A DNA stretch of 64,000 nucleotides from an uncultured Bacteroidota bacterium (GTDB taxonomy: Bacteria > Bacteroidota > Bacteroidia > Chitinophagales > Chitinophagaceae): the NCBI GenBank assembly GCA_903882805.1, contig CAIRYK010000066.1, positions 1 through 64,000 of the forward strand. Direction: 5' to 3'. Position numbers and translations under genes: made by a program. Within the stretch, counting starts at the first letter, position 1. Every line of letters starts with the position of its first letter. The notes beneath the pieces were generated by a model. It searched no databases and was not told the DNA's origin. It saw only the letters and a list, made by a program, of their open reading frames with translations. Shown here in pieces: positions 1-64,000 of the stretch.

Positions 1-1161
1 GTAGTAGCTATCAGCGCATCATCGGGCTGTAGCGCGACCATGGCAGGCACGGCAACCATCACTGTGAACCCAACCGTTCGTCCGACTGTAAACATTACCG
101 CTACGGGCGGCAGCGATACGATATGCGCAGGCGCATCAACAGTATACACAGCGGTACCAACCAACGGCGGCAGCGCGCCGACCTATGTGTGGACCGTTAA
201 CGGCACAACAGTAGGCGCAGGCACAACTTATAGCTTTATACCCGCCGACGGCGATGTGATAAAAGTAGTGGTAACGAGCAACGCACGTTGCGCAATACCC
301 GATACGGGCAGCATCAGCAAGCGTATAACAGTGAGCGCAAACCAGAAACCTGTAGTGAACATACTGACCGCCCCCGGCGATACGGTATGTAAGGGCATGG
401 CAATCCACCTGACGGCGAGTCCAGTATGGGGCGGCTATACGCCATCGCTGGTATGGCGCAAGTTTGGCCTTAACGTAAGCGCAGGACCAACCTACAGCTA
501 CATACCCGATGACGGCGACGTAGTAACCTGCTTCATGACGAGCAACTACCCATGTTTGTCGGTAGATACGGTAACGAGCCCGGCATTGCAGGTGCGCGTT
601 GTAGAACCACAATTGCCGGAAGTATTGATAACTGCAGCCCCCGACTACCATGTAGGCACCGGCCGTATGGTAACGCTGACAGCGGTAGTAACCAATGGCG
701 GACTGCACCCAACCTACCAATGGCTGATCAACGGCGTACCGATAGCTGGCGCGACGAACGTTACGTACAGCAGCAATACGTTCCACAGCACGTTCCAGGA
801 TTCAGTGACCTGTATGGTAACGAGCAGCGGGGTATGTCCGACACAGGGCTTTGGCTGGGCGTACATCAATGTAAACGATGTGAGCGTTATCAGCGTTAGC
901 GGCGGCGGTAATGTAAGCGTACTACCAAACCCAAGCAAGGGCACATTTAATGTGAAAGGCAATATTGGCGCAGCGCAGAGCGCGACGATAGAAGTGACTG
1001 ATATGTTGGGCAGAGTAGTGTACAGTAAGGAAGCTGCGGCGCACAATGGCGAACTGAGCGTACAGGTTCAGCTAAGCGCAGAACTTGCGAACGGCATGTA
1101 TCTGTTGAACCTACATACCGAACAGGGCAGCAAGGTGTTCCACATAGTAGTGGAGCGTTAA
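1..1161 (+). CDS. C-terminal part of a T9SS-exported Ig-like/PKD-like repeat protein (5' end outside window)
   Basis: The reading frame is open from base 1, so the gene starts upstream; about 386 residues are visible. They contain three or four Ig/PKD-like domains with paired cysteines (DTICAG...CAIPDT, DTVCKG...CLSVDT) and end in a T9SS type A sorting domain, starting near VSVLPNPSKGTF and finishing with NGMYLLNLHTEQGSKVFHIVVE. It is clearly paralogous to the last 300 or so residues of the 3218-residue protein at 34720-44376, sharing the order and most motifs (GSAPTYVWTVNG, WRKFGLNVSAGP, HPTYQWLINGVP). By analogy the missing upstream part may be a long Big_2-like repeat array; that is inference. 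The product should cross the outer membrane through T9SS and be surface-anchored or released. A strong hairpin follows the stop codon. Confidence 0.85.
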   Translation, partial: VVAISASSGCSATMAGTATITVNPTVRPTVNITATGGSDTICAGASTVYTAVPTNGGSAPTYVWTVNGTTVGAGTTYSFIPADGDVIKVVVTSNARCAIPDTGSISKRITVSANQKPVVNILTAPGDTVCKGMAIHLTASPVWGGYTPSLVWRKFGLNVSAGPTYSYIPDDGDVVTCFMTSNYPCLSVDTVTSPALQVRVVEPQLPEVLITAAPDYHVGTGRMVTLTAVVTNGGLHPTYQWLINGVPIAGATNVTYSSNTFHSTFQDSVTCMVTSSGVCPTQGFGWAYINVNDVSVISVSGGGNVSVLPNPSKGTFNVKGNIGAAQSATIEVTDMLGRVVYSKEAAAHNGELSVQVQLSAELANGMYLLNLHTEQGSKVFHIVVER

Positions 1162-1179
1162 GCGCGATATAAACAAAAT

Positions 1180-1219
1180 AACGAAGCCGGACTTTCAGTA
1201 ATGGAGGTCCGGTTTCGTT
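1180..1219 (+). terminator. Rho-independent terminator after the window-start gene
   Basis: A 13-bp stem (1180-1192 with 1207-1219, one G-T wobble) with a 14-base loop, followed by TTTGGGGG, lies 19 bases after the stop codon at 1161. The T run is short, so termination may be partial and helped by the second hairpin at 1253-1291. Confidence 0.7.
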
Positions 1220-1252
1220 TTGGGGGAATAGTCAAATATGATGCACTCAGAT

Positions 1253-1291
1253 AAAAAAAGAGTTGCAATTTGTGTTTGCAACTCTTTTTTT
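1253..1291. terminator. Bidirectional terminator between convergent genes
   Basis: A perfect 16-bp inverted repeat (1253-1268 with 1276-1291) with an A7 tract on one side and a T7 tract on the other. Either strand therefore reads as a GC-containing stem followed by a U-run. It sits 8 bases beyond the minus-strand stop at 1299 and also backs up the plus-strand gene ending at 1161. Confidence 0.9.
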
Positions 1292-1298
1292 ATGTAGG

Positions 1299-3113
1299 TT
1301 ATGATGCCGGTTGTTCTGGTTTACTTTCCGACTGGTTATTCTGTGGTCTTGTTCCCCGTTCAGGTCTTGGTCCTCTATCCTGTCGTGGTTGATTTGGATT
1401 GTTTGGTCTTGGAGGGCGTTGATTTTGTTGTCCGCCTTCGCCTTGCGACTGGTTATTATTCCTTGGTGGTTTCGGCGGACGAGGTGGGCGTTGTTCAGCT
1501 CCCTCGGTCTGCGGTTGATTATTCCTCGGTTGTCCTCCTTGATCGCCACCCTGCTTGGGAGCGTTGTTTTTAGGCTGTTGATTAGGACGCTGTTGTTGAT
1601 TAGGGTTTTTATTTTGTTGCGGGCGGTTGGCTTGCGGGTTTTTCTGTCCCTGCTGTGTTTGCCTGTTTTCTCTTGGTTCACGGTTTTCACGCGGCCCTTT
1701 ATTTTCCCTTTGTTCCCGCGGTTCGCGGCCTTCCTGATTTGGGTTTTGTTTATTTCTCGGTTGCGTATTTTCCGTATTTTCTGCAATTACAACAGTTTTT
1801 GCATCAGATTCTTGAGTAGCCTGTTGTTGTTTTGGTCCTTTTTGCAGATTCTGTGGTCCTTTGTTACCCTTTAGTTGATTTCCTCCGGCTGGGCGCTGAT
1901 TTTGCTGGCTAGTACCTGCAGCTTGTTGGGGTTTATTACCCTGTGGTTGCGCTTGCGCAGCGCCTGGCTGACCACCTTTATTTTGTCCTCCCGGCTTCTT
2001 CTTTTTCTTGTTAGTTTCCAATGCTTTCAGGCTAATCTGTCCAACATCGTTTATGAAACCAACATCAGGCTTGATACCAGCTCTGCTATCTTTGGTTTCT
2101 ATCTCTACAGGTTGCAGTTCATCGGCTTTTTGCCCCATCTTATTCAGCTTCTGTATTTCCTTTACCCTGGCAATAGACAGTGGGTACTGTTTATTATTGT
2201 CGGAGTAGCTATACCACATCAGATTCTTGAAGATGTCTCTTTTCTGCAGGTGTGCAACGCCTTTAACTGTTTCCAAGTGATCTGCATGATCGGGGAACAC
2301 CGAAAGCGCATCCATATAGGTATCCAGCTCGTAGTTCAGACAACATTTCAGTCTTCCGCACTGACCTGATAGTTTTGTTTGATTGATTGATAAGTTTTGG
2401 TAACGAGCAGCGGTAGTATTAACTGATTTAAAATCAGAAAGCCATGTACTGCAACATAATTCGCGACCGCAGGAACCTATGCCGCCAACTTTACCGCTCT
2501 CTTGTCGAGCGCCTATCTGCTTCATCTCCACCTTCATCTTGAAGTCGCCGGCAAACAGTTTTATTAGTTCGCGGAAGTCGACGCGTTGATCGGCTGTATA
2601 GAAGAAGGTGCCCTTTTTGCTATCAGCTTGTATTTCTACTTCGCATACCTTCATTTCCAGATTCAGGCTACGAGCAATAGCGCGGGCCCTAACCATTACT
2701 TCGTTTTCACGTTCTTTCTGGCGGGTTGCTTGTTCCAGTTCCTCAACGGTTGCCAAATGCAATACCCTCTTGGTTACATCGTTTTCGCGAACGCCATATT
2801 TCTTAAGTTGTAGTTTTACGAGTTCTCCCGTGAGGCTTACCTGACCAACGTCGTAGCCGCCAACGCCTTCTACCGTAAGCCAGTCGCCCTTTTCGAGCAT
2901 GTGGTGGGTAGTGTTTCTGAAAAATTCTTTTCTACTGCCCTTGTTAAAAGAGAGCTCTAATATAGGGTAAGGCTTGGCGCCATCGTGCAATGGCAAATCA
3001 TTAAGCCAATCGAATACATTCAGACGGTTGCATCCGCCTGTGCTGCATCCACCATTACCCTTGCACCCGCCCGGTTTGCCACTGGCTCCCGTACCGCAAC
3101 TGCCACATCCCAT
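1299..3113 (-). CDS. RicT-like PSP1 domain protein with long Q/N/P-rich tail
   Basis: Residues 30-330 carry a PSP1/RicT (YaaT) core, with the two cysteine motifs CGRELCC (C215, C220, C221) and CGRLKCC (C252, C257, C258). In the Bacillus RicAFT complex such cysteines take part in Fe-S cluster binding and the complex affects RNase Y-dependent RNA processing; the role in Bacteroidota is not settled. The first 30 residues are very Cys/Gly-rich (C3, C6, C17, C23, C28). From about residue 370 to 604 the protein is a low-complexity tail of Gln, Asn, Pro, Arg and Lys, much longer than the core needs and likely disordered, with RE[PN]RE-type basic repeats that could bind RNA (inference). No signal peptide; cytoplasmic. 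A good promoter lies upstream at 3157-3186. Confidence 0.88.
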   Translation of the reverse strand: MGCGSCGTGASGKPGGCKGNGGCSTGGCNRLNVFDWLNDLPLHDGAKPYPILELSFNKGSRKEFFRNTTHHMLEKGDWLTVEGVGGYDVGQVSLTGELVKLQLKKYGVRENDVTKRVLHLATVEELEQATRQKERENEVMVRARAIARSLNLEMKVCEVEIQADSKKGTFFYTADQRVDFRELIKLFAGDFKMKVEMKQIGARQESGKVGGIGSCGRELCCSTWLSDFKSVNTTAARYQNLSINQTKLSGQCGRLKCCLNYELDTYMDALSVFPDHADHLETVKGVAHLQKRDIFKNLMWYSYSDNNKQYPLSIARVKEIQKLNKMGQKADELQPVEIETKDSRAGIKPDVGFINDVGQISLKALETNKKKKKPGGQNKGGQPGAAQAQPQGNKPQQAAGTSQQNQRPAGGNQLKGNKGPQNLQKGPKQQQATQESDAKTVVIAENTENTQPRNKQNPNQEGREPREQRENKGPRENREPRENRQTQQGQKNPQANRPQQNKNPNQQQRPNQQPKNNAPKQGGDQGGQPRNNQPQTEGAEQRPPRPPKPPRNNNQSQGEGGQQNQRPPRPNNPNQPRQDRGPRPERGTRPQNNQSESKPEQPAS

Positions 3114-3156
3114 TTATTAAATAATTTATATAGAGCCTGGCTTCAATAACTTTTTT

Positions 3157-3186
3157 CAAAAGTAAGTGTGTATGGTCTGCAACAAA
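3157..3186 (-). promoter_or_regulatory. Bacteroidota-type promoter for the RicT-like gene
   Basis: Read on the minus strand, the -33 element TTTG (3186-3183) is followed after 18 bases by a perfect -7 element TACTTTTG (3164-3157). It lies 44 bases upstream of the ATG at 3113, which predicts a leader of about 35-40 bases. It matches the TTTG-N(~19)-TAnnTTTG consensus of the Bacteroidota primary sigma factor. Confidence 0.6.
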
Positions 3187-3458
3187 CCGGCCTATAATAG
3201 GCGGTAATATTTCTATGCGACTGCAATTTGCTCACTTCATTTATATAACAAACACCAACTATCGTTGTTCCTTTCCCTTCAGTTACTGAAATACAGGCCA
3301 ATTGTTAAAAAAATAATCGACTGATTACAAACATACGATAAAAATGCGGAATTGGGAATTTGAAAAAGGCCTCTACCTTGTATAGCAATTGCTTATTTGT
3401 TGACAATCTTGGGTGAACTGATACGAATCCTAAAAACACGCTTATGCATTCCTTATTG
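3187..3458. other. Intergenic stretch without a recognisable gene
   Basis: AT-rich spacer between the end of the ACP-like lipoprotein gene and the RicT promoter. A 63-codon open frame on the minus strand overlaps the lipoprotein gene and has no family resemblance; I do not call it. No hairpin with a U-run was seen here. Confidence 0.5.
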
Positions 3459-3851
3459 CTATTTATTAGCTTGAGCCGTTGTATAGAAATCGCCAACTGT
3501 TTTGATGTTAGCTATTGTATTATCTGGTATAGTTATGTGCATACTGCGTTCTACTTCCATAGCCAATTCTATAACATCAATCGAGTCGCCATGCAGGTCG
3601 GATATGATTGAAGTAGCGCCGTTGATATTTGCAATATCTGTATGGAAATGGGACGCGATTAATTGCCGTAAGTAGGGTTCAGAGTACGATTTTCGTATAG
3701 GGGCAGAAGCAGAAATTTGTTTTGTTTCTACGGGCTGTTGCTGTATTGATTGGTTGTTATGTGCCGAGGTGAACGTTTGATTGACGCCGCTATTCCCACT
3801 GTTGCATGAAATATTAACAAAGGATATTAGTACAAGTAAATATTTTTTCAT
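3459..3851 (-). CDS. Putative lipoprotein with an acyl-carrier-protein-like domain
   Basis: The 130-residue product starts with a lipoprotein-type signal peptide (MKKYLLVLISFVNIS then C16). The -3 residue is Asn, so the lipobox is imperfect. A Gln/Asn/Ser linker (residues 17-55) follows. Residues 56-127 look like an acyl carrier protein: DLHGDSIDVIELAMEVE has the DS[LI]D attachment motif with S90 as the expected 4'-phosphopantetheine site, and TIPDNTIANIKTVGDFY matches ACP helix III/IV (IPDEEAEKITTV in FabD-type ACPs). ACPs are normally cytosolic, so an exported one is unusual. The gene starts 33 bases after the end of the PqqB-like gene on the same strand, suggesting one operon. Signal and fold are seen in sequence; modification and export are inference. 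Confidence 0.7.
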   Translation of the reverse strand: MKKYLLVLISFVNISCNSGNSGVNQTFTSAHNNQSIQQQPVETKQISASAPIRKSYSEPYLRQLIASHFHTDIANINGATSIISDLHGDSIDVIELAMEVERSMHITIPDNTIANIKTVGDFYTTAQANK

Positions 3852-3884
3852 GGCGCAGTTTTTTTGGGGAGAAGAGAAATGAGT

Positions 3885-4802
3885 TTATAGTCGCTGGCCT
3901 TGCTGTGCAATATGGTAGCCCAATCTTCTGATTTCTGTTTGTTTATTATTGTCCCAGAGTAAGGGATTTGTGTGGTTGAAGTGAATAAAATGAATCTTAT
4001 TTTTTACAGTAAGTGGTTGGTTTAGGAACAATTGTAAGGTTTCCGAAACAAACGGATGCGGCACTTCATTAATGTTTCTACCGGGCAGTTCGTTATCCCT
4101 GTAGAAAGTTCCATCAATCAGCGCTACATCTACATTATTGATCTGGTCCACAATAGAACGTTCCCAGACATTCCATTTATTAATATCAGGAATGAATAAG
4201 TATTTTTTATCCGTTGTTTTTATAGTGTATCCTACTGTTTCGCTGTACTCATCGCGATGTGGGACTTTGAAAGGAATAACACTGATTTTGGGTGTTAAAA
4301 CAACTTCGCTATCTGCTCTTAACGCAGATATATTTATGTTGTGTAATTGTGCCAGTTGACTCCATGGTCCGTTATTAGTCAGGAACTCTTTCATTCTTGG
4401 CATTGCATACACTTGTACATCGTGGGTGTTTAATGCCTCCCGCCCAAGGTTCATTAGTCCGGCATAATGGCCAATGTGAGCATGCGTTAAAAAAATGCCG
4501 TTAGGTAAAAAGGAGTATCTACCATTGGTGATTGATTGGAAATAATACAGTTGAGCGCTTATATCGGGTGTGGCTTCCAACAACCACCATTTGCCCGACT
4601 GACTATCTACAAGAGCCAACGAGGTAATAAATTTATGCAGTGAGTCATTTCCCCATGCCTTATTGCAACATTGTTTTGAACAACCTATATGAGGGTATCC
4701 GCCATCTTGGGCAACACCCAGTATTTGGATGTATGTGCCAGACTGTGCCAGGCATAAGCCGGATGACAAAACAAACAAAGAGAGTAGTAATCTGCTCAAC
4801 AT
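3885..4802 (-). CDS. Secreted PqqB-like metallo-beta-lactamase-fold protein
   Basis: A 305-residue protein with a cleavable signal peptide (1-20, cut after LCLAQ). The opening ILGVAQDGGYPHIGCSKQCC resembles the start of PqqB-type MBL-fold proteins. The metal motif reads H107-A-H109-I-G-H112, so the usual Asp of HxHxDH is Gly; later candidate ligands are in VPHRDEY, FIPDINKW and FNHTNP. Members of this family in Bacteroidota are often annotated as PQQ biosynthesis protein B, but there is no pqqA, C, D or E nearby and the protein is exported, so a PQQ role is unlikely. Its substrate is unknown. It is followed by the ACP-like lipoprotein gene in the same direction. A sequence matching TAnnTTTG (4815-4808, minus strand) lies only 6 bases before the ATG. 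Confidence 0.8.
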   Translation of the reverse strand: MLSRLLLSLFVLSSGLCLAQSGTYIQILGVAQDGGYPHIGCSKQCCNKAWGNDSLHKFITSLALVDSQSGKWWLLEATPDISAQLYYFQSITNGRYSFLPNGIFLTHAHIGHYAGLMNLGREALNTHDVQVYAMPRMKEFLTNNGPWSQLAQLHNINISALRADSEVVLTPKISVIPFKVPHRDEYSETVGYTIKTTDKKYLFIPDINKWNVWERSIVDQINNVDVALIDGTFYRDNELPGRNINEVPHPFVSETLQLFLNQPLTVKNKIHFIHFNHTNPLLWDNNKQTEIRRLGYHIAQQGQRL

Positions 4803-4927
4803 TGTTTCAAAGGTAAATTGATTCGATTGAATTTTATGTGGGCAACTGTATTACGTTATTTGTATTTTAATGTGCTCTTAAGGAACGTAGTTTGGTTGGT
4901 ACAAAGTAGATGTGTTAACTTCGATTT

Positions 4928-6538
4928 ATGCCGAGTATTGAGATTATCATTTTTTTGCTGGTAGTTATTGTTGTTTTTTCTGCGATAGTAGAAAAAATGC
5001 GCATACCTCAGGCTATCATGTTAGTATTCGTAGGGTTGGTGATAGGGTTTACCCCACAATTGCCCGATATGGCATTGCAGCCCGATGTAGTATTCCTGAT
5101 ATTTCTTCCACCATTATTGTTTACAGCCGCCTGGAAATTATCTTGGCATGATTTCAAAGCCGAACGAAGACCGGTAATATCATTGGCTATTGGTCTGGTA
5201 TTTTTCACTACGGTAGCTATAGCTGTAGTGGCGCACTATTTTATACCGGGGTTTACCTGGCAGTTAGGTTTTGTACTCGGAGCGGTAATTTCTCCGCCGG
5301 ATGCTGTAGCCGCTGCTTCAATAACTAAAGGGTTTAATCTAAATAAGCGGGTGATGACCATACTGGAGGGCGAGAGCTTGATTAACGATGCCTCAGCGCT
5401 TGTGGCTTATCGCTATGCTATTGCGAGTGTGGTAACAGGCGGCTTTGTATTTTGGGAGGCAAGTTTACAGTTTGTTTGGCTTTCTGTTGGCGGCATTGCT
5501 GTAGGGCTCGCAGTAGGATGGTGCCTGCTTTGGGGACAAAAGAGAATTCACAATAACCCCACAATTGAAGTCGCCTTAACGCTGCTTACGCCTTATGTTG
5601 CTTATCTGGGCGCTGAGCATTTTCATTTCTCTGGCGTGCTGGCAGTGGTTGCTGCAGGGTTGTTTATGAGTTTTAGATCGCCTGAAACTTTTTCTTACCG
5701 CACACGTATGCAGGCAAACTCTTTTTGGGAGACCATCGAGTTTCTTTTGAATGGGTTTGTATTTATCCTCATAGGTATGCAAATGCCAACAATAGTTGCC
5801 GACATTGAGAGAGGGTCGCTGTTTGCAGCTATGTGTTATGGGGCGCTCATTACTACGGTTGCTATTGTGGTAAGAATTATTTGGGTGTTCCCCGGCGCTT
5901 ATATTCCGTTGTGGCTAACCAAGAAGGCAAAGCGAGCGGTATATGATCTTGACTGGCGATATGTAGCTATTATATCATGGACGGGCATGAGAGGAGTAGT
6001 GTCGCTTGCATCTGCGCTGGCAATTCCGCTCACTTTGGTAAATGGAGCAGCTTTTCCTCAGCGCGACATGATATTATTTATTACTTTTTGTGTAATATTT
6101 TTCACGCTCGTTGTACACGGATTGTCGCTTCGCTTGGTAATTAAGTTTCTGAAAATTAAACCAGATCATAAAAAGGAACAGCAGGACGAAAACGACCTGC
6201 GTAAATTTATTAGCAGACAATCCCTGCAGTTCATAAATGAAAACATTGCGAATGATACTCTTGATACTGGCGTATTGGAACGATTGAAAAGCAAGTATGA
6301 AGTAAACTTACGCCTTGCAAGTGAACGAAATACGATTGGACGTAAAATGCTCAATAGCGCTAATGCATTGTTGTACCAGTATGTGCAGGCGCAGAAGGAT
6401 GTACTCGATTTTGAGCGTTCATTACTTATCGACCTGCATAGAGATGGTGCTGCAGGTAGCGAACTATTGAAAAAACTCGAGTACGAGCTCGACTTGGAGG
6501 AATTGAGATTGAATGAACTACTGAAACGCGTGAAATAG
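4928..6538 (+). CDS. Na+/H+ antiporter, CPA1 family
   Basis: A 536-residue protein with about 12 transmembrane segments in residues 1-410, followed by a charged, helical cytoplasmic tail (about 410-536). Family motifs are visible: VISPPDAVAAASI (the CPA1 ion-site PPDA variant), LEGESLINDASALVAY and SWTGMRGVVSLASALAIPL. Members exchange cytoplasmic Na+ (or K+) for external H+ and serve pH and salt homeostasis. The length is normal for bacterial NhaP/YjcE-like members. The ATG at 4928 is the first possible start and gives an immediate first helix. It is monocistronic and convergent with trxB. Confidence 0.92.
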   Translation: MPSIEIIIFLLVVIVVFSAIVEKMRIPQAIMLVFVGLVIGFTPQLPDMALQPDVVFLIFLPPLLFTAAWKLSWHDFKAERRPVISLAIGLVFFTTVAIAVVAHYFIPGFTWQLGFVLGAVISPPDAVAAASITKGFNLNKRVMTILEGESLINDASALVAYRYAIASVVTGGFVFWEASLQFVWLSVGGIAVGLAVGWCLLWGQKRIHNNPTIEVALTLLTPYVAYLGAEHFHFSGVLAVVAAGLFMSFRSPETFSYRTRMQANSFWETIEFLLNGFVFILIGMQMPTIVADIERGSLFAAMCYGALITTVAIVVRIIWVFPGAYIPLWLTKKAKRAVYDLDWRYVAIISWTGMRGVVSLASALAIPLTLVNGAAFPQRDMILFITFCVIFFTLVVHGLSLRLVIKFLKIKPDHKKEQQDENDLRKFISRQSLQFINENIANDTLDTGVLERLKSKYEVNLRLASERNTIGRKMLNSANALLYQYVQAQKDVLDFERSLLIDLHRDGAAGSELLKKLEYELDLEELRLNELLKRVK

Positions 6539-6551
6539 GCGCATTTAAAGA

Positions 6552-6597
6552 AACACCCCCCCTTAGTATTCTGTGCAGAATAGCCGGGGAGGGTGTT
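6552..6597. terminator. Hairpin between the antiporter and trxB
   Basis: The outer stem pairs 6552-6562 with 6587-6597 (one mismatch), and an inner stem TATTCTG/CAGAATA (6567-6573 with 6576-6582) extends it. It lies 13 bases after the antiporter stop and 20 bases from the trxB stop, so it can serve both convergent genes. There is no strong U-run on either strand. Confidence 0.6.
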
Positions 6598-6617
6598 AAT
6601 ATTATTAATAGTAAAAA

Positions 6618-7556
6618 TTAGTGTTCCAGCGTGCCCAGATAGCGTTCTGCATCCAGCGCAGCCATGCAGCCGCTGCCTGCAGCGCTTACAGCCTGACGAT
6701 AGATTTTATCCTGTACATCTCCGCAGGCATACACACCTTCAATATTGGTTTTTGTAGAGCCCGGCTGTGTGATTAAGTATCCTTGATCGTCCATATCCAG
6801 AATGCCGTTGAATAAACTTGAATTGGGCTGATGACCAATAGCTACGAAAAATGCCTTAATTGGAACTATGCTTTCTTCGTTGGTTTTATTGTTGAATATA
6901 CGTACGCTATCAACTTTGTTTTCACCCAGCACTTCGAGCGTATCGGTATTCCAGTATACTTTAATGTTTGCGGTTTTCAGCACGCGATCTTGCATAACCT
7001 TACTGGCGCGCATCTCACCCTTACGAACAAACATATGTACCGTGCTGCAAAGCTTCGACAGGTATAAAGCTTCCTCGCATGCGGTGTCGCCAGCTCCTAC
7101 AATGGCTACTTCCTGATTCTTGAAGAAAAAGCCATCGCACACTGCGCAGGCTGATACGCCATGGCCATTGAGTCGTTGCTCGGATTCCAGACCTAACCAT
7201 TTTGCCGATGCACCCGTAGCGATAATAACAGCATCCGACTCAATCCATTTTTCTTCGTCTATTTCCAATCGGAAAGGACGAACAGAGAAGTCCACTTTGG
7301 TTACCATACCCCAACGGATATCTGCTCCCATGCGCTGCGCTTGCTGTTCAAAATCCACCATCATTTGCGGCCCCATAATACCATTTGGATAGCCGGGATA
7401 GTTTTCAACTTCTGTGGTAATTGTTAACTGACCTCCGGGCTGTATACCCTGATACAATATTGGTTTCAAATTGGCGCGCGCAGCATATATTGCGGCTGTG
7501 TATCCTGCAGGGCCTGAGCCTATGATAAAACAATGTACTTTTTCTATTTCGTTCAT
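6618..7556 (-). CDS. trxB: Thioredoxin reductase
   Basis: A 312-residue flavoprotein that passes electrons from NADPH through FAD and a redox disulfide to thioredoxin in the cytoplasm. An N-terminal FAD-binding GSGPAG motif is at residues 13-18; the redox motif C137-A-V-C140-D lies inside the inserted NADP domain; a second dinucleotide motif VGAGDTACEEA follows; the C-terminal FAD motif is YACGDVQDKIYRQAVSAAGSG. The length and order are normal for the low-molecular-weight TrxR family. It is monocistronic. Electrons from thioredoxin could feed the DsbD system at 21-24 kb (known pathway; linkage here is inference). Confidence 0.97.
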   Translation of the reverse strand: MNEIEKVHCFIIGSGPAGYTAAIYAARANLKPILYQGIQPGGQLTITTEVENYPGYPNGIMGPQMMVDFEQQAQRMGADIRWGMVTKVDFSVRPFRLEIDEEKWIESDAVIIATGASAKWLGLESEQRLNGHGVSACAVCDGFFFKNQEVAIVGAGDTACEEALYLSKLCSTVHMFVRKGEMRASKVMQDRVLKTANIKVYWNTDTLEVLGENKVDSVRIFNNKTNEESIVPIKAFFVAIGHQPNSSLFNGILDMDDQGYLITQPGSTKTNIEGVYACGDVQDKIYRQAVSAAGSGCMAALDAERYLGTLEH

Positions 7557-7670
7557 TTTGTTGGAATTATAATTGTTGTTTTGCCTGTTGATGAGAGGCG
7601 ATAAATGTTGTTTTCGGGAAATAAAGATGCAACAATTTTAGTAAAAGCAGAAAAAAAGCGTGAAAAACTG

Positions 7671-8585
7671 TTACCTGGGCATAACTAAACTACGATATAT
7701 ACTACCATAGCCCGCCCAAATGCCAACAGCGCCTCCTGTAATGTTGCTCACTAAATTGATAGGAGAAGAAAAGGGATTGCCTGCAGCGTTACTTGCATAT
7801 TGGTAGGAGTTCCAAAACTGAAAAACACTTTTGTCAATAGCGCACCATTTCAGGGTTACAGAATCGCCCGGATAAAAGTATCTTATTGAGTCGCGCTTTA
7901 CATCCGGTCCATCGTCGTAGCCTGCATATAGCCCGATGTTATTCACAACTTTTCCATTAACTACTTCATCTGTAAATATGGCCGAAGGATAAAATCTGCC
8001 TTTGCCGCGTTGTGAAAAATAGCGAACATAGTTGCCAATAGTGTCTGGGTCGGTATACTTTACATAAAGCTGACGGGCGCTATCCGGAGTTCTGGAATTC
8101 TTAAATCGCGGTTCATCAAACCACATGGTGTCTACTCCTTTTGGGTTAGGTATTTTAGTTGTTGCAGTAAATGTTTCGCCCCCATGAGTTATTTTTAAAT
8201 GATATATAGAATCGTACTGACCTACAAACGCATCAATGAGGTTTGCCGTGTCCAGCGTGTAAAAATAAAATTTGTTTGCTGTGCCCGTATCTATCGAATA
8301 TTCGCGAAGCGTCGCAGTTTTGTTGCCTACCGTTACTGTTACAACAGCATCGTGTATGAAACTGTTTTGTAACGTTGTCAAGTCTACTTTCGCAAAAAAA
8401 CTAATAGTGCTGGTAAGTACCACAAATGGAGGTCGGCCGTTTTCAATCTCGCCTTGCACCACAATTTTAGTTGGCGAGGTACCCAAATCGATATTTACTT
8501 CTTTTTCGCAGGATACAAGTCCGGCAAGGAGTGTGAAAGCAAAGGCAACAAGAAGGCGATGGTGGAAGTAGCGTAGGTAATGCAT
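7671..8585 (-). CDS. DUF4249 family lipoprotein
   Basis: A 304-residue protein with a clear lipoprotein signal (LLAGLVSC, C26) followed by CEKEVNIDLG, and a typical DUF4249 opening, KIVVQGEIENGRPPFVVLTST. A beta-rich middle section contains LREYSIDTGTAN and ATTKIPNPKGVDTMWF. DUF4249 proteins in Bacteroidota are usually encoded beside a TonB-dependent receptor and are thought to be surface-exposed outer-membrane lipoproteins. Here no TonB receptor is adjacent, so it looks solitary. Function unknown. Confidence 0.85.
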   Translation of the reverse strand: MHYLRYFHHRLLVAFAFTLLAGLVSCEKEVNIDLGTSPTKIVVQGEIENGRPPFVVLTSTISFFAKVDLTTLQNSFIHDAVVTVTVGNKTATLREYSIDTGTANKFYFYTLDTANLIDAFVGQYDSIYHLKITHGGETFTATTKIPNPKGVDTMWFDEPRFKNSRTPDSARQLYVKYTDPDTIGNYVRYFSQRGKGRFYPSAIFTDEVVNGKVVNNIGLYAGYDDGPDVKRDSIRYFYPGDSVTLKWCAIDKSVFQFWNSYQYASNAAGNPFSSPINLVSNITGGAVGIWAGYGSIYRSLVMPR

Positions 8586-8707
8586 ATATTGGGCGATAGG
8601 CCAAATTAAGGTATAAAGGTAGGAAAGAGTTGCTACAAAGGGCGGAACAGCGTAGGCACGATAAGCAAAAATTGATATGCGCTTAGGGGAAATCTATAAA
8701 GGCTTGT

Positions 8708-9478
8708 TTAGTTGGTGTAGCGCCCTTCAGGTGTGTACATAACAGGCAGGAGCTTGTGGTATTTTTCAAAATAATCGAAATTTGTCTTTAGTTCTGCCCA
8801 CAATTGTTGGCGAGGCAAATCGTTCGGGAATTCTCGTGTCAGGTAGTTCATTCCGTTTCTGTTAAGTCGGGTAGGGTATATATGCACGGGAATGTATTCC
8901 TCGCCCGATAGGCGGGCATTAAGGCAAATTGCATATAATTCTTGTATGCCATCGTTGGTCATAGGCAGGCAGCCTATTGTTACGCAGCCGCCATGAATGT
9001 AGATGTCGCCACCCAGTTTAACGCCGCCGTTTGCCGAATCGGAATAGTTTGGGTAGTTAAGCAACAACGAAAGGTAATAATCGCTTTTCGGGTTAAACTC
9101 ATCAATGAAATACAAGCCTTCAGGTACTTGCCGGTCGCCTTGCGCGCGTTTAGGGCCCAACTTACCCGAAAGTGCGCATATACGATAGGTTTTTATGTGC
9201 TTATATTCATTATTATCAATATTTCTCGCCCATAGTTCCAAATCGTTTTGTGATTTGAATGCGCGGATATATATTTCGCAATTGCGATAATCAATATTTT
9301 TCTTCGCAAATATTGTACTGATTGTATCGTGGTACCTGGCCATAGCGCCGGCAACGCGAGGTGATGAATACTGTGCGCTCTTAAAAGATAAATCGTCGGT
9401 TTGGGCGGTACTTGTATGCGAGTACATTAGTCCGGTAACTATCAACAAAAAATAGACTACCAAACGATAAAGCATCAT
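8708..9478 (-). CDS. L,D-transpeptidase (YkuD fold, YafK-like)
   Basis: A 256-residue protein with an N-terminal signal/transmembrane segment (1-25, ending HTSTAQ). The catalytic motif is H162-GGCVTIG-C170-LPM, which fits the HGx(5)[ST]xGC pattern of YkuD-type L,D-transpeptidases. The CVTIGC-PM version is typical of the YafK branch. PEGLYFIDEFNPKSDYYLSLLLNYPN precedes it, as usual in that branch. Such enzymes act in the periplasm on peptidoglycan stem peptides, either making 3-3 crosslinks, anchoring lipoproteins or, for YafK (DpaA), cutting the anchor. Which of these applies cannot be told from sequence. Confidence 0.87.
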   Translation of the reverse strand: MMLYRLVVYFLLIVTGLMYSHTSTAQTDDLSFKSAQYSSPRVAGAMARYHDTISTIFAKKNIDYRNCEIYIRAFKSQNDLELWARNIDNNEYKHIKTYRICALSGKLGPKRAQGDRQVPEGLYFIDEFNPKSDYYLSLLLNYPNYSDSANGGVKLGGDIYIHGGCVTIGCLPMTNDGIQELYAICLNARLSGEEYIPVHIYPTRLNRNGMNYLTREFPNDLPRQQLWAELKTNFDYFEKYHKLLPVMYTPEGRYTN

Positions 9479-9617
9479 AATACTTGTGTTTTATTTGATA
9501 AATATTGATATTTAAGTTGGACCAACATAAAGCGTCATGGAAATAGTGATAAAGGTAGTATTCATGAGTTTGAAAACCAATAACCAATTTATGTGAACGG
9601 GTTAGATACCATCGAGC

Positions 9618-10250
9618 TTATTTGTAATTTTCCTTTGCCCAAGCAACAGTTGGTTCCACCCATTCTGCCAGCGGGTGGTAGAGAAAGCCATGATGACGGC
9701 CAGTATTGATGGCAATTTCTTTGAAATTTGGTATCGGATTTGGGGATTTTTGACGCACATTACCGCAACTCTGCCCAATATCGTCCGACAATTCGTAGAT
9801 CGATAGTATGTTTCCGCATAGTTTGCCTTGCGCTGCAAAGGTGCCCGGGCAGCAGCCGAGAAATACGTAATTAACTCCGGGATGTTTCGCAATGCCCGAT
9901 ACAAGCATAGCAATAGCTCCGCCTTTGGATGCGCCCACAACCGTAATATCTGCGGCTTTTGCACCTTTTTTTAGTAGGCTATCTATTTGTGCTGCAACCT
10001 TTTGCGCATACTTATTTACATCGGTATCTGGCGGGCGACATTCTGAAATAACGGTAAAGCCTCGGCTGGAAAATGTTTTTAGAATATCGTTGTATTGGTA
10101 AGCGCCCCAGCCATGGTCTTTATCTACAGCATTCGGCCCTTGAACCTCTACTATACGGCCATGCAGATAAAACAAATATCGTTGTTTGGCTGTGCAAATA
10201 CCAGAAACTGCAAGGCAGAGTAATAATAGAATAGTTTTAGCAATATGCAT
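9618..10250 (-). CDS. Secreted alpha/beta-hydrolase-like protein
   Basis: I place the start at the ATG at 10250, giving 210 residues beginning MHIAKTILLLLCLAVSGICTAKQ, a clean signal peptide. An in-frame ATG at 10310 would add 20 residues in front. RYLFYLHGRIVEVQG looks like the first strand and oxyanion region, ending in the HG pair typical of hydrolases. The nucleophile elbow is GASKG with S108. ADITVVGASKGGAIAMLVSG fits the strand-elbow-helix. A likely acid/His pair lies in RHHGFLYHPLAEWV. The substrate is unknown; periplasmic or outer-membrane associated. Neighbours on either side are unrelated. Confidence 0.75.
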   Translation of the reverse strand: MHIAKTILLLLCLAVSGICTAKQRYLFYLHGRIVEVQGPNAVDKDHGWGAYQYNDILKTFSSRGFTVISECRPPDTDVNKYAQKVAAQIDSLLKKGAKAADITVVGASKGGAIAMLVSGIAKHPGVNYVFLGCCPGTFAAQGKLCGNILSIYELSDDIGQSCGNVRQKSPNPIPNFKEIAINTGRHHGFLYHPLAEWVEPTVAWAKENYK

Positions 10251-10358
10251 AATACAGAATAACTTGGATAAAATAAGAGTAACGGAAAATATGGAAGTCG
10301 CCTGAAACACTACAGGCGACGTAGTACAGTCGCCGGTAGCTTGGAATAAAATTTTTTC

Positions 10359-11579
10359 TTATTGGAATTTACGTACTATCAGAGATGAATTTGTACCTCC
10401 GAAGCCAAATGAATTAGATAAGAAGCAATCTATCTTTTGCTCCTTGGTTTGAGCAATGATGTTGATCTTCGCTGAATCCTCATCCGGGTTTTCAAAATTG
10501 ATGTTCGGAGCTATGAAATCATGTTTCATCATAAGCATGGAGTACACAATTTCGCTAGCGCCAGCCATCCAGCATTCGTGGCCGGTCATAGATTTTGTGG
10601 AACTTACCGGTACTGTATTGCCCAGCACTTCCCCTATAACGCGGGCTTCTATGGAATCGCCAATAGGCGTTGAGGTGGCATGAGCGTTTACATAATCAAT
10701 ATCGCGCGCCTGCAGCCCGGCTTGCTTTAGCGCCATATTAAGCGAGCGGAACTGCCCATCAGTGTTGGGATTCGAAATGTGGTCTCCATTAGATGAAAAG
10801 CCATAGCCCACTATTTCGGCAAGTATGGTTGCTCCACGTTTTTTTGCAGACTCATACGATTCTAAAATGAGCGTAGCAGCGCCGCCCGAAGGTATAAGCC
10901 CGTCCCTGTCTCTGTCGAACGGGCGCGATGCTTTGTGCGGCTCAGATTCGCGAACCGAAAATGCGCTGAGCCCATCGAAGCTGCCCATAGCATATTCGTT
11001 GATCTCCTGAGCGCCGCCACATACCACACGCTCCTGCAGCCCTTGTTTTATAAGCAGAAAGCCTATGCCAATAGAGTGCGATCCAGAAGCGCAAGCAGCG
11101 CTCAGCGTGAAATTGATACCTTTTAATTTGTATATCGTAGACAAATTCATGTTTACGGTACAATTCATGTTTTTGAATATATCGCCGCTGCCAATGAGGG
11201 TATTGTCTTTCTTTTTACGCGCCTTATCTACAGTTTCGGTTATAGCGCCGGCTGTGCTGTCATTGCCAAATATTATTCCGGTTTCGTTTTTATCTAAGAA
11301 ATCTATATCCAGATTAGCCATAGCCAAGGCTTCCCTTGTGGACATATATGCATACATAGCCGGTTGGTGCATGCCTATACGTTCGCGCCTGCCAAGAAAT
11401 GGCTTAAGGTCGGGTTCTTCTACAAAACCCGTTAACGCCGACCGGTAGCCCAGTTCTTTGCGGGGTGTATCGTATATAATACCACTCAAGCCATGATAAA
11501 GTGAATGGCGTACCTCGTCAATATTTTTTCCAATGCAGGAGTAAATGCCAATACCAGTAATAACTACACGGTTATCCAT
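10359..11579 (-). CDS. Beta-ketoacyl-ACP synthase (KAS II/FabF type) of a flexirubin/aryl-polyene-like set
   Basis: A 406-residue condensing enzyme with the full Cys-His-His triad: C163 in SAACASGSH, H300 in NAHATSTPIGD and H334 in KSMTGHECWMAGA. The C-terminal GFGGTNSSLIVRKF loop is normal. It elongates acyl chains on ACP by decarboxylative condensation. Its place beside fabG and opposite an MMPL/acyltransferase/methyltransferase fusion, a CrtI-like oxidase and a halogenase suggests specialised polyene (flexirubin or aryl polyene) synthesis rather than housekeeping fatty acid synthesis. That is inference from context. It lies downstream of fabG on the same strand, 83 bases apart. Confidence 0.9.
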   Translation of the reverse strand: MDNRVVITGIGIYSCIGKNIDEVRHSLYHGLSGIIYDTPRKELGYRSALTGFVEEPDLKPFLGRRERIGMHQPAMYAYMSTREALAMANLDIDFLDKNETGIIFGNDSTAGAITETVDKARKKKDNTLIGSGDIFKNMNCTVNMNLSTIYKLKGINFTLSAACASGSHSIGIGFLLIKQGLQERVVCGGAQEINEYAMGSFDGLSAFSVRESEPHKASRPFDRDRDGLIPSGGAATLILESYESAKKRGATILAEIVGYGFSSNGDHISNPNTDGQFRSLNMALKQAGLQARDIDYVNAHATSTPIGDSIEARVIGEVLGNTVPVSSTKSMTGHECWMAGASEIVYSMLMMKHDFIAPNINFENPDEDSAKINIIAQTKEQKIDCFLSNSFGFGGTNSSLIVRKFQ

Positions 11580-11662
11580 AAGTTGGTTTCAAATAAATGA
11601 AAAAGATGGGTATCGCAGCTTCGTGCTTGCAGCAGCTCAGAAGGTCAACCATAAAGACAAAA

Positions 11663-12394
11663 TTAAGAATAAATACCGCCATTGATGTTGATGACCTCGC
11701 CGGTGATATAAGCCGACTTGGGAGACGCCAAAAACGACACCAAATGCGCAACTTCCTCAGGTTTACCAAAACGCTGCATAGGCACCATTTTCGATAGTTC
11801 TTTTTCGTCGAGACCTGCGGTCATATCTGTTTGTATAAATCCCGGAGCTACAGCGTTTACTGTTATATTTCTTTTGGCAACCTCTTGTGCCAGCGCTTTG
11901 GTTGCTGCTATTACTGCGCCTTTTGCTGCGCTGTAGTTAGTTTGCCCCGGTACGCCTTTCAGGCCACTGAGCGACACTACATTAATAACGCGACCAGCGC
12001 GTTTGCGCAGCATGGTTTGGATAAGGTTTTGAGTTACATTGAACCAACCCTTTGTAGATACACTTATTACATCATCCCAGTCTTTTTCTGGCATCCACAT
12101 AAACATGCCGTCTTTTGTAATGCCTGCATTGTTTACCAATACGCTTATCCATTTATCTTTGTTTGCATCTTGCCAGTTTTTAAGCGCAGTGTCTACCTCT
12201 TGCTTGTTCTGTACATTAAAAGGTATCAGCTCGCCGGTACCTCCGGCTGTTGTAATTTCATCGAGGGTTTGTTGAGCGGCAGCGGCATTCGATGCGTAAT
12301 TGATAAGTACGTGCATGCCATGGTCCTTTACCAGTTGCAGCGCAATTGCCTTTCCCAATCCGCGGGATGCGCCGGTTACTAAAGCTACATTCAT
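11663..12394 (-). CDS. fabG: 3-oxoacyl-ACP reductase, SDR family (FabG-like)
   Basis: A 243-residue classical short-chain dehydrogenase. The cofactor motif is TGASRGLGKAIA (residues 7-18), followed by the structural NNAG motif (88-91). The catalytic residues are S141, Y154 and K158 (VVSLSGLKG...NYSAAKG), and the C-terminal part is typical FabG (ITVNAVAPGFIQTDMT, SPKSAYITGEVININGG). It reduces beta-ketoacyl-ACP with NADPH. It is probably the first gene of a two-gene minus-strand operon with the ketosynthase, divergent from the tripartite transporter gene, and is likely a pathway-specific FabG. Confidence 0.9.
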   Translation of the reverse strand: MNVALVTGASRGLGKAIALQLVKDHGMHVLINYASNAAAAQQTLDEITTAGGTGELIPFNVQNKQEVDTALKNWQDANKDKWISVLVNNAGITKDGMFMWMPEKDWDDVISVSTKGWFNVTQNLIQTMLRKRAGRVINVVSLSGLKGVPGQTNYSAAKGAVIAATKALAQEVAKRNITVNAVAPGFIQTDMTAGLDEKELSKMVPMQRFGKPEEVAHLVSFLASPKSAYITGEVININGGIYS

Positions 12395-12481
12395 TGTTTG
12401 TGGTTGAATTAACGTAAGGTAATCTATGTTTTTATCACCGACTATATCAAATGCCGATTTTAAGGTTATTTAAACGTTTGG

Positions 12482-12527
12482 TGCACTTTTGGCAATATTA
12501 CTAAAATAAAACAAAGTGCAAATTGCC
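12482..12527. promoter_or_regulatory. Inverted-repeat pair in the divergent promoter region
   Basis: In the spacer between fabG and the MMPL fusion, TGCACTTT (12482-12489) is inverted as AAAGTGCA (12513-12520), and GGCAAT (12491-12496) is inverted as ATTGCC (12522-12527). Two interlocked inverted repeats with about one-and-a-half helical turns between arms could be an operator controlling both divergent operons. The binding factor is unknown, and chance in AT-rich DNA is possible. Confidence 0.3.
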
Positions 12528-12623
12528 TTACCTGCCAGTCGTTGGCTGTAAGAAGCCTGGATTTAATTTTATACCGTTACCGTTAGTTGTAGTTGACGGC
12601 GCCGTGCAAAATGATATTTTGTT

Positions 12624-12631
12624 TACTTTTG
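12624..12631 (+). promoter_or_regulatory. Putative -7 element of the MMPL fusion operon
   Basis: TACTTTTG matches TAnnTTTG exactly and ends 24 bases before the ATG at 12656. No good TTTG was found at the expected -33 spacing, so this is a partial match only. Confidence 0.4.
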
Positions 12632-12655
12632 GCAGTCTTATAAACGCGCCAGACA

Positions 12656-15600
12656 TTGGGAAAAATTGCATTAAAAATTGTTGAGTTTTTTTACCGGCGC
12701 AAGGTTTTATTTTTACTTTTCTTATTGGGGTTATCGTGCTTTATCGCTATGGGTATCTCCCGGTTGCAGATAAATCAAAATATATTTTCGTCGCTGCCAA
12801 AGGGTAAGGCTTTCGAACAATTCAACAAACTGATTGAAAGTAAGAATATCGCTAATTCGGTAGTTTTTTCGGTGGCGGTAAATGACGATGACGAAGAGGA
12901 TGTACCTGCATTGGTGGCCGAATTTGCAGATACAGTAACGAATGCAGCAGGTGGATACCTCTCAGATATTAAGGCGACACGCCCGGATGTTGAAGAGCAG
13001 TTTTACAAGTATTTTATAGATAATTTACCTTTTCTCATAGATACCAGCTATTACAGCATGGTAGATGGTAAGTTAGCGCCAGATTCCATACGGGCCTCGG
13101 TAAACAATACCTACAATCAACTAGTATCGCCGGGCAGCGCATTTTTAAAACAATTTTTGCTGCGGGACCCCATAGGCATCAGCGGTCGTTTTTTCAAACA
13201 GCTACAACAAAATGCTCCGCAAGGTTTTGCCGTAGAGGATGGTGTGCTGTATAGCAAAGACCGTAAAAAGGCGCTGATTACAGCCAAGACCTCCTTTACA
13301 TCGGGCAACTCTGCCGACAATATAGCGCTTTATAATATAATGGAAGCGTTAAAAACACGCTGGAATACCCACTACCCGAAACATAAGCTCACCTATTTCG
13401 GTACTTTTCAGATTGCGGCCGAAAACGCAATACAAGTGAAAAAAGATACACGGCTCACCGTTACTTTTTCGGTGGTCATGATTTTGTTGTTGCTTGTGGT
13501 GTACTATCGCAAAGCGCTGATACCGCTCTATTTTTTCTTGCCCGCACTGTTTGGAGCAGCCACTGCATTAGGTATTATTGGTTTTATAAGGCCGGAGATT
13601 TCCGCCATTTCACTGGCAACGGGAGCTGTGCTAATGGGTATCATTGTCGATTATTCGTTTCACTTTTTTACGCACTTACGACATACGCGCTCTATACCAG
13701 TAACCATTCGCGAGATTGGCGCACCGTTGCTAACGGGTAGTTTTACTACCATTACCGCATTGGCGGCGCTGTGTTTTTCTAATTCCGTGGTCCTGCAGGA
13801 TTTTGGATTGATTGCGGCATTGAGCCTTTCCGGTGCGGTTATATTTACGCTAACAGGATTGCCCATTATTTTAAGAATATTCAACTTTAGCTATGCCGAT
13901 ATACCAGAAGAAAAAGAATTACCGAAGGGGCCAAATTTCCTTATGCGCTATAAGTGGCTGTTTATCAGTTTGATAGCCGTAGTTACTTTTATTTGTTTAA
14001 GGTATTCCGGTAAGGTGCAATTCAACTCCGATATGGAGAATATGAGCGTGCATTCGGAATCGCTGATTGAGGCTGAGCAACAGCTGACAGGGATAAATCC
14101 CAAAATAGACAAGAAAATTTACCTGTTTGTAACAAATAATGATGCAGAAAAGGCGGCCGCCTGCAACTTCAAACTTTATGATCGATTGGCGCAACTTAAA
14201 GCAAATGGCGGAATTAAAACATTTTTGTCGGTAGCACAGTTTTTGATACCCGAACAATTGAAGCTAGATCGCAGAGCCCATTGGCTGAACTTTTGGGGTG
14301 ACAGGAAAGAAAAAGTTTTTCTTGGCGTTTACAAAAATGCTCAGACGCTAGGGCTAACTGATGGCGTATTCAACAACTTTGAGGAATGGATAAAAGCCGA
14401 CCCCGCCGCGGCTGTAGGCGCAGATTCACTTAGGCAGCAATTGGGGCTCAATGATTTGGTAGACCATGGTAAGGCAGGTACAACGCTTATATCTACGGTA
14501 GTACTAGGAACGGATCAGTTGCAAGCGGTTAAAAAAGAACTACGTTCTATGGAAGGCGTAGAACTGTTCGATAGGGCAGAAATGGCCTCTTCGCAACTGG
14601 AGCTTGTAAAAAATGACTTTAACTACCTGTTCTGGGTTTCTGCATCTATTGTGTTTTTTACGTTGTTGCTGATATATGGTCGCATCGAGCTCACGCTTGT
14701 GGCCTTTCTGCCCATGGTAGTAAGCTGGGTATGGATACTGGGTTTTGCGGCGCTGTTGGGTATTAAGTTCAATTTTGTAAATGTTGTTATCTCCACCTTC
14801 ATTTTCGGTCTCGGCGACGACTTCAGCATTTTTGTAACTGATGGTTTGTTGAGTAAATACAGGTACCGAAACAATGCATTGGGGTCTTATACCTCAGCCA
14901 TTGTACTATCGGCTACCGGTACGGTTATCGGTTTGGGCGCGTTGTTTTTTGCAAAACACCCTGCCATACACTCTATAGCAGCTATCAGCGTATTGGGTAT
15001 AACCTGTATTTTATTTTTATCGCTTACTTTTCAACCTATACTTTTCGATTTGTTTGTGTTTAAACGCATAGGCAAGCGCTTGCCTCCTATTAGGTTATCA
15101 GAGTTTTTATATTCGGTGTTCGAGTTTTCGTATTTTATCGGCGCCTGTTTGTTTTTTTACAGTGTACTAGGACTGTTTTTTATTATTCCTGCTCCCCGAA
15201 AAGTAAAGGTGAGCATACTCAATGGTTTGATTTCGCTTTTTACTGGTTCTGTTATTTATCTTGATCTGCAGGTAAAAAAGAACATTGTGGGCCGTGAAAA
15301 CCTGGACGTTTCCAAACCATCCATTTTGATTGCCAATCACAGTTCGTTTCTGGATATACTGCTGATGAGTATGCTGAACAGAAAGATCATTTTGATGGTG
15401 AATGAATGGGTATACAAGTCGCCATTGTTCGGCTTTGTAATCAGGTATGCAGGATACGTATACGCGCAAGACGGGGCAGAAGAAAATCTGGAAATAATCA
15501 AACAGCGGGTTGCCGACGGATATTCGATACTTATTTTTCCGGAGGGCAGGAGATCTGTGGATGAGAAGATTAATCGCTTTCATAAAGGTGCGTTTCTGCT

Positions 15601-16477
15601 GGCCCAGGAGCTGAAACTGGATATAACGCCGGTATTGCTGCATGGGGTAACCTATGTGCTGCCCAAAAACGATTACATAGTTAAAGCGGGCGAAATGACG
15701 GTAAAAATACTGCCGCGCATAAAACACGACGACGCAAGCTGGGGGGCTACATATCGCGAACGAACTAAAAATATATCGGCTTATTTTAAGCGCGAGTTTC
15801 AAGAGTTTTCACGCAAAAAAGAAACAGCCGATTATCTATGGCACCGGGTGTTTAATAACTATATTTACAAAGGTCCCGTTATTGAATGGTATATCAGAAT
15901 AAAATGGAAACTGGAACGCTGTAATTATGAATTTTATAATGACACAATAGGGTACGACCGCAAAAACATTTTAGATATAGGGTGCGGCTATGGTTATCTC
16001 GCGCTGTATCTGCACTATAAAAATAGCGCCCGGGAAATTGTATCGATTGATTATGACGATGATAAGATACAGATTGCCGCCAATTGTTTTGATAAAGGCC
16101 CGCAGGTTAAGTTTTTGCATGAAGACGTAAGAAACTTTACTTTTGGGGCGCAGGATGTAATATTTTTGAATGATTCACTGCACTATTTGCAGCAGGAAGA
16201 ACAGGATGCTGTGTTAGAAAAATGCGCTGCATCGCTTACAGATAACGGACTAATGTTTATAAGAGAAGGAATTACAAATCTGGAAGAAAAGCATAAGAAA
16301 ACCCAACTAACAGAATTTTTCTCGTCGAAAGTGATGGGATTTAATAAAAAAGAGAATGATTTTCATTTCATATCGGTGGAATATGTACAGGCATTTGCCG
16401 CTAAACATAGAATGAGGTTTGAAATGCAGGAACATTCCCGGAATACATCTAATGTATTGTTTATTTTGAGAAAGTAA
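12656..16477 (+). CDS. Tripartite MMPL transporter / lysophospholipid-type acyltransferase / SAM methyltransferase
   Basis: A 1273-residue fusion. Residues 1-860 form an RND-superfamily MMPL-type transporter with two repeats of helices (first block around 255-420, second around 655-810) and large periplasmic loops. Residues 880-1060 are a PlsC-like acyltransferase with the HX4D motif at H895-D900 (NHSSFLDIL) and FPEG at 961-964. Residues 1085-1273 hold a class I methyltransferase with DIGCG at 1107-1111. This fusion is known from flexirubin/aryl-polyene clusters of Bacteroidota, where it is thought to move or esterify the pigment; each activity here is inferred. The ATG of the next gene overlaps the stop (TAATG at 16475), indicating translational coupling. 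Confidence 0.92.
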   Translation: MGKIALKIVEFFYRRKVLFLLFLLGLSCFIAMGISRLQINQNIFSSLPKGKAFEQFNKLIESKNIANSVVFSVAVNDDDEEDVPALVAEFADTVTNAAGGYLSDIKATRPDVEEQFYKYFIDNLPFLIDTSYYSMVDGKLAPDSIRASVNNTYNQLVSPGSAFLKQFLLRDPIGISGRFFKQLQQNAPQGFAVEDGVLYSKDRKKALITAKTSFTSGNSADNIALYNIMEALKTRWNTHYPKHKLTYFGTFQIAAENAIQVKKDTRLTVTFSVVMILLLLVVYYRKALIPLYFFLPALFGAATALGIIGFIRPEISAISLATGAVLMGIIVDYSFHFFTHLRHTRSIPVTIREIGAPLLTGSFTTITALAALCFSNSVVLQDFGLIAALSLSGAVIFTLTGLPIILRIFNFSYADIPEEKELPKGPNFLMRYKWLFISLIAVVTFICLRYSGKVQFNSDMENMSVHSESLIEAEQQLTGINPKIDKKIYLFVTNNDAEKAAACNFKLYDRLAQLKANGGIKTFLSVAQFLIPEQLKLDRRAHWLNFWGDRKEKVFLGVYKNAQTLGLTDGVFNNFEEWIKADPAAAVGADSLRQQLGLNDLVDHGKAGTTLISTVVLGTDQLQAVKKELRSMEGVELFDRAEMASSQLELVKNDFNYLFWVSASIVFFTLLLIYGRIELTLVAFLPMVVSWVWILGFAALLGIKFNFVNVVISTFIFGLGDDFSIFVTDGLLSKYRYRNNALGSYTSAIVLSATGTVIGLGALFFAKHPAIHSIAAISVLGITCILFLSLTFQPILFDLFVFKRIGKRLPPIRLSEFLYSVFEFSYFIGACLFFYSVLGLFFIIPAPRKVKVSILNGLISLFTGSVIYLDLQVKKNIVGRENLDVSKPSILIANHSSFLDILLMSMLNRKIILMVNEWVYKSPLFGFVIRYAGYVYAQDGAEENLEIIKQRVADGYSILIFPEGRRSVDEKINRFHKGAFLLAQELKLDITPVLLHGVTYVLPKNDYIVKAGEMTVKILPRIKHDDASWGATYRERTKNISAYFKREFQEFSRKKETADYLWHRVFNNYIYKGPVIEWYIRIKWKLERCNYEFYNDTIGYDRKNILDIGCGYGYLALYLHYKNSAREIVSIDYDDDKIQIAANCFDKGPQVKFLHEDVRNFTFGAQDVIFLNDSLHYLQQEEQDAVLEKCAASLTDNGLMFIREGITNLEEKHKKTQLTEFFSSKVMGFNKKENDFHFISVEYVQAFAAKHRMRFEMQEHSRNTSNVLFILRK

Positions 16478-18009
16478 TGAGCTATATACCTGAAAAAGAG
16501 TACGATTTTGTAGTTATTGGAAGCGGACTTGGCGGTTTGGCTTGTGCATACATTTTGGCTAAAGAGGGCCATAGTGTAGCTGTGCTAGAGAAAAATACAC
16601 AACTGGGCGGCAACCTTCAGGTATTTAGCAGAGATAAGTCCATTTTCGATACCGGAGTACACTACATTGGCGGACTTGATAAAGGTCAGATGTTGTACCA
16701 GTTCTTCAAGTACCTCGATCTGTACGATGGTTTGAAGCTGAAGCGGATGGATGAAGACGGGTACGATGTTATACGGTTTGCCGACGGTAAGGAATACAAG
16801 CATGGGATTGGTTACGATAATTTCAAACGCTTGCTTATAGCTGATTTTCCGGAAGAAGTGCAGGCAATTGAACAATTCTGCTCAGATATGCAGGATATTT
16901 GTAAGAATTTTCCGCTATACAATCTTGATGCAGAAATAACTGCCGATTACTTTGATAATCAGGACTATAGAACGATTAATGCCTATGCGCATATTTGCTC
17001 GCTCACGCAAAACGAGCGCCTGCGGAACGTACTTGCGGGCAGCAATCCGCTGTATGCAGGCGTAAAAGATAAGACGCCGTTTTATGTGCATGCGCTGATT
17101 TTTAACAGCTATATCATCAGCGCATACAAGCTTATTGATGGAGGTTCGCAAATAGCCAATATTATGAGCCGGAACATAAAAGCTAAAGGCGGGGAAATAT
17201 TTAGGAAAAGCCAGGTAATAAGCGCTAATTATCACGATGATGGTAATGTGAAAGAAGTGGTTTTGTCAAATGGCAGCGTTGTAAGGGGCAGGAACTTTGT
17301 TTCTAATATGCATCCCGAGGTAACTATAGATATTTTTGGTGAAAAAAGGTTTCTGACTGCATACAGAAAAAGAGTTAAAAGTCTTGAAAATACGATTTCA
17401 TCTTTTACGGTTCACCTTACGTTTCATAAAGATAGTTTTGAGTACCTGAACCACAATATTTATCAATACAATGTTGATGATGTATGGGATGGGGTAGATT
17501 ATAAGCAAGAACTATGGCCCGAGGGCTTTTTTGTATGTACGCCGGCATCGTCTAAGAGCGATAAGTATGCCGATTGCATGTCGGTTATGACCTACATGAG
17601 CATTAAGGAAACCGAACAATGGCAGAATACCTACAACGTTATTGGGCATACTGAGGAGCGGGGCGCTGCATACGAGGCTTTCAAAGCCGAAAAAAGTGAA
17701 CAGGTTTTGAAAACGCTGGAAAAAGTATTTCCCGGTATTAGGGCCAAAATAAAAAATGTATATAGTTCGTCGCCGCTCACCTATAGAGACTACATAGGGA
17801 ATTATGATGGCTCGCTATATGGTATACTGAAAAGCAGTAAAGAGCCGGTAAAATCTGTGATTAATCCTAAGACAAAAATATCCAACTTGTATTTGACAGG
17901 TCAGAATTTGATTTTTCATGGTATCTTAGGGGTAACGATTGGCGCATTTGTTACCTGTTTCAATTTTGTAGATCGTAAAAATATTATTGATAAAGTAAAA
18001 CAAGCTTAG
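16477..18009 (+). CDS. Phytoene desaturase/retinol saturase-like FAD oxidoreductase
   Basis: A 510-residue flavoprotein of the CrtI/CrtISO/RetSat superfamily. The N-terminal dinucleotide motif VIGSGLGGLACAYILAKEG (about 13-31) is followed by LEKNTQLGGNLQVF, and the C-terminal FAD motif region is NLYLTGQNLIFHGILGVTIGA. It probably acts on a conjugated polyene or aromatic precursor, by dehydrogenation, saturation or isomerisation. Its start overlaps the previous stop by one base and the next gene begins one base after its stop, so all three genes are one tightly packed operon. No signal peptide. Confidence 0.88.
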   Translation: MSYIPEKEYDFVVIGSGLGGLACAYILAKEGHSVAVLEKNTQLGGNLQVFSRDKSIFDTGVHYIGGLDKGQMLYQFFKYLDLYDGLKLKRMDEDGYDVIRFADGKEYKHGIGYDNFKRLLIADFPEEVQAIEQFCSDMQDICKNFPLYNLDAEITADYFDNQDYRTINAYAHICSLTQNERLRNVLAGSNPLYAGVKDKTPFYVHALIFNSYIISAYKLIDGGSQIANIMSRNIKAKGGEIFRKSQVISANYHDDGNVKEVVLSNGSVVRGRNFVSNMHPEVTIDIFGEKRFLTAYRKRVKSLENTISSFTVHLTFHKDSFEYLNHNIYQYNVDDVWDGVDYKQELWPEGFFVCTPASSKSDKYADCMSVMTYMSIKETEQWQNTYNVIGHTEERGAAYEAFKAEKSEQVLKTLEKVFPGIRAKIKNVYSSSPLTYRDYIGNYDGSLYGILKSSKEPVKSVINPKTKISNLYLTGQNLIFHGILGVTIGAFVTCFNFVDRKNIIDKVKQA

Positions 18010-18010
18010 C

Positions 18011-19240
18011 ATGGAAAAGATAGATGTATTGATCATTGGTGCTGGTCCGGCGGGATCTGTATCTTCTGCTTACCTCAACAAATTAGGTTATAAAACTCTG
18101 GTGTTGGAAAAAACACAATTCCCGAGGTTTGTGATAGGCGAGAGCTTATTGCCGCATTGCATGGATCACCTGGAAGAAGTTGGGTTTCTTGAAAATGTTA
18201 AGAAAGCAGGATTTCAGATCAAGACGGGCGCAGCCTTTTACAAAGGCGACAAACGTGTTGATTTTTTGTTCGAGAATCAGTTTACAAAGGGCTGGACCTG
18301 GACATGGCAGGTGAAGCGCGCTGAATTTGATACTATACTAATTAATACAGCTAAGGAACAGGGCGTACCCGTTAAATTCAGAAGTGAGGTGACCAGCGTA
18401 AAATGCGGTCCGGACAAGCAGATTGTTACCTACATGGACGAATATGAAGTGGAGCACACTGTTGAAGCAAGGTTTATAATTGACGCCAGCGGTTATGGGC
18501 GCGTATTGCCTCGTTTATTCAATCTGGAAGAAGAAGTATCTACGCCTGCCCGCGGCGCGGTTTTTTGCCATATACACGATACCAAGCGCACTGGTAAACA
18601 GGGTGAAAATATATTCATGCACTCTTTCCGCAACAACAAGGCATGGATTTGGGCTATACCTTTTTCAGACAAAACTACTTCGGTGGGCGTGGTGAGCGAT
18701 ACAGAATTTGTTGGCGAGTTTGCAGAGGATGGCGGAAAGAAATTTTTGGAGCATATACGCAGCTTTAAGGATCTCAATGGTCGCTTTGCTGAAGAAGAGC
18801 TTGTTTTTCAACCGCGTGAAATACTGGGTTATGCAAAAAGAGCTAAGCAACTGCATGGCGAGGGTTATGTAATGTGCGGCAATGCTACCGAGTTTTTGGA
18901 TCCAATATTTTCATCAGGCGTTACACTCGCTACAGGGTCGGGATTGCTCGCAGCTAAATTGGTGCATCGTCAGCTCACAGGCGAGATTATAGACTGGCAA
19001 ACACAATATGAAGACCTGATGCGCAAAGGGGTAGATGTGTTTCGTTCTTTCGTTCTGGGTTGGTACAATGGCGATATACAGACGATATTTTTTGCCAACG
19101 CCATAGAAGCAAATATCAAAGAGCAGGTTTGCTCTATATTGGCTGGTTACGTTTGGGATGAAAACAATCCGTTAGTAAAAAAGCACAAAACTATAGTGCC
19201 AGCGCTGGCGCAAGTCATTCGCATGAATGAGGTTGCTTAA
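18011..19240 (+). CDS. Flavin-dependent halogenase (CndH-like phenolic type)
   Basis: A 409-residue FAD monooxygenase-fold protein. The FAD motif is GAGPAG (10-15), followed by the halogenase-type PRFVIGESLLPHC (38-50). The halogenase signature W212-I-W-A-I-P217 is intact. K71 in IKTGAAF corresponds by position to the Lys that activates hypohalous acid in CndH-like enzymes. Flexirubins can be chlorinated on the aromatic ring, so a pigment halogenase fits the context. An alternative is a geranylgeranyl-reductase-like oxidoreductase, but the intact WxWxIP motif argues for halogenation. It is the last gene of the operon; a terminator follows. Confidence 0.82.
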   Translation: MEKIDVLIIGAGPAGSVSSAYLNKLGYKTLVLEKTQFPRFVIGESLLPHCMDHLEEVGFLENVKKAGFQIKTGAAFYKGDKRVDFLFENQFTKGWTWTWQVKRAEFDTILINTAKEQGVPVKFRSEVTSVKCGPDKQIVTYMDEYEVEHTVEARFIIDASGYGRVLPRLFNLEEEVSTPARGAVFCHIHDTKRTGKQGENIFMHSFRNNKAWIWAIPFSDKTTSVGVVSDTEFVGEFAEDGGKKFLEHIRSFKDLNGRFAEEELVFQPREILGYAKRAKQLHGEGYVMCGNATEFLDPIFSSGVTLATGSGLLAAKLVHRQLTGEIIDWQTQYEDLMRKGVDVFRSFVLGWYNGDIQTIFFANAIEANIKEQVCSILAGYVWDENNPLVKKHKTIVPALAQVIRMNEVA

Positions 19241-19257
19241 CGCATAAATTTATAGAT

Positions 19258-19304
19258 AGCGAAAGAGCTCAGGCGAAATAACCTTGAGTTCTTTTGCTTT
19301 TTTA
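19258..19304 (+). terminator. Rho-independent terminator closing the pigment-type operon
   Basis: The left arm, roughly 19258-19273, pairs with 19282-19298 through a roughly 15-bp stem with two wobbles and a small bulge, followed by TTTTTTAA. It begins 18 bases after the halogenase stop. Confidence 0.7.
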
Positions 19305-19392
19305 ATCGTGTTTTTAACCGTGGGTTTATACATTGCACACAAAGCAAAATGAGGAATATACGTCCCGGTATTTTTAAATGGAATTGCTGGTG

Positions 19393-19400
19393 TAATTTTG
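19393..19400 (+). promoter_or_regulatory. Putative -7 element before the DUF6427 gene
   Basis: TAATTTTG matches TAnnTTTG and ends 28 bases before the GTG start at 19429. The upstream -33 region holds only a T-run (19370-19375), so the match is partial. Confidence 0.4.
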
Positions 19401-19428
19401 TAGGCTTACCTTAGCCAAAAATCAGTAG

Positions 19429-20412
19429 GTGCTTCAGTTATTCAGAAATAATAGTCCGTTTACTGTTATTGTATTATTTGTATTTGCATTACTTGTCAAG
19501 TTTCAGGTGCTGTTACACCCTGTTGCGCCCATACCTGTATCTGGTCATTTTTTATACAATTACATTATTCGCGGGTTGTTTTGCGTATTCAAGCATGGGG
19601 ACTTTGCCTATGTTATGTTTGCAATTATTAATCTTTACGTGCAATCCTTATATTTAAAGAGCATTGCTACTCGCCATAAACTTTTTCCAAGACCTACTTA
19701 TATTCCGTCATTCGTTTATCTGTTGCTCACATCTATTTACCCTGCTTTCAGTACATTCAACGAAACTATTCTGGTCAATTGGTTTCTGATGGGGGCGATA
19801 GACGTGATGTTTGGTTTTACTCAAACCTCGCATCCCCGTAAACTGATATTCAATGCCAGCTTTCTGTTAAGTATGGCCGCTCTATTTCAGTTTACCATGC
19901 TATCCTACTTTTTTCTGCTACTTGTGGGTATGGTTATGTTCCGGTCATTCAATCTGGGCGAATGGTCGGTGGCAATGATGGGATATACTACGCCATTGTA
20001 TTTTATGGCTTGCATCCTTTTTTTGGTAGACCGTTTTGGGCTATGGACCTATTGGCCGCACATTGGTTTTTCTCTGTCCTCCGATGTAAATTCGCTGTTT
20101 TACCTAATTCTCACCATGTTGGGTATTGCCATATTACTCGCAAGCGGTATACACGCCATGCAGCAAAACGTGGCGCTTAGTAATATCTATGTAAGAAGAG
20201 ACTGGATTGCAGTATCGTTTTACCTTATTATCTCTATTTTTGTAGCTTTCCTTACAGACATAGGGGTGAAGAGCGCCTGGATGATTACCTTCCCGGCCTT
20301 AAGTATCATCATCTCGCATGCGCTGCTACTGGAAAAAAATAAGCGATTTAGTAACTTTATTTTTTATTTTTCACTCGTTTTCCTTGCATTTTGCCTTAAG
20401 GCTTATAAATAG
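19429..20412 (+). CDS. Polytopic membrane protein, DUF6427-like
   Basis: A 327-residue protein with about nine transmembrane helices and little between them. The start is a GTG: MLQLFRNNSPFTVIVLF matches the usual beginning of DUF6427 proteins of Bacteroidota, and no ATG fits. HPVAPIPVSGHFLYNYI and a basic cytoplasmic loop ATRHKLFPRPTYIPSFVY are visible. Function unknown. The stop is 6 bases before the purQ ATG, so the two genes are probably cotranscribed. Confidence 0.75.
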   Translation: MLQLFRNNSPFTVIVLFVFALLVKFQVLLHPVAPIPVSGHFLYNYIIRGLFCVFKHGDFAYVMFAIINLYVQSLYLKSIATRHKLFPRPTYIPSFVYLLLTSIYPAFSTFNETILVNWFLMGAIDVMFGFTQTSHPRKLIFNASFLLSMAALFQFTMLSYFFLLLVGMVMFRSFNLGEWSVAMMGYTTPLYFMACILFLVDRFGLWTYWPHIGFSLSSDVNSLFYLILTMLGIAILLASGIHAMQQNVALSNIYVRRDWIAVSFYLIISIFVAFLTDIGVKSAWMITFPALSIIISHALLLEKNKRFSNFIFYFSLVFLAFCLKAYK

Positions 20413-20418
20413 ATAGAA

Positions 20419-21111
20419 ATGAAATTTGGAATTATTGTTTTCCCCGGCTCGAATTGCGACAGAGATATGCAACATGCATTGAGCGTAGACCTGCAACAGG
20501 AAACTATTATGCTTTGGCATAAAGACCGCGACTTGAGTATGTTTACTACCGACGATTGTATAGTGCTGCCCGGCGGCTTTTCTTATGGCGACTATTTGCG
20601 CTGCGGCGCTCTGGCACGTTTTAGCCCAATGATGGAGCAAGTAATAGACTTTGCAAACCGTGGTGGTAAAGTACTGGGCGTATGCAATGGTTTTCAGATA
20701 TTGTGCGAGGCTGGCTTGTTACCCGGCGTTTTGTTGCAAAACGATCACCAGAAGTTTGCATGCAAAAACGTGTATATAAAAAGCGAAAGCGCTAATAATC
20801 TGATAGGTAAGGTAGTAGGTGAGAAAGCGTTGCAAATACCGGTGGCACATGGCGAAGGCAGATATTATGCCGACGCTGTAACGCTGAAACATCTGCACGA
20901 CAATAAGCAAATTATATTCAGATATTGCGACGCTAACGGCGAAGTGCATATTAACTCAAACCCTAACGGAGCGATCAACAATATTGCAGGAATTTGCAAT
21001 GAAGGCCGTAATGTGTATGGTATGATGCCACACCCGGAACGCGCTTGTTCTGACGCGCTGAATAACATCGACGGTAGGGCTATTCTTAAAGCGCTGAGCC
21101 ACACTAATTAA
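20419..21111 (+). CDS. purQ: Phosphoribosylformylglycinamidine synthase subunit PurQ
   Basis: A 230-residue class I glutamine amidotransferase: it releases ammonia from glutamine for the PurL synthase in de novo purine synthesis. The opening KFGIIVFPGSNCDRDM is diagnostic; the nucleophile C89 lies in GVCNGFQILCEAGLLPG; the His/Glu pair H205 and E207 lies in MMPHPERA. The size is normal for the stand-alone small-subunit PurQ, which works with small PurL and PurS. No purL or purS is in the window. Confidence 0.97.
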   Translation: MKFGIIVFPGSNCDRDMQHALSVDLQQETIMLWHKDRDLSMFTTDDCIVLPGGFSYGDYLRCGALARFSPMMEQVIDFANRGGKVLGVCNGFQILCEAGLLPGVLLQNDHQKFACKNVYIKSESANNLIGKVVGEKALQIPVAHGEGRYYADAVTLKHLHDNKQIIFRYCDANGEVHINSNPNGAINNIAGICNEGRNVYGMMPHPERACSDALNNIDGRAILKALSHTN

Positions 21112-21308
21112 TAGTTTTCTAGTTTAATTAGGCAAACAGTTTGCGATAGCCGAATAGATTTAGGCAAACGCGTTTGAGATATTTGTAAGGCTGAAAAGTG
21201 TTAAAGATATATTTATTGGCAAAATATTAAGTTTTGGGTTGCGGAACTTAATATAGATTTATCCCAATAAATTTACTAGGAAACCTCCCCTTTTTTCAGG
21301 GATAAAAA

Positions 21309-21779
21309 ATGGCAATTATGAAATCACTTAAGAATGCAATTGTTTTTGTAGCGTGCCTGTTTTTGTCGGGCAATATACTCGCACAAATGACAGAGGACCC
21401 AACTAAATGGACGTTTGAAGCTAAGAAGGTTAGCGGCAACGAGTATCAGTTGATATACCATCTCGACCTCAAGCAGGGCTGGCATATATGGTCGTTAAAG
21501 CCGGGCGGCGACGGTTACCAAATTGTTCCATCGTTTGTTTTGGCTAAGAACCCTAAAGTGAAAATTAAGGGTTCTGTTACCGAGAAAGGGAAATCGACAA
21601 CTACTAAAATGGAAGGTATTGATGGGAAAGTTACTTATTTGAGCGGCAAGATAGACTATGTTCAGCAAGCAACTATTTCTGGCGCAGGCAAAGTAACAGG
21701 TAAGCTCACCTACCAGGTATGCGATGATAAAATGTGCCTTGCCCCTAAAGACAAGGATTTTGTTTTTGATATAAAATAG
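21309..21779 (+). CDS. Stand-alone DsbD N-terminal (nDsbD) domain protein
   Basis: A 156-residue secreted protein: signal peptide 1-25 (ending GNILAQ), then one DsbD N-terminal-type beta-sandwich domain. A start at the second Met (21318) is equally possible. The DsbD-type cysteine pair is present in YQVCDDKMCLAPKD. It is close to residues 25-155 of the next gene product (shared WTFEAKKxSGxxYQL, HWHI-like GWHIWSLKPGGDG, KVDY/KIDY). It may accept electrons from the DsbD membrane domain and pass them to another periplasmic partner; that is inference. The gene is 51 bases upstream of dsbD on the same strand. Confidence 0.82.
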   Translation: MAIMKSLKNAIVFVACLFLSGNILAQMTEDPTKWTFEAKKVSGNEYQLIYHLDLKQGWHIWSLKPGGDGYQIVPSFVLAKNPKVKIKGSVTEKGKSTTTKMEGIDGKVTYLSGKIDYVQQATISGAGKVTGKLTYQVCDDKMCLAPKDKDFVFDIK

Positions 21780-21830
21780 TTGTGCAGGGTCATAGATTGA
21801 GCGATTTAGAAATATTTTAAAAGGTTTTTT

Positions 21831-23963
21831 ATGATAAAGGCCATCAAAGCGGCGTTGTTTTTTTTTATTGGGCTGTTTCTTGCGGGTAGCCTGCATGCCC
21901 AAATTGTAAAGGATAACAGCGTTTGGACGTTTGAAGCTAAAAAGAAAAGCGGCAGCGATTATCAGTTGATAGCGCATCTGCAACTGCCGGAACATTGGCA
22001 TATTTATGCTTTCAAACCAGGCGGCGATGGTTCGTTGTTTCCCCCGTCGATTAAGTTTACGGCCAATGCCAACGTGAAGCTAAAGGGCGTAGTAAAGGAG
22101 CAGGGCAAGCTGGTGAGCGAAAACATGGATGGCATAGATGGTACGGTAAATATGTACCTGCATAAAGTAGACTATATACAGGAGGCAACCATAACCGGTA
22201 ACACTAAAATCAGCGGTACTTACAACTACCAGATTTGCGATGAAAAAATGTGCCTTCCGCCAACCAAAAAATCTTTTACGATAGAGGTTAAGGATGCAGG
22301 CGATGCACAGGCTACAACTACAGAAGCAGCATCCCCGTCGCCAACAGACAGCCCTGTAGTTGCAGCTACTACTGCTCCGGCCGATACCACGAAAACTGTG
22401 GCGGCTCCTCCGGTTGCTGTTAATAACGACGACGTACCAGCCAATAATGAAACCAAAGGCGCGCAACAGTCGTTGCTCATGTTATTCCTTATTAGTTTGG
22501 GCGGAGGTATTTTGGCTGTATTTACTCCATGTATCTTTTCTATGATACCCATTACTGTGAGCTTCTTTACCAAACGAAGCAAAACAAGGGCAGAAGGCAT
22601 ACGCAATGCTATTTACTATTCAACGTCAATAATTGTCATATTCACAGTATTAGGCGTGCTCATCTCCGCGATTTTTGGCTCAGCTGCGCTCAATACTTTG
22701 TCTACAGACTGGCGCGCCAATTTGTTCTTTTTTATACTTATTGTCATTTTTGCAATTTCTTTCCTTGGCGCATTCGAGATTTCGCTGCCATCGTCGTGGA
22801 CGAACGCGACCGATTCTCGTGCCGGCGTAGGTAGCTTTGCGGGTATATTTTTCATGGCGCTTACGTTGGTTATTGTTTCCTTTTCGTGCACCGGGCCTAT
22901 TGTGGGTACCTTGCTTGTAGAGGCATCGAAGGGTGGGGTAGCAGGGCCGGCTATAGGTATGTTTGGTTTCTCCATTGGTTTATCATTACCATTTGCGCTA
23001 TTTGCTGTTTTCCCGGGTTGGCTCAACAAAATGGCATCTTCAGGTGGTTGGCTCAATCAAGTTAAAGTCACCTTGGGTTTGGTAGAGTTGATGCTTGCAC
23101 TTAAGTTTTTATCTAATGCAGATCTGGCAATGGGCTGGCGTCTGCTCGACAGAGAAATATTTATTGCCATCTGGATCGTTTTGGCAGTAATACTTGGATT
23201 TTACCTTTTGGGTAAACTGAAACTGAGCCATGATGATGAATCGCCCAAAAATGTGTTTGGTCAGGAATATGTTTCCATATTCAAGCTGTTTTTGGCAATA
23301 ACATCTTTTGTGTTTGCTGTTTATTTATTACCAGGAATGTGGGGTGCGCCGCTCAATGGTATGAGCGCATTCTTACCGCCTATGGGTACGTTTGATGCCT
23401 TTGGTGCAGGCGGCGGTAGTGGAAATGCTGCCGATGATGAACGTTCGGATAATGGCCTACACCCTGTAAAATACGTGGCCGATATGAAACTGTATGAGCC
23501 GCAAGTAGTAAAGACACTTGGCTTGACAACGTATTTCGATTACGATGAAGCGCTTGCAGCCTCTAAAAAGCTGAAAAAGCCAATCATGCTCGACTTTACC
23601 GGAATCAATTGCGTTAACTGCCGTAAAATGGAAAGTCAGGTATGGTCTAAACCAGAGGTGGCAAAGATGCTTAAAGAAGATTTTATTGTAGTATCACTTT
23701 ATTGCGATTTCAACAGACTGGAATTACCCAAAGATCAACAGTATTTTTCGAAAGTACTGAACCAACAAGTAGAAACCGTGGGTAACAAAAATGCTGATTT
23801 GCAGGCTACTAAATTCGGTTCTAACTCTCAGCCTTTTTATTTTTATGTAGATGAGCAAGGCAATAAGCTGGTAGATGGCGGTTATTCTTACGACCCTGAT
23901 ATTCAGAAATTTGTTGCACATCTCGAAAAAGTAAAGGCCAATTTTAAAGCCAGCCATCCTTAG
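21831..23963 (+). CDS. dsbD: Thiol:disulfide interchange protein DsbD
   Basis: A 710-residue three-domain protein. Signal peptide 1-24; N-terminal periplasmic domain about 25-150 with YQICDEKMCLPPTK; a Thr/Ala/Pro-rich linker to about 205; eight-helix CcdA-like membrane domain about 210-470 with redox cysteines C234 (FTPC) and C353 (SFSC); C-terminal thioredoxin domain about 560-705 with C594-V-N-C597. It takes electrons from cytoplasmic thioredoxin across the inner membrane to periplasmic thiol proteins. Having all three Cys pairs argues that it is functional. Many cysteine-bearing exported proteins are encoded in this window, which may be clients (inference). Confidence 0.95.
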   Translation: MIKAIKAALFFFIGLFLAGSLHAQIVKDNSVWTFEAKKKSGSDYQLIAHLQLPEHWHIYAFKPGGDGSLFPPSIKFTANANVKLKGVVKEQGKLVSENMDGIDGTVNMYLHKVDYIQEATITGNTKISGTYNYQICDEKMCLPPTKKSFTIEVKDAGDAQATTTEAASPSPTDSPVVAATTAPADTTKTVAAPPVAVNNDDVPANNETKGAQQSLLMLFLISLGGGILAVFTPCIFSMIPITVSFFTKRSKTRAEGIRNAIYYSTSIIVIFTVLGVLISAIFGSAALNTLSTDWRANLFFFILIVIFAISFLGAFEISLPSSWTNATDSRAGVGSFAGIFFMALTLVIVSFSCTGPIVGTLLVEASKGGVAGPAIGMFGFSIGLSLPFALFAVFPGWLNKMASSGGWLNQVKVTLGLVELMLALKFLSNADLAMGWRLLDREIFIAIWIVLAVILGFYLLGKLKLSHDDESPKNVFGQEYVSIFKLFLAITSFVFAVYLLPGMWGAPLNGMSAFLPPMGTFDAFGAGGGSGNAADDERSDNGLHPVKYVADMKLYEPQVVKTLGLTTYFDYDEALAASKKLKKPIMLDFTGINCVNCRKMESQVWSKPEVAKMLKEDFIVVSLYCDFNRLELPKDQQYFSKVLNQQVETVGNKNADLQATKFGSNSQPFYFYVDEQGNKLVDGGYSYDPDIQKFVAHLEKVKANFKASHP

Positions 23964-24019
23964 GCAGCTACGCTATTCTTCTTTCAAATATTAGCTTTTA
24001 GGATAAACACCTAACGCAA

Positions 24020-25582
24020 ATGAACAAAAGTGTAACAATTACGGTATTGCCGCAATCGGCGGCAGACGAGCAGACTGTAAAGAAAACAATAGCCGATGAA
24101 TGCGGTGTGAGCGAAAAACGCATTTCGGGTTATGTGGTGCAGAAAAGATCTATTGATGCACGGTCGCGGCAGGCGAAAGTTGTATTGCAGGTTCAGGTAT
24201 TTATTGATGAACAAGTGATGCACCCTGTGCCTTTTTACCCTACGCTGAACAATGTGGCAAATGCAGCGCCAATTATTATTGTAGGCGCCGGGCCTGCAGG
24301 ATTATTTGCTGCTATGAAGCTCATTGCTCTTGGATACAAGCCCATAGTACTGGAACGAGGTAAGGATGTGCGCAGCAGACGGCGCGACCTTGCGGCCATG
24401 AATAAAGAGGGCATAGTAAACCCCGAATCAAATTACTGTTTTGGCGAGGGTGGGGCAGGCACTTATAGCGATGGTAAACTCTATACCCGCTCTACCAAGC
24501 GAGGTAATGTAATGGACATTTTGCAGTTGTTTCATTTTTACGGAGCGGGCGAAGAAATACTGTATGATGCGCATCCGCATATAGGCACCAACAAATTACC
24601 GGGCATCATATCGGCAATGCGCGAACAAATCATTGCCTGTGGCGGCGAAGTATTGTTTGGAGCTAAAATGACCGATATACTTACCGATCGCGACCGGGTA
24701 ACCGGGGTGGTAACAAATGATGGAAGCAGGCTACACAGCAAAGCGGTGATATTGGCCACCGGCCACTCAGCACGCGATATTTTTGAACTGCTGCACAGCA
24801 AGGGTATTACTGTAGAAAGTAAGCCATTTGCATTGGGTGTAAGAATTGAGCACCCACAATACCTTATAGATCAGGCCCAATACCACTGTCAGGTGCGCGA
24901 CCCTTATTTGCCGCCGGCGAGCTATTCGCTTGTAGCTCAGGAAAATGGCAAAGGTGTGTTTTCTTTCTGTATGTGTCCCGGCGGCATTATAGCCCCTGCG
25001 GCCACATCGCCAGGCGAACTGGTAGTGAATGGCTGGTCACCATCAAAACGCAACAATCCTTACGCCAATTCGGGCACTGTAGTCAGCGTTGATGAAAAGG
25101 ATTTTGCAGCCTACAAGTTTACCGGACCGCTGGCGGCAATGCATTATCAGCAAATGGTGGAACAACGAGCCTGGAATGCAGGCGGCGGTAAACTGGTAGC
25201 TCCCGCTCAAAGGATGGTAGATTTTGTAAATAATACAGTGTCGTCCACCTTGCCCGATTGCTCGTATCTGCCCGGCTTGCACAGCGCTGCGCTAAAGGAA
25301 ACGCTGCCACCAAATGTAAACGAAGCCTTGCGCAAGGCTATGAAAGATTTTGGCGCAAAGATGAAGGGCTATTATACCAATGAAGCGGTGCTTGTCGCCA
25401 CTGAATCGCGCACTAGTTCGCCAGTGCGTATTCCCCGCGATAAAGATACCCTGCAGCATATACAGCTCAGAGGGCTATATCCCTGCGCTGAAGGAGCTGG
25501 GTATGCAGGCGGTATAGTATCGGCGGCAATAGATGGAGAACGTTGCGCAATAGCTGCTGCGGCGCAACTATATGTGGTGTAA
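24020..25582 (+). CDS. FAD-dependent dehydrogenase-like protein (COG2509 type)
   Basis: A 520-residue cytoplasmic flavoprotein. A short N-terminal alpha/beta domain (1-75: KSVTITVLPQSAADEQ...KKTIADECGVSEKRISGYVVQKRSIDARS) precedes the dinucleotide motif IIIVGAGPAGLFAAMK (about 90-105). NYCFGEGGAGTYSDGKLYTRS is the hallmark block of this family, and the C-terminal FAD motif is LYPCAEGAGYAGGIVSAAIDG. Widely conserved in bacteria and in plastids, but with no established reaction. The stop codon is one base from the stop of the convergent TPR gene. Confidence 0.88.
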   Translation: MNKSVTITVLPQSAADEQTVKKTIADECGVSEKRISGYVVQKRSIDARSRQAKVVLQVQVFIDEQVMHPVPFYPTLNNVANAAPIIIVGAGPAGLFAAMKLIALGYKPIVLERGKDVRSRRRDLAAMNKEGIVNPESNYCFGEGGAGTYSDGKLYTRSTKRGNVMDILQLFHFYGAGEEILYDAHPHIGTNKLPGIISAMREQIIACGGEVLFGAKMTDILTDRDRVTGVVTNDGSRLHSKAVILATGHSARDIFELLHSKGITVESKPFALGVRIEHPQYLIDQAQYHCQVRDPYLPPASYSLVAQENGKGVFSFCMCPGGIIAPAATSPGELVVNGWSPSKRNNPYANSGTVVSVDEKDFAAYKFTGPLAAMHYQQMVEQRAWNAGGGKLVAPAQRMVDFVNNTVSSTLPDCSYLPGLHSAALKETLPPNVNEALRKAMKDFGAKMKGYYTNEAVLVATESRTSSPVRIPRDKDTLQHIQLRGLYPCAEGAGYAGGIVSAAIDGERCAIAAAAQLYVV

Positions 25583-25583
25583 A

Positions 25584-26207
25584 CTATTGGCCAGGCACCA
25601 TGTCGCGGATGATATCTTCGCGTGAGCTATTTATGTAAAATGCCAGATAGCTTTTATTGAAAGGATTTGTGTCGGCATCGTGTACCTTTCGCAACAGCGC
25701 TTTTCCCTCAGCAACTTTGTTAGCCAGTATTAACGCTTTTCCTTTGCTTATTTGTGTGTTTTTCTGCAATACTGTATTGGGTTTGGCCTTTCGAAGCACA
25801 TTTTCGTAATAAGCAAGTAGCTTATTGAAATAACCCATAGCGCCCACCGTATTGCCTGTCTGATAGAGTAAAATTCCGGTGTAGAGTAACACTCCTTCGT
25901 CGTTTGGAAAAAGCCGCTCCATGCGCCGCAGCGTGCTGAGTCCTGTTTTTAGGTCGCCAAGTCTGCAATGCAAGCTCATTTTGTTCAACCATCCATCGTA
26001 ATAGCCACTATCTATTTTCAATGCTTTATCAAACAGGCGGAACACCGCTTTTACACTGTCGTCTGAGTCCATATATCGCATATAGCGAGCGATAGCAGTA
26101 TCGTTGAGCGCCACAGCTTTTGGACTGCCTTTTCTGTGTTCGGTACCTTGAGCGAATGAAGTGAGGGTAGAAAGGCAACCGGCAAAAATCAAAACAGATA
26201 TTTTCAT
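25584..26207 (-). CDS. Secreted TPR-like protein (copy 2 of a tandem pair)
   Basis: A 207-residue protein with signal peptide 1-20 (CLSTLTSFAQ). The body is helical and reads as degenerate tetratricopeptide repeats: LFDKALKIDSGYYDGWLNKMSLHCRLGDLKTGLSTLRRMERLFPNDEGVLLYTGILLYQTGN. Periplasmic; partner unknown. It shares layout and many motifs with the upstream gene (AIARYM/AIGLYL, LDKAIKLDSAYYGAW, MxxLFPxxxxV, GKxLLxK, end MPG), so the two arose by duplication. 87 bases separate the pair. Confidence 0.72.
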   Translation of the reverse strand: MKISVLIFAGCLSTLTSFAQGTEHRKGSPKAVALNDTAIARYMRYMDSDDSVKAVFRLFDKALKIDSGYYDGWLNKMSLHCRLGDLKTGLSTLRRMERLFPNDEGVLLYTGILLYQTGNTVGAMGYFNKLLAYYENVLRKAKPNTVLQKNTQISKGKALILANKVAEGKALLRKVHDADTNPFNKSYLAFYINSSREDIIRDMVPGQ

Positions 26208-26294
26208 AAAGACACCATTTTCTAAAGCAAATTAAGTAATTGCTCCTGATTTTTTAAAAAGCAAATTCAAACGAAATCCCAAATTTTATCTCTA

Positions 26295-26915
26295 TTAATC
26301 TTTACCGGGCATTTTTTCGGCGACAATTTTCTTACTTGACATTTTACAAAAGCTGAGAATGTAATTTTTTACTGCCGGGTCAGTTTCTCTTTCGGCAATT
26401 TTGGTCAGGTATTCTTTGCCTTCCTTTGTTTTTCCGGTTAGCATTTGCGCTAGTCCTTTATTAAGAAGGTCGCCCTTCAAATTATTGGCGTCTATGCCGG
26501 TGTCGGGTAGGGTATTGTATGTTGCCAGCAATGCTGCAAATGTTGCATTTGCCTTGGCTTTTTGCTTTGTTTTCATTTGCAGTATTCCGAGTGTAAACCG
26601 CACATCGTTTTCCCAGGGGAATAGTTTGGTCATATATTCGACAGTTTCAACTGCATTTTTGAATTTTTTTAGCTGGCACTCAAAATTCAGTTTGTTTGCC
26701 CAAGCGCCATAATAAGCGCTGTCCAGCTTTATTGCTTTATCCAGTTGCGCAATTACCAGTTTTATGGTATCGGTATTTTTGGGGTTTTTGAGGTATAAGC
26801 CTATCGCCTCGTCATTTATACGTTTCGATTTTGGGTAGGGTTTGTGTTTAATGGTTTGTGCGTTTACACACAAGCCCCAAAAACAAGCTATGACAGTTAG
26901 GTGGATAAATTTCAT
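26295..26915 (-). CDS. Secreted TPR-like protein (copy 1 of a tandem pair)
   Basis: A 206-residue paralogue of the downstream gene. Signal peptide 1-19 (CFWGLCVNAQ), then KSKRINDEAIGLYLKNPKNTDTIKLVIAQLDKAIKLDSAYYGAW and helical repeats to KMPGKD. No catalytic motif. Likely a periplasmic scaffold or binding protein; nothing in the neighbourhood indicates its partner. Confidence 0.72.
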   Translation of the reverse strand: MKFIHLTVIACFWGLCVNAQTIKHKPYPKSKRINDEAIGLYLKNPKNTDTIKLVIAQLDKAIKLDSAYYGAWANKLNFECQLKKFKNAVETVEYMTKLFPWENDVRFTLGILQMKTKQKAKANATFAALLATYNTLPDTGIDANNLKGDLLNKGLAQMLTGKTKEGKEYLTKIAERETDPAVKNYILSFCKMSSKKIVAEKMPGKD

Positions 26916-27005
26916 AATAGATATACCAATAGCCGATAAAAGTAACAGAATGTTTCCATAATTCTGTTATTCCTGCGCTATGAGGCCGTAACGGGAATAG
27001 CGGTC

Positions 27006-28289
27006 TTACAAATTGTTGTTCGTAAACACAGGCTGCGCGCCGCATTGGCGTAGATCCTTGAAAAATGCAGGGTATGATTTATTAACCGATTCTGAGTAGG
27101 TTATTTCTACAGGTCCATTTGCGCGCAAAGCGCCTACGGCTGCTGCCATAACTATACGATGGTCTTTGAAAGAGTCGATGATAGTGCCTTGCAGGTAACG
27201 TCCTCCCACGATGCTCAAAATGTCGTCCTCAATCGAAAATTGAACATCAAAGTCCCAAAGCATATCCGCTATGCTTTCCACTCGGTTACTTTCTTTGGTA
27301 AAAAGCCTGTGCACACCCTTTATGTTGCTTTCGCCCTCGCAAAATGCAGCCAGTATTGCCAATATGGGGAACAAGTCAGGGCTGTGAGTAGCGTCAATGT
27401 CGAATGCCCGCATTAGCGAAGCGGAAGTACTTATTGTTTTATCTGTTATGTGCAAGTTGGCGCCTGCCAGTGTTAGCGCTTCAAGAATTGCTTTATCGGC
27501 CTGTGCCGATTGCGCGGATAAATTGCTGACGGTAACACTACCTGCCAACGCCCCTGCCACCAATAAATTAGCTGCGCCGCTCCAATCGCCTTCAATATCG
27601 ATAGCTACTTTTTCTGTATGTATAAACTTGTTTGGGTCGATGATAAAACGCCTATGGTACAAATTGGTAACCGGCCACCCAAAGTGTTTCAGTACCTCTA
27701 TGGTAAGATCTATGTAGGGTTTGCTTTTTAGATTTGAAACTTCTACCGTTATAGGTTCTGTTGCTGCCGCACACAAAGCAAATAGCAGTCCGCTTAAAAA
27801 CTGCGATCCATGAGCGGCATCAACAGCAATAGAACGCGGAACGATAGGTCCCTTTACCGTAAATGGAATATACCCTCTAAAGTCGGGTATTGCAACCCCC
27901 AGCAACTCTAAAGCCTCTGCTACACCATCCATTGGTCGGCGCAATAGCGATTCCTTTCCGTTTATGCGCATCGGCGTTGCAGATAGGGCGGCTATTGGGG
28001 TGAAAAGCCGCGCAGCAAGTCCGCTTTCATTGCAGCTAATATAACTGGTTTTGGAATTTAGTCCATTACTGTTTACCGTAATGGCTGTGTTAGTAACCGA
28101 TGTCAGCGTTGCTCCAAGTTGTGTAATGATTTGTCTGGCAGCGAGTTCGTCGTCCGATGCGCCGGAGAAGTTGATAACTGTTTCTCCCCTGTGTAGCAGC
28201 GCTGCCGCATACGCCCTTTGTGTCATGCTTTTAGATGGCGGTGCGCTCACTGCGCCACTAATGCTGCCGGGTTCAATTATTACTTTCAT
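27006..28289 (-). CDS. aroA: 3-phosphoshikimate 1-carboxyvinyltransferase (EPSP synthase)
   Basis: Sixth step of the shikimate pathway: transfers enolpyruvyl from PEP to shikimate-3-phosphate. I use the ATG at 28289 (427 residues, MKVIIEPGSISGAVSAPPSKSMTQRAYAAALL) rather than the in-frame ATG at 28325, because family members begin just before this strand and the overlap with aroB shrinks to 17 bases. Visible motifs are PPSKSMTQR, SGLAARLFTP, LLRRPMDG, DAAHGSQFLSGLLFAL, DIEGDWSGAANLLVAGAL and FKDHRIVMAAAVGAL. It overlaps the end of aroB, so the two are translationally coupled. Confidence 0.95.
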   Translation of the reverse strand: MKVIIEPGSISGAVSAPPSKSMTQRAYAAALLHRGETVINFSGASDDELAARQIITQLGATLTSVTNTAITVNSNGLNSKTSYISCNESGLAARLFTPIAALSATPMRINGKESLLRRPMDGVAEALELLGVAIPDFRGYIPFTVKGPIVPRSIAVDAAHGSQFLSGLLFALCAAATEPITVEVSNLKSKPYIDLTIEVLKHFGWPVTNLYHRRFIIDPNKFIHTEKVAIDIEGDWSGAANLLVAGALAGSVTVSNLSAQSAQADKAILEALTLAGANLHITDKTISTSASLMRAFDIDATHSPDLFPILAILAAFCEGESNIKGVHRLFTKESNRVESIADMLWDFDVQFSIEDDILSIVGGRYLQGTIIDSFKDHRIVMAAAVGALRANGPVEITYSESVNKSYPAFFKDLRQCGAQPVFTNNNL

Positions 28290-29307
28290 AAGCGATGAGG
28301 GCGTTTTCAATGGTGTTGAGCGCAAGCGGCATGATCACAGCATCGCCTATATCGTTAAGTAAAATATAGTCAATTTGGTTGTCGTGCCGTTTTTTGTCCA
28401 TACTTAGTATTTGCATAGCTTTTCGGGCGTCCAGTTTTATACTTACGGGTAAATGGTATCGCTGTAATATCTTTTTTATTCGTTTCGTAACTGCTTCGGA
28501 TAGTCCGGTTTGTTGCTCTGCTATCAAGCAGGCTATCACCATACCTACCGCCACGGCTTTACCATGCGGTAGTTCATAAAGGTTCTCAATGGCATGCGCT
28601 GCAGTGTGGCCAAAATTCAGCAGCTTTCTGATCCCGGTTTCTTTTTCGTCTGCTATTACTGTTTTGTTTTTCCATCCGGCGCAGCGTTCTATAAGTAGGT
28701 TAAGCGCTACGGTGTTTTGTTTGTAATAAGAAATGGAATGTTGTTCCAGTTCATCGAGCATCGGCGCATCGAAAATACATGCGTATTTGATTATTTCGGC
28801 AAATCCATTGCTCCATTCGGTTTCGGGTAGCGTTTGCAGAAAATGAGTATCAAACAGAATAAAATTTGGTTGGGCTATCAGGCCAATTATATTTTTATAC
28901 AAGCCCACATTCACCCCGTTTTTGCCGCCAATTGCCGCATCAACCATAGCTAGCAGAGTTGTTGGTACAAAACCAAAGCTGACGCCGCGCATATAAACGG
29001 ATGCCAAAAAACCGACAATATCGGTAATCACACCGCCTCCAACGCCTATTACAGTTGTTTTGCGCGTAGCCTCTACTTGTAGCAACTCCTTTGTGAGGGT
29101 GGTTATTGTTGCAATAGTTTTATTGCTCTCGCCATGTTGTATAACTACCACTGTGCATTTTTTGAAATATCCAGCATAGATAGCGGCTAAATGATCGTTG
29201 GTAATTATTACAACTTTTTCCGTGTCGCAAATACCCCAAAGTGCGTTGAATTCGCCATCGAAATAAAAATTTACCGTACCTGATGGGAAATTGACCTGTT
29301 GCAGCAT
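28273..29307 (-). CDS. aroB: 3-dehydroquinate synthase
   Basis: Second step of the shikimate pathway: converts DAHP to 3-dehydroquinate with NAD+ and a divalent metal. A 344-residue protein with the family signatures GVGGGVITDIVGFLASVYMRGV and FVPTTLLAMVDAAIGGKNGVN, metal-ligand region NGFAEIIKYA, and LLNFGHTAAHAIENL with GKAVAVGMV. First gene of the aroB-aroA pair. A TATTTTTG sequence (29320-29313, minus strand) resembles a -7 element but is only 6 bases from the ATG, so I do not assign it. Confidence 0.95.
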   Translation of the reverse strand: MLQQVNFPSGTVNFYFDGEFNALWGICDTEKVVIITNDHLAAIYAGYFKKCTVVVIQHGESNKTIATITTLTKELLQVEATRKTTVIGVGGGVITDIVGFLASVYMRGVSFGFVPTTLLAMVDAAIGGKNGVNVGLYKNIIGLIAQPNFILFDTHFLQTLPETEWSNGFAEIIKYACIFDAPMLDELEQHSISYYKQNTVALNLLIERCAGWKNKTVIADEKETGIRKLLNFGHTAAHAIENLYELPHGKAVAVGMVIACLIAEQQTGLSEAVTKRIKKILQRYHLPVSIKLDARKAMQILSMDKKRHDNQIDYILLNDIGDAVIMPLALNTIENALIAYESNN

Positions 29308-29382
29308 AAATGCAAAAATAGGGGGTTAGCGCTTAGCGATAGTTCAAAAAATACAAAAGCAAGCTATAGAAAAGGGCATAAA

Positions 29383-29407
29383 AAAAGACGGAGGATATCC
29401 GTCTTTT
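29383..29407 (-). terminator. Rho-independent terminator of the small secreted-protein gene
   Basis: A 10-bp stem (29383-29392 with 29398-29407) with a 5-base loop; on the minus strand it is followed by a run of T (complement of 29380-29386). It lies 18 bases beyond the stop at 29425 and insulates aroB. Confidence 0.8.
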
Positions 29408-29424
29408 CAAACAAAAAATATTGA

Positions 29425-29889
29425 CTACAGTTTTGGATGAACTTCATTGCATTCGCATTCATCTGGTTCCTGCAAAAAGCGTTCAAGACGTTCCTGAAGC
29501 GTAAATTTAACTGATGAACCATTGGCATAATCAATGCCGCTAATAATCCAATGGTCGCCAATAGGAACGCATATATAGAGGATAGCTATGTTGCTGCGGT
29601 CTATCACATCGCCCTGAATTTTACCCTCCTTTTCAATTATTTTATTAAAAACTTCTGAGTAAAATTTGTAATGAATTTTTGTAATTTTCTTGTCTGACAG
29701 ATTTTTGATTTTTACATCAAAGCGTTGTTGTTCGCACTCAAAACAATGGGCGCACTGTCTTTTGAACGAGCAGAGGTTGAAAATCTTACCATGTTTCAGA
29801 TAGTCGGTAGCCTTGCTGTCTTGTGCATAACCTATAGCAGATAGCAGCAGCAGTGGAATAAAAAGGAAACTTTTGAGATTCAAAGACAT
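29425..29889 (-). CDS. Small secreted cysteine-containing protein, unknown function
   Basis: A 154-residue protein with a clear signal peptide (1-22, LLLLSAIGYAQ). The body is beta-strand rich and includes a cluster of cysteines (LCSFKRQCAHCFECEQQRFDV) plus CVPIGDHW and a C-terminal DECECNEV pair. The CxxCxxC-like cluster could bind metal or form disulfides. FDVKIKNLSDKKITKIHYKFYSEVFN looks like an immunoglobulin-type strand pattern. I do not recognise the family. Confidence 0.65.
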   Translation of the reverse strand: MSLNLKSFLFIPLLLLSAIGYAQDSKATDYLKHGKIFNLCSFKRQCAHCFECEQQRFDVKIKNLSDKKITKIHYKFYSEVFNKIIEKEGKIQGDVIDRSNIAILYICVPIGDHWIISGIDYANGSSVKFTLQERLERFLQEPDECECNEVHPKL

Positions 29890-30193
29890 AAAAAAAATGT
29901 GAGTTAATGATTTATAATGAAGTTTGGCGTCAACACACCATCCAAATTAGTATTTGTTCAATCCTAACATTTAAGGATAACTCCAACTAACGTTGTGCTG
30001 CTACAAATATATAAAATGGCTTTTAAAGACAAGGGTTTAGTTTGAATATTTTTAGAAACAGTCGTCAGCGTTTCAAGCAGTTACTGTCCTATTTTGACTA
30101 ATAACGGTCGTATGATATAGTATGTACTAACAATTATTTAGTAAGTTTGTACACGAGTGTTTGTTTCGATGGGCGAATATATTATGCCAAAAA
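29890..30193. other. Intergenic stretch upstream of metK
   Basis: AT-rich DNA with no gene. A second exact TAnnTTTG match (TAAGTTTG, 30142-30149, plus strand) lacks a TTTG at -33 spacing and may be an upstream alternative promoter. I looked for a recognisable SAM-binding riboswitch fold and could not support one. Confidence 0.4.
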
Positions 30194-30224
30194 TTTGAAA
30201 TGCACCTAAAGTAGTATACATTTG
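30194..30224 (+). promoter_or_regulatory. Bacteroidota-type promoter of metK
   Basis: TTTG (30194-30197), 19-base spacer, then TACATTTG (30217-30224): a full match to the primary-sigma consensus. It predicts a start near 30230 and a leader of about 40 bases before the ATG at 30273. Confidence 0.7.
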
Positions 30225-30272
30225 CACCCAAATTCGAAAATTAAGTTTAATTTTTAAAAACGTAAATCAAAA

Positions 30273-31523
30273 ATGTCGTATCTTTTCACATCAGAATCAG
30301 TATCTGAAGGACATCCGGATAAAGTCGCCGACCAGATATCAGACGCGCTCGTTGATAATTTCCTTGCGTGGGATCCACAGGCTAAAATAGCCTGCGAAAC
30401 ATTAGTTACTACCGGTCAGGTGGTTCTTGCAGGCGAGGTTAAGTGTAATACTTATATAGATGTACAGACCATTGCCCGCGAAGTTATTGCCCGCATTGGT
30501 TACACTAAGAGCGAATATATGTTTGAAGCTCACTCATGCGGCGTTTTGTCTGCAATCCACGAGCAGTCAGCAGATATCAATCAAGGTGTTGATAAGCAAA
30601 ATAAAGAAGAGCAAGGCGCTGGCGATCAGGGTATGATGTTCGGTTACGCTACAAACGAAACTGACAACTACATGCCGCTCGCGCTCGACCTCGCACACAA
30701 TCTGTTGTTGCAGTTGGCGGCTATCCGCAAAGAAGGTAAGGAAATGACCTACCTCCGTCCGGATGCTAAGAGCCAGGTAACATTGGAATACAGTGACGAC
30801 AACAAACCAGTTCGTATTGATGCAATCGTTATTTCTACACAGCACGACGATTTCGCTGAAGAAAAAGCAATGCAGGAAACTATCAAGAACGACGTTGTAA
30901 ATATTTTGATACCACGCGTATTGACTAGCTATCCTCAGTACGTTCATTTGTTCAACGAAAACATCAAGTATCACATCAACCCAACCGGTAAATTTGTTAT
31001 CGGAGGTCCTCATGGCGATACAGGTCTTACAGGTCGTAAAATCATCGTTGATACTTATGGCGGTAAAGGCGCACATGGCGGCGGCGCATTCTCTGGTAAA
31101 GATCCGAGCAAGGTTGACCGTTCTGCGGCATATGCTACGCGTCACATTGCTAAGAATCTGGTTGCAGCAGGCGTTTGCGACGAAGTTCTGGTACAGGTTT
31201 CTTACGCTATCGGCGTGGCACAGCCAATGGGTATCTACATTCAGACCTACGGCACTGCAAAAGTTCCAATGAATGATGGTCATATTGCTAAAATCGTAAG
31301 CGAAGTTTTCGATATGCGCCCTTACTTCATCGAGCAGCGTCTGAAACTCCGTCAACCAATGTACAGCGAAGCAGCAGCTTATGGCCACATGGGTCGTACT
31401 CCGGTAACGGTTTCTAAAACTTTCAAAGCAGCAGGCGGCGACGCTAAAACTATGGAAGTTGAATTGTTTACATGGGAAAAACTGGACTACGTAGAAAAAG
31501 TAAAAGCTGCGTTCAATATTTAA
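30273..31523 (+). CDS. metK: S-adenosylmethionine synthetase
   Basis: Makes S-adenosylmethionine from ATP and methionine in the cytoplasm; SAM is also the methyl donor for the methyltransferase domain at 12.6-16.5 kb. A 416-residue protein with [37 protein letters not shown], the P-loop-like [22 protein letters not shown] and [24 protein letters not shown]. Length is normal. Codon use is visibly different from the neighbours (more regular, fewer AT codons), as expected for a highly expressed gene. Monocistronic, with its own promoter and terminator. Confidence 0.98.
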
Positions 31524-31561
31524 TTTGAGTAACAGTTCATATATTTTGCTTTATAGCACAG

Positions 31562-31591
31562 AAAGCCGCCCTTCTACTGGGCGGCTTTTCT
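31562..31591 (+). terminator. Rho-independent terminator of metK
   Basis: A 10-bp GC-rich stem (31562-31571 with 31579-31588) and 7-base loop, followed by TTCTATAT, 38 bases after the stop. Confidence 0.8.
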
Positions 31592-31691
31592 ATATCCACT
31601 GAGCCCTTGTAGCGTAGTTGGCATATGAAGTTTAGGTAAATGCAGACAGGTAACAATTGTAGCGCTATTTTTACACCATCAACAAAGCAAT

Positions 31692-32474
31692 ATGGAAGCG
31701 AAGAAACCGGTAATATTAATAACTAACGACGATGGTATTACCGCTAATGGCATTAAAGCGTTGGTAGATGCAGTAAGGGATCTCGGGCAGGTGTATGTAG
31801 TGGCCCCAGACAGTCCGCAATCTGGTATGGGACACGCCATTACTATTGGCAGTCCGTTGCGGATGCATAAGGTAGAAATGTTTGATGGAATAGAATCGTG
31901 GGAGTGTAGCGGCACTCCTGTAGACTGTGTGAAACTGGCGCGAGATATGGTGATGCACGCAAAACCCGATTTATGCCTGAGTGGCATAAATCATGGCGCT
32001 AACCATTCCATAAATGTGATTTATTCAGGTACAATGAGCGCTGCGATGGAAGCTGCAATAGAGGGTATTCCGTCTATCGGATTTTCGTCGCTCGATTACA
32101 GTTTTGATGCTGATTTTACAATTGCAAAAAAAGTGGTTCGCGAACTGGTAATCAGGTTTCTTGCTAATAAAATGCCGGATCATACATTGCTCAATGTCAA
32201 TATCCCCGTTGTTTCAGAAGCAGACTTTAAAGGAGTAAAGATTTGCAGGCAAGCGCAGGCTCGGTGGGAAGAAAATTTTGATAAACGTACCGATCCCCGC
32301 GGGCAGGATTACTACTGGATGGTAGGTAAATTTGTGAATATGGACAAAGAATCCGGGACAGATGTTGAGGCGCTGAAACAGGGCTACGCTTCGGTAGTGC
32401 CTGTAACAATAGACTTCACGAATCATAAAATGAAAAGCTGGTTGGAAAAGGAATGGGGGCAAATAGTTGAATAA
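31692..32474 (+). CDS. surE: 5'/3'-nucleotidase SurE
   Basis: A 260-residue metal-dependent phosphatase acting on nucleoside monophosphates; linked to stationary-phase survival in other bacteria. Catalytic metal ligands D13 and D14 in LITNDDGI, S44 in APDSPQSGMGHAIT, and the NHGANHSINVIYSGTMSAAMEA loop are intact. The N-terminal Rossmann-like half and the C-terminal swap region are both present. The next gene, anmK, follows in the same direction after 69 bases. Confidence 0.96.
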   Translation: MEAKKPVILITNDDGITANGIKALVDAVRDLGQVYVVAPDSPQSGMGHAITIGSPLRMHKVEMFDGIESWECSGTPVDCVKLARDMVMHAKPDLCLSGINHGANHSINVIYSGTMSAAMEAAIEGIPSIGFSSLDYSFDADFTIAKKVVRELVIRFLANKMPDHTLLNVNIPVVSEADFKGVKICRQAQARWEENFDKRTDPRGQDYYWMVGKFVNMDKESGTDVEALKQGYASVVPVTIDFTNHKMKSWLEKEWGQIVE

Positions 32475-32543
32475 GGAAGTTATAGAGTAACAAACGGGTT
32501 AGGTTTACGGAAAGAAATTTGAATCATAGATAAAGTATCAGTA

Positions 32544-33632
32544 ATGGTATACAGAGTAATTGGACTGATGTCCGGTAGTTCGTTAGATGGATTAGATATT
32601 GCGCATGTTCAATTGGATGAAGTTCGGGGTAAATGGAGTTTTCAAATATTACACTGCAAATGCGTGCATTATAGCGCTGAGTGGCTTGCAGATTTGAAGC
32701 GTGCTACCAATATGCATGTTGGTGAATTTTTAAGGTTGAATAGCAGGTATGGGCGATTTATAGCGCAACAGGTAAATAAGTTCATTGAAGAATTTGATCT
32801 GGAACATCAGGTGCATTTTATTGCATCGCACGGGCATACCGTGTTTCATGAACCCGAAAATGGCGCTACCTGCCAGATAGGCGATGGCGCTACTATAGCC
32901 GCCCTTACGGGATTGCCGGTGATAAGCGATTTGCGCGCTATCGATGTCGCGCTTGGAGGTCAGGGAGCGCCTATAGTGCCCATTGCCGATAAGCTGTTAT
33001 TTGCAGATTATGACTTTTTACTCAATATTGGCGGTATTGCAAATATTACTGTTGCTAATGGCGTTGAACCAATTGCTTTCGATGTTTGTCCGGCAAATCA
33101 GGTGCTGAATGCTCTTGCAGAACGCGAGGGTAAAGCAATGGATGAAGGCGGAACTATGGCGGCGGTTGGCAATGTGTTGGGCGCTGTGTTACGCGATCTT
33201 AATGGATTGGCCTACTATCATGTGCCGGCGCCAAAGTCGCTGAGTAACGAAGTATCGCGAGATATGATATTCCCCAAATTGCTGGAGAGCGAGCATAGTG
33301 TGTACGATTTGCTGCATACTTATACACAACACATTGCAGACAAGGTTGCAGCGGCTATTGCACTGTATCCGCAACAAAAACAACAGTCTAAAATGCTCAT
33401 TACTGGAGGAGGCGCTTTCAATGGATTTTTAGTACACCTTATCGAAAGAGCTGTTATCGAACAAGGCGTCGTTGTAGAAATTCCGTCGCCGGAGATTGTT
33501 ATGTACAAAGAGTCTGTTGCCATGGCATTGGTAGGCGCGCTCAGGTGGCGAGAGGAAGTAAATGTAATGAGTAGCGTAACCGGAGCTAAAAGCGATAGTG
33601 TAGGCGGAGCTTTGTGGTTGGGATTGATTTAG
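32544..33632 (+). CDS. anmK: Anhydro-N-acetylmuramic acid kinase
   Basis: Phosphorylates and hydrolyses 1,6-anhydro-MurNAc in peptidoglycan recycling. A 362-residue member of the ASKHA fold: GLMSGSSLDGLDIAHV is the ATP phosphate-1 loop; FIASHGHTVFHEP, QIGDGATIAALTGLPVISDLRAIDVALGGQGAPIVP and FLLNIGGIANITV are family blocks; LITGGGAFNGFLVHLI is the adenosine loop. Complete. It may be cotranscribed with surE; a strong terminator follows. Confidence 0.95.
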   Translation: MVYRVIGLMSGSSLDGLDIAHVQLDEVRGKWSFQILHCKCVHYSAEWLADLKRATNMHVGEFLRLNSRYGRFIAQQVNKFIEEFDLEHQVHFIASHGHTVFHEPENGATCQIGDGATIAALTGLPVISDLRAIDVALGGQGAPIVPIADKLLFADYDFLLNIGGIANITVANGVEPIAFDVCPANQVLNALAEREGKAMDEGGTMAAVGNVLGAVLRDLNGLAYYHVPAPKSLSNEVSRDMIFPKLLESEHSVYDLLHTYTQHIADKVAAAIALYPQQKQQSKMLITGGGAFNGFLVHLIERAVIEQGVVVEIPSPEIVMYKESVAMALVGALRWREEVNVMSSVTGAKSDSVGGALWLGLI

Positions 33633-33650
33633 GATATTTATTGCATCTAT

Positions 33651-33688
33651 ATATAACAAAACCGCCTTCAAGGGCGGTTTTGTTATAT
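33651..33688. terminator. Bidirectional terminator between anmK and the carboxypeptidase-regulatory-like gene
   Basis: A perfect 16-bp inverted repeat (33651-33666 with 33673-33688), loop TTCAAG, with A/T-rich outer arms so that both strands end in a U-rich tract. It lies between two convergent stops (33632 and 33714). Confidence 0.88.
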
Positions 33689-33713
33689 ATAATATGATGT
33701 TTATGTGGTGTTT

Positions 33714-34253
33714 CTATTGTTTTTGCGGTATGCGTTTAAATCCTGTAATGTTGCTCTTGTATTCGTAAGTTTCTACAATCGGGAATTTAGATCGGTTGTC
33801 GTCATCCATTTTGGGTAGGTAGAAATCAACCTTTGTAATTAAGTCGCCTGCAACCGGAATTTCAGTAGTAATACTTACTCTGTGTCCTTCTTTTTTGCCT
33901 TTCATATTGTAACGGCCTGGGCTAAGCAAAGGGAAACGGTAGTAACCTTCTTCGTCGCTTATGGTTTCGTCTACAACTTCTTCGTTTCGCAGCAAAACGA
34001 CTTTGACCCCTTTTAGCGGCAATAATGATCCCATAATTCTACCTTCTATCGCTCCCAACCCATTTTCAGGCGCCGGACACTCGGATGAGTTAGTTTGCAC
34101 TGTATTAATTCCATCATTTGTAGTAGCAATTGACTTTTGTTGAATGCCAATTATGCAGAAAGCAGCAATTAGCAACGCCAGCGCCACTGTTCGTTTCCCA
34201 GAGTCCTTTACATTAGGCCGGATAGCCGAAACTGTTTTAAACAATGAAGTCAT
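33714..34253 (-). CDS. Membrane-anchored protein with a carboxypeptidase-regulatory-like (CarboxypepD_reg) domain
   Basis: A 179-residue protein: a basic N-terminus (1-21), one hydrophobic segment (about 22-44), then a periplasmic part. Residues 66-145 form a prealbumin-like beta-sandwich: GAIEGRIMGSLLPLKGVKVVLLRNEEVVDETISDEEGYYRFPLLSPGRYNMKGKKEGHR is the usual CarboxypepD_reg pattern (G-x-[VI]-x-D-x2-G-x-Y/F-x-F-x2-L). Such domains are stability or carbohydrate-binding modules, not enzymes. Function unknown. Confidence 0.75.
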   Translation of the reverse strand: MTSLFKTVSAIRPNVKDSGKRTVALALLIAAFCIIGIQQKSIATTNDGINTVQTNSSECPAPENGLGAIEGRIMGSLLPLKGVKVVLLRNEEVVDETISDEEGYYRFPLLSPGRYNMKGKKEGHRVSITTEIPVAGDLITKVDFYLPKMDDDNRSKFPIVETYEYKSNITGFKRIPQKQ

Positions 34254-34719
34254 AAAATAAAGAGGTATCGCAGAGGCTCAGCGACTTATTTTTCCATAAA
34301 GATAAGTTTATTTCCATGAATTTTTGGAGCGCTGCATTTTATTGATAGGCGTCTGTTCATTTATCAAATTCTACGATTTTTCGATTGTTATTTTTATTAT
34401 TTATTCGCATATTAAATTGCTGTGTTTGCCGCATGTGTAACGACGTGCATAGAAAGCGATTATTTAGTGAGCCATGAATTGAAATGCATAGGCGATTGTT
34501 CTAATTATTTTGCAAGGATTAAAATGTGCATTTTGTGATAAAAAATGTGCGGTTTTTGACTAGAAAAATGTAGAAAACCAATTCATAAATCTTATATTTG
34601 GAAGTAGTATTTAGTAGTTGGTCGCAACATTGTTAAGAAAATGCTATTTACTCGATATTTTTTTGCCGCAAAAATTGTTATTTTTCTCTTTTTTATTTCC
34701 TAATGGTTAAATAATACGC
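34254..34719. other. Intergenic region upstream of the giant Ig-repeat gene
   Basis: Strongly AT-rich, 466 bases, no gene. TATATTTG at 34593-34600 (plus strand) is an exact TAnnTTTG match, giving a leader of about 110 bases before the ATG at 34720, but the TTTG at 34555-34558 is too far for a -33 element. A long untranslated leader could carry post-transcriptional control of this expensive protein (inference). Confidence 0.4.
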
Positions 34720-37700
34720 ATGAACTACAAACTATCGACCCTACTATTGGTCCTACTTCTTGCAATAGGTTGGACAGGCTTCTCTCAAACCACTACTTAC
34801 AACTATACCGGTTCGGTACAGACATATGTTGTCCCCGGCGGATTGAGTAGTATTACGGTTACTGCTCAAGGCGCAAAGGGTGGATTGAATTCCACCGAAC
34901 TTTCGACACTTTGCTCAGGTACTCTGCCCGACCGGCCCGGTTATGGCGCTTGTGTTGTATGTACGCTTGCCGTTGTTTCGGGACAGGTATTAAATATTTA
35001 CGTAGGCGGCCGCGGGGGTGATGGAACCCGCGTAGGTTGCACCGCGTCTGCAGGTATTGGCGGATATAATGGCGGCGCCAATGGGGCCGTTGGTTATGGA
35101 CCGTACTCTGGCGGCGGCGGCGGCGGCGCATCCGATATTAGAATTGGCGGTACCGCTTTTTCTGATAGGGTGGTAGTAGCAGGCGGCGGCGGCGGCGCAG
35201 GCGGTAACTACTACTACAGCACAGATTACGAACGCGGCGGAGATGGCGGCACAACTACCGGCGAAGACGGTTATGGCGGCGGTAGTCCGCACGTTAGCGG
35301 CGGCGCTTATGGCGGCGGCCCATCCAGCGGAGGAGCTCCTGGTTCTTACTCTGGTTGGACTACCGGAACAGCTGGTTCTTTTGGATTAGGCGGCGCAGCT
35401 GGTAGCCCATCGGGCGGCGGCGGCGGCGGCGGCGGATGGTATGGCGGCGGCGGCGGATGCTGGGGCGGCGGCGGCGGCGGTTCGAGCTACACAAGTTCTT
35501 CAATAGCTACCAATGTAGCGCATACACGCGGTTGCAACTCTGTAGGCGATGGCGTTGTAACCATTACTCCAAACTGTTCAGCAGGCACTATCGGTGGCCC
35601 CTTGGTTATTTGTCCTGGCACTACCGGCACACTTACCAATGGCGTAAGCGGCGGCACCTGGACCAGCAGTAATACAGTGGTAGCTACTATAGGTTCTACA
35701 ACCGGCGACATAGTAGGGGTTTCAGCAGGTACATCTATGATAACTTATTTTGTAACGTTGCCCTGCGGCAGCGTGTTTTCTACAGCTGTCCTTCGTGTGA
35801 ATCCAAGCCCAGGCCCCATTAGCGGCACAACAACCATGTGCGTTGGTTTAACAACTACGCTTACAGATGGCGGCGGCGGCACCTGGGCCAGTAGCAATAC
35901 CGGCGTAGCAACGGTGGGTAGCAGCACAGGTATTGTTACCGGTGTATCGGCAGGTACTTCAGTCATTACTTATTCCGTAGGTTTTGGTATGAGTTGCCTT
36001 GCATTTACAACTGTCACAGTCACACCATTGCCGGCGCCCATTACCGGGTCGCTATCTGTATGTGTCGGTTTAACAACTTCGCTAGGAGACGCAACACCGG
36101 GCGGCACATGGAGTAGCGGCAGTACAGGTGTAGCCACAATAGGGTCTGCATCGGGCATAGCTACAGGTGTATCAACAGGCACATCTATTATTACTTATAC
36201 AATTGGTACGGGATGTATTATGACTGCAACACTGCTGGTCAATCCACTTCCTGCGCCCATTACCGGGCGACTAAGCATGTGCGTAGGTTTGACCACGAGC
36301 CTAAGCGATGTAACTCCCGGGGGCACATGGAGTAGCGGCAACACTGCCATAGCGACTGTAGGTACATCGAGCGGCATAGTTACAGGCGTGTCTGCGGGCA
36401 CTGCTTTGATAACCTATACTATACCTACAGGTTGTATTATTACCGCCATGGTTACGGTCAATCCATTACCATTACCTATTACCGGTACATTAAATGTATG
36501 TGTAGGGCTTACAACTACACTTGGCGATCCCACTCCCGGTGGTACATGGAGTAGCAGCAATCTTGGTGTTGCCACCATAGGTTCATTGTCTGGTATTGCT
36601 ACCGGGGTAACTGCAGGTACTGCAATAATTACCTACACAATCGGTTCTACCTGTATTATAACAGCAACCTTACTTGTAAATCCTTTGCCAACAGTTATTA
36701 CCGGTTTATCTTCGGTTTGTGTGGCTGCAACTATCACACTCACCGACGGAACACCCGGCGGAGTATGGTCGAGCAGTAACACTGCCGTAGCCACTGTAGG
36801 ATCTTTATCTGGAATAGTTACCGGCGTATCTTCAGGATTAGCTACTATTACCTATCGCTTACCAACAGGCTGTATAACCACCACCGATATTACCGTATAT
36901 CCCATTCCTGCGCCAATAACTGGTATTACCAGCGTTTGCGAAGGGCTTACTCGCACTCTTGCAGATGCTTCTCCCTTTGGCAGCTGGAGCAGTAGCGATG
37001 CAACAATTGCGAGTGTAGACGCTACCACAGGAGTGGTTACCGGCGTTTTAGCAGGTACAGTAACCATTACTTATGCTTATGGCACAGGCTGTGGAGTAAC
37101 AACCACCTTTACTGTTAACCCAAGCCCTAACCCAATAACCGGGGTAACAGCTATTTGCCTGGGCTATACATCATTGCTTACCGATGCAGGCGGCGGCACA
37201 TGGAGCAGCAGCAATACTGCGGTAGCGCCTATAGGATCTACAAGCGGTATAGTATCAGGGTTGACTCTTGGTTTTGCAACTATCACTTATACTTTGCCAA
37301 CTGGTTGTATCACAACGGTATTAGTTACGGTCAATCCTTTGCCAGACCCAATTACTGGCACAACACGGCTGTGCGTAGGCACCACTACAACATTGCGCGA
37401 TGCTGTGCCCGGCGGCGACTGGAGCAGTAGTAATCCCGCGGTAGCGCCTGTTATCACAACGCTCGGGTTGGTTACCGGTCTTTCTGCAGGTACAGCAATA
37501 ATCACTTATACACTTAGTACTGGTTGTTATGTATATACTACAGTTACAGTAATACCTACGCCAGGCGCAATTACGGGTACAGCCAGTTTGTGCGTTGGCG
37601 GTACTACATCTTTATCTAACACAGTTGGGGGCGGCATATGGATCAGTAGTCGCACGGCAGTGGCCACGGTAGGTTCGCTTTCCGGAATTGTTACAGGCGT

Positions 37701-40700
37701 ATCAGCTGGCACTTCAATTATTACTTATTCTATGGGCGCCGGTTGTCAGGTTACACGCGTTGTAACTGTTTCACCGTCTCCAGTTGCCATAACGGGTACT
37801 ACAAGTATATGTATAGGCAATACCACAGCTTTGTTCGACGCCACACCCGGCGGCGCCTGGAGCAGTAGTAATACTGCTGTAGGTACTATAAGCGGTATAG
37901 GCGTCGTTGGCGGTGTTTCTGCCGGCACAACTGTTATTACCTATACAGTTGGCGGAATATGCTTTGTAACAACCACGGTAACGGTCAACTCCACGCCGAC
38001 ATCAATTACCGGTTCTACAAATGTGTGCGTAGGACAAACTGGATTGCTGGGTAATGGCGTACCGGGCGGTATTTGGACAAGTAGTAATACAGCTGTTGCT
38101 ACTATTGGTTCTACTACAGGTATACTCAACGGGGTTACTGTAGGCACTGCTACTATTACTTACTCGCTTGGGGCAGGATGCGTGCGCACCACCACTATCG
38201 CAGTCAATCCATCGCCCGGTGTTATTACCGGAAGTATGAGCGTTTGTGTTGGCTTTACCAGCGCTTTAAGCAATTCAGTATCTGGCGGTACCTGGACGAG
38301 TAGCGCCACTGGCGTTGCAACTGTTGGTTTGTCAACCGGTATAGTTACCGGTGTGTCTACAGGTACTGCTATTATAACGTACAGATTAGCGACAGGTTGT
38401 GAAACAACAGCGACAGTTACAGTTAATACCGCGCCAGGTCCTATTTTAGGAACAACTTCGTTGTGTGCAGGTACTTCTTTAACGCTTTCTAACTCTGTAA
38501 CCGGTGGGCTGTGGACCAGCAGCAATACCGCCATCGCAACCGTTGGTTCAACAACGGGTGTGGTAAATGGCGTTGCAGCAGGAACAGCTACCATTACTTA
38601 TTCATTGGGTATTGGTTGCGCAGTAACGGCGGTAATAACTGTAAATACCGCGCCAACTGCCATAGGCGGACCGAGTGCATTGTGCGTAGGGTCTACAATG
38701 ACGCTGACCAACGGTGTGCCCGGAGGCAGGTGGACAAGCAGCAACACTGCAATAGCTACAATTGGTTCTATTTCAGGTATTGTATCTGGCGTTGCGCTGG
38801 GTACGGCTGAAATTACCTACACACTTGCAGGCGGATGTACAGTTTCAACGACAATAACAGTTAGCCCAACACCCGGACCAATCACAGGTTCAGGTACATT
38901 GTGCGTTGGCTCGTCTACCCCATACGGCAACATTGTTCCTGGCGGCCTATGGTCATCTACAAGCGCTACAATTTCTATTGGTTCTATTTCTGGCATTGTT
39001 ACAGGCCTTTCTATTGGCACGGCAAGCATTACCTATTCATTAGGCTCAGGTTGCACAGCTTACCGCACTATTACGGTTACGCCCGGACCTGCCGCCATTG
39101 CAGGCGCGTCGAGCGTATGCGAAGGCGGTACTGCTACCTATACCGATGCAACTCCCGGAGGAGACTGGACAAGTAGTAATACGGCTGTAGCGACTATTGG
39201 TTCGCTCAGCGGCATTCTTACTGCGGTATCTGCCGGCACAACTGTTATTACTTATACTACAGGCGTAGGTTGTATGTCGGTAAAAATAGTTACCGTAAAC
39301 GCTACCCCTACTGCTATAACAGGTACTGCTATTTTGTGCTCCGGAACATCTACCACTTTGGCCGACGCTGTTAGCGGAGGTATATGGAGCAGCGGCAATA
39401 CGGCCGTTGCTACCGTAGGGTCGCTTACAGGCGTTGTTTTCGGCGTGTCGGCAGGCACAGCGGTAATAACGTATGCAACAGGAGCTGGTTGTTATGCTAC
39501 GCGTATCGTTACGGTTACGCCATCACCAGCGCCTATAGGCGGTATACCGGTAGCGGGTATTGGCACTACTACTACGCTCACCAACACAGTTGGCGGCGGC
39601 GTATGGACCAGCAGCAATACCGGCGTAGCTACCGTGGGCAGCTCAAGCGGCATTGTTACGGGTGTATCATTAGGAACAACAATTATTACTTACACGGTTG
39701 GTAGCTGCTTCACTACCACTACGGTTACCATAACCAATGCTCCGACACCTATTGGCGGACCTCGTGGTTTGTGCCTTGGTTCTTGCTATACGCTTACAGA
39801 TGGCGTTGGCGGCGGCGTATGGACCAGCAGTAATCCTGCCGTAGCAACTATTGGTTCGTCAACGGGCTTAGTGTGCGCCGTTTCTTTAGGTACATCTGTA
39901 ATCACGTATTCTGTAGGTCTTGGTTTGGGACTATCGGTTACAGCAACTGTTACCGTTAATCCTTCGCCATTACCACTTACAGGGCCAACAGAATTATGCG
40001 TAGGTAGTTCCATTGTATGCCCCCCTTCTACTCCTGGTGGCGTTTGGTCTTCAAGTACTGTACTTGTTGGGCCTATCACCCCTACAACCGGTGTTGTTAC
40101 TGGGGTATCGGCAGGTACTACTACTATTACTTATACGTTGTCGGGCGGTTGCTATGCATTACGCACGCTGACTGTTCACCCAACGCCAACTGCTATATCA
40201 GGTACGGCAAATGTTTGCCGCGGTCAAAGTACTACCTTGATTAATGGTTTAAGTGGAGGTTCGTGGATAAGCAGCAATACAGTAGTTGCAACAATTGGTT
40301 CGACATCAGGAATTGTAAACGGACTTGCAGCAGGCACTTCTACAATTACCTATAGCCTGGGCACAAGCTGTATTGCTACGCATGTTGTTACGGTTTATCC
40401 TTCGGCGCCTATAGCCGGTATTACCAATATATGCGTAGGCAACACTACTACGCTTACCAATGCAGTGCCGGGCGGCAACTGGCTCAGCGATATGCCAACA
40501 GTAGCCACCATCGGACTTACATCAGGGTTAACTTCTGGCGTCTCTGCAGGTACTGCCACTATATCCTACACTTTATCTACCGGCTGTAGAGTAACAACTA
40601 CAGTAACCGTAAATGGTTTGCCAGACCCAATAGCTGGTCCGGCGAGCGTGTGCGTGGGTAGCAGCATCACGTTTACTGATGTTACTCCCGGCGGTACCTG

Positions 40701-43700
40701 GAGTTATTCGGGCGCAGGCGTTGCCACTATTGGCTCAACCACTGGTATTTTAACAGGCCTTAGCGCCGGCCCTATTGTTATAGCGTACTCTATAGGTTCT
40801 GGGTGCAGCGTTACAATGGGCGCAACCATCAATCCTTTACCGTTACCAATAACAGGCGCTACCAATGGTTGCGAAGGATCGCTTACACGTCTTAGCGATA
40901 TTACTCCCGGCGGCCTATGGAGCAGCAGCGATATAGCCATCGCCGATATTGGCTCTATAACAGGCATTGTAAATGGTGTAGCAGCAGGTACATCTACAAT
41001 TACATATACTTTGGCTACGGGTTGTTTCGTAACCCGCGATATTGTTATCAACCCACTGCCTGCGGCAATAGTTGGTTCAACTCGTGTATGCGTTGGCTTG
41101 GCTACCGCCCTCAGCAACCCAACTCCGGGCGGTGAATGGCAAAGTAGCAATACACTGATTGCAACAATTGGCTCATCTACGGGTATGGTTACCGGTGTTT
41201 CTGCTGGTGTGGCAACGATATCTTATATTATGCCTACAAGCTGCTACATTACTACATCGGTAACTGTAGTGCCGTTGCCGGCGCCGGTATCAGGTCCGGC
41301 TAACGTATGCGTTGGTTCAAATATTACGCTGAGCGATGTTACACCAGGCGGTATATGGACATCTACTAACCCTACAATTGCAACCATAGGCTCTACTTCT
41401 GGTATCCTCACCGGCGCATCTTCGGGCACAGTGTTGGTATCATATACACTTGGTTCAGGTTGCTCTGCATTGGCTACTATAATTGTCAATCCAGTTTCGC
41501 CTATCAATGGCGCGTCTGCAGTTTGCGTCGGTCAGCGTATACTCCTGAGCGATACTACCGCCGGCGGCGTATGGACAAGCAGCAACCTTACCGTTGCCAC
41601 TGTAGTGCGTACCGGCGACACAATTGGCACAGTTGCCGGTCTTACAGCAGGTACAGCAATCATTAGCTATACCTTGCCTACCGGCTGCATAGCGTTGAAG
41701 TCTATTCGCGTGGTGGCTGCTCCTCCGGCAATCATTGGCTTATCGCAGGTGTGCGAGGGCGCTACAATTACACTGTCAGACCCAATATTTGGCGGCACAT
41801 GGACCAGCGATAATACAGCTGTTGCCACCGTGGGTATTTCTTCGGGTATTGTAACAGGCGTTAGCGCAGGCGTAGCTACTATCAGCTATAACTTGGGCGC
41901 TTGTCCAGCTACTAAGATTATTACAGTCAATCCACTACCGGCAGCAATAGCAGGTGGACCTAACGTTTGCGTAGGCGCGCCTGTTACCTTTACCAGCGCT
42001 ACACCCGGCGGCACATGGAGCAGTAGCTCTACCGGCATTGCCGTAGTGGGAGCGGGTACGGGCATTGTGACCGGCATTACAGCAGGCACAGCCACTATCA
42101 CTTATCGCATCGTTACCGGTTGCGTTACTACCGCGCCTATTACAGTGTTCCCGGCTCCGGCAAGAATTACCGGAAGTGCGAATATTTGTATTGGACTCTC
42201 TACTGCATTGGCAGACGCTACGCCGGGCGGCGCATGGAGCAGCAGCGATCCCGCTACTGTATGGATAGACGGTACTGGCGTTGCTTATGGCCTTGCTTTG
42301 GGCACAGTCACTATTAGTTATACAGTTGGTTCAGGTTGTTCAGCGCTGTTGCGCGTTACTGTAAGTGATCTTCCTCCAGCTATTACCGGCGCCACCAATG
42401 TGTGCGTTGGTCAGAGCGTTACATTTGCTGATGCTGCCCCCGGCGGCGCATGGACAAGCGGCGACTTTTCTGTGGCATCGGTAGGCACAGCTACCGGCAT
42501 TGTAACCGGTGTAGCGGCAGGCATAGCGCCAATAACTTATACTTTAGGTACCGGTTGCATTGCTGTAAAAGACATCATTGTAGACCCATTACCGGGTCCT
42601 ATTGTTGGCATACCGCAGGTTTGCGTTGGTCTCACAACTCCGCTTTATAGTTCTACTTTTGGCGGTGGCTGGAGCAGTAGCAATACTACTATTGCAACGG
42701 TAGATGCGAGTACCGGCGTAGTAACAGGCGTATCGGCCGGCACGGCAACCATTACCTATAGCGTAGGTTGTTATCAGACTATTACGGTTAGAGTGAATCC
42801 AATGCCGACTGCCATCACCGGCAACACCAATATTTGCCTTGGTTCTACATCTGCCCTCACTAATGGCGTTCCGGGCGGTATCTGGACAAGTTCAATACCT
42901 GGTTCTGCGCCCATTGGTTCTTCTTCAGGTGTGGTTACAGGCGTTGCAATTGGTACGGGCGCTATTGCTTATACATTGGGCGCAAGTTGCAGTGTATCTA
43001 CAACGGTTGCAGTATTGCCGTTGCCTACTGTTTATACTGTATATGGCACAGGTAGTTATTGCGAAGGCGGCAATGGTATCCATATCTACCTATCCGGTTC
43101 TTCTGTTGGGGTAAACTACCTGCTATACAATGGCGGCACTACCCCTACAGGCACTTTTGCAGGCACCGGTGCGCTACTCGATTTTGGGTTGCAAACTGTT
43201 GCCGGCGATTACCATGTGGTTGCAATAAGCTCTATAACGCTTTGCCGTACCAATATGGCAGGTATTGCTACCATAACCATTAACCCTGCTGTTCGTCCGG
43301 CGGTTACGATCACAAATCCCGGTAGCGATACTATTTGCGCAGGCGCATCTACTACCTACACGGCCAACCCAACTAACGGAGGCTCGGCGCCTGCTTATGT
43401 GTGGACGGTGAATGGCGTTACAGTAGGTACAGCCGGCGCTTATACTTTTATTCCTGCCGATGGCGACGTAGTGAAAGTGCTGCTTACTAGCAATGCACTA
43501 TGCGCAATACCGGACACAGCTACGCGTACAAAGAAAATAACTGTAAGCCCAATGGTAAATCCGGTATCCGGTATTGTATCGCATCCTGGCGACACGGTAT
43601 GTAAAGACATGGCTATTACGCTTACTGCGACCCCTACCTACGGCGGCTATACGCCATCGTTTATATGGCGCAAATTTGGGTTGAACGTGAGCGCAGGTCC

Positions 43701-44376
43701 TATCTATAGCTATATACCCAGCGATGGCGACCAGATTACCTGCTTTATGACCAGCAGCTATCCATGTTTGCTTACCGATACAGTAACAAGTCCGGTATTG
43801 CTGGTAAATGTTGTAGAGCCTACTATTCCGCATGTGATGATTGTGGCAAGTCCAAGTTATAATGTAGGCGTTGGCAAACCGGTAACCCTAACTGCCGAAG
43901 TTACAGACGCAGGGTTGCATCCCACTTATCAGTGGTTGGTAAATGGCGTACCGGTTGCGGGAGCTACAACGGCTACTTACACCAGCGTATTCCACAGCGC
44001 TTATCAGGATTCAGTAAGTGTTGATGTAACAAGCAGCGGCGTTTGCCAGATCACTGCGCATAACTGGATGTATATCAACGTGAGCGATGTAGCTGTAAAA
44101 ACTGTCGGTTCATTGGGCGGCGATATCAGCGTATTGCCTAATCCAAACAAAGGAACATTTACCATAAAGGGAACTATAGCAATCGCCAACGGTACGCTTG
44201 ATCTGGAAATTACCAATATGCTTGGTCAGGTGGTTCATCGTTCGGAGGTAACTGTAAGAAACGGAAAAGTTAATGAGCAAGTATCGTTGAGCAATTCAGT
44301 AGCCAGCGGTATGTATATCATCAATCTGCGATCAGCAACCGAGAGCAAAATATTCCATATGGTTATTGAGCAGTAG
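34720..44376 (+). CDS. Giant T9SS-exported protein: glycine-rich head and about 34 Ig-like repeats
   Basis: A 3218-residue exported protein. Signal peptide 1-23 (GWTGFSQ). Residues 24-287 form a glycine-rich domain like that of ALK/LTK-type proteins (GGGGGASDIRIGG, DRVVVAGGGGGAGG, GGGGSSYTSS). Residues 288-2767 hold about 34 Big_2-like repeats of about 73 residues, consensus xITGxxxVCVGxTTTLTDxTPGGxWSSSNTAVATIGSxTGIVTGVSAGTxxITYxxGxGC. A YCEGG-type repeat follows (about 2768-2860), then three Ig/PKD domains and a T9SS type A sorting domain (from about 3136, ISVLPNPNKGTF). Nearly every repeat has one N-terminal and one C-terminal Cys. Repeat 19 lacks the first and repeat 20 the second. The role is probably adhesion or surface structure. 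The C-terminus is paralogous to the gene at 1-1161. Confidence 0.93.
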   Translation: MNYKLSTLLLVLLLAIGWTGFSQTTTYNYTGSVQTYVVPGGLSSITVTAQGAKGGLNSTELSTLCSGTLPDRPGYGACVVCTLAVVSGQVLNIYVGGRGGDGTRVGCTASAGIGGYNGGANGAVGYGPYSGGGGGGASDIRIGGTAFSDRVVVAGGGGGAGGNYYYSTDYERGGDGGTTTGEDGYGGGSPHVSGGAYGGGPSSGGAPGSYSGWTTGTAGSFGLGGAAGSPSGGGGGGGGWYGGGGGCWGGGGGGSSYTSSSIATNVAHTRGCNSVGDGVVTITPNCSAGTIGGPLVICPGTTGTLTNGVSGGTWTSSNTVVATIGSTTGDIVGVSAGTSMITYFVTLPCGSVFSTAVLRVNPSPGPISGTTTMCVGLTTTLTDGGGGTWASSNTGVATVGSSTGIVTGVSAGTSVITYSVGFGMSCLAFTTVTVTPLPAPITGSLSVCVGLTTSLGDATPGGTWSSGSTGVATIGSASGIATGVSTGTSIITYTIGTGCIMTATLLVNPLPAPITGRLSMCVGLTTSLSDVTPGGTWSSGNTAIATVGTSSGIVTGVSAGTALITYTIPTGCIITAMVTVNPLPLPITGTLNVCVGLTTTLGDPTPGGTWSSSNLGVATIGSLSGIATGVTAGTAIITYTIGSTCIITATLLVNPLPTVITGLSSVCVAATITLTDGTPGGVWSSSNTAVATVGSLSGIVTGVSSGLATITYRLPTGCITTTDITVYPIPAPITGITSVCEGLTRTLADASPFGSWSSSDATIASVDATTGVVTGVLAGTVTITYAYGTGCGVTTTFTVNPSPNPITGVTAICLGYTSLLTDAGGGTWSSSNTAVAPIGSTSGIVSGLTLGFATITYTLPTGCITTVLVTVNPLPDPITGTTRLCVGTTTTLRDAVPGGDWSSSNPAVAPVITTLGLVTGLSAGTAIITYTLSTGCYVYTTVTVIPTPGAITGTASLCVGGTTSLSNTVGGGIWISSRTAVATVGSLSGIVTGVSAGTSIITYSMGAGCQVTRVVTVSPSPVAITGTTSICIGNTTALFDATPGGAWSSSNTAVGTISGIGVVGGVSAGTTVITYTVGGICFVTTTVTVNSTPTSITGSTNVCVGQTGLLGNGVPGGIWTSSNTAVATIGSTTGILNGVTVGTATITYSLGAGCVRTTTIAVNPSPGVITGSMSVCVGFTSALSNSVSGGTWTSSATGVATVGLSTGIVTGVSTGTAIITYRLATGCETTATVTVNTAPGPILGTTSLCAGTSLTLSNSVTGGLWTSSNTAIATVGSTTGVVNGVAAGTATITYSLGIGCAVTAVITVNTAPTAIGGPSALCVGSTMTLTNGVPGGRWTSSNTAIATIGSISGIVSGVALGTAEITYTLAGGCTVSTTITVSPTPGPITGSGTLCVGSSTPYGNIVPGGLWSSTSATISIGSISGIVTGLSIGTASITYSLGSGCTAYRTITVTPGPAAIAGASSVCEGGTATYTDATPGGDWTSSNTAVATIGSLSGILTAVSAGTTVITYTTGVGCMSVKIVTVNATPTAITGTAILCSGTSTTLADAVSGGIWSSGNTAVATVGSLTGVVFGVSAGTAVITYATGAGCYATRIVTVTPSPAPIGGIPVAGIGTTTTLTNTVGGGVWTSSNTGVATVGSSSGIVTGVSLGTTIITYTVGSCFTTTTVTITNAPTPIGGPRGLCLGSCYTLTDGVGGGVWTSSNPAVATIGSSTGLVCAVSLGTSVITYSVGLGLGLSVTATVTVNPSPLPLTGPTELCVGSSIVCPPSTPGGVWSSSTVLVGPITPTTGVVTGVSAGTTTITYTLSGGCYALRTLTVHPTPTAISGTANVCRGQSTTLINGLSGGSWISSNTVVATIGSTSGIVNGLAAGTSTITYSLGTSCIATHVVTVYPSAPIAGITNICVGNTTTLTNAVPGGNWLSDMPTVATIGLTSGLTSGVSAGTATISYTLSTGCRVTTTVTVNGLPDPIAGPASVCVGSSITFTDVTPGGTWSYSGAGVATIGSTTGILTGLSAGPIVIAYSIGSGCSVTMGATINPLPLPITGATNGCEGSLTRLSDITPGGLWSSSDIAIADIGSITGIVNGVAAGTSTITYTLATGCFVTRDIVINPLPAAIVGSTRVCVGLATALSNPTPGGEWQSSNTLIATIGSSTGMVTGVSAGVATISYIMPTSCYITTSVTVVPLPAPVSGPANVCVGSNITLSDVTPGGIWTSTNPTIATIGSTSGILTGASSGTVLVSYTLGSGCSALATIIVNPVSPINGASAVCVGQRILLSDTTAGGVWTSSNLTVATVVRTGDTIGTVAGLTAGTAIISYTLPTGCIALKSIRVVAAPPAIIGLSQVCEGATITLSDPIFGGTWTSDNTAVATVGISSGIVTGVSAGVATISYNLGACPATKIITVNPLPAAIAGGPNVCVGAPVTFTSATPGGTWSSSSTGIAVVGAGTGIVTGITAGTATITYRIVTGCVTTAPITVFPAPARITGSANICIGLSTALADATPGGAWSSSDPATVWIDGTGVAYGLALGTVTISYTVGSGCSALLRVTVSDLPPAITGATNVCVGQSVTFADAAPGGAWTSGDFSVASVGTATGIVTGVAAGIAPITYTLGTGCIAVKDIIVDPLPGPIVGIPQVCVGLTTPLYSSTFGGGWSSSNTTIATVDASTGVVTGVSAGTATITYSVGCYQTITVRVNPMPTAITGNTNICLGSTSALTNGVPGGIWTSSIPGSAPIGSSSGVVTGVAIGTGAIAYTLGASCSVSTTVAVLPLPTVYTVYGTGSYCEGGNGIHIYLSGSSVGVNYLLYNGGTTPTGTFAGTGALLDFGLQTVAGDYHVVAISSITLCRTNMAGIATITINPAVRPAVTITNPGSDTICAGASTTYTANPTNGGSAPAYVWTVNGVTVGTAGAYTFIPADGDVVKVLLTSNALCAIPDTATRTKKITVSPMVNPVSGIVSHPGDTVCKDMAITLTATPTYGGYTPSFIWRKFGLNVSAGPIYSYIPSDGDQITCFMTSSYPCLLTDTVTSPVLLVNVVEPTIPHVMIVASPSYNVGVGKPVTLTAEVTDAGLHPTYQWLVNGVPVAGATTATYTSVFHSAYQDSVSVDVTSSGVCQITAHNWMYINVSDVAVKTVGSLGGDISVLPNPNKGTFTIKGTIAIANGTLDLEITNMLGQVVHRSEVTVRNGKVNEQVSLSNSVASGMYIINLRSATESKIFHMVIEQ
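35581..43020 (+). repeat. Array of about 34 coding repeats (about 219 bp each)
   Basis: In-frame tandem repeats encoding Ig-like domains. Copies diverge throughout in nucleotide sequence, with no adjacent near-identical units seen, so the array is old rather than recently expanded. Repeats 19 (39529-39744) and 20 (39745-39969) are the only ones missing one of the two conserved cysteines; repeats 20 and 21 carry additional cysteines. Confidence 0.85.
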
Positions 44377-44410
44377 TAGTTGTAGATTCATATAATTGAA
44401 AATGAAGAGT

Positions 44411-44443
44411 GGGGTAGGCGGCGCGCTTACCCCATTTTTTTTT
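44411..44443 (+). terminator. Rho-independent terminator of the giant gene
   Basis: A 9-bp stem (44411-44419 with 44425-44433, one G-T wobble), 5-base loop, followed by ATTTTTTTTT. It begins 35 bases after the stop. Confidence 0.88.
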
Positions 44444-44539
44444 GCGGTATAGGGTAGGGTAGTAGTTTTGGTACGCAAGTAGCTATATGTGTTTTTGCAA
44501 AACGGTATTGGGTTTTCTTTGTTCTACAAGCGCCTTAAT

Positions 44540-44578
44540 AAAGCAGAAAACCTTGTTAACACTGCGTTTTTCTGCTTT
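44540..44578. promoter_or_regulatory. 11-bp inverted repeat overlapping the mdh -33 region
   Basis: AAAGCAGAAAA (44540-44550) is exactly inverted as TTTTCTGCTTT (44568-44578) with a 17-base spacer. The right arm runs into the -33 element of mdh. It could be an operator or a terminator back-up; no U-run follows in a useful place. Confidence 0.35.
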
Positions 44579-44606
44579 ACCAACCCACATAAAACAATTA
44601 TCTTTG
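44576..44606 (+). promoter_or_regulatory. Promoter of mdh
   Basis: TTTA (44576-44579, one mismatch to TTTG), 19-base spacer, TATCTTTG (44599-44606, exact TAnnTTTG). It predicts a transcript start near 44613 and a leader of about 35 bases to the ATG at 44648. Confidence 0.6.
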
Positions 44607-44647
44607 TGGTAATTTTAAATTAGTTAACCTCAAAAAAACATAATTAA

Positions 44648-45583
44648 ATGAAAGTAACCGTAGTGGGAGCTGGAGCTGTAGGCGCAACCTGCGCAGACAA
44701 TATTGCCCGCAAAGAGCTGGTTGAAGAATTGGTATTAGTGGATATTAAAGAGGGTTTTGCAGAAGGTAAGGCGCTCGATATTATGCAAACCTCGTCGTTG
44801 CTGGGTTTTGATACGCGCGTTATAGGCGTAACTAACGACTACGCTAAAACAGCAAATTCTGACGTAGTAGTTATCACTTCCGGTATTCCTCGTAAGCCTG
44901 GTATGACCCGCGAAGAGCTGATAGGCACTAACGCCCGCATCGTGGAAACTGTTTGCAAAAATTTGCTCGAGTATTCTCCTAATGCTATCGTTGTGGTTAT
45001 ATCTAACCCAATGGATACAATGACCTATTTGGCATTGAAATCGACTGGCTTGCCAAAGAACAGAATCATTGGTATGGGCGGTATTCTCGACAGCGCAAGG
45101 TTCAAAACTTATTTGCAGAAATCATTGAATTGCTCACAGGGCGATTTGCATGCAACTGTAATAGGCGGTCATGGCGACACTACAATGATTCCTTTGACTC
45201 GTTTGGCTACGCTCAACGGTACACCGGTTTCTAATATGCTTGATGCCGATCAGCTGAAGCAGGTTGCTGCAGACACAATGGTAGGCGGCGCTACGCTTAC
45301 AAAACTGTTGGGTACATCTGCATGGTATGCACCGGGCGCAGCAGGAGCGGCATTGGTAGAATCAATCATCCGCAACGAGCGCAAAGTATTCCCTTGCTGC
45401 GTATATCTGGAAGGTGAATATGGCCAGAACGATATTTGCCTGGGTGTTCCTGTAGTAATAGGCAAGAACGGTTGGGAAAGCATTATAGACTACAAACTGA
45501 ACGAAGAAGAACAAGCTGCTTTCAACAAATCAGCCGATGCTGTTCGCAATATGAACGCAGTGTTGGATACGCTGGTAGCTTAA
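44648..45583 (+). CDS. mdh: Malate dehydrogenase
   Basis: Interconverts malate and oxaloacetate with NAD in the TCA cycle. A 311-residue LDH-like MDH: nucleotide-binding GAGAVGA at residues 7-13, D32 (VDI) for NAD, substrate-binding R82 and R88 in GIPRKPGMTREEL, N120, and catalytic H175 in IGGHGDTTMIP. The Arg in the RKPGM loop favours malate over lactate. Codon use is regular, as for highly expressed genes. Monocistronic with a clear promoter and terminator; it sits as a housekeeping island between giant surface-protein genes. Confidence 0.97.
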   Translation: MKVTVVGAGAVGATCADNIARKELVEELVLVDIKEGFAEGKALDIMQTSSLLGFDTRVIGVTNDYAKTANSDVVVITSGIPRKPGMTREELIGTNARIVETVCKNLLEYSPNAIVVVISNPMDTMTYLALKSTGLPKNRIIGMGGILDSARFKTYLQKSLNCSQGDLHATVIGGHGDTTMIPLTRLATLNGTPVSNMLDADQLKQVAADTMVGGATLTKLLGTSAWYAPGAAGAALVESIIRNERKVFPCCVYLEGEYGQNDICLGVPVVIGKNGWESIIDYKLNEEEQAAFNKSADAVRNMNAVLDTLVA

Positions 45584-45610
45584 TACAAGGTAATATTATA
45601 TTTAGAGATG

Positions 45611-45637
45611 GGGTTGTGCAGCTTACTTGCACAACCC
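45611..45637 (+). terminator. Rho-independent terminator of mdh
   Basis: A perfect 10-bp stem (45611-45620 with 45628-45637), 7-base loop, followed by TATATTATTTTATTT, 27 bases after the stop. Confidence 0.85.
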
Positions 45638-45745
45638 TATATTATTTTATTTCCGATTGATATTGATAAAGTCGATGACTTTCGCCGAAATGAATTTATA
45701 CCAGTTAATACCAAATCGATTAAAATTCGGAGCCAAAGTAGGTCA

Positions 45746-46090
45746 TTGCGCCGTTAGGTGCAACAGGTTTGTAGTTGAGTAATGTATTATTTATAGGCTG
45801 CGCCCCGTAGGGTCGCAACAATCCCCGCATGGCGATTTTTAATGTCCAAACGGTATAACTTTCATTTTTCGGCATAATGAAACGCAAGAACAAGTTTGTA
45901 TTTGTCCTTCAAATGCAATCAGTATCACTGCTATTGTTTTGGTGATGAGGCCAGAATGGGTTGAATGTGAATGGGTTATATGAATTTGTAGCCTATTACA
46001 GCACAGTCAACTCCTTCAGAGTTGTACCTCATTTTCCTTATTACCGGAGGCTTCACCTCCGGCTACTCAAGTTTAGCCCTATTGGGCTAA
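45746..46090. repeat. Cluster of four short palindromes (REP-like)
   Basis: Four hairpins lie in 345 bases with no gene: TTGCGCC/GGTGCAA (45746-45763), TGCGCCCC/GGGTCGCA with one mismatch (45799-45817), CCGGAGG/CCTCCGG (46044-46062) and TTAGCCC/GGGCTAA (46073-46090). The first two are joined by GGTTTGTAGTTGAGTAATG. They resemble dispersed extragenic palindromes seen in Bacteroidota genomes (family recognition from memory, unchecked). A 77-codon frame at 45961-46194 runs through them and is probably not a gene. Confidence 0.5.
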
Positions 46091-46223
46091 GTACAAATTG
46101 CAACCAAATTGAGTATCGAACATTCGAAAAAGTAGGCCGATGTTTGAAGTTTAAACGGTATTACACTCGCTGGCAAGACTACATACGAAGCTAAAATATC
46201 TGAGATATACTTTTTTCACCCAT

Positions 46224-47792
46224 TTACTGCTTCAAAAATCTAACCGATTCATTGTTGTTTATTCTTACAAAGAAGAAGCCACAGGGCAATGCCGATATAT
46301 CTATTTGAACACTGTTTGCGTTATAGTCGCTGCTTAACAACCGCTGTCCCAATGTGTTTATGATGCTTACGCGGTTAATGATTGTGGACCCACTAATATT
46401 CAATATATGGCTTGCCGGATTGGGGGCAATGGTTATAGTGTTGCCTTGCGCAACATGGGCTACACTACTATGTTCGCCAAACTTCACAACCCAACAATCT
46501 TCATATCCATGGTTGCCGGAAATATCGCCATCTATTGCATCAGTATACCCTGCGGCTATAGCGGTGCCATCGGCTGCTAAGACAACTGCATTAAATACTG
46601 TGCTTGTTGATGGGTTTAAAGTATCTGGACGTTGTCCATATCTGGATACCCAATCTATTGCCCCCGTACTTGTTAGCTTGCCAAATAATGCAAAGTTATC
46701 AATTGGATTATTATCTACTCCAGCATATATATATCCGGCATCGGTAGTTTGGACTATTGCATTAATTCCAGTGCCAACAGTCAACGAAATACATCTATCC
46801 CACTGCTTAATGCCGCGTTGGTTTAACTTTACTACCCATCCATTTGCATAGTCATCGTATATGCCAATAAAACCAGTTACATCATCACCACCCGAATATG
46901 TGGTGCCAGCCACCACATAGGCACTATCGCTTGTTTGTATAGTTGCTCCGCCGAATTGCCCCTGCGAGCCAAAGCCGGAATAATGCCCCAGCGATCGCTC
47001 CCATTCCAGCCTACCGGTATCGGTTATTTTTATTACCCAAAGGTTGGGGTTGGTATCAGGTCCACGGTGGGCAGTTACATCCCCGTCTACCGACTTTGAG
47101 GTGCCGCCGATTATGTAACCGCCATCAAAGGTTTGCTGCACAGACGCTGGATAGTCACTGACCGAGCCCCCATAACATTTTGCCCATGCTATGCTGCCTG
47201 TAGCCGTAAGTTTTACAATCCATTCATCGCCAGCTCCATGGTTCCCGGTCACATCTCCATTGTTGTTAGATCCAGTATTCCCGGCAACAATGTACCCACC
47301 ATCGTTTGTTAGTCCAACGGCGAAAGCGTTTTCTCCGCTGTTACCACCCAGGCATTTTTGCCACTGCAGCATTCCTGTAGCAGAAATTTTGAATACCCAC
47401 AAATCGTTATAACCATGGTTACCCACTACGTCGCCATCGTTGGAGAAAGTTGTGCCCACAACTATATAGCCGCTATCGGGAGTCTGGCGAATATCTACTA
47501 AAAAATCACTACCGCTTCCTCCGTAGCATTTTTGCCATTCAATGGCCCCTGTGGCAGTTGTCTTCAATATCCAGCCATCGGTACCGCCATGTCCGCCGCT
47601 AACATCACCGTCAATAGAGTTTGTGTACCCTGCTATTATGTACCCGCCATCATAAATTGTCCTAATGGCATTACATTGTTCTGCTGCTGCGCCTCCATAG
47701 CATCGCTGCCATTGTATTTGTGCTTGTGCATTTGTTTTCAGTATTGTGCAGGTTAGGAGTAACAAGGTGAGGATTGTTTTCATAATGGCCAA
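46224..47792 (-). CDS. T9SS-exported beta-propeller-like repeat protein
   Basis: A 522-residue protein with signal peptide 1-24 (TCTILKTNAQA). Residues 25-435 contain about seven repeats of roughly 55-65 residues with the pattern WQKCYGGSxxDxxxxIxxTxDGGYIVAGxTxSxDGDVxGNHGxxDxWVxKLxxTG, a family common in secreted Bacteroidota proteins and probably a propeller. Some repeats carry a Cys in RCYGG/KCYGG. Residues from about 440 form a T9SS type A sorting domain (ITIAPNPASHILNISG ... GFFFVRINNNESVRFLKQ). Function unknown, surface or secreted. The second Met (codon 4) is an alternative start. Confidence 0.85.
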   Translation of the reverse strand: MAIMKTILTLLLLTCTILKTNAQAQIQWQRCYGGAAAEQCNAIRTIYDGGYIIAGYTNSIDGDVSGGHGGTDGWILKTTATGAIEWQKCYGGSGSDFLVDIRQTPDSGYIVVGTTFSNDGDVVGNHGYNDLWVFKISATGMLQWQKCLGGNSGENAFAVGLTNDGGYIVAGNTGSNNNGDVTGNHGAGDEWIVKLTATGSIAWAKCYGGSVSDYPASVQQTFDGGYIIGGTSKSVDGDVTAHRGPDTNPNLWVIKITDTGRLEWERSLGHYSGFGSQGQFGGATIQTSDSAYVVAGTTYSGGDDVTGFIGIYDDYANGWVVKLNQRGIKQWDRCISLTVGTGINAIVQTTDAGYIYAGVDNNPIDNFALFGKLTSTGAIDWVSRYGQRPDTLNPSTSTVFNAVVLAADGTAIAAGYTDAIDGDISGNHGYEDCWVVKFGEHSSVAHVAQGNTITIAPNPASHILNISGSTIINRVSIINTLGQRLLSSDYNANSVQIDISALPCGFFFVRINNNESVRFLKQ

Positions 47793-47953
47793 TTTTGTAA
47801 AGTAAAGTTAGGTCAATTTTAATTTTCATTAGTGTAGAAATGGGCTTTTGAGTATGTTTTGCCTAAGTACAACCATAGCGCCAGTCTGCCCTGAATGGGC
47901 TACATACTTTTGCCAGGGGCATCATTCCTCCATTAGCCTGCCTGTAATAAAAA

Positions 47954-47982
47954 ATAGAGCTGCCTTTGTGGGGCAGCTCTAT
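47954..47982 (-). terminator. Rho-independent terminator of the 16-repeat Ig protein gene
   Basis: An 11-bp stem (47954-47964 with 47972-47982), 7-base loop; on the minus strand it is followed by TTTTTTATTAC. It lies 53 bases past the stop at 48036. A weaker GCCC/GGGC palindrome is at 47888-47900. Confidence 0.88.
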
Positions 47983-48035
47983 CGGTATTTGCAACAACAA
48001 ACTCCTTGTTTGATTGCAGTAATCGCTGTTATCGA

Positions 48036-51000
48036 TTATTGCTGAACAGTCAGTTTGCCATTATAATTTACATTGTCTGATTTTATTGCAATCAGATAAA
48101 CGCCATTTGCAAGGTTGCCGAGGCTGATTTGTGTTTGTCCGCTTGTTGCATCAATGTTGATTTCGGTAGTATAAACCACTCTGCCAGCCATATCTGAAAC
48201 TACAACTTTAGCAGCGCCGGTAACTTTATCCTGCCATTTGATGTTCAATGAGCCTGAAGTTGGGTTAGGGAACACGGTAATGTCATTTGCAGTAATTGCG
48301 CCTCCGTTTGGATTTGCATGACGGAACTCAAGGTCTGTAACTGTTATTGTCACGAAAGTTCCGCAACCGCCTATTACATAGTATATGTTTACTGTGCCTA
48401 CTGCCTGACCTGTTACTTCGCCTGTTACTGAATCAACTGTAGCAATTGAGTTATCACCGCTCATCCATACACCGCCCGATACTGCATTGGTAAGGGTAAT
48501 GATACCAGATACTGCAACAGTAGTAGGACCGCCTATAGCTGTAGGAGCCGCATTAACGTTAACTGTTTTGTATACGCCGCAAGCGCCTATTGCATAATAG
48601 ATATTTACTACGCCAACTGATACGCCAGTAACCACGCCTGTAGATGAACCTACAGATGCAATAGCCGTGTTTCCGCTGCTCCAGCGACCGCCTGAAGTAG
48701 CATCGGTAAGTGTAATTGTTGAGCCTACGCAAACATTTGTTGGGCCGCTTATTGCCGCTGGAGTTGGCGTTACGGTAACTGTTTTGTAAACGCCGCAGCT
48801 ACCTATGGTATAATAGATATTTGCAACACCTGCAGATACGCCGGTAACAACGCCTGTACCGCTGCCTACAGTTGCTACGCCTGTTGTAGTGCTCAGCCAT
48901 ATACCGCCGCGTGTAGAGTCGGTAAGCGTGATAGATGAACCAACGCATACGCTGCTTGGGCCAGCAATTGGAGCCGGAGCCGGAGTGATAGTAAGCGTTT
49001 TGAATGTACCGCATGTACCTATGCTGTAGTAGATATTAACTACGCCGGCTGCAAGAGCAGTAACCACGCCTGTTGAAGAACCTACTGTTGCAATGCCCGT
49101 GTTTCCACTGCTCCAGCGACCGCCAGATGTACCATTGGTAAGGGTGATGGTAGATCCAAGGCAAGTGCTGCCACTACCAGATATTGCAGATGGCGTGGCA
49201 TTTACAGTAACAGTTTTGTAAACGCCGCAACCGCCGCGAACATAGTAGATGTTAGTTACACCTGGCGCAACGCCGGTCAATATGCCTGTTGATGAACCAA
49301 TTGTTGCAACGCCTGTGTTGCTGCTGATCCATGAACCGCCATAAGTAGAATCGGTAAGCGTAATGGTAGAACCTACGCAAACGCTGCTGCTACCGCCTAT
49401 AGGAAGTGGTGGATTGTTGACAGTGAAGGTGAAGTATGCCGCGCTGCCGCCTACAGTATAGGTAATGATTACTGTGCCGCCTGTGATTCCGGTAACAACG
49501 CCTGATGTAATGCCAATTGTAGCAATACCTGTGTTGCTGCTGCTCCATGTTCCGCCAGAGGTTGCATCGCTCAGAGTAGTTGTGTTGCCTACACATACAT
49601 TAGATGAGCCAGTAATAGGCGCTATGGTAGAGCCAGAAGTAACAGTAAGTGTAGATGAAACTCCGCAACCTGTAGAAAGTAAATAATAGATAGTAACGGT
49701 GCCTACAGATACGCCGGTAGCAACGCCTGTTGTAGCATTGATAGTAGCTATACCAGCGTTAGAGCTGCTCCATGTACCGCCTGCTGTAGCATCAGTCTTG
49801 GTGATTGTGCTACCAACAGTAACAGTGGTAGGACCGCTTATTGCAGATGGATTAGGATTAACTGTAAACGACATTGTGGTGGTAACAGTACCTACTGTAT
49901 AGCTGATAGTAACTACGCCTGCAGCGATACCAGTAACTACACCGGTAGTAGCGCCTACTGTTGCAAAAGCTGGGTTGCTACTGCTCCAAGCGCCGCCGGT
50001 GGTTGCATTAGCAAGCGCTCTTGTACCGCCTACGCAAACGTTCGGAGTACCTGTGATTGGCGTGATACCGCCTGCAGTTACAGTAATTACTCTGTATGCG
50101 CCGCAGCCTGTAGAAAGAACATAATAAATACCAACTGTGCCTGCAGATACGCCGGTTACAACGCCTGATGTAAGGCCTACTGTAGCAACAGCAGGGTTGC
50201 CGCTCGTCCATGTACCGCCTGATGTAGCATCTGTAAGTGTAATAGTAGAACCAGTAGCAACGGTAGTAGGACCGCCGATAGCAGCAGGTAAAGGATTAAC
50301 AGTAAAAGAACGAACAACTGTTGTAGTACCAACTGTGTATGAAATGTTGACAACACCTGTAGCAATACCTGTTACAACGCCTGTTGTAGAACCTACCGTA
50401 GCAATGGCAGTATTTCCACTTGACCAACGACCGCCCGGAGTACTATCTGTCAGCGTGCGGGTAGAACCTACGCAAACGCTTGCAGTACCCATAATTGGCG
50501 CAACATAAGTGCCGGTTACTGTAACAGTTTTTACAGCTCCGCAACCTGTGCCGAGCATGTAGTATATATTTACAACGCCTGGTAAAACTCCTGTAACAAT
50601 ACCAGTAGTAACACCTACAGTAGCGACAGATGGGTTAGAACTACTCCATGTACCGCCGCTTGTAGCATCGGTAAGCGTAATTGAAGACCCGGCAGCTACG
50701 CTTGAAGCGCCTGAAATAGCAGCAGGCGATGGGCTAACTGTAACAACAGTTGTTACAAAGCTAGTGCCTATTCTGTAGGTAATAACAGAAGTGCCTGCAG
50801 CAACGCCTGTTACAACACCTGTTGATGAACCTACAGTAGCAACGCCTGTGTTGCTGCTGGTCCATGAACCGCCGCCAACAGAGTCGGTAAGGGTAGAAGT
50901 TGTGCCTACGCAAAGTGATGTGCTACCTCCAATTGGACCAGGGGTTGCTCCGCCAGATACTGTAATTACATAAGATACGCGACAACCGGTAGATAATGTA

Positions 51001-51878
51001 TAATAGATGGTGCAAACCCCAGGGGCAACGCCGGTAACAAAACCAGTGCTAATACCTACAGTGGCTACTGCCGTGTTACTGCTGCTCCATGTACCGCCGC
51101 TTGTTGCGTCTGTAAGCGTCATTGAAGAACCGGCTGCAACAGATGTTGGACCAGTAATAGCAGTTGGATTTGGGTAAACAGTAAAAACAGTAGTTACAAT
51201 TCTTGTGCTTACATTATAGGTAATAAGGCTTGTGCCAGCCGCAACACCGGTAACTACGCCTGATGTTAACCCTACAGTAGCAACGCCTGTGTTGCTGCTG
51301 CTCCAAGTTCCGCCGGTTACACTGTCGCCAAGCGCTGATGTTTGACCAACGCAAGCGTGTGTGATTCCCGTAATCGGGCTGATTGTGCCTGTAACATCAA
51401 CCGTGTATGAGCGGCCACATCCGGTAGGGAGTACATAATATACATTACAAACGCCAGCGCCAACGCCGGTAACTACACCGGTTGTAGCATTTATTGTTAG
51501 TACAGCAGGGCAGCTGCTGGTCCATGTTCCGCCAGGTGTTGCATCGCTAAGCGGTGTGGTGCCCCCCACAGAAACTGTAGAACTGCCGGTAATAACTGCA
51601 GGTAAAGCATTTACTGTAAATGATTTCGTAACTGTAGTTGTACCTACTGTATAAGAAATTACTGTAACCCCCGGAGCCCTGCCATACACAGTACCTGAGG
51701 TATAGCCAATGCTTGCTATAGTGGTATCTCGTACAGCCCACCAACCTCCTGTGGTAGAGTCGGTGACGGTTACGGATGATCCAACGCAAACGCTGGACGG
51801 CCCCCCTATAGGACCTTGGGCGAACGACGCCATCGAGAGGATCAATCCTAAAAATGTTAGGATAAATAATTTTCTCAT
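48036..51878 (-). CDS. T9SS-exported protein with 16 Ig-like repeats in alternating-cysteine register
   Basis: A 1280-residue protein. Signal peptide 1-21 (SMASFAQ). Residues 22-1182 are 16 Big_2-like repeats of about 73 residues, in the same family as the 3218-residue protein. The N-terminal Cys (VCVG position) is present in repeats 1, 3, 5, 7, 9, 11, 12, 13, 14 and 15. The C-terminal Cys (TGC position) is present in repeats 2, 4, 6, 8, 10, 12, 13, 14, 15 and 16. Repeats 1-11 thus alternate as two-domain units, with spacers such as GGATPG and GTYVA after even copies. From 1183 an EFRHANPNGG linker leads to a T9SS type A sorting domain (DITVFPNPTSGSLNIKW ... YLIAIKSDNVNYNGKLTVQQ). Probably a surface fibre or adhesin. 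Confidence 0.93.
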   Translation of the reverse strand: MRKLFILTFLGLILSMASFAQGPIGGPSSVCVGSSVTVTDSTTGGWWAVRDTTIASIGYTSGTVYGRAPGVTVISYTVGTTTVTKSFTVNALPAVITGSSTVSVGGTTPLSDATPGGTWTSSCPAVLTINATTGVVTGVGAGVCNVYYVLPTGCGRSYTVDVTGTISPITGITHACVGQTSALGDSVTGGTWSSSNTGVATVGLTSGVVTGVAAGTSLITYNVSTRIVTTVFTVYPNPTAITGPTSVAAGSSMTLTDATSGGTWSSSNTAVATVGISTGFVTGVAPGVCTIYYTLSTGCRVSYVITVSGGATPGPIGGSTSLCVGTTSTLTDSVGGGSWTSSNTGVATVGSSTGVVTGVAAGTSVITYRIGTSFVTTVVTVSPSPAAISGASSVAAGSSITLTDATSGGTWSSSNPSVATVGVTTGIVTGVLPGVVNIYYMLGTGCGAVKTVTVTGTYVAPIMGTASVCVGSTRTLTDSTPGGRWSSGNTAIATVGSTTGVVTGIATGVVNISYTVGTTTVVRSFTVNPLPAAIGGPTTVATGSTITLTDATSGGTWTSGNPAVATVGLTSGVVTGVSAGTVGIYYVLSTGCGAYRVITVTAGGITPITGTPNVCVGGTRALANATTGGAWSSSNPAFATVGATTGVVTGIAAGVVTISYTVGTVTTTMSFTVNPNPSAISGPTTVTVGSTITKTDATAGGTWSSSNAGIATINATTGVATGVSVGTVTIYYLLSTGCGVSSTLTVTSGSTIAPITGSSNVCVGNTTTLSDATSGGTWSSSNTGIATIGITSGVVTGITGGTVIITYTVGGSAAYFTFTVNNPPLPIGGSSSVCVGSTITLTDSTYGGSWISSNTGVATIGSSTGILTGVAPGVTNIYYVRGGCGVYKTVTVNATPSAISGSGSTCLGSTITLTNGTSGGRWSSGNTGIATVGSSTGVVTALAAGVVNIYYSIGTCGTFKTLTITPAPAPIAGPSSVCVGSSITLTDSTRGGIWLSTTTGVATVGSGTGVVTGVSAGVANIYYTIGSCGVYKTVTVTPTPAAISGPTNVCVGSTITLTDATSGGRWSSGNTAIASVGSSTGVVTGVSVGVVNIYYAIGACGVYKTVNVNAAPTAIGGPTTVAVSGIITLTNAVSGGVWMSGDNSIATVDSVTGEVTGQAVGTVNIYYVIGGCGTFVTITVTDLEFRHANPNGGAITANDITVFPNPTSGSLNIKWQDKVTGAAKVVVSDMAGRVVYTTEINIDATSGQTQISLGNLANGVYLIAIKSDNVNYNGKLTVQQ
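48333..51815 (-). repeat. Array of 16 coding repeats, first 11 in a two-domain periodicity
   Basis: Unit length about 218 bp; the first ten repeats have a higher-order unit of about 440 bp, seen as alternation of Cys positions and of the end of each repeat (TVGTTTVTKSFTV versus LSTGCGAYRVITV). The last copies (12-15) resemble each other more closely and each keep both cysteines. Confidence 0.85.
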
Positions 51879-52105
51879 GTTTTTTTGATTTTGTGTGTGG
51901 TTAATAATAAAGGTTTAGATGTAAAAATATGGTATTGTGTGTGTTACTTGGTTGCAAAAATGACATTCATGTGATAGACGGGTAATTGAAGTACTTCGTT
52001 GGTATCATTCACACTTATTTTGTTTAAAAATTGAACTAATTTTTAGGTTTTAGTTAAAAGTCTGAAATTTTTGTCACATATAGTATTCAATTCATTCAAT
52101 CTGGT

Positions 52106-55100
52106 TTAGTGTACAATTTCGAGTTTTTCCACATGGAATAGTTCGCTCGATACAATATTGATTTGATACCAGCCTATTGGTACAGTTGATATATCGATGC
52201 TTTCGTTTTCATGTATTTTCTTGTTTAGTATTTGTTTGCCAGATATGTCGGTCAGTATAACAGTTATTAGTTGATTGCTTTTTTGTTCCGTTTCAATCGT
52301 TAGCTTGTTTGTAGCAGGATTAGGGAAAATGCGAATTCTTCCATAAGGTTCCATTGTCGATAGTCCGGTAGGCATCAGTGGCCGAATAATACGGGAAGTT
52401 GTATATTGCTTAAAGCCAAGCATATTATTTCCGGGTTTCGATTCTGAAATTACAGATACCGGATGTGCTGTTGTCTTGTAGGCATATTCTTCCGGACATA
52501 CAATATATGCGCCATATCCCAAATTACGGAACGAATAGTCACCGCCGGCATTAGTGTAGGTATAGGTAAGTATTTTATTGTTTGCATCCTTCAGGTAAAC
52601 AAGCATATCAGCTACCGGAATATCCCCACTTGTACCTTTGCCTGCGCCCGATGATATATGTCCGCCCATAAAGCCAGATCCTGGTGGTACAATACCGTAA
52701 ATCATGTTAATGTCTAATATTTCAGTAGCGCCATTGTGAATTACTGTGGTGGCAGAATCCCAATGCGTATTTGAGTATCCATAGGTAGGTATGTAGCCCG
52801 ATGAGCCGGGTTGGTTACCGTAAAGTAGCTTGGCTTTTACAAGATAATTCCCATTTGGTGTGTTATCAAACTCATAATATGCTCTGCCCCCGTCTTTGCA
52901 AGAAATAGTAGAATCAATTGCAATGAGCGAGCTGTCTAACGGATCATATTGTATCAGCCATACTTTTAAATCTGTTGAATCGGGTGTAGGACCGTTAAAC
53001 GTGATATGTCCGGCAACTCTGTTGCCTTGCAATACCTGGGTAGCAATACCAGCGCAACCTGTTCCTGGATCGGTGCCAGCAACACTATAAGTGGTTGTTG
53101 CCGATGGGTAAATAATAGTGCTTGAGCAACTGGTGCATACAACACCTGTAGACGGCGACCAATTGTAAGACGATGCTCCGGATGCTGACACTGTATAATA
53201 TCCACCGCAATCGGCTAATGACGATGTTGCGGTTACAGTAGGTAATCCTACTACTGTAACTGTTGTGTAGGCATTGCAACCATAACCTAACGAATAAGTA
53301 ATGGTCACTGTGCCTGCTGCAACCCCCGTAACAACTCCGCTGGTACCGCCAATAGTAGATATTGAGGCTATTCGGGCATTGCTACTATACCAAAGTCCGC
53401 CAACTGCAGTATCTAATAGTGTTTTTAGTGCATTTACGCATATATACCCAGATCCAGTAATAACTCCAGGTGCCAGCACATTCATAGTCATAGTATCTCT
53501 AACTGTGTCTGGCATGGCGCATGCTGCATTGCTAACTAGTGTCACTTCAATTGTTTCCTGATCGGTAGGGTAGTCGGCAAAGGTTGTTCCGCTAGATACT
53601 GCGACGCCATTTTTCTTCCAGGTGTACCTCGGCGCGCTACCACCGTTAACTGGTATTGCTGTATAGGTTACATATTGTCCGGAACAAACCGTATCGCCGG
53701 GAAGGGTACTAATGCTTACAGCTGGAGTAACAAAAGGGTCTATGATTATTGCTACAGAATCTGCCATCATGCTCTCGCAACCAGTAACTACATTCCTTGC
53801 TTTTACTTTATAATATCCGGAATCGGTATGTGTGCCAAAATGTATTGGCGTACCCGTGCTGCCTGGTATTGCCGAACCAATTGCAGTTGAACCTTTATAC
53901 AGTAGGTATTCTATTCCTGCGTTCGAATTATCTAAATCAATGGGTAGTCCAGTACCGCCGCTACAGTAGCGCCCACCGCCCGTAATACTATATACGCTTG
54001 GTAAGCTGTTTACATTTATTATTGCGCTTCCTGCCATTGACGTGATACAGCCAGTTGTAGTATTGCTACCAACAACGGTATAGGAGCCTGTGCTCGTAAA
54101 TGTTCCAAAAGCAAGGGCAACTCCGGTTCCGGTGCGGGGTATAGAAACAGGTATACCATCGCGATACAATTGGTAGTTGATGCCTAAGGTAGAGTAGGAT
54201 AGTCCTACCACTCTACCAGTTCCGCCGCTGCAATAATTACCGCCGCCGGTAACTGTCCAGGCAATTGGCAGAGGGTTAATATTTACTATTGCAGATCTGT
54301 TGCAACCTGTACCAATTGAGTACGTTATGGATGCAGTGCCTGCGCTAACGCCGCTGAGTATACCGGTTGATGACCCTATTGTAGCAACAGCAGGCGACCC
54401 TGAGCTCCAAACGCCACCGGATATCGTATTGGTTAGTGTTGAAGTCGCCCCTTGACAAATTGAAGTCGTGCCTGTAATAATTCCCGGACCGGGAGTAATT
54501 GATATTACCGTACTACCAAGCATAGTTGCATTGCACCCGGTAGTGGTATTTGTTGCTTCAACAGTTGCCAAGCCCGGAGTAATAAAGGCGCCTAATGTAA
54601 GTGAACTACCTGTGCCAGGCGTAGGAGAGCCGTAGTTAACGCCGTCAATTTTTACCTGATAGGAAATGCCTGTATTTGAACTGCTTAAGAAAACAGGGGC
54701 TCCAGCTCCGCCAAAGCAATATGCTCCGCCGCCCGACACGCTAAATACCGTAGGTAGGGCATTAGTGAAAATTGTTGCAGAGCCATACATTGTCGCTGCG
54801 CATCCGGATGTGCGATTTGTTGCAATTACTGTATATACCCCGGGGGTATACGCTCCAAAATCTAAAAGAGACCCAATTCCAGCAAATGTCCCGATTGTTG
54901 TTGAACCATTATATAATGTGTAATCAATACCGGTATCGGAATTTGATAAAAGAATGTTAGCCCCCGGCGCGCCTATACAATAGCCTCCACCGCCGGGTGA
55001 AGAAACAGTGTCGATATCCGGTAACGGCATACGGGTAATTGTTGCAGAACCAGTCATTAACGTACTGCAACCTGTTGCTGGTATATTTGCTACAATAGTA

Positions 55101-57526
55101 TATGTGCCCGGGATTGTTCGAGAGCCAAAATCAATTGCCGCACCTGTTCCTGAAACCCAGAAACTACTTGGCGTTGCTCCTCTGTACAATTTGTATTGTT
55201 CGCCTACTGTAGTGCCGTCAAGGCCTATTCTCATGCCAGATCCGCCCGCGCAGTAGGAACCGCCGCCTGTGGTCCTGAAAATGGTGGGTATTGGATTGAC
55301 AAGTACTGTTTTAGTAACGAAACAACCCGAAGTTAATATATAAGATAAATTTGTTGTTCCTGCGGCAATGCCGGTTGCTTCACCTGTTGCTGGGTCTATA
55401 CTGGCAACCAAAGGATTTTCGCTAACCCATAGTCCACCTGAAATAGAGTTTGAGTAATTAACTGGGCTTGCAACACAAATTCTACTTAATCCGGAAATTG
55501 GACTAGGCATAGCATTAACGTTTATTGTAGCGATTACGTAACAACTACTTCCTATTGCGTAAGTAATTGTCGTAGAACCTATTGTAAGGCCTGCAACAAT
55601 GCCGGTAGTATAACCTACAGAGGCAGTAGCTGGGGAGCTGCTTGTCCATGTTCCACCACTTGTTGCATCAGTTAGTGTGGCGCTTGCTCCAATGCAAAGT
55701 GAAGAAGTTCCTGTTATGGGTGCGGGCGTTACGTTGACTGTTACAGAGGTTGTAGTGATGCATCCCGAGGGGAGTATATAACTAAGTAATGAAACGCCGG
55801 GCGCCAACCCTGTACATACACCGGATGAACTACCAATAACAGCAACGCCAGTATTGCTGCTGCTCCATACTCCGCCAGTCACAGATGGTACAAATGTTGT
55901 AGGTGTTCCGGTACAAACGCCTGTTCCGCCTGAAATTGAAGCAACAGGGTTGCAGGCGATAGCAATAATTGAATAACAGCCTGTTGGCAATGAGTAGGTT
56001 ATTATTACTACACCTGCTGATATTGCTGTTAATATCCCGGTTCCACCTACAGTTGCTACCGAAATATCGCTGCTACTCCAGTTTCCGCCAAGAGAAGTAT
56101 TGGATAAAGTAATATTACTGCCGACACATACGGAAGTAGCGCCAGTTATTGCAGCCGGTATTGGATTTACAGTTAAGGTAATTTGGCTGAAACAGCTATT
56201 AGGCAAAGTATAGGAAATACTAGCTGTACCGACGGACATGCCTGCGACCAACCCGGATGTAGAACCAATAGTAAGCGCTGCGATTGATGGGCTTGACGTT
56301 GTCCAGTATCCGCCTGTGGTCGTGTCTGTCAATAGGGTGGAATTGCCAATACACACGCCAGCAGCGCCAGATATCGCAGCAGGCGTAAGATTTACTGTTA
56401 CTGCTTTGGTAGTAATACAACCAGTGCCCAACGTATAGGATACAATACCTATACCGCTCGAGACACCCGTCACTAAACCAGCAGTTGAACCAGAAACTGT
56501 TATTGTTGAGCTTGGTGTATACCATACGCCTCCACCAATACTTGGGTTGATAGAAATACTACTGCCCATACATAAATGGGATGGTCCGGATAAAACAGCT
56601 AGCGGACTGACAGTAACGGTTCTTGCAGCCCTGCAGCCAGTAGACAGCGTATAATATATATTGGCCGTACCAGCTGAGATGCCAGTAACAATCCCGGTAA
56701 GAAGTCCTACAGTTCCTATAGCCGGATTTGCGCTCGACCATGATCCACCGGGTGTAGTAGTAGTAAGCGCCGTATAATTACCTACACACATACCAGCATA
56801 GCCAGTAATAGGTGCAGGTGTTGGGTTTACAGAAACAGTTATCGTACTGCTGCAACCTGTTGGTAGCATATAAGTTAAGGCCAAAACACCAGCAGAGATT
56901 CCTGTGGCTATTCCTGTAGAAATGCCAACAGTGGCTATAGCTAACGAACTACTTGACCAAGCGCCGCCAGAGTTTATGTTGGCATATGGCGATGTAGAAC
57001 CTATACACATTGATCCTGGGCCGGTTATCGGTGCAGATGGGTTAACAGTAACGAGAGCGGTAGCTCTACATCCAGTACTTAGCCGATAAATGAGTGTAGC
57101 TGTATCGGCTGTGATACCACGCGCTACTCCAGTAACAGAGTCGATGGTAATCACAAATGTATTGAGGCTGTACCACCTTCCTAAGGCTGTACTATCTGTA
57201 AATGCTGCATTTGTGCCTTCGCAAATTGTTGCGGGCCCGAGAATTGGGTTAGGTAAAGGGTTTACTGTAACTACGCGGGTAGCGATTCCTATTCCATCTG
57301 TATAAGTAATTGTGGTGGTACCTGCCATAACGCCGGTTACAACACCCGATGCCGACCCAATTATGCCCACCGCAGTATTGCTACTAATCCAATATCCGCC
57401 AATAGTTGTGTCAGACAATGTAGATGTAGCGCCAACACATACACTGGCATTCCCAGTTATCGGACCTATTGCCTTAGCTGCGAATGAGTATAGAATCAGG
57501 AGCAATATAATGCTGTACGACTTCAT
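52106..57526 (-). CDS. T9SS-exported mosaic protein: Ig-like repeats and YCxGG repeats
   Basis: An 1806-residue protein. Signal peptide 1-19 (LYSFAAKA). Ten A-type Ig repeats (VCVG...TGC) come first; the first lacks the C-terminal Cys. Then follow three B-type repeats (about 88 residues, GGGxYCxGGxG ... LYxGxT ... TTGCxxxMxGSA), one A-type, two B-type, an Ig/PKD domain (DTVCSGQYVTYTAIPVNGGSAPRYTWKKNG), a last A-type, a CxxC-containing domain (VVCTSCSSTI), and two prealbumin-like domains (VAGHITFNGPTPDSTDLKVWL; GSFVADMLVYLKDANN-like, ending NMLGFKQYT). The end is a T9SS sorting domain (RIRIFPNPATNKLTIET ... SSELFHVEKLEIVH). Likely a large surface protein, perhaps carrying a binding module near the C-terminus. 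Confidence 0.9.
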   Translation of the reverse strand: MKSYSIILLLILYSFAAKAIGPITGNASVCVGATSTLSDTTIGGYWISSNTAVGIIGSASGVVTGVMAGTTTITYTDGIGIATRVVTVNPLPNPILGPATICEGTNAAFTDSTALGRWYSLNTFVITIDSVTGVARGITADTATLIYRLSTGCRATALVTVNPSAPITGPGSMCIGSTSPYANINSGGAWSSSSLAIATVGISTGIATGISAGVLALTYMLPTGCSSTITVSVNPTPAPITGYAGMCVGNYTALTTTTPGGSWSSANPAIGTVGLLTGIVTGISAGTANIYYTLSTGCRAARTVTVSPLAVLSGPSHLCMGSSISINPSIGGGVWYTPSSTITVSGSTAGLVTGVSSGIGIVSYTLGTGCITTKAVTVNLTPAAISGAAGVCIGNSTLLTDTTTGGYWTTSSPSIAALTIGSTSGLVAGMSVGTASISYTLPNSCFSQITLTVNPIPAAITGATSVCVGSNITLSNTSLGGNWSSSDISVATVGGTGILTAISAGVVIITYSLPTGCYSIIAIACNPVASISGGTGVCTGTPTTFVPSVTGGVWSSSNTGVAVIGSSSGVCTGLAPGVSLLSYILPSGCITTTSVTVNVTPAPITGTSSLCIGASATLTDATSGGTWTSSSPATASVGYTTGIVAGLTIGSTTITYAIGSSCYVIATINVNAMPSPISGLSRICVASPVNYSNSISGGLWVSENPLVASIDPATGEATGIAAGTTNLSYILTSGCFVTKTVLVNPIPTIFRTTGGGSYCAGGSGMRIGLDGTTVGEQYKLYRGATPSSFWVSGTGAAIDFGSRTIPGTYTIVANIPATGCSTLMTGSATITRMPLPDIDTVSSPGGGGYCIGAPGANILLSNSDTGIDYTLYNGSTTIGTFAGIGSLLDFGAYTPGVYTVIATNRTSGCAATMYGSATIFTNALPTVFSVSGGGAYCFGGAGAPVFLSSSNTGISYQVKIDGVNYGSPTPGTGSSLTLGAFITPGLATVEATNTTTGCNATMLGSTVISITPGPGIITGTTSICQGATSTLTNTISGGVWSSGSPAVATIGSSTGILSGVSAGTASITYSIGTGCNRSAIVNINPLPIAWTVTGGGNYCSGGTGRVVGLSYSTLGINYQLYRDGIPVSIPRTGTGVALAFGTFTSTGSYTVVGSNTTTGCITSMAGSAIINVNSLPSVYSITGGGRYCSGGTGLPIDLDNSNAGIEYLLYKGSTAIGSAIPGSTGTPIHFGTHTDSGYYKVKARNVVTGCESMMADSVAIIIDPFVTPAVSISTLPGDTVCSGQYVTYTAIPVNGGSAPRYTWKKNGVAVSSGTTFADYPTDQETIEVTLVSNAACAMPDTVRDTMTMNVLAPGVITGSGYICVNALKTLLDTAVGGLWYSSNARIASISTIGGTSGVVTGVAAGTVTITYSLGYGCNAYTTVTVVGLPTVTATSSLADCGGYYTVSASGASSYNWSPSTGVVCTSCSSTIIYPSATTTYSVAGTDPGTGCAGIATQVLQGNRVAGHITFNGPTPDSTDLKVWLIQYDPLDSSLIAIDSTISCKDGGRAYYEFDNTPNGNYLVKAKLLYGNQPGSSGYIPTYGYSNTHWDSATTVIHNGATEILDINMIYGIVPPGSGFMGGHISSGAGKGTSGDIPVADMLVYLKDANNKILTYTYTNAGGDYSFRNLGYGAYIVCPEEYAYKTTAHPVSVISESKPGNNMLGFKQYTTSRIIRPLMPTGLSTMEPYGRIRIFPNPATNKLTIETEQKSNQLITVILTDISGKQILNKKIHENESIDISTVPIGWYQINIVSSELFHVEKLEIVH

Positions 57527-57743
57527 TAATTATTGTTTAAGTTAGTAGATAGTGGTCAACAGAATGTCAGTGTGTATACCTGTTACAGAAATTGCTCTGT
57601 GTAATAGGCGTTAAAATCAATAGAAACGTTAGTTCTGATATCAAATATTTATTATTTTCCATTATTGTTCCGTTTTGTTGGCAGTTTTGTTATTCTATAC
57701 AGCTTGTTTATTAGTTGAACAACACCAGTTTCGTGGGTGTGAT

Positions 57744-60293
57744 TTACAATTTTATGATGCATTTCGAAGCGATAGTTTTGTTGTTTTCGTCAATAATATT
57801 CAAATAATAGGTAGCATTGGGCAAATTACCAACATCGATAGCGTTTACGCCCTTAGCTTTTATGACCGTTCGTCCATCCTCGGTGAGTAACTTTACAAAT
57901 ACGGGTTTGCACCAATCTACATACACAATATTACTGGCTGGATTGGGGTAAATATTGATGTCTTCTGGTTTGCAACCATCACAAAATACAGGTTCAGATT
58001 TTGCTTTACAGCCAGCATCGTTAGCAATAGTTACCGCATATGTGCCTGGAGAAAACACAATTAATGAATCGTATATAGCGCCGGGGATAAAAGCTCCGTT
58101 CAAGCTCCATTGATAGGCTGTATATAAATAAGTAGTAGTAAGTAGAAATTTATCATGATTGATAACAGGTGGGTCGGGTAGTGGCGCCACGTTTATATGC
58201 TTTTCAGCGATGTCTACACCGCATGCATTAACAATTTTGTAACCAACAACAACACTACCTGTAGCCAGACTTCTGACAATACAATTATGATTATCTGTAA
58301 ATAATTGCACATTAGGAGCGCTTGTAGTCCACACACCTCCATCGCGATGGTCGAATAAATTGATTTCACTACCTATACAAACAACAGTATCTCCTACTAT
58401 ATATCCTGCATATGGCGATGTATCTATTGCCAATGGGTGTACAGCAATTGCTGTACAAAAACTATTGCTGACGGTATATTTAACTGTATCTACGCCAACA
58501 GAAACACCTGTTAATCTGCACCCTCCGGGGATAGGGCTAACATTTACATTTCCAAACACCATACTCCATGATCCGCCTGACACTGAATCAAATAAATCAG
58601 TAGTATACCCAATACAGACGCTTGAACTGCCTGTTATTTTGCCGGGATCGGGTTTGGGGTTAATCAAAACTTCATGTGATGTGGTTACCGAACTGCATAA
58701 ATTATGAACGGTGTAAATAATAGTGTCGATGCCAGGTTCAACTCCTCTCACAGTCCCCGTCGTATTAATCAGAGCTCTTCCATTGGTAACAGACCAAATA
58801 CCACGGCCAACCGTATCAGTCAGTTTAATTGTTCCATCCTCACAAACTGATGCAGGACCGGTAATAACACCCGCGCTGGTAAGCAATGGAATTACCGTAA
58901 CGTAAACAGTTGTGATGTCGGTATAGGAGCCGTTAGTGACTTTTACAAGAAAAGTATCATTCCCAACATATCCGGTAACTGGTCTATAATACAAACCTAC
59001 AGGTGTAATGGTTCCTCCGGTTGATATTGCGTTGTAGGTTACATCGAGCATCCCGTGTTTGGGAGGCGCTGCCACCGACCAAGTATCATTATTTCCAGGG
59101 TCAAAATCAGCTATTGCAAGAAGTGAATTGATGGATTTCCCAGTATCGTTGTAGCAAACTGGTAGTGTTTGAAACCGTCCTTGTGTGAAATATAATCGCT
59201 TAAGCGTACTTATTTTTCGGATGCGTACATTTATCATATCAGATAAATAGATATTATCTGTTTCGTCCATTGTTACTGCAATTGGTCTGTTCAATTGCGC
59301 TGCGGCTGCCGGTCCGCCATCGCCGGCAAACCCATACACACTGCTTCCGGCGATGGTGGAGATAATTCCAGCATTGTTGACCTTTCTTACGCGGTTATTC
59401 TGTAGATCAGTAATATAAATATCTCCGTTTCTACTGGCATAGATTCCAGTTGGCTGGTTGAGCTGGGCAAGCGTTGCTGCAACCCCGTCACCACCAAAAC
59501 CGCGCACTCCATTTCCTGCAAAGGTGGTTATAATGCCGCTATTAGTTATTTTACGTATTTTATTGCTCAAACCATCGCATACAAATAGATTCCCAGCTTC
59601 ATCGCTTGCTATTCCCAACGGAGAACCGAGACGAGCAAGTGTTGCAGGTCCATTGTCGCCAAGCGAACCTGCTGTACCCATACCGGCATATGTGCTGATT
59701 ATTCCAAATGTATCTACTTTTCGAATTCGCCTGTTATTGAGGTCGCTAAAAAAAATATTCCCATTTACATCGGTTGCTATGCCAAATGGCGGACCAATGT
59801 TTGCTAAAGTTGCAGCGCCATTATCACCTCCATAGCCTGAAGTTCCAGTGCCGGCTATAGTAGAAATAACTCCCCCTGATACTTTTCGAATTCTATAATT
59901 AGATTGGTCGGAGATATACAGGTTCCCTTTATTATCTACAGCAATCGCCCAGTTGTCATCCAGTTTCGCATTTGTTGCAGGAATATTATCGCCATTATAT
60001 CCTTTTGCTCCGGTTCCGGCAATGGTGGTAATAATTCCTGTAGGCGATACTTTTCGGACACAGTAATTACGTTGGTCGTTTATATAAAGATTACCGTAAA
60101 TGTCAGTTGCAAGCGATGTAGATGAATCTAATGTAGCATTAGTAGCAGGGCCTCCATCACCCGTATAGCCAATTAAGCCTGTACCCGCATACGTACTGAT
60201 ATTTTGTCCGTATATGCCACTGGCAGGACAAATAATAAAAACAATGAAAACACTTAAGCAAAACAGACGACTAAGGTATAGGATCCTTTTCAT
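57744..60293 (-). CDS. T9SS-exported NHL-propeller protein with Ig-like repeats
   Basis: An 849-residue protein. Signal peptide about 1-30 (CPASGIYGQ). Residues about 33-375 are six NHL-type repeats with the pattern AGTGxxGYxGDxGPATxAxLxxPxGIAxDxxGNLYxxDxxNxRIRKV, forming a likely six-bladed propeller. Then comes a cadherin/Big_9-like domain (GYVGNDTFLVKVTNGSYTDI), three A-type Ig-like repeats (ITGPASVCEDG, ITGSSSVCIGY, IVGDTVVCIGS) with several extra cysteines, an Ig-like segment (YQWSLNGAFIPGA), a CDGC motif and a T9SS sorting domain (INIYPNPASNIVYVDW). Probably surface exposed; substrate or binding partner unknown. Same strand as the two upstream neighbours, with 217 bases of spacer. Confidence 0.88.
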   Translation of the reverse strand: MKRILYLSRLFCLSVFIVFIICPASGIYGQNISTYAGTGLIGYTGDGGPATNATLDSSTSLATDIYGNLYINDQRNYCVRKVSPTGIITTIAGTGAKGYNGDNIPATNAKLDDNWAIAVDNKGNLYISDQSNYRIRKVSGGVISTIAGTGTSGYGGDNGAATLANIGPPFGIATDVNGNIFFSDLNNRRIRKVDTFGIISTYAGMGTAGSLGDNGPATLARLGSPLGIASDEAGNLFVCDGLSNKIRKITNSGIITTFAGNGVRGFGGDGVAATLAQLNQPTGIYASRNGDIYITDLQNNRVRKVNNAGIISTIAGSSVYGFAGDGGPAAAAQLNRPIAVTMDETDNIYLSDMINVRIRKISTLKRLYFTQGRFQTLPVCYNDTGKSINSLLAIADFDPGNNDTWSVAAPPKHGMLDVTYNAISTGGTITPVGLYYRPVTGYVGNDTFLVKVTNGSYTDITTVYVTVIPLLTSAGVITGPASVCEDGTIKLTDTVGRGIWSVTNGRALINTTGTVRGVEPGIDTIIYTVHNLCSSVTTSHEVLINPKPDPGKITGSSSVCIGYTTDLFDSVSGGSWSMVFGNVNVSPIPGGCRLTGVSVGVDTVKYTVSNSFCTAIAVHPLAIDTSPYAGYIVGDTVVCIGSEINLFDHRDGGVWTTSAPNVQLFTDNHNCIVRSLATGSVVVGYKIVNACGVDIAEKHINVAPLPDPPVINHDKFLLTTTYLYTAYQWSLNGAFIPGAIYDSLIVFSPGTYAVTIANDAGCKAKSEPVFCDGCKPEDINIYPNPASNIVYVDWCKPVFVKLLTEDGRTVIKAKGVNAIDVGNLPNATYYLNIIDENNKTIASKCIIKL

Positions 60294-60753
60294 TGCTCCG
60301 GTTTTAGCTTAAATCATTGAAAGTAGGTATGAGGTAGTGTTTTTGTGCATTAATCAGATGTTTTTGGAAATGAAGTAGATGAGCATAAAATAGTGTTTAA
60401 TTAGGTGTGCCATGATGGCGATAGTAATGGAGCATTAAAACAAGTTAGTCAAATTACAATTAATGCCTTATGCAAATCTAAGCTATTTGCATCCAAAAAG
60501 AAAACGTTGGAGGTACATTGTTTTATTGTTTTTTACGACTTTTTTACGTGGAATATAGTTTTTTCGGCATAGATCAGGTTGGCATTATTAATGTAAAATT
60601 TGAAAATTGTAATGCCCGTATTTGCTCTTAAAGCAAAGTACGGGCATTAGTAAGGCAATAGAATATCGCCTGATAGATAGGTTATTGTAAGGTTTACTTT
60701 TGGTAAATTTAGCTTTTGATAGTTTTTACAAGGGCTTTTTATAGTAAAGGGGT
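60294..60753. other. Intergenic region with one strong hairpin
   Basis: No gene seen. A hairpin at 60611-60648 pairs 60611-60620 with 60639-60648 and 60621-60625 with 60633-60637 (one bulge). On the minus strand it is followed by ACAATTTTC, and it lies about 100 bases beyond the stop of the barrel protein gene, whose terminator it may be. The rest is AT-rich. Confidence 0.5.
60611..60648 (-). terminator. Probable terminator of the sigma/anti-sigma operon
   Basis: About 15-bp stem with one bulged base and a 7-base loop; moderate U content after it on the minus strand. It lies 106 bases from the stop at 60754. Confidence 0.5.
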
Positions 60754-62277
60754 TTATTTTGATAATTTATATCCGATGGACAACCGCAGATAAGTAGCAG
60801 ACAAAGGAGTGTTTAAATCATATCCTGCTTTAATGTCTTTGTTTGCCTGATTTTTCTGAATCATAGCATCTACTAACCAGCGTTTATTCATATTATAGGT
60901 AGCTCCTATATTAACGCCCATCCTTATATCATTCGTAGTATTATGTCTGATCGGGCCACTATATTCAGACATTGTATTCTGACCAGAATAATTTATTACT
61001 TGTTCAATGGGAAGCGATTGAGCGATATTTCTACTCTCATTAACTGCATCTACAGATTTTACGATATCAGTTACAGTGGTAGTCCGTTCAGTTATCGTTG
61101 TCGCAGAACTATATATTATGTTCAACCCACCGTAAACGGCAATTTTGGGAGACACCATATACTTAACCATAACGGGTAATTCTGCTTCAGTATAGCTACC
61201 GCTTGTAATGTTTGTTTTAACTACCGAATCATATGTTTGTTTGTAGTTGTATTTTGTTTTGTATATATCGTAGGTAGTACCGCCGTCTATGTAAGTAGTT
61301 ATTTCGCTTTCACCTATTTGGCTAATATTAGATGATTTGATCTGATAATAACTTAAACTATTAAGTTGTCTTGTGTTAATGGTTGCATATTTTACCGCCG
61401 GTTGTATACCTAATGAAATTTTTGAACATAATTTGTAATATACATACGGCGCAACTACATACTTTGTGGCTGCATCATTGTTCATACCAGTTTCATAACC
61501 CAATTTCACACCAAATTCAAATTTATTGCAAATTGAATGTGTGGATTTAGCAACCTCGTTTTTATTTTCAGATTTTGTTTGCTCAACTGTTTTTTCTTCC
61601 TTTTTAGGTAGTGGAGGCAATTCGGCTTTAACAATTTTGTTCCTCCTTTCATTTGACTCATCCGAATTAACTGCACTGTGCAAAGGAAGTCCAGTATTCG
61701 AAGCAGTTTCATAAGCGTTTTCTATCGAATTACTAAAATTACTGGTTCTGTTTTGTGCATTTTTATGCGTTACGCCCTTTCCTGGTTTAAAATTCAACGA
61801 AGCGGGAGAAAAGGACTTTGTAAATCCATTTGCATGAAAATGACCTGATTTAGGCTTAATAATCGTTCCTGCCTTACTATCAGTTGGTATTTGATTACCT
61901 GACTCATCTGTATTTACAGTAGCGGTTGTTTTCTGTACTTCAACATTGTTGGTGTTGGCGCTGTTTGCAAGTACATCGTTTTGTTGTATCGGCCCGTTTG
62001 CTTTACCAGTATTATTTATAGCAGTGGTTTTGTTGTTCGCAGTGGCTAATACAGAGTTGTCTGCCTGTGATTTTTTTATTAAGGATAATCCAAACAACAA
62101 TATCAATGAGACCATAGCAAAATGCCACATCCAACGATATGGTTTGCCTGAGACATGCGGTTGCAATCCGTCTAGCCGTTTTTCTAATTCTTCCCAGACT
62201 TCAGGAGGTGGAGTTTCGGTGTAGTTACCTAACTTCTCCCTGAAAAAATCATCTAGATGCTTTCGATAGTTTTTCAC
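60754..62277 (-). CDS. Putative dual membrane-spanning anti-sigma factor with C-terminal outer-membrane barrel
   Basis: A 507-residue protein with four parts: a short cytoplasmic head (1-47, HLDDFFREKLGNYTETPPPEVWEELEKRL, amphipathic and conserved in such heads), one transmembrane helix (48-67, WMWHFAMVSLILLFGLSLI), a long Asn/Thr/Lys-rich disordered stretch (about 70-250, long enough to cross the periplasm), and a beta-strand-rich C-terminal part (about 251-507) that ends in Y-R-L-S-I-G-Y-K-L-S-K, with alternating aromatic strands typical of outer-membrane barrels. The gene starts 10 bases after the ECF sigma gene. This is the layout of the Dma-type anti-sigma factors described in Bacteroides. 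No signal peptide. The regulatory role is inference from layout and context. Confidence 0.75.
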   Translation of the reverse strand: MKNYRKHLDDFFREKLGNYTETPPPEVWEELEKRLDGLQPHVSGKPYRWMWHFAMVSLILLFGLSLIKKSQADNSVLATANNKTTAINNTGKANGPIQQNDVLANSANTNNVEVQKTTATVNTDESGNQIPTDSKAGTIIKPKSGHFHANGFTKSFSPASLNFKPGKGVTHKNAQNRTSNFSNSIENAYETASNTGLPLHSAVNSDESNERRNKIVKAELPPLPKKEEKTVEQTKSENKNEVAKSTHSICNKFEFGVKLGYETGMNNDAATKYVVAPYVYYKLCSKISLGIQPAVKYATINTRQLNSLSYYQIKSSNISQIGESEITTYIDGGTTYDIYKTKYNYKQTYDSVVKTNITSGSYTEAELPVMVKYMVSPKIAVYGGLNIIYSSATTITERTTTVTDIVKSVDAVNESRNIAQSLPIEQVINYSGQNTMSEYSGPIRHNTTNDIRMGVNIGATYNMNKRWLVDAMIQKNQANKDIKAGYDLNTPLSATYLRLSIGYKLSK

Positions 62278-62287
62278 GGTTATATGT

Positions 62288-62881
62288 TTATTTCATGAAC
62301 GTATTTAGTTTCTCTTTAAGCCTACGTCTGGCGTCATTAAGATGCCAGCGGCAATTGTTTTGTTTTATGTTAAGTATTTGTGATATCTCCTTATGGGAAT
62401 AGTTTTCGAAAACAAAAAGGTTGAAAACTTCTCGTTGTGCATCTGGTAGTGTTTCAATTATTTTCAATAATTCTTTATGACTTATTTTTTCTACCGACTC
62501 ACTATTTATATAGGCGTCTTCTGGTTGTACTTCTTTAAAGTTCTGGTCGTCTTTTCTATTTTTCCTTAAATGATCTGTAACCGTATTAACAACAATTCTC
62601 CTTATCCATCCCTCAAATGCTCCCTGAAATGAATATTGATGCAAATCTCTGAAAATCTTAAAGAAAGCATCATTGAGTATTTCTCTCGCTGTAGGCTCAT
62701 TGTTGTATATTATTTTTTTGATTATGCCATAGGCTTCTGGAGCATATTTGTCGTACAATTTTTTTTGAGCGCTACGTGAATGATTGAGGCACCCCTGTAT
62801 AAGTATACTCAAGTCATCTTGTGCAGATGATTGAGTATCTGTAGTAGAAAAGGTACGGCCTACATTCATTATAGTGTCCAA
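62288..62881 (-). CDS. ECF-type RNA polymerase sigma factor
   Basis: A 197-residue protein with sigma-70 region 2 (LYDKYAPEAYGIIKKIIYNNEPTAREILNDAFFKIFRDLHQYSFQGAFEGWIRRIVVNTVTDHLRK) and region 4 (LLKIIETLPDAQREVFNLFVFENYSHKEISQILNIKQNNCRWHLNDARRRLKEKL), with the helix-turn-helix YSHKEISQILNI. No region 1 or 3, as in ECF factors. An alternative start is Met5 at 62869. It is followed after 10 bases by a putative anti-sigma factor on the same strand, so the pair likely forms one signalling operon. No clear consensus promoter was found upstream, compatible with self-dependent transcription. Confidence 0.92.
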   Translation of the reverse strand: MDTIMNVGRTFSTTDTQSSAQDDLSILIQGCLNHSRSAQKKLYDKYAPEAYGIIKKIIYNNEPTAREILNDAFFKIFRDLHQYSFQGAFEGWIRRIVVNTVTDHLRKNRKDDQNFKEVQPEDAYINSESVEKISHKELLKIIETLPDAQREVFNLFVFENYSHKEISQILNIKQNNCRWHLNDARRRLKEKLNTFMK

Positions 62882-63156
62882 AGTATTATATATGATGTTT
62901 TACGCGCTATGTTGTTATTTCTTTTTGGCTAAGGCGTTTCTTCCCTTCTAATAGGCGATTAATGATAGGGAAATGTTAGTATTTCTAAAAAAAATATTGA
63001 GGATCAGTGTTGTTTATGAAAATTTCAGAAGTAGCAATAGTAAATATAGCCATTTTTATAGGTGTCGGCAAGAAGATCTGTCGGCAAGAAGCGACGTAAT
63101 ATTCTCAAATGAAAAATCGTCCGAATTGAAATTCGGACGATTTAAAAATTGGTTGT
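62882..63156. other. Intergenic region before the sigma factor operon
   Basis: 275 bases with no gene. It carries the terminator of the LamG-type gene at 63114-63143 and the presumed sigma operon promoter, which I cannot locate by consensus. Confidence 0.4.
63114..63143 (-). terminator. Rho-independent terminator of the LamG-type gene
   Basis: A perfect 13-bp inverted repeat (63114-63126 with 63131-63143), loop TGAA, followed on the minus strand by TTTCATTTG. It begins 13 bases after the stop at 63157. Confidence 0.75.
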
Positions 63157-64000
63157 TTAGTTTGATGCGCCAAGAGATGATATCGCTTTTTGAGCGTTCG
63201 ACATAATATCAGCATCAGACATGATACCATTACTCATTCTTATGCTTCTAATAAAACCTGAATATGGATTGTCTCTATTTTTTTGATTGCCAATCATCAT
63301 TGGCATTTCGCTATTTAAGTATGGAGCGCCTCCAGTTGCCACAGCGCCAAGTAACTTCCCATTATCGTAAATTTTCAAATTTTCTTTACTAACAGTAATG
63401 GCAATTACATGCCATTTATTGTTTTCCATATCAAATACCAGATTAGGCATTTCAGCTCTGCCGTTGCTAAATCCAAAAACATATTTATCTGGAAATGCGC
63501 CATTGGCTTGTAAAATGAACCCTTTTTGACCATCGTGCCTGCTAAAGTTGGTTAATAGGGTGGCGCTTGGGCGTTGAGGCCCTATGGGTTTTGTTACAAT
63601 TTCTAATGTGAATTCATCCTTAAGCTGAATACCGGAATGGTCAATACTGTATGCCGGAAGCGTATCTTTAAGATCGATATGGTAAATATCAGATGGTTGT
63701 TTTGGTAAAGCAGACGGCAGATCTTCTTTCGAAATTGCCATCATATCATTTTTTATGACACTTCTGTTATATTCAAGGTATGGTAAGTAATCTTCAAAAT
63801 TCTGTCCCATATATCGGGTGTTCATCACGATATAATAGTTTTTATTGAGCAAGTCTTGAAATAGGTTTAGCATGTCTTTTTTATAAACCCAGGCCGAACA
63901 GGGATTAAAATATCCTTGGGGTGTATAATTGCCGTAATAATAAAAGTAAAAATCATAGTAGAAATCAAAGAAATATACTTTTTTGCTGTTGTTGGTAACT
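63157..64000 (-). CDS. C-terminal part of a protein with a LamG/concanavalin-A-like domain (5' end outside window)
   Basis: The frame stays open from the stop at 63157 to the window edge, so the first in-frame ATG at 63873 need not be the start; the gene probably begins beyond base 64000. About 281 residues are visible. The first 40 are Tyr/Phe-rich (VYFFDFYYDFYFYYYGN). Residues after DHSGIQLKDEFTLEI match a LamG-like jellyroll: TLEIVTKPIG, TLLTNFSRHDGQKGFILQAN, NNKWHVIAITVSKENLKIYDNGKLLGAV, MPMMIGNQKNRDNPYSGFIRSIRM. Such domains bind carbohydrate or protein. The protein ends without a sorting domain. Function unknown. Confidence 0.7.
   Translation of the reverse strand, partial: VTNNSKKVYFFDFYYDFYFYYYGNYTPQGYFNPCSAWVYKKDMLNLFQDLLNKNYYIVMNTRYMGQNFEDYLPYLEYNRSVIKNDMMAISKEDLPSALPKQPSDIYHIDLKDTLPAYSIDHSGIQLKDEFTLEIVTKPIGPQRPSATLLTNFSRHDGQKGFILQANGAFPDKYVFGFSNGRAEMPNLVFDMENNKWHVIAITVSKENLKIYDNGKLLGAVATGGAPYLNSEMPMMIGNQKNRDNPYSGFIRSIRMSNGIMSDADIMSNAQKAISSLGASN

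Follow-up and report, generated by a model that had tools for sequence, protein, structure and literature searches.

The window—the whole 64,000-nucleotide stretch of DNA analyzed here—encodes a surface protein (Table 1) that consists of a probable signal peptide, 16 Big_2-like Ig repeats and a T9SS type A sorting domain. The Big_2 Pfam profile (PF02368) matched this protein over eight stretches with 168 bits (gathering score, 22.8), and one repeat of an AlphaFold2 model superimposed on 7r3t (Big_2-CBM56) with a Z of 12.2 and an rmsd of 1.3 over 72 residues, in keeping with a beta-sandwich fold. The sorting domain was recognized by both Por_Secre_tail (46.4 bits; cut-off 27) and TIGR04183 (34.9 bits; cut-off 23), and the T9SS translocon is present in the genome (SprA_N match, 523.6 bits). 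A whole-protein scan of named genomes found no relative. Searching PDB sequences, both with this protein and with three alignments, returned weak or partial matches only, the best being human NUP210 (E 1.2e-06).

Table 1 Features of the window protein and of two further repeat-containing ORFs. Positions count from the first letter of the window; pLDDT values are those of the lowest-scoring AlphaFold2 block at the joint.
Feature	Position	Strand	Basis or remark
Surface protein, 1280 aa, 23 cysteines	48036..51878	−	ORF and Pfam matches
Probable signal peptide, residues 1–21	51816..51878	−	Translation judged by eye
Predicted staple, repeat 1 to 2	51417..51788	−	Donor codon 51786-51788, acceptor codon 51417-51419
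Two additional Cys in repeat 2 (Cys29 and Cys50), probable within-domain pair	51447..51512	−	Codons 51510-51512 and 51447-51449
Open joint, repeats 2–3	51369..51392	−	No donor/acceptor; linker VTGTISPITG; pLDDT 73
Predicted staple, repeat 3 to 4	50982..51353	−	Donor codon 51351-51353, acceptor codon 50982-50984
Single additional Cys in repeat 4 (Cys50)	51012..51014	−	Unexplained
Open joint, repeats 4–5	50928..50957	−	Linker VSGGATPGPIGG; pLDDT 68
Predicted staple, repeat 5 to 6	50541..50912	−	Donor codon 50910-50912, acceptor codon 50541-50543
Open joint, repeats 6–7	50490..50516	−	Linker VTGTYVAPIMG; pLDDT 66
Predicted staple, repeat 7 to 8	50103..50474	−	Donor codon 50472-50474, acceptor codon 50103-50105
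Open joint, repeats 8–9	50052..50078	−	Linker VTAGGITPITG; pLDDT 72
Predicted staple, repeat 9 to 10	49665..50036	−	Donor codon 50034-50036, acceptor codon 49665-49667; within AlphaFold2 model of repeats 9–13
Open joint, repeats 10–11	49611..49640	−	Linker VTSGSTIAPITG; pLDDT 61
Predicted continuous stapled rod, repeats 11–16	48363..49595	−	Donor and acceptor codons
Donor codons of the rod	49593-49595, 49377-49379, 49161-49163, 48945-48947, 48729-48731	−	
Acceptor codons of the rod	49227-49229, 49011-49013, 48795-48797, 48579-48581, 48363-48365	−	
T9SS type A C-terminal sorting domain	48048..48275	−	Profile matches
Array of 3218 aa, 34 scored repeats (ORF O16)	34720..44376	+	Same neighborhood as window protein
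T9SS protein of 1806 aa, 12 scored repeats (ORF O52)	52106..57526	−	Pfam and repeat scoring

Two cysteines recur among the repeats: an N-terminal one at model position 9 ('SVCVG'; hereafter, the donor) and a C-terminal one at model position 60, in the FG hairpin (the acceptor). In the window protein, the donor is present in repeats 1, 3, 5, 7, 9, and 11–15, and the acceptor in repeats 2, 4, 6, 8, 10, and 12–16. A recount bore out the tally of the initial annotation: ten of ten donors have an acceptor in the next repeat and there are no orphans. One might suppose that, as in ordinary Ig domains, both cysteines pair inside one repeat and the alternation is noise. No repeat among 1–11 of the window protein has both, which excludes such pairing in alternating arrays from the sequence itself.

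We scored a non-redundant survey set of 103 ORFs, drawn mainly from the genus, with 2023 repeats and 1834 neighboring pairs; junctions with both cysteines are referred to as stapled, those with neither as open. Donor (repeat i) and acceptor (repeat i+1) were both present in 1728 pairs and both absent in 100, with two donor-only and four acceptor-only pairs. Hence, in this genus set, the presence of Cys9 in one repeat agreed with that of Cys60 in the next in 1828/1834 pairs, and six mismatches were left. The initial annotation had named frequent unmatched donors among homologues as grounds for refutation, and this check did not refute it: donors without an acceptor in the next repeat numbered 2/1834 here, and 0/152 and 0/828 in two sets from other genera that partly overlap (see below). 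In ORF O16, the junction of repeats 19 and 20 was open and every other one stapled. Across 120 contiguous chains of this survey, the mismatches came to 7/1891 at offset +1, 257/2011 at 0, 87/1891 at −1, and 204/1771 at +2; when the acceptors were shuffled within chains (500 shuffles), mismatches averaged 153 and never fell below 132, vs. the 7 observed at +1, which is more than chance would explain. The same-repeat table read 1761/128/132/2 of 2023 repeats (first, both cysteines; last, neither). That most repeats carry both cysteines makes pairing within the repeat the default guess from any single one, yet the two are anti-associated there, with 2 joint absences vs. 8.6 expected by chance.

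Mean-field direct-coupling analysis (DCA) of 1855 domain pairs pointed the same way. The coupling between Cys9 of domain i and Cys60 of domain i+1 ranked first of 4985 inter-domain position pairs (z 28.9; best within-domain pair, z 19.1), and the same-repeat coupling of these cysteines was nil (z about −1). The coupling map, with A' 6 beside G 64 and F 53 beside G 63, would separate positions 9 and 60 within a domain: strand G would start at position 60 and end abreast of position 9, leaving ~7 strand residues between the two. We assign next to no probability to a bond within the repeat.

The second-ranked inter-domain coupling linked the acceptor of repeat i with the donor of repeat i+1 (z 8.7), and we ascribe it to the alternating arrays. 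Taken as a competing rule, this arrangement reached a phi of 0.64 with 82/1855 joint absences, largely from those arrays. When 14 strongly alternating chains were removed, 20 open junctions in 19 chains were left and mismatches amounted to 4/1659 at +1, 68/1765 at 0, and 64/1659 at −1; we rejected the competing rule on the grounds of these 64 mismatches, as pairing donor(i) with acceptor(i+1) left just 4. The persistence of the i to i+1 pairing without alternating chains also speaks against the alternation being a by-product of duplication, in which two-domain units were copied and their cysteines hitchhiked unbonded. Alternating arrays do resemble expanded two-domain units, and 88 of the 100 open junctions have another open junction as nearest neighbor (16 changes on a weak tree), so that open junctions are partly common by descent and correspond to about ten to twenty independent events, not 100. 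However, donor(i) and acceptor(i+1) lie ~124 model positions apart and acceptor(i) and donor(i+1) ~22, for which linkage predicts the reverse order of association, and duplication leaves unaccounted for the tail cysteines described next. We deem it very unlikely.

Array ends obeyed the rule as well. Where fewer than 75 residues precede the first repeat, the acceptor was absent from that repeat in 20/21 ORFs, and the one exception has a cysteine immediately upstream ('AQCG'); the first repeat of ORF O52, shortly after the signal peptide, has no acceptor. When the last repeat before the sorting domain has a donor, a tail cysteine was present in 16/16 cases, vs. 1/16 when the donor is absent (ORF O161 has a tail cysteine despite a last repeat without donor). 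This cysteine is the third residue beyond the end of strand G in 11/16, and in ORF O135 it lies 59 residues off, in a further Ig-like stretch. Among arrays adjoining other sequence, 12/150 ends failed a loose test of the rule.

The ends bear on the possibility that the disulfides join different chains, with parallel copies one domain out of register, in the manner of a filament. For GhpA, an Ig-rod protein of similar structure, a heptamer is described (PMC13319060), and donor-only repeats repeatedly contain a lone Cys50; both would suit such an assembly. Against it, when a last repeat has a donor, the tail of the same chain supplies a matching cysteine, usually just past strand G, and donor and acceptor flank a single covalent junction, with open joints having their own linker type. 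We deem inter-chain bonding very unlikely.

Stapled and open junctions differ in their linkers, open ones being on average longer, with fewer Pro and more Gly/Ser/Thr: Pro occurred in 1570/1728 stapled vs. 53/100 open linkers of the survey. In the window protein, the linker span is 9 at all ten stapled joints and 9–11 at the open ones. Asp or Glu, the acidic Ca2+ ligands to be expected in an MpAFP-type extender (scored in linkers only), was found in 0/15 linkers of this protein and, in the survey, in 146/1728 stapled and 3/100 open linkers. The minimum block pLDDT of the long AlphaFold2 model, whose pTM was only 0.35, ranged from 61 to 73 at the five open joints vs. 80–89 at the ten stapled ones, without overlap, and in a five-repeat model (repeats 9–13) the lowest block (81) fell at the open joint 10–11. 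These dips could reflect linker sequence alone.

The initial annotation had left the extra cysteines of repeats 2 and 4 without a role. Cys29 and Cys50 occur together in 3/3 domains having Cys29, and the two extra cysteines of repeat 2, which occupy these positions, are probably a within-domain pair; the extra cysteine of repeat 4 is still unexplained. In the survey, 60 of 90 Cys50 residues sit in repeats without an acceptor, and those 60 repeats are donor-only. Cys50 fits poorly as a substitute acceptor, as the preceding repeat also lacks a donor in 59/85 scorable cases, which makes it partnerless under the staple scheme. Its coupling with position 32 suggests a buried site.

Beyond the genus, most repeats have both cysteines and the test of the rule hangs on few open junctions; with this proviso, a first set of 152 pairs contained 134 with both cysteines, none with the donor only, ten with the acceptor only, and eight with neither. 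For a second Ig type, scored with its own profile, the respective counts were 790/0/19/19 of 828 pairs; 598 of these pairs (587/0/9/2) come from ORFs absent from the first set. All ten acceptor-only pairs of the first set and ten of the 19 in the second come from a single misaligned protein, L172, whose identical repeats have the cysteine just beyond the model alignment ('EICLYDD'); the counts keep them. Five of the other nine have a cysteine a few residues off the scored stretch (two each in F3 and F29, one in F14), and four (F19, F22, F40, and F107) are true acceptor-only pairs by eye, i.e., about four in 828. An alternating array was also found in another family (ORF F30, L192).

We propose that every junction in these Ig-like arrays is of one of two kinds, stapled or open. 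At a stapled junction, the donor, located where strand A' ends and close to the C-terminal pole of domain i, would face the acceptor in the FG hairpin at the N-terminal pole of domain i+1 across the same interface. The two would be joined by an inter-domain disulfide, next to a linker that is short and usually contains Pro. An open junction would have neither cysteine and, on average, a longer, Pro-poorer, Gly/Ser/Thr-richer linker, with donor and acceptor appearing and vanishing as a pair. In the window protein, repeats 1–10 would thereby form five stapled pairs linked by hinges, and repeats 11–16 a continuous six-domain rod by the C-terminal sorting domain, i.e., by the cell surface. The initial annotation had proposed the i to i+1 disulfide and, from it, a stiff rod. 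Co-occurrence, DCA, the end rule, and recurrence beyond the genus strongly support the former, and judging from these sequence patterns such a bond is very probable in these arrays. The rod is retained for repeats 11–16; since repeats 1–10 are stapled pairwise only, with five open joints and different linkers, a jointed chain is expected there. We hold the model as a whole—stapled and open junctions, interface disulfides, paired gain and loss, a jointed chain and then a rod—to be highly likely.

The Pfam models of VKOR and DsbB had no match in this genome, as might be expected if the cysteine pairs bound metal or remained reduced, and there was only one DsbA-like thioredoxin-fold match. We nevertheless judge this extremely unlikely: each interface offers just two cysteines, the protein is T9SS-exported, a DsbA-like match is present after all, and PMC12635249 reports that envelope proteins of Bacteroidota are linked to one another by disulfides.

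In wider terms, we lean towards a Bacteroidota-wide stiffness code, readable from sequence, in giant type IX-secreted Ig fibers. A cysteine pair would denote a locked joint, usually with a short Pro linker, and its absence a hinge, usually with a longer Gly/Ser/Thr linker; ends would be capped by dropping the odd cysteine or adding one tail cysteine. Rods locked throughout, rods with a single hinge, and chains that alternate regularly would have evolved more than once, in at least two Ig types.

To our knowledge, what keeps giant Bacteroidota Ig-array proteins extended is not settled, and the bacterial solutions we know of are Ca2+ at linkers or intradomain cross-links. In animal Ig proteins, e.g., the sialoadhesin family, a disulfide joins two neighboring Ig domains; there, one bond links one specific pair of domains, in contrast to a rule that recurs over tens of repeats, with some joints open and the ends capped. 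Region II of the ice adhesin MpAFP (Marinomonas primoryensis; PMC4083281) and SiiE, where Ca2+ sites are reported to raise rigidity (PMC5466336), are giant bacterial Ig arrays stiffened at the inter-domain interface. MpAFP region II and the SiiE extender have Ca2+ ions where staple arrays have a predicted covalent bond, and the accessible portions of both reports describe no on/off pattern along the chain. Gram-positive adhesin Ig domains carry isopeptide, ester, thioester, and disulfide cross-links, and the giant adhesin of Mobiluncus mulieris likewise has covalently reinforced tandem Ig domains; its bonds, however, lie within the domain (the disulfide joins strands of one sheet), and its inter-domain linker is called flexible, according to the accessible text (PMC10619420). 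Another giant Ig array of the Bacteroidota is GhpA of the Aureispira grappling hook (PDB 9flp, 9flu, 9flv, 9flw, 9flx, 9g8b). VIA-align placed 9flx on our AlphaFold2 model with a Z of 8.7 and an rmsd of 10.0 over 268 residues, and the five GhpA chains among the matches listed (Z 7.9–8.7, rmsd 9.8–13.3) did not surpass other multi-domain rods. In the stretch of GhpA covered here, ~residues 1200–1600, one domain after another has donor- and acceptor-like cysteines, and the GhpA domains resemble the second, ICAGQ-type repeats, unlike those of the window protein. Among the matches listed from open-licence PubMed Central, no description of the donor/acceptor staple rule was found.

If the model is true, a repeat with two cysteines should not be taken to hold an internal disulfide, and constructs are better not cut where one repeat meets the next, as this would leave unpaired end cysteines. 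The natural on/off joints would offer built-in controls for single-molecule and cryo-EM tests. Locked rods, jointed chains, and hinge sites would become readable from cysteines alone across thousands of Bacteroidota repeats, with unpinned joints as the likely hinges, such that sequence alone would predict which parts of these giant fibers are stiff and which bend.

The initial annotation had read alternating cysteines in the 16 Ig-like repeats of the 1280-residue window protein, and its tally proved exact: a cysteine at position 9 of the repeat model (the donor) occurs in repeats 1, 3, 5, 7, 9 and 11–15, one at position 60 (the acceptor) in repeats 2, 4, 6, 8, 10 and 12–16, and three additional cysteines lie in repeats 2 and 4. 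We refer to junctions with a donor in repeat i and an acceptor in repeat i+1 as stapled, by a putative disulfide, and to those with neither as open. The repeats reach 168 bits with Pfam Big_2 (cut-off 22.8), and a signal peptide is predicted at the N-terminus, as judged by eye. The profile of NUP210 Ig domain 16 (PF25354) scores higher than Big_2 (188 bits), which may mislead automatic annotation of this bacterial protein. The adjoining proteins of 1806 and 849 residues both carry such repeats and sorting domains.

Features of the window discussed in the text
Feature	Position	Strand	Basis
1280-residue protein with 16 repeats (~73 residues each) plus a type IX secretion sorting domain	48036-51878	minus	ORF and profile matches
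Single Cys50 of repeat 4 (GTCTITY)	51012-51014	minus	
3218-residue array, ORF O16	34720-44376	plus	Ig repeats
DsbD-like thiol:disulfide interchange protein	21831-23963	plus	

For a wider tally, the window and fetched loci yielded 147 repeat ORFs, or 103 ORFs with 2048 repeats once duplicates were removed. Fourteen of the 103 come from one-per-genome loci (five of these genomes lie outside the genus), the rest from the source genome and its genus mates; because locus selection relied on resemblance to part of the window protein, arrays free of cysteines are probably under-sampled. Position 9 is a cysteine in 1906 of 2041 repeats and position 60 in 1826 of 2027. Among 1834 neighbouring pairs readable at both sites, 1728 had both cysteines, four the acceptor only, 100 neither and just two the donor only, in line with the earlier claim that every donor is followed by an acceptor. 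Within single repeats (n = 2023), the corresponding counts were 1761 both, 128 donor only, 132 acceptor only and two neither, the last against 8.6 expected by chance. Mismatches at offsets from −3 to +3 numbered 77, 224, 87, 257, 7, 204 and 53, and the seven at +1 compare with a mean of 153 (minimum 132) when acceptors were shuffled inside chains and of 154 (minimum 92) when they were rotated. Removal of the 14 strongly alternating chains left 4/1659 mismatches at +1, 68/1765 at offset 0 and 64/1659 at −1, with 20 open junctions remaining in 19 chains.

The open junctions, spread over 30 ORFs, group into 11 clusters when a 60 percent identity level is used, and on a rough tree covering 506 junctions 16 changes account for the open state (shuffled labels average 92); for 88 of the 100 open junctions, the nearest neighbour is open as well. 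Clustering and tree changes together thus point to roughly ten to twenty events of paired loss. The six single-sided cases, counted by eye, correspond to about five events.

Mean-field direct-coupling analysis of 1855 two-domain sequences, with gappy columns and pairs across the linker itself excluded, placed C9 of one repeat and C60 of the next first among 4985 inter-domain pairs (z 28.9); the top within-domain pair reached z 19.1, and C9–C60 of the same repeat about −1. Second among inter-domain pairs was the acceptor of repeat i with the donor of repeat i+1 (z 8.7). Within domains, the couplings match an Ig sandwich (5-14 and 3-17, strands A/B; 6-64, A'/G; 53-63, F/G), from which we infer that position 9 sits at the C-terminal pole of the domain and position 60 at its N-terminal pole; the two would thus come face to face only at a junction. 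Among the 20 best inter-domain pairs, four fit this same interface (12-61, 69-58, 69-60 and 71-56; z 3.4–3.9), and the remainder are mostly same-column pairs or fit no interface.

A bond from each repeat to the next would leave the first repeat without use for an acceptor and the last without use for a donor. Of 21 ORFs with under 75 residues ahead of the first repeat (signal peptides assigned by eye), 20 lacked the acceptor in that repeat, the single exception having a cysteine immediately upstream. Last repeats that keep a donor before the sorting domain were followed by a tail cysteine in 16/16 cases, at the third position after strand G ends in 11 of them and, in ORF O135, 59 residues on within a further Ig-like stretch; those lacking a donor had one in 1/16. 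A looser test at borders with other sequence, which accepts any cysteine within ~100 residues and is weak as cysteines are common there, fitted at 82 of 87 array starts (81 both, 1 neither; misfits 2 and 3) and 56 of 63 ends (53 both, 3 neither; misfits 2 and 5).

The pattern extends beyond the genus. A profile search matched 65 of 296 genomes of the phylum, and 152 pairs from 40 fetched regions and 29 search loci, scored with the same profile, comprised 134 with both cysteines, none with the donor only, ten with the acceptor only (one protein, misaligned at the donor) and eight with neither. Seven of these eight belong to ORF E27 on locus L166, in which eight repeats with both cysteines lead through one acceptor-only repeat to seven with neither, the order the rule demands. 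A second Ig type ('ICAGQ'), a query from which matched 119/395 genomes, gave 828 pairs (both 790, donor only 0, acceptor only 19, neither 19). The two sets share 35 of 104 ORFs; the other 69 alone yield 598 pairs (both 587, donor only 0, acceptor only 9, neither 2). The 19 open junctions of the second type reside in seven proteins: ten in F30, an alternating array from another family of the class, three in F67, uninformative because cysteines are absent at either site, two in F45, and one each in F16, F28, F36 and F40.

The additional cysteines had been said not to fit. This stands for the single Cys50 of repeat 4, but probably not for the pair in repeat 2: Cys29 is accompanied by Cys50 in all three domains that possess it, repeat 2 being one. 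Likewise, Cys13 and Cys43 co-occur in 8/8 domains (also a within-domain coupling, z 10.2) and Cys15 and Cys41 in 2/2. By their co-occurrence, these pairs look like within-domain disulfides, and would show that the method also recovers ordinary within-domain pairs. The motif around the Cys50 of repeat 4 recurs in donor-only repeats of related arrays; 60 of the 90 members of the Cys50 class are in such repeats, i.e., without acceptor. Cys13/Cys43 repeats occur in ORFs O11, O16, O17, O22, O46 and O163, and those of O16, O17 and O22 are in or beside the repeats flanking the one open joint.

Linkers differ between the two junction types. In the window protein, the span is 9 at all ten stapled junctions and 9, 11, 10, 10 and 11 at the open joints, whose linkers are richer in Gly, Ser and Thr. 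Across the survey, the linker contains Pro at 1570/1728 stapled versus 53/100 open junctions, and the mean span is 9.01 versus 9.89 with overlapping distributions (span 9, 1141/1728 versus 17/100; span 11, 155/1728 versus 45/100). AlphaFold2 models placed the lowest confidence block at the open 10–11 joint for repeats 9–13 (81; overall pLDDT 96.8, pTM 0.68) and, for all 16 repeats (pLDDT 84.8, pTM 0.35), gave minimum blocks of 61–73 at the five open and 80–89 at the ten stapled joints, without overlap; such dips measure model confidence rather than distance, and could stem from the linker sequence by itself.

Arrays of this kind abound in the genus. The source genome (4.94 Mb, 95 contigs) gave 185 matches to a three-repeat query and all 24 genus mates searched at least 87 each; elsewhere in the order, 5/15 genomes of other families had any match, three at most. 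Open reading frames reach up to 6379 aa. For the S-adenosylmethionine synthetase encoded in the window, the nearest sequences come from uncultured Bacteroidetes, Taibaiella and Chitinophagaceae MAGs (93 to 91 percent), with Flavipsychrobacter only slightly more distant. Four arrays of the source genome (O13, O16, O17 and O22; 31 to 35 scored repeats) have one open joint each, in all four with exactly 15 repeats between joint and array end, reflecting either a single hinge at a set distance from the surface end or common descent.

Stiffening of bacterial Ig arrays at the inter-domain interface is a known principle, achieved by Ca2+ in MpAFP and SiiE (PMC4083281; PMC5466336), and covalent stiffening is known inside domains (PMC10619420). 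In a structural search with the AlphaFold2 model, GhpA chains were the nearest recognised matches of this phylum, and the portion of GhpA examined has donor- and acceptor-like cysteines in successive domains. We found no description of the i-to-i+1 disulfide rule in the open-access literature.

The genome encodes SprA_N and at least 150 sorting domains, and the type IX system should export the window protein to the surface. Formation of the many putative disulfides would presumably take place in the periplasm. The genome has one DsbA-like match; neither VKOR nor DsbB was matched by Pfam models in it despite its 98 percent completeness. Substrates with type IX sorting domains are held at their C-terminal end. 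The stiff rod proposed in the initial annotation would thus survive in part: repeats 11–16 would form a covalently locked base at the C-terminal, presumably surface-held end, but repeats 1–10, judging from the open joints in their cysteine pattern, would be five locked pairs separated by hinges and would serve as a jointed tether for any partner bound at the N-terminal end.
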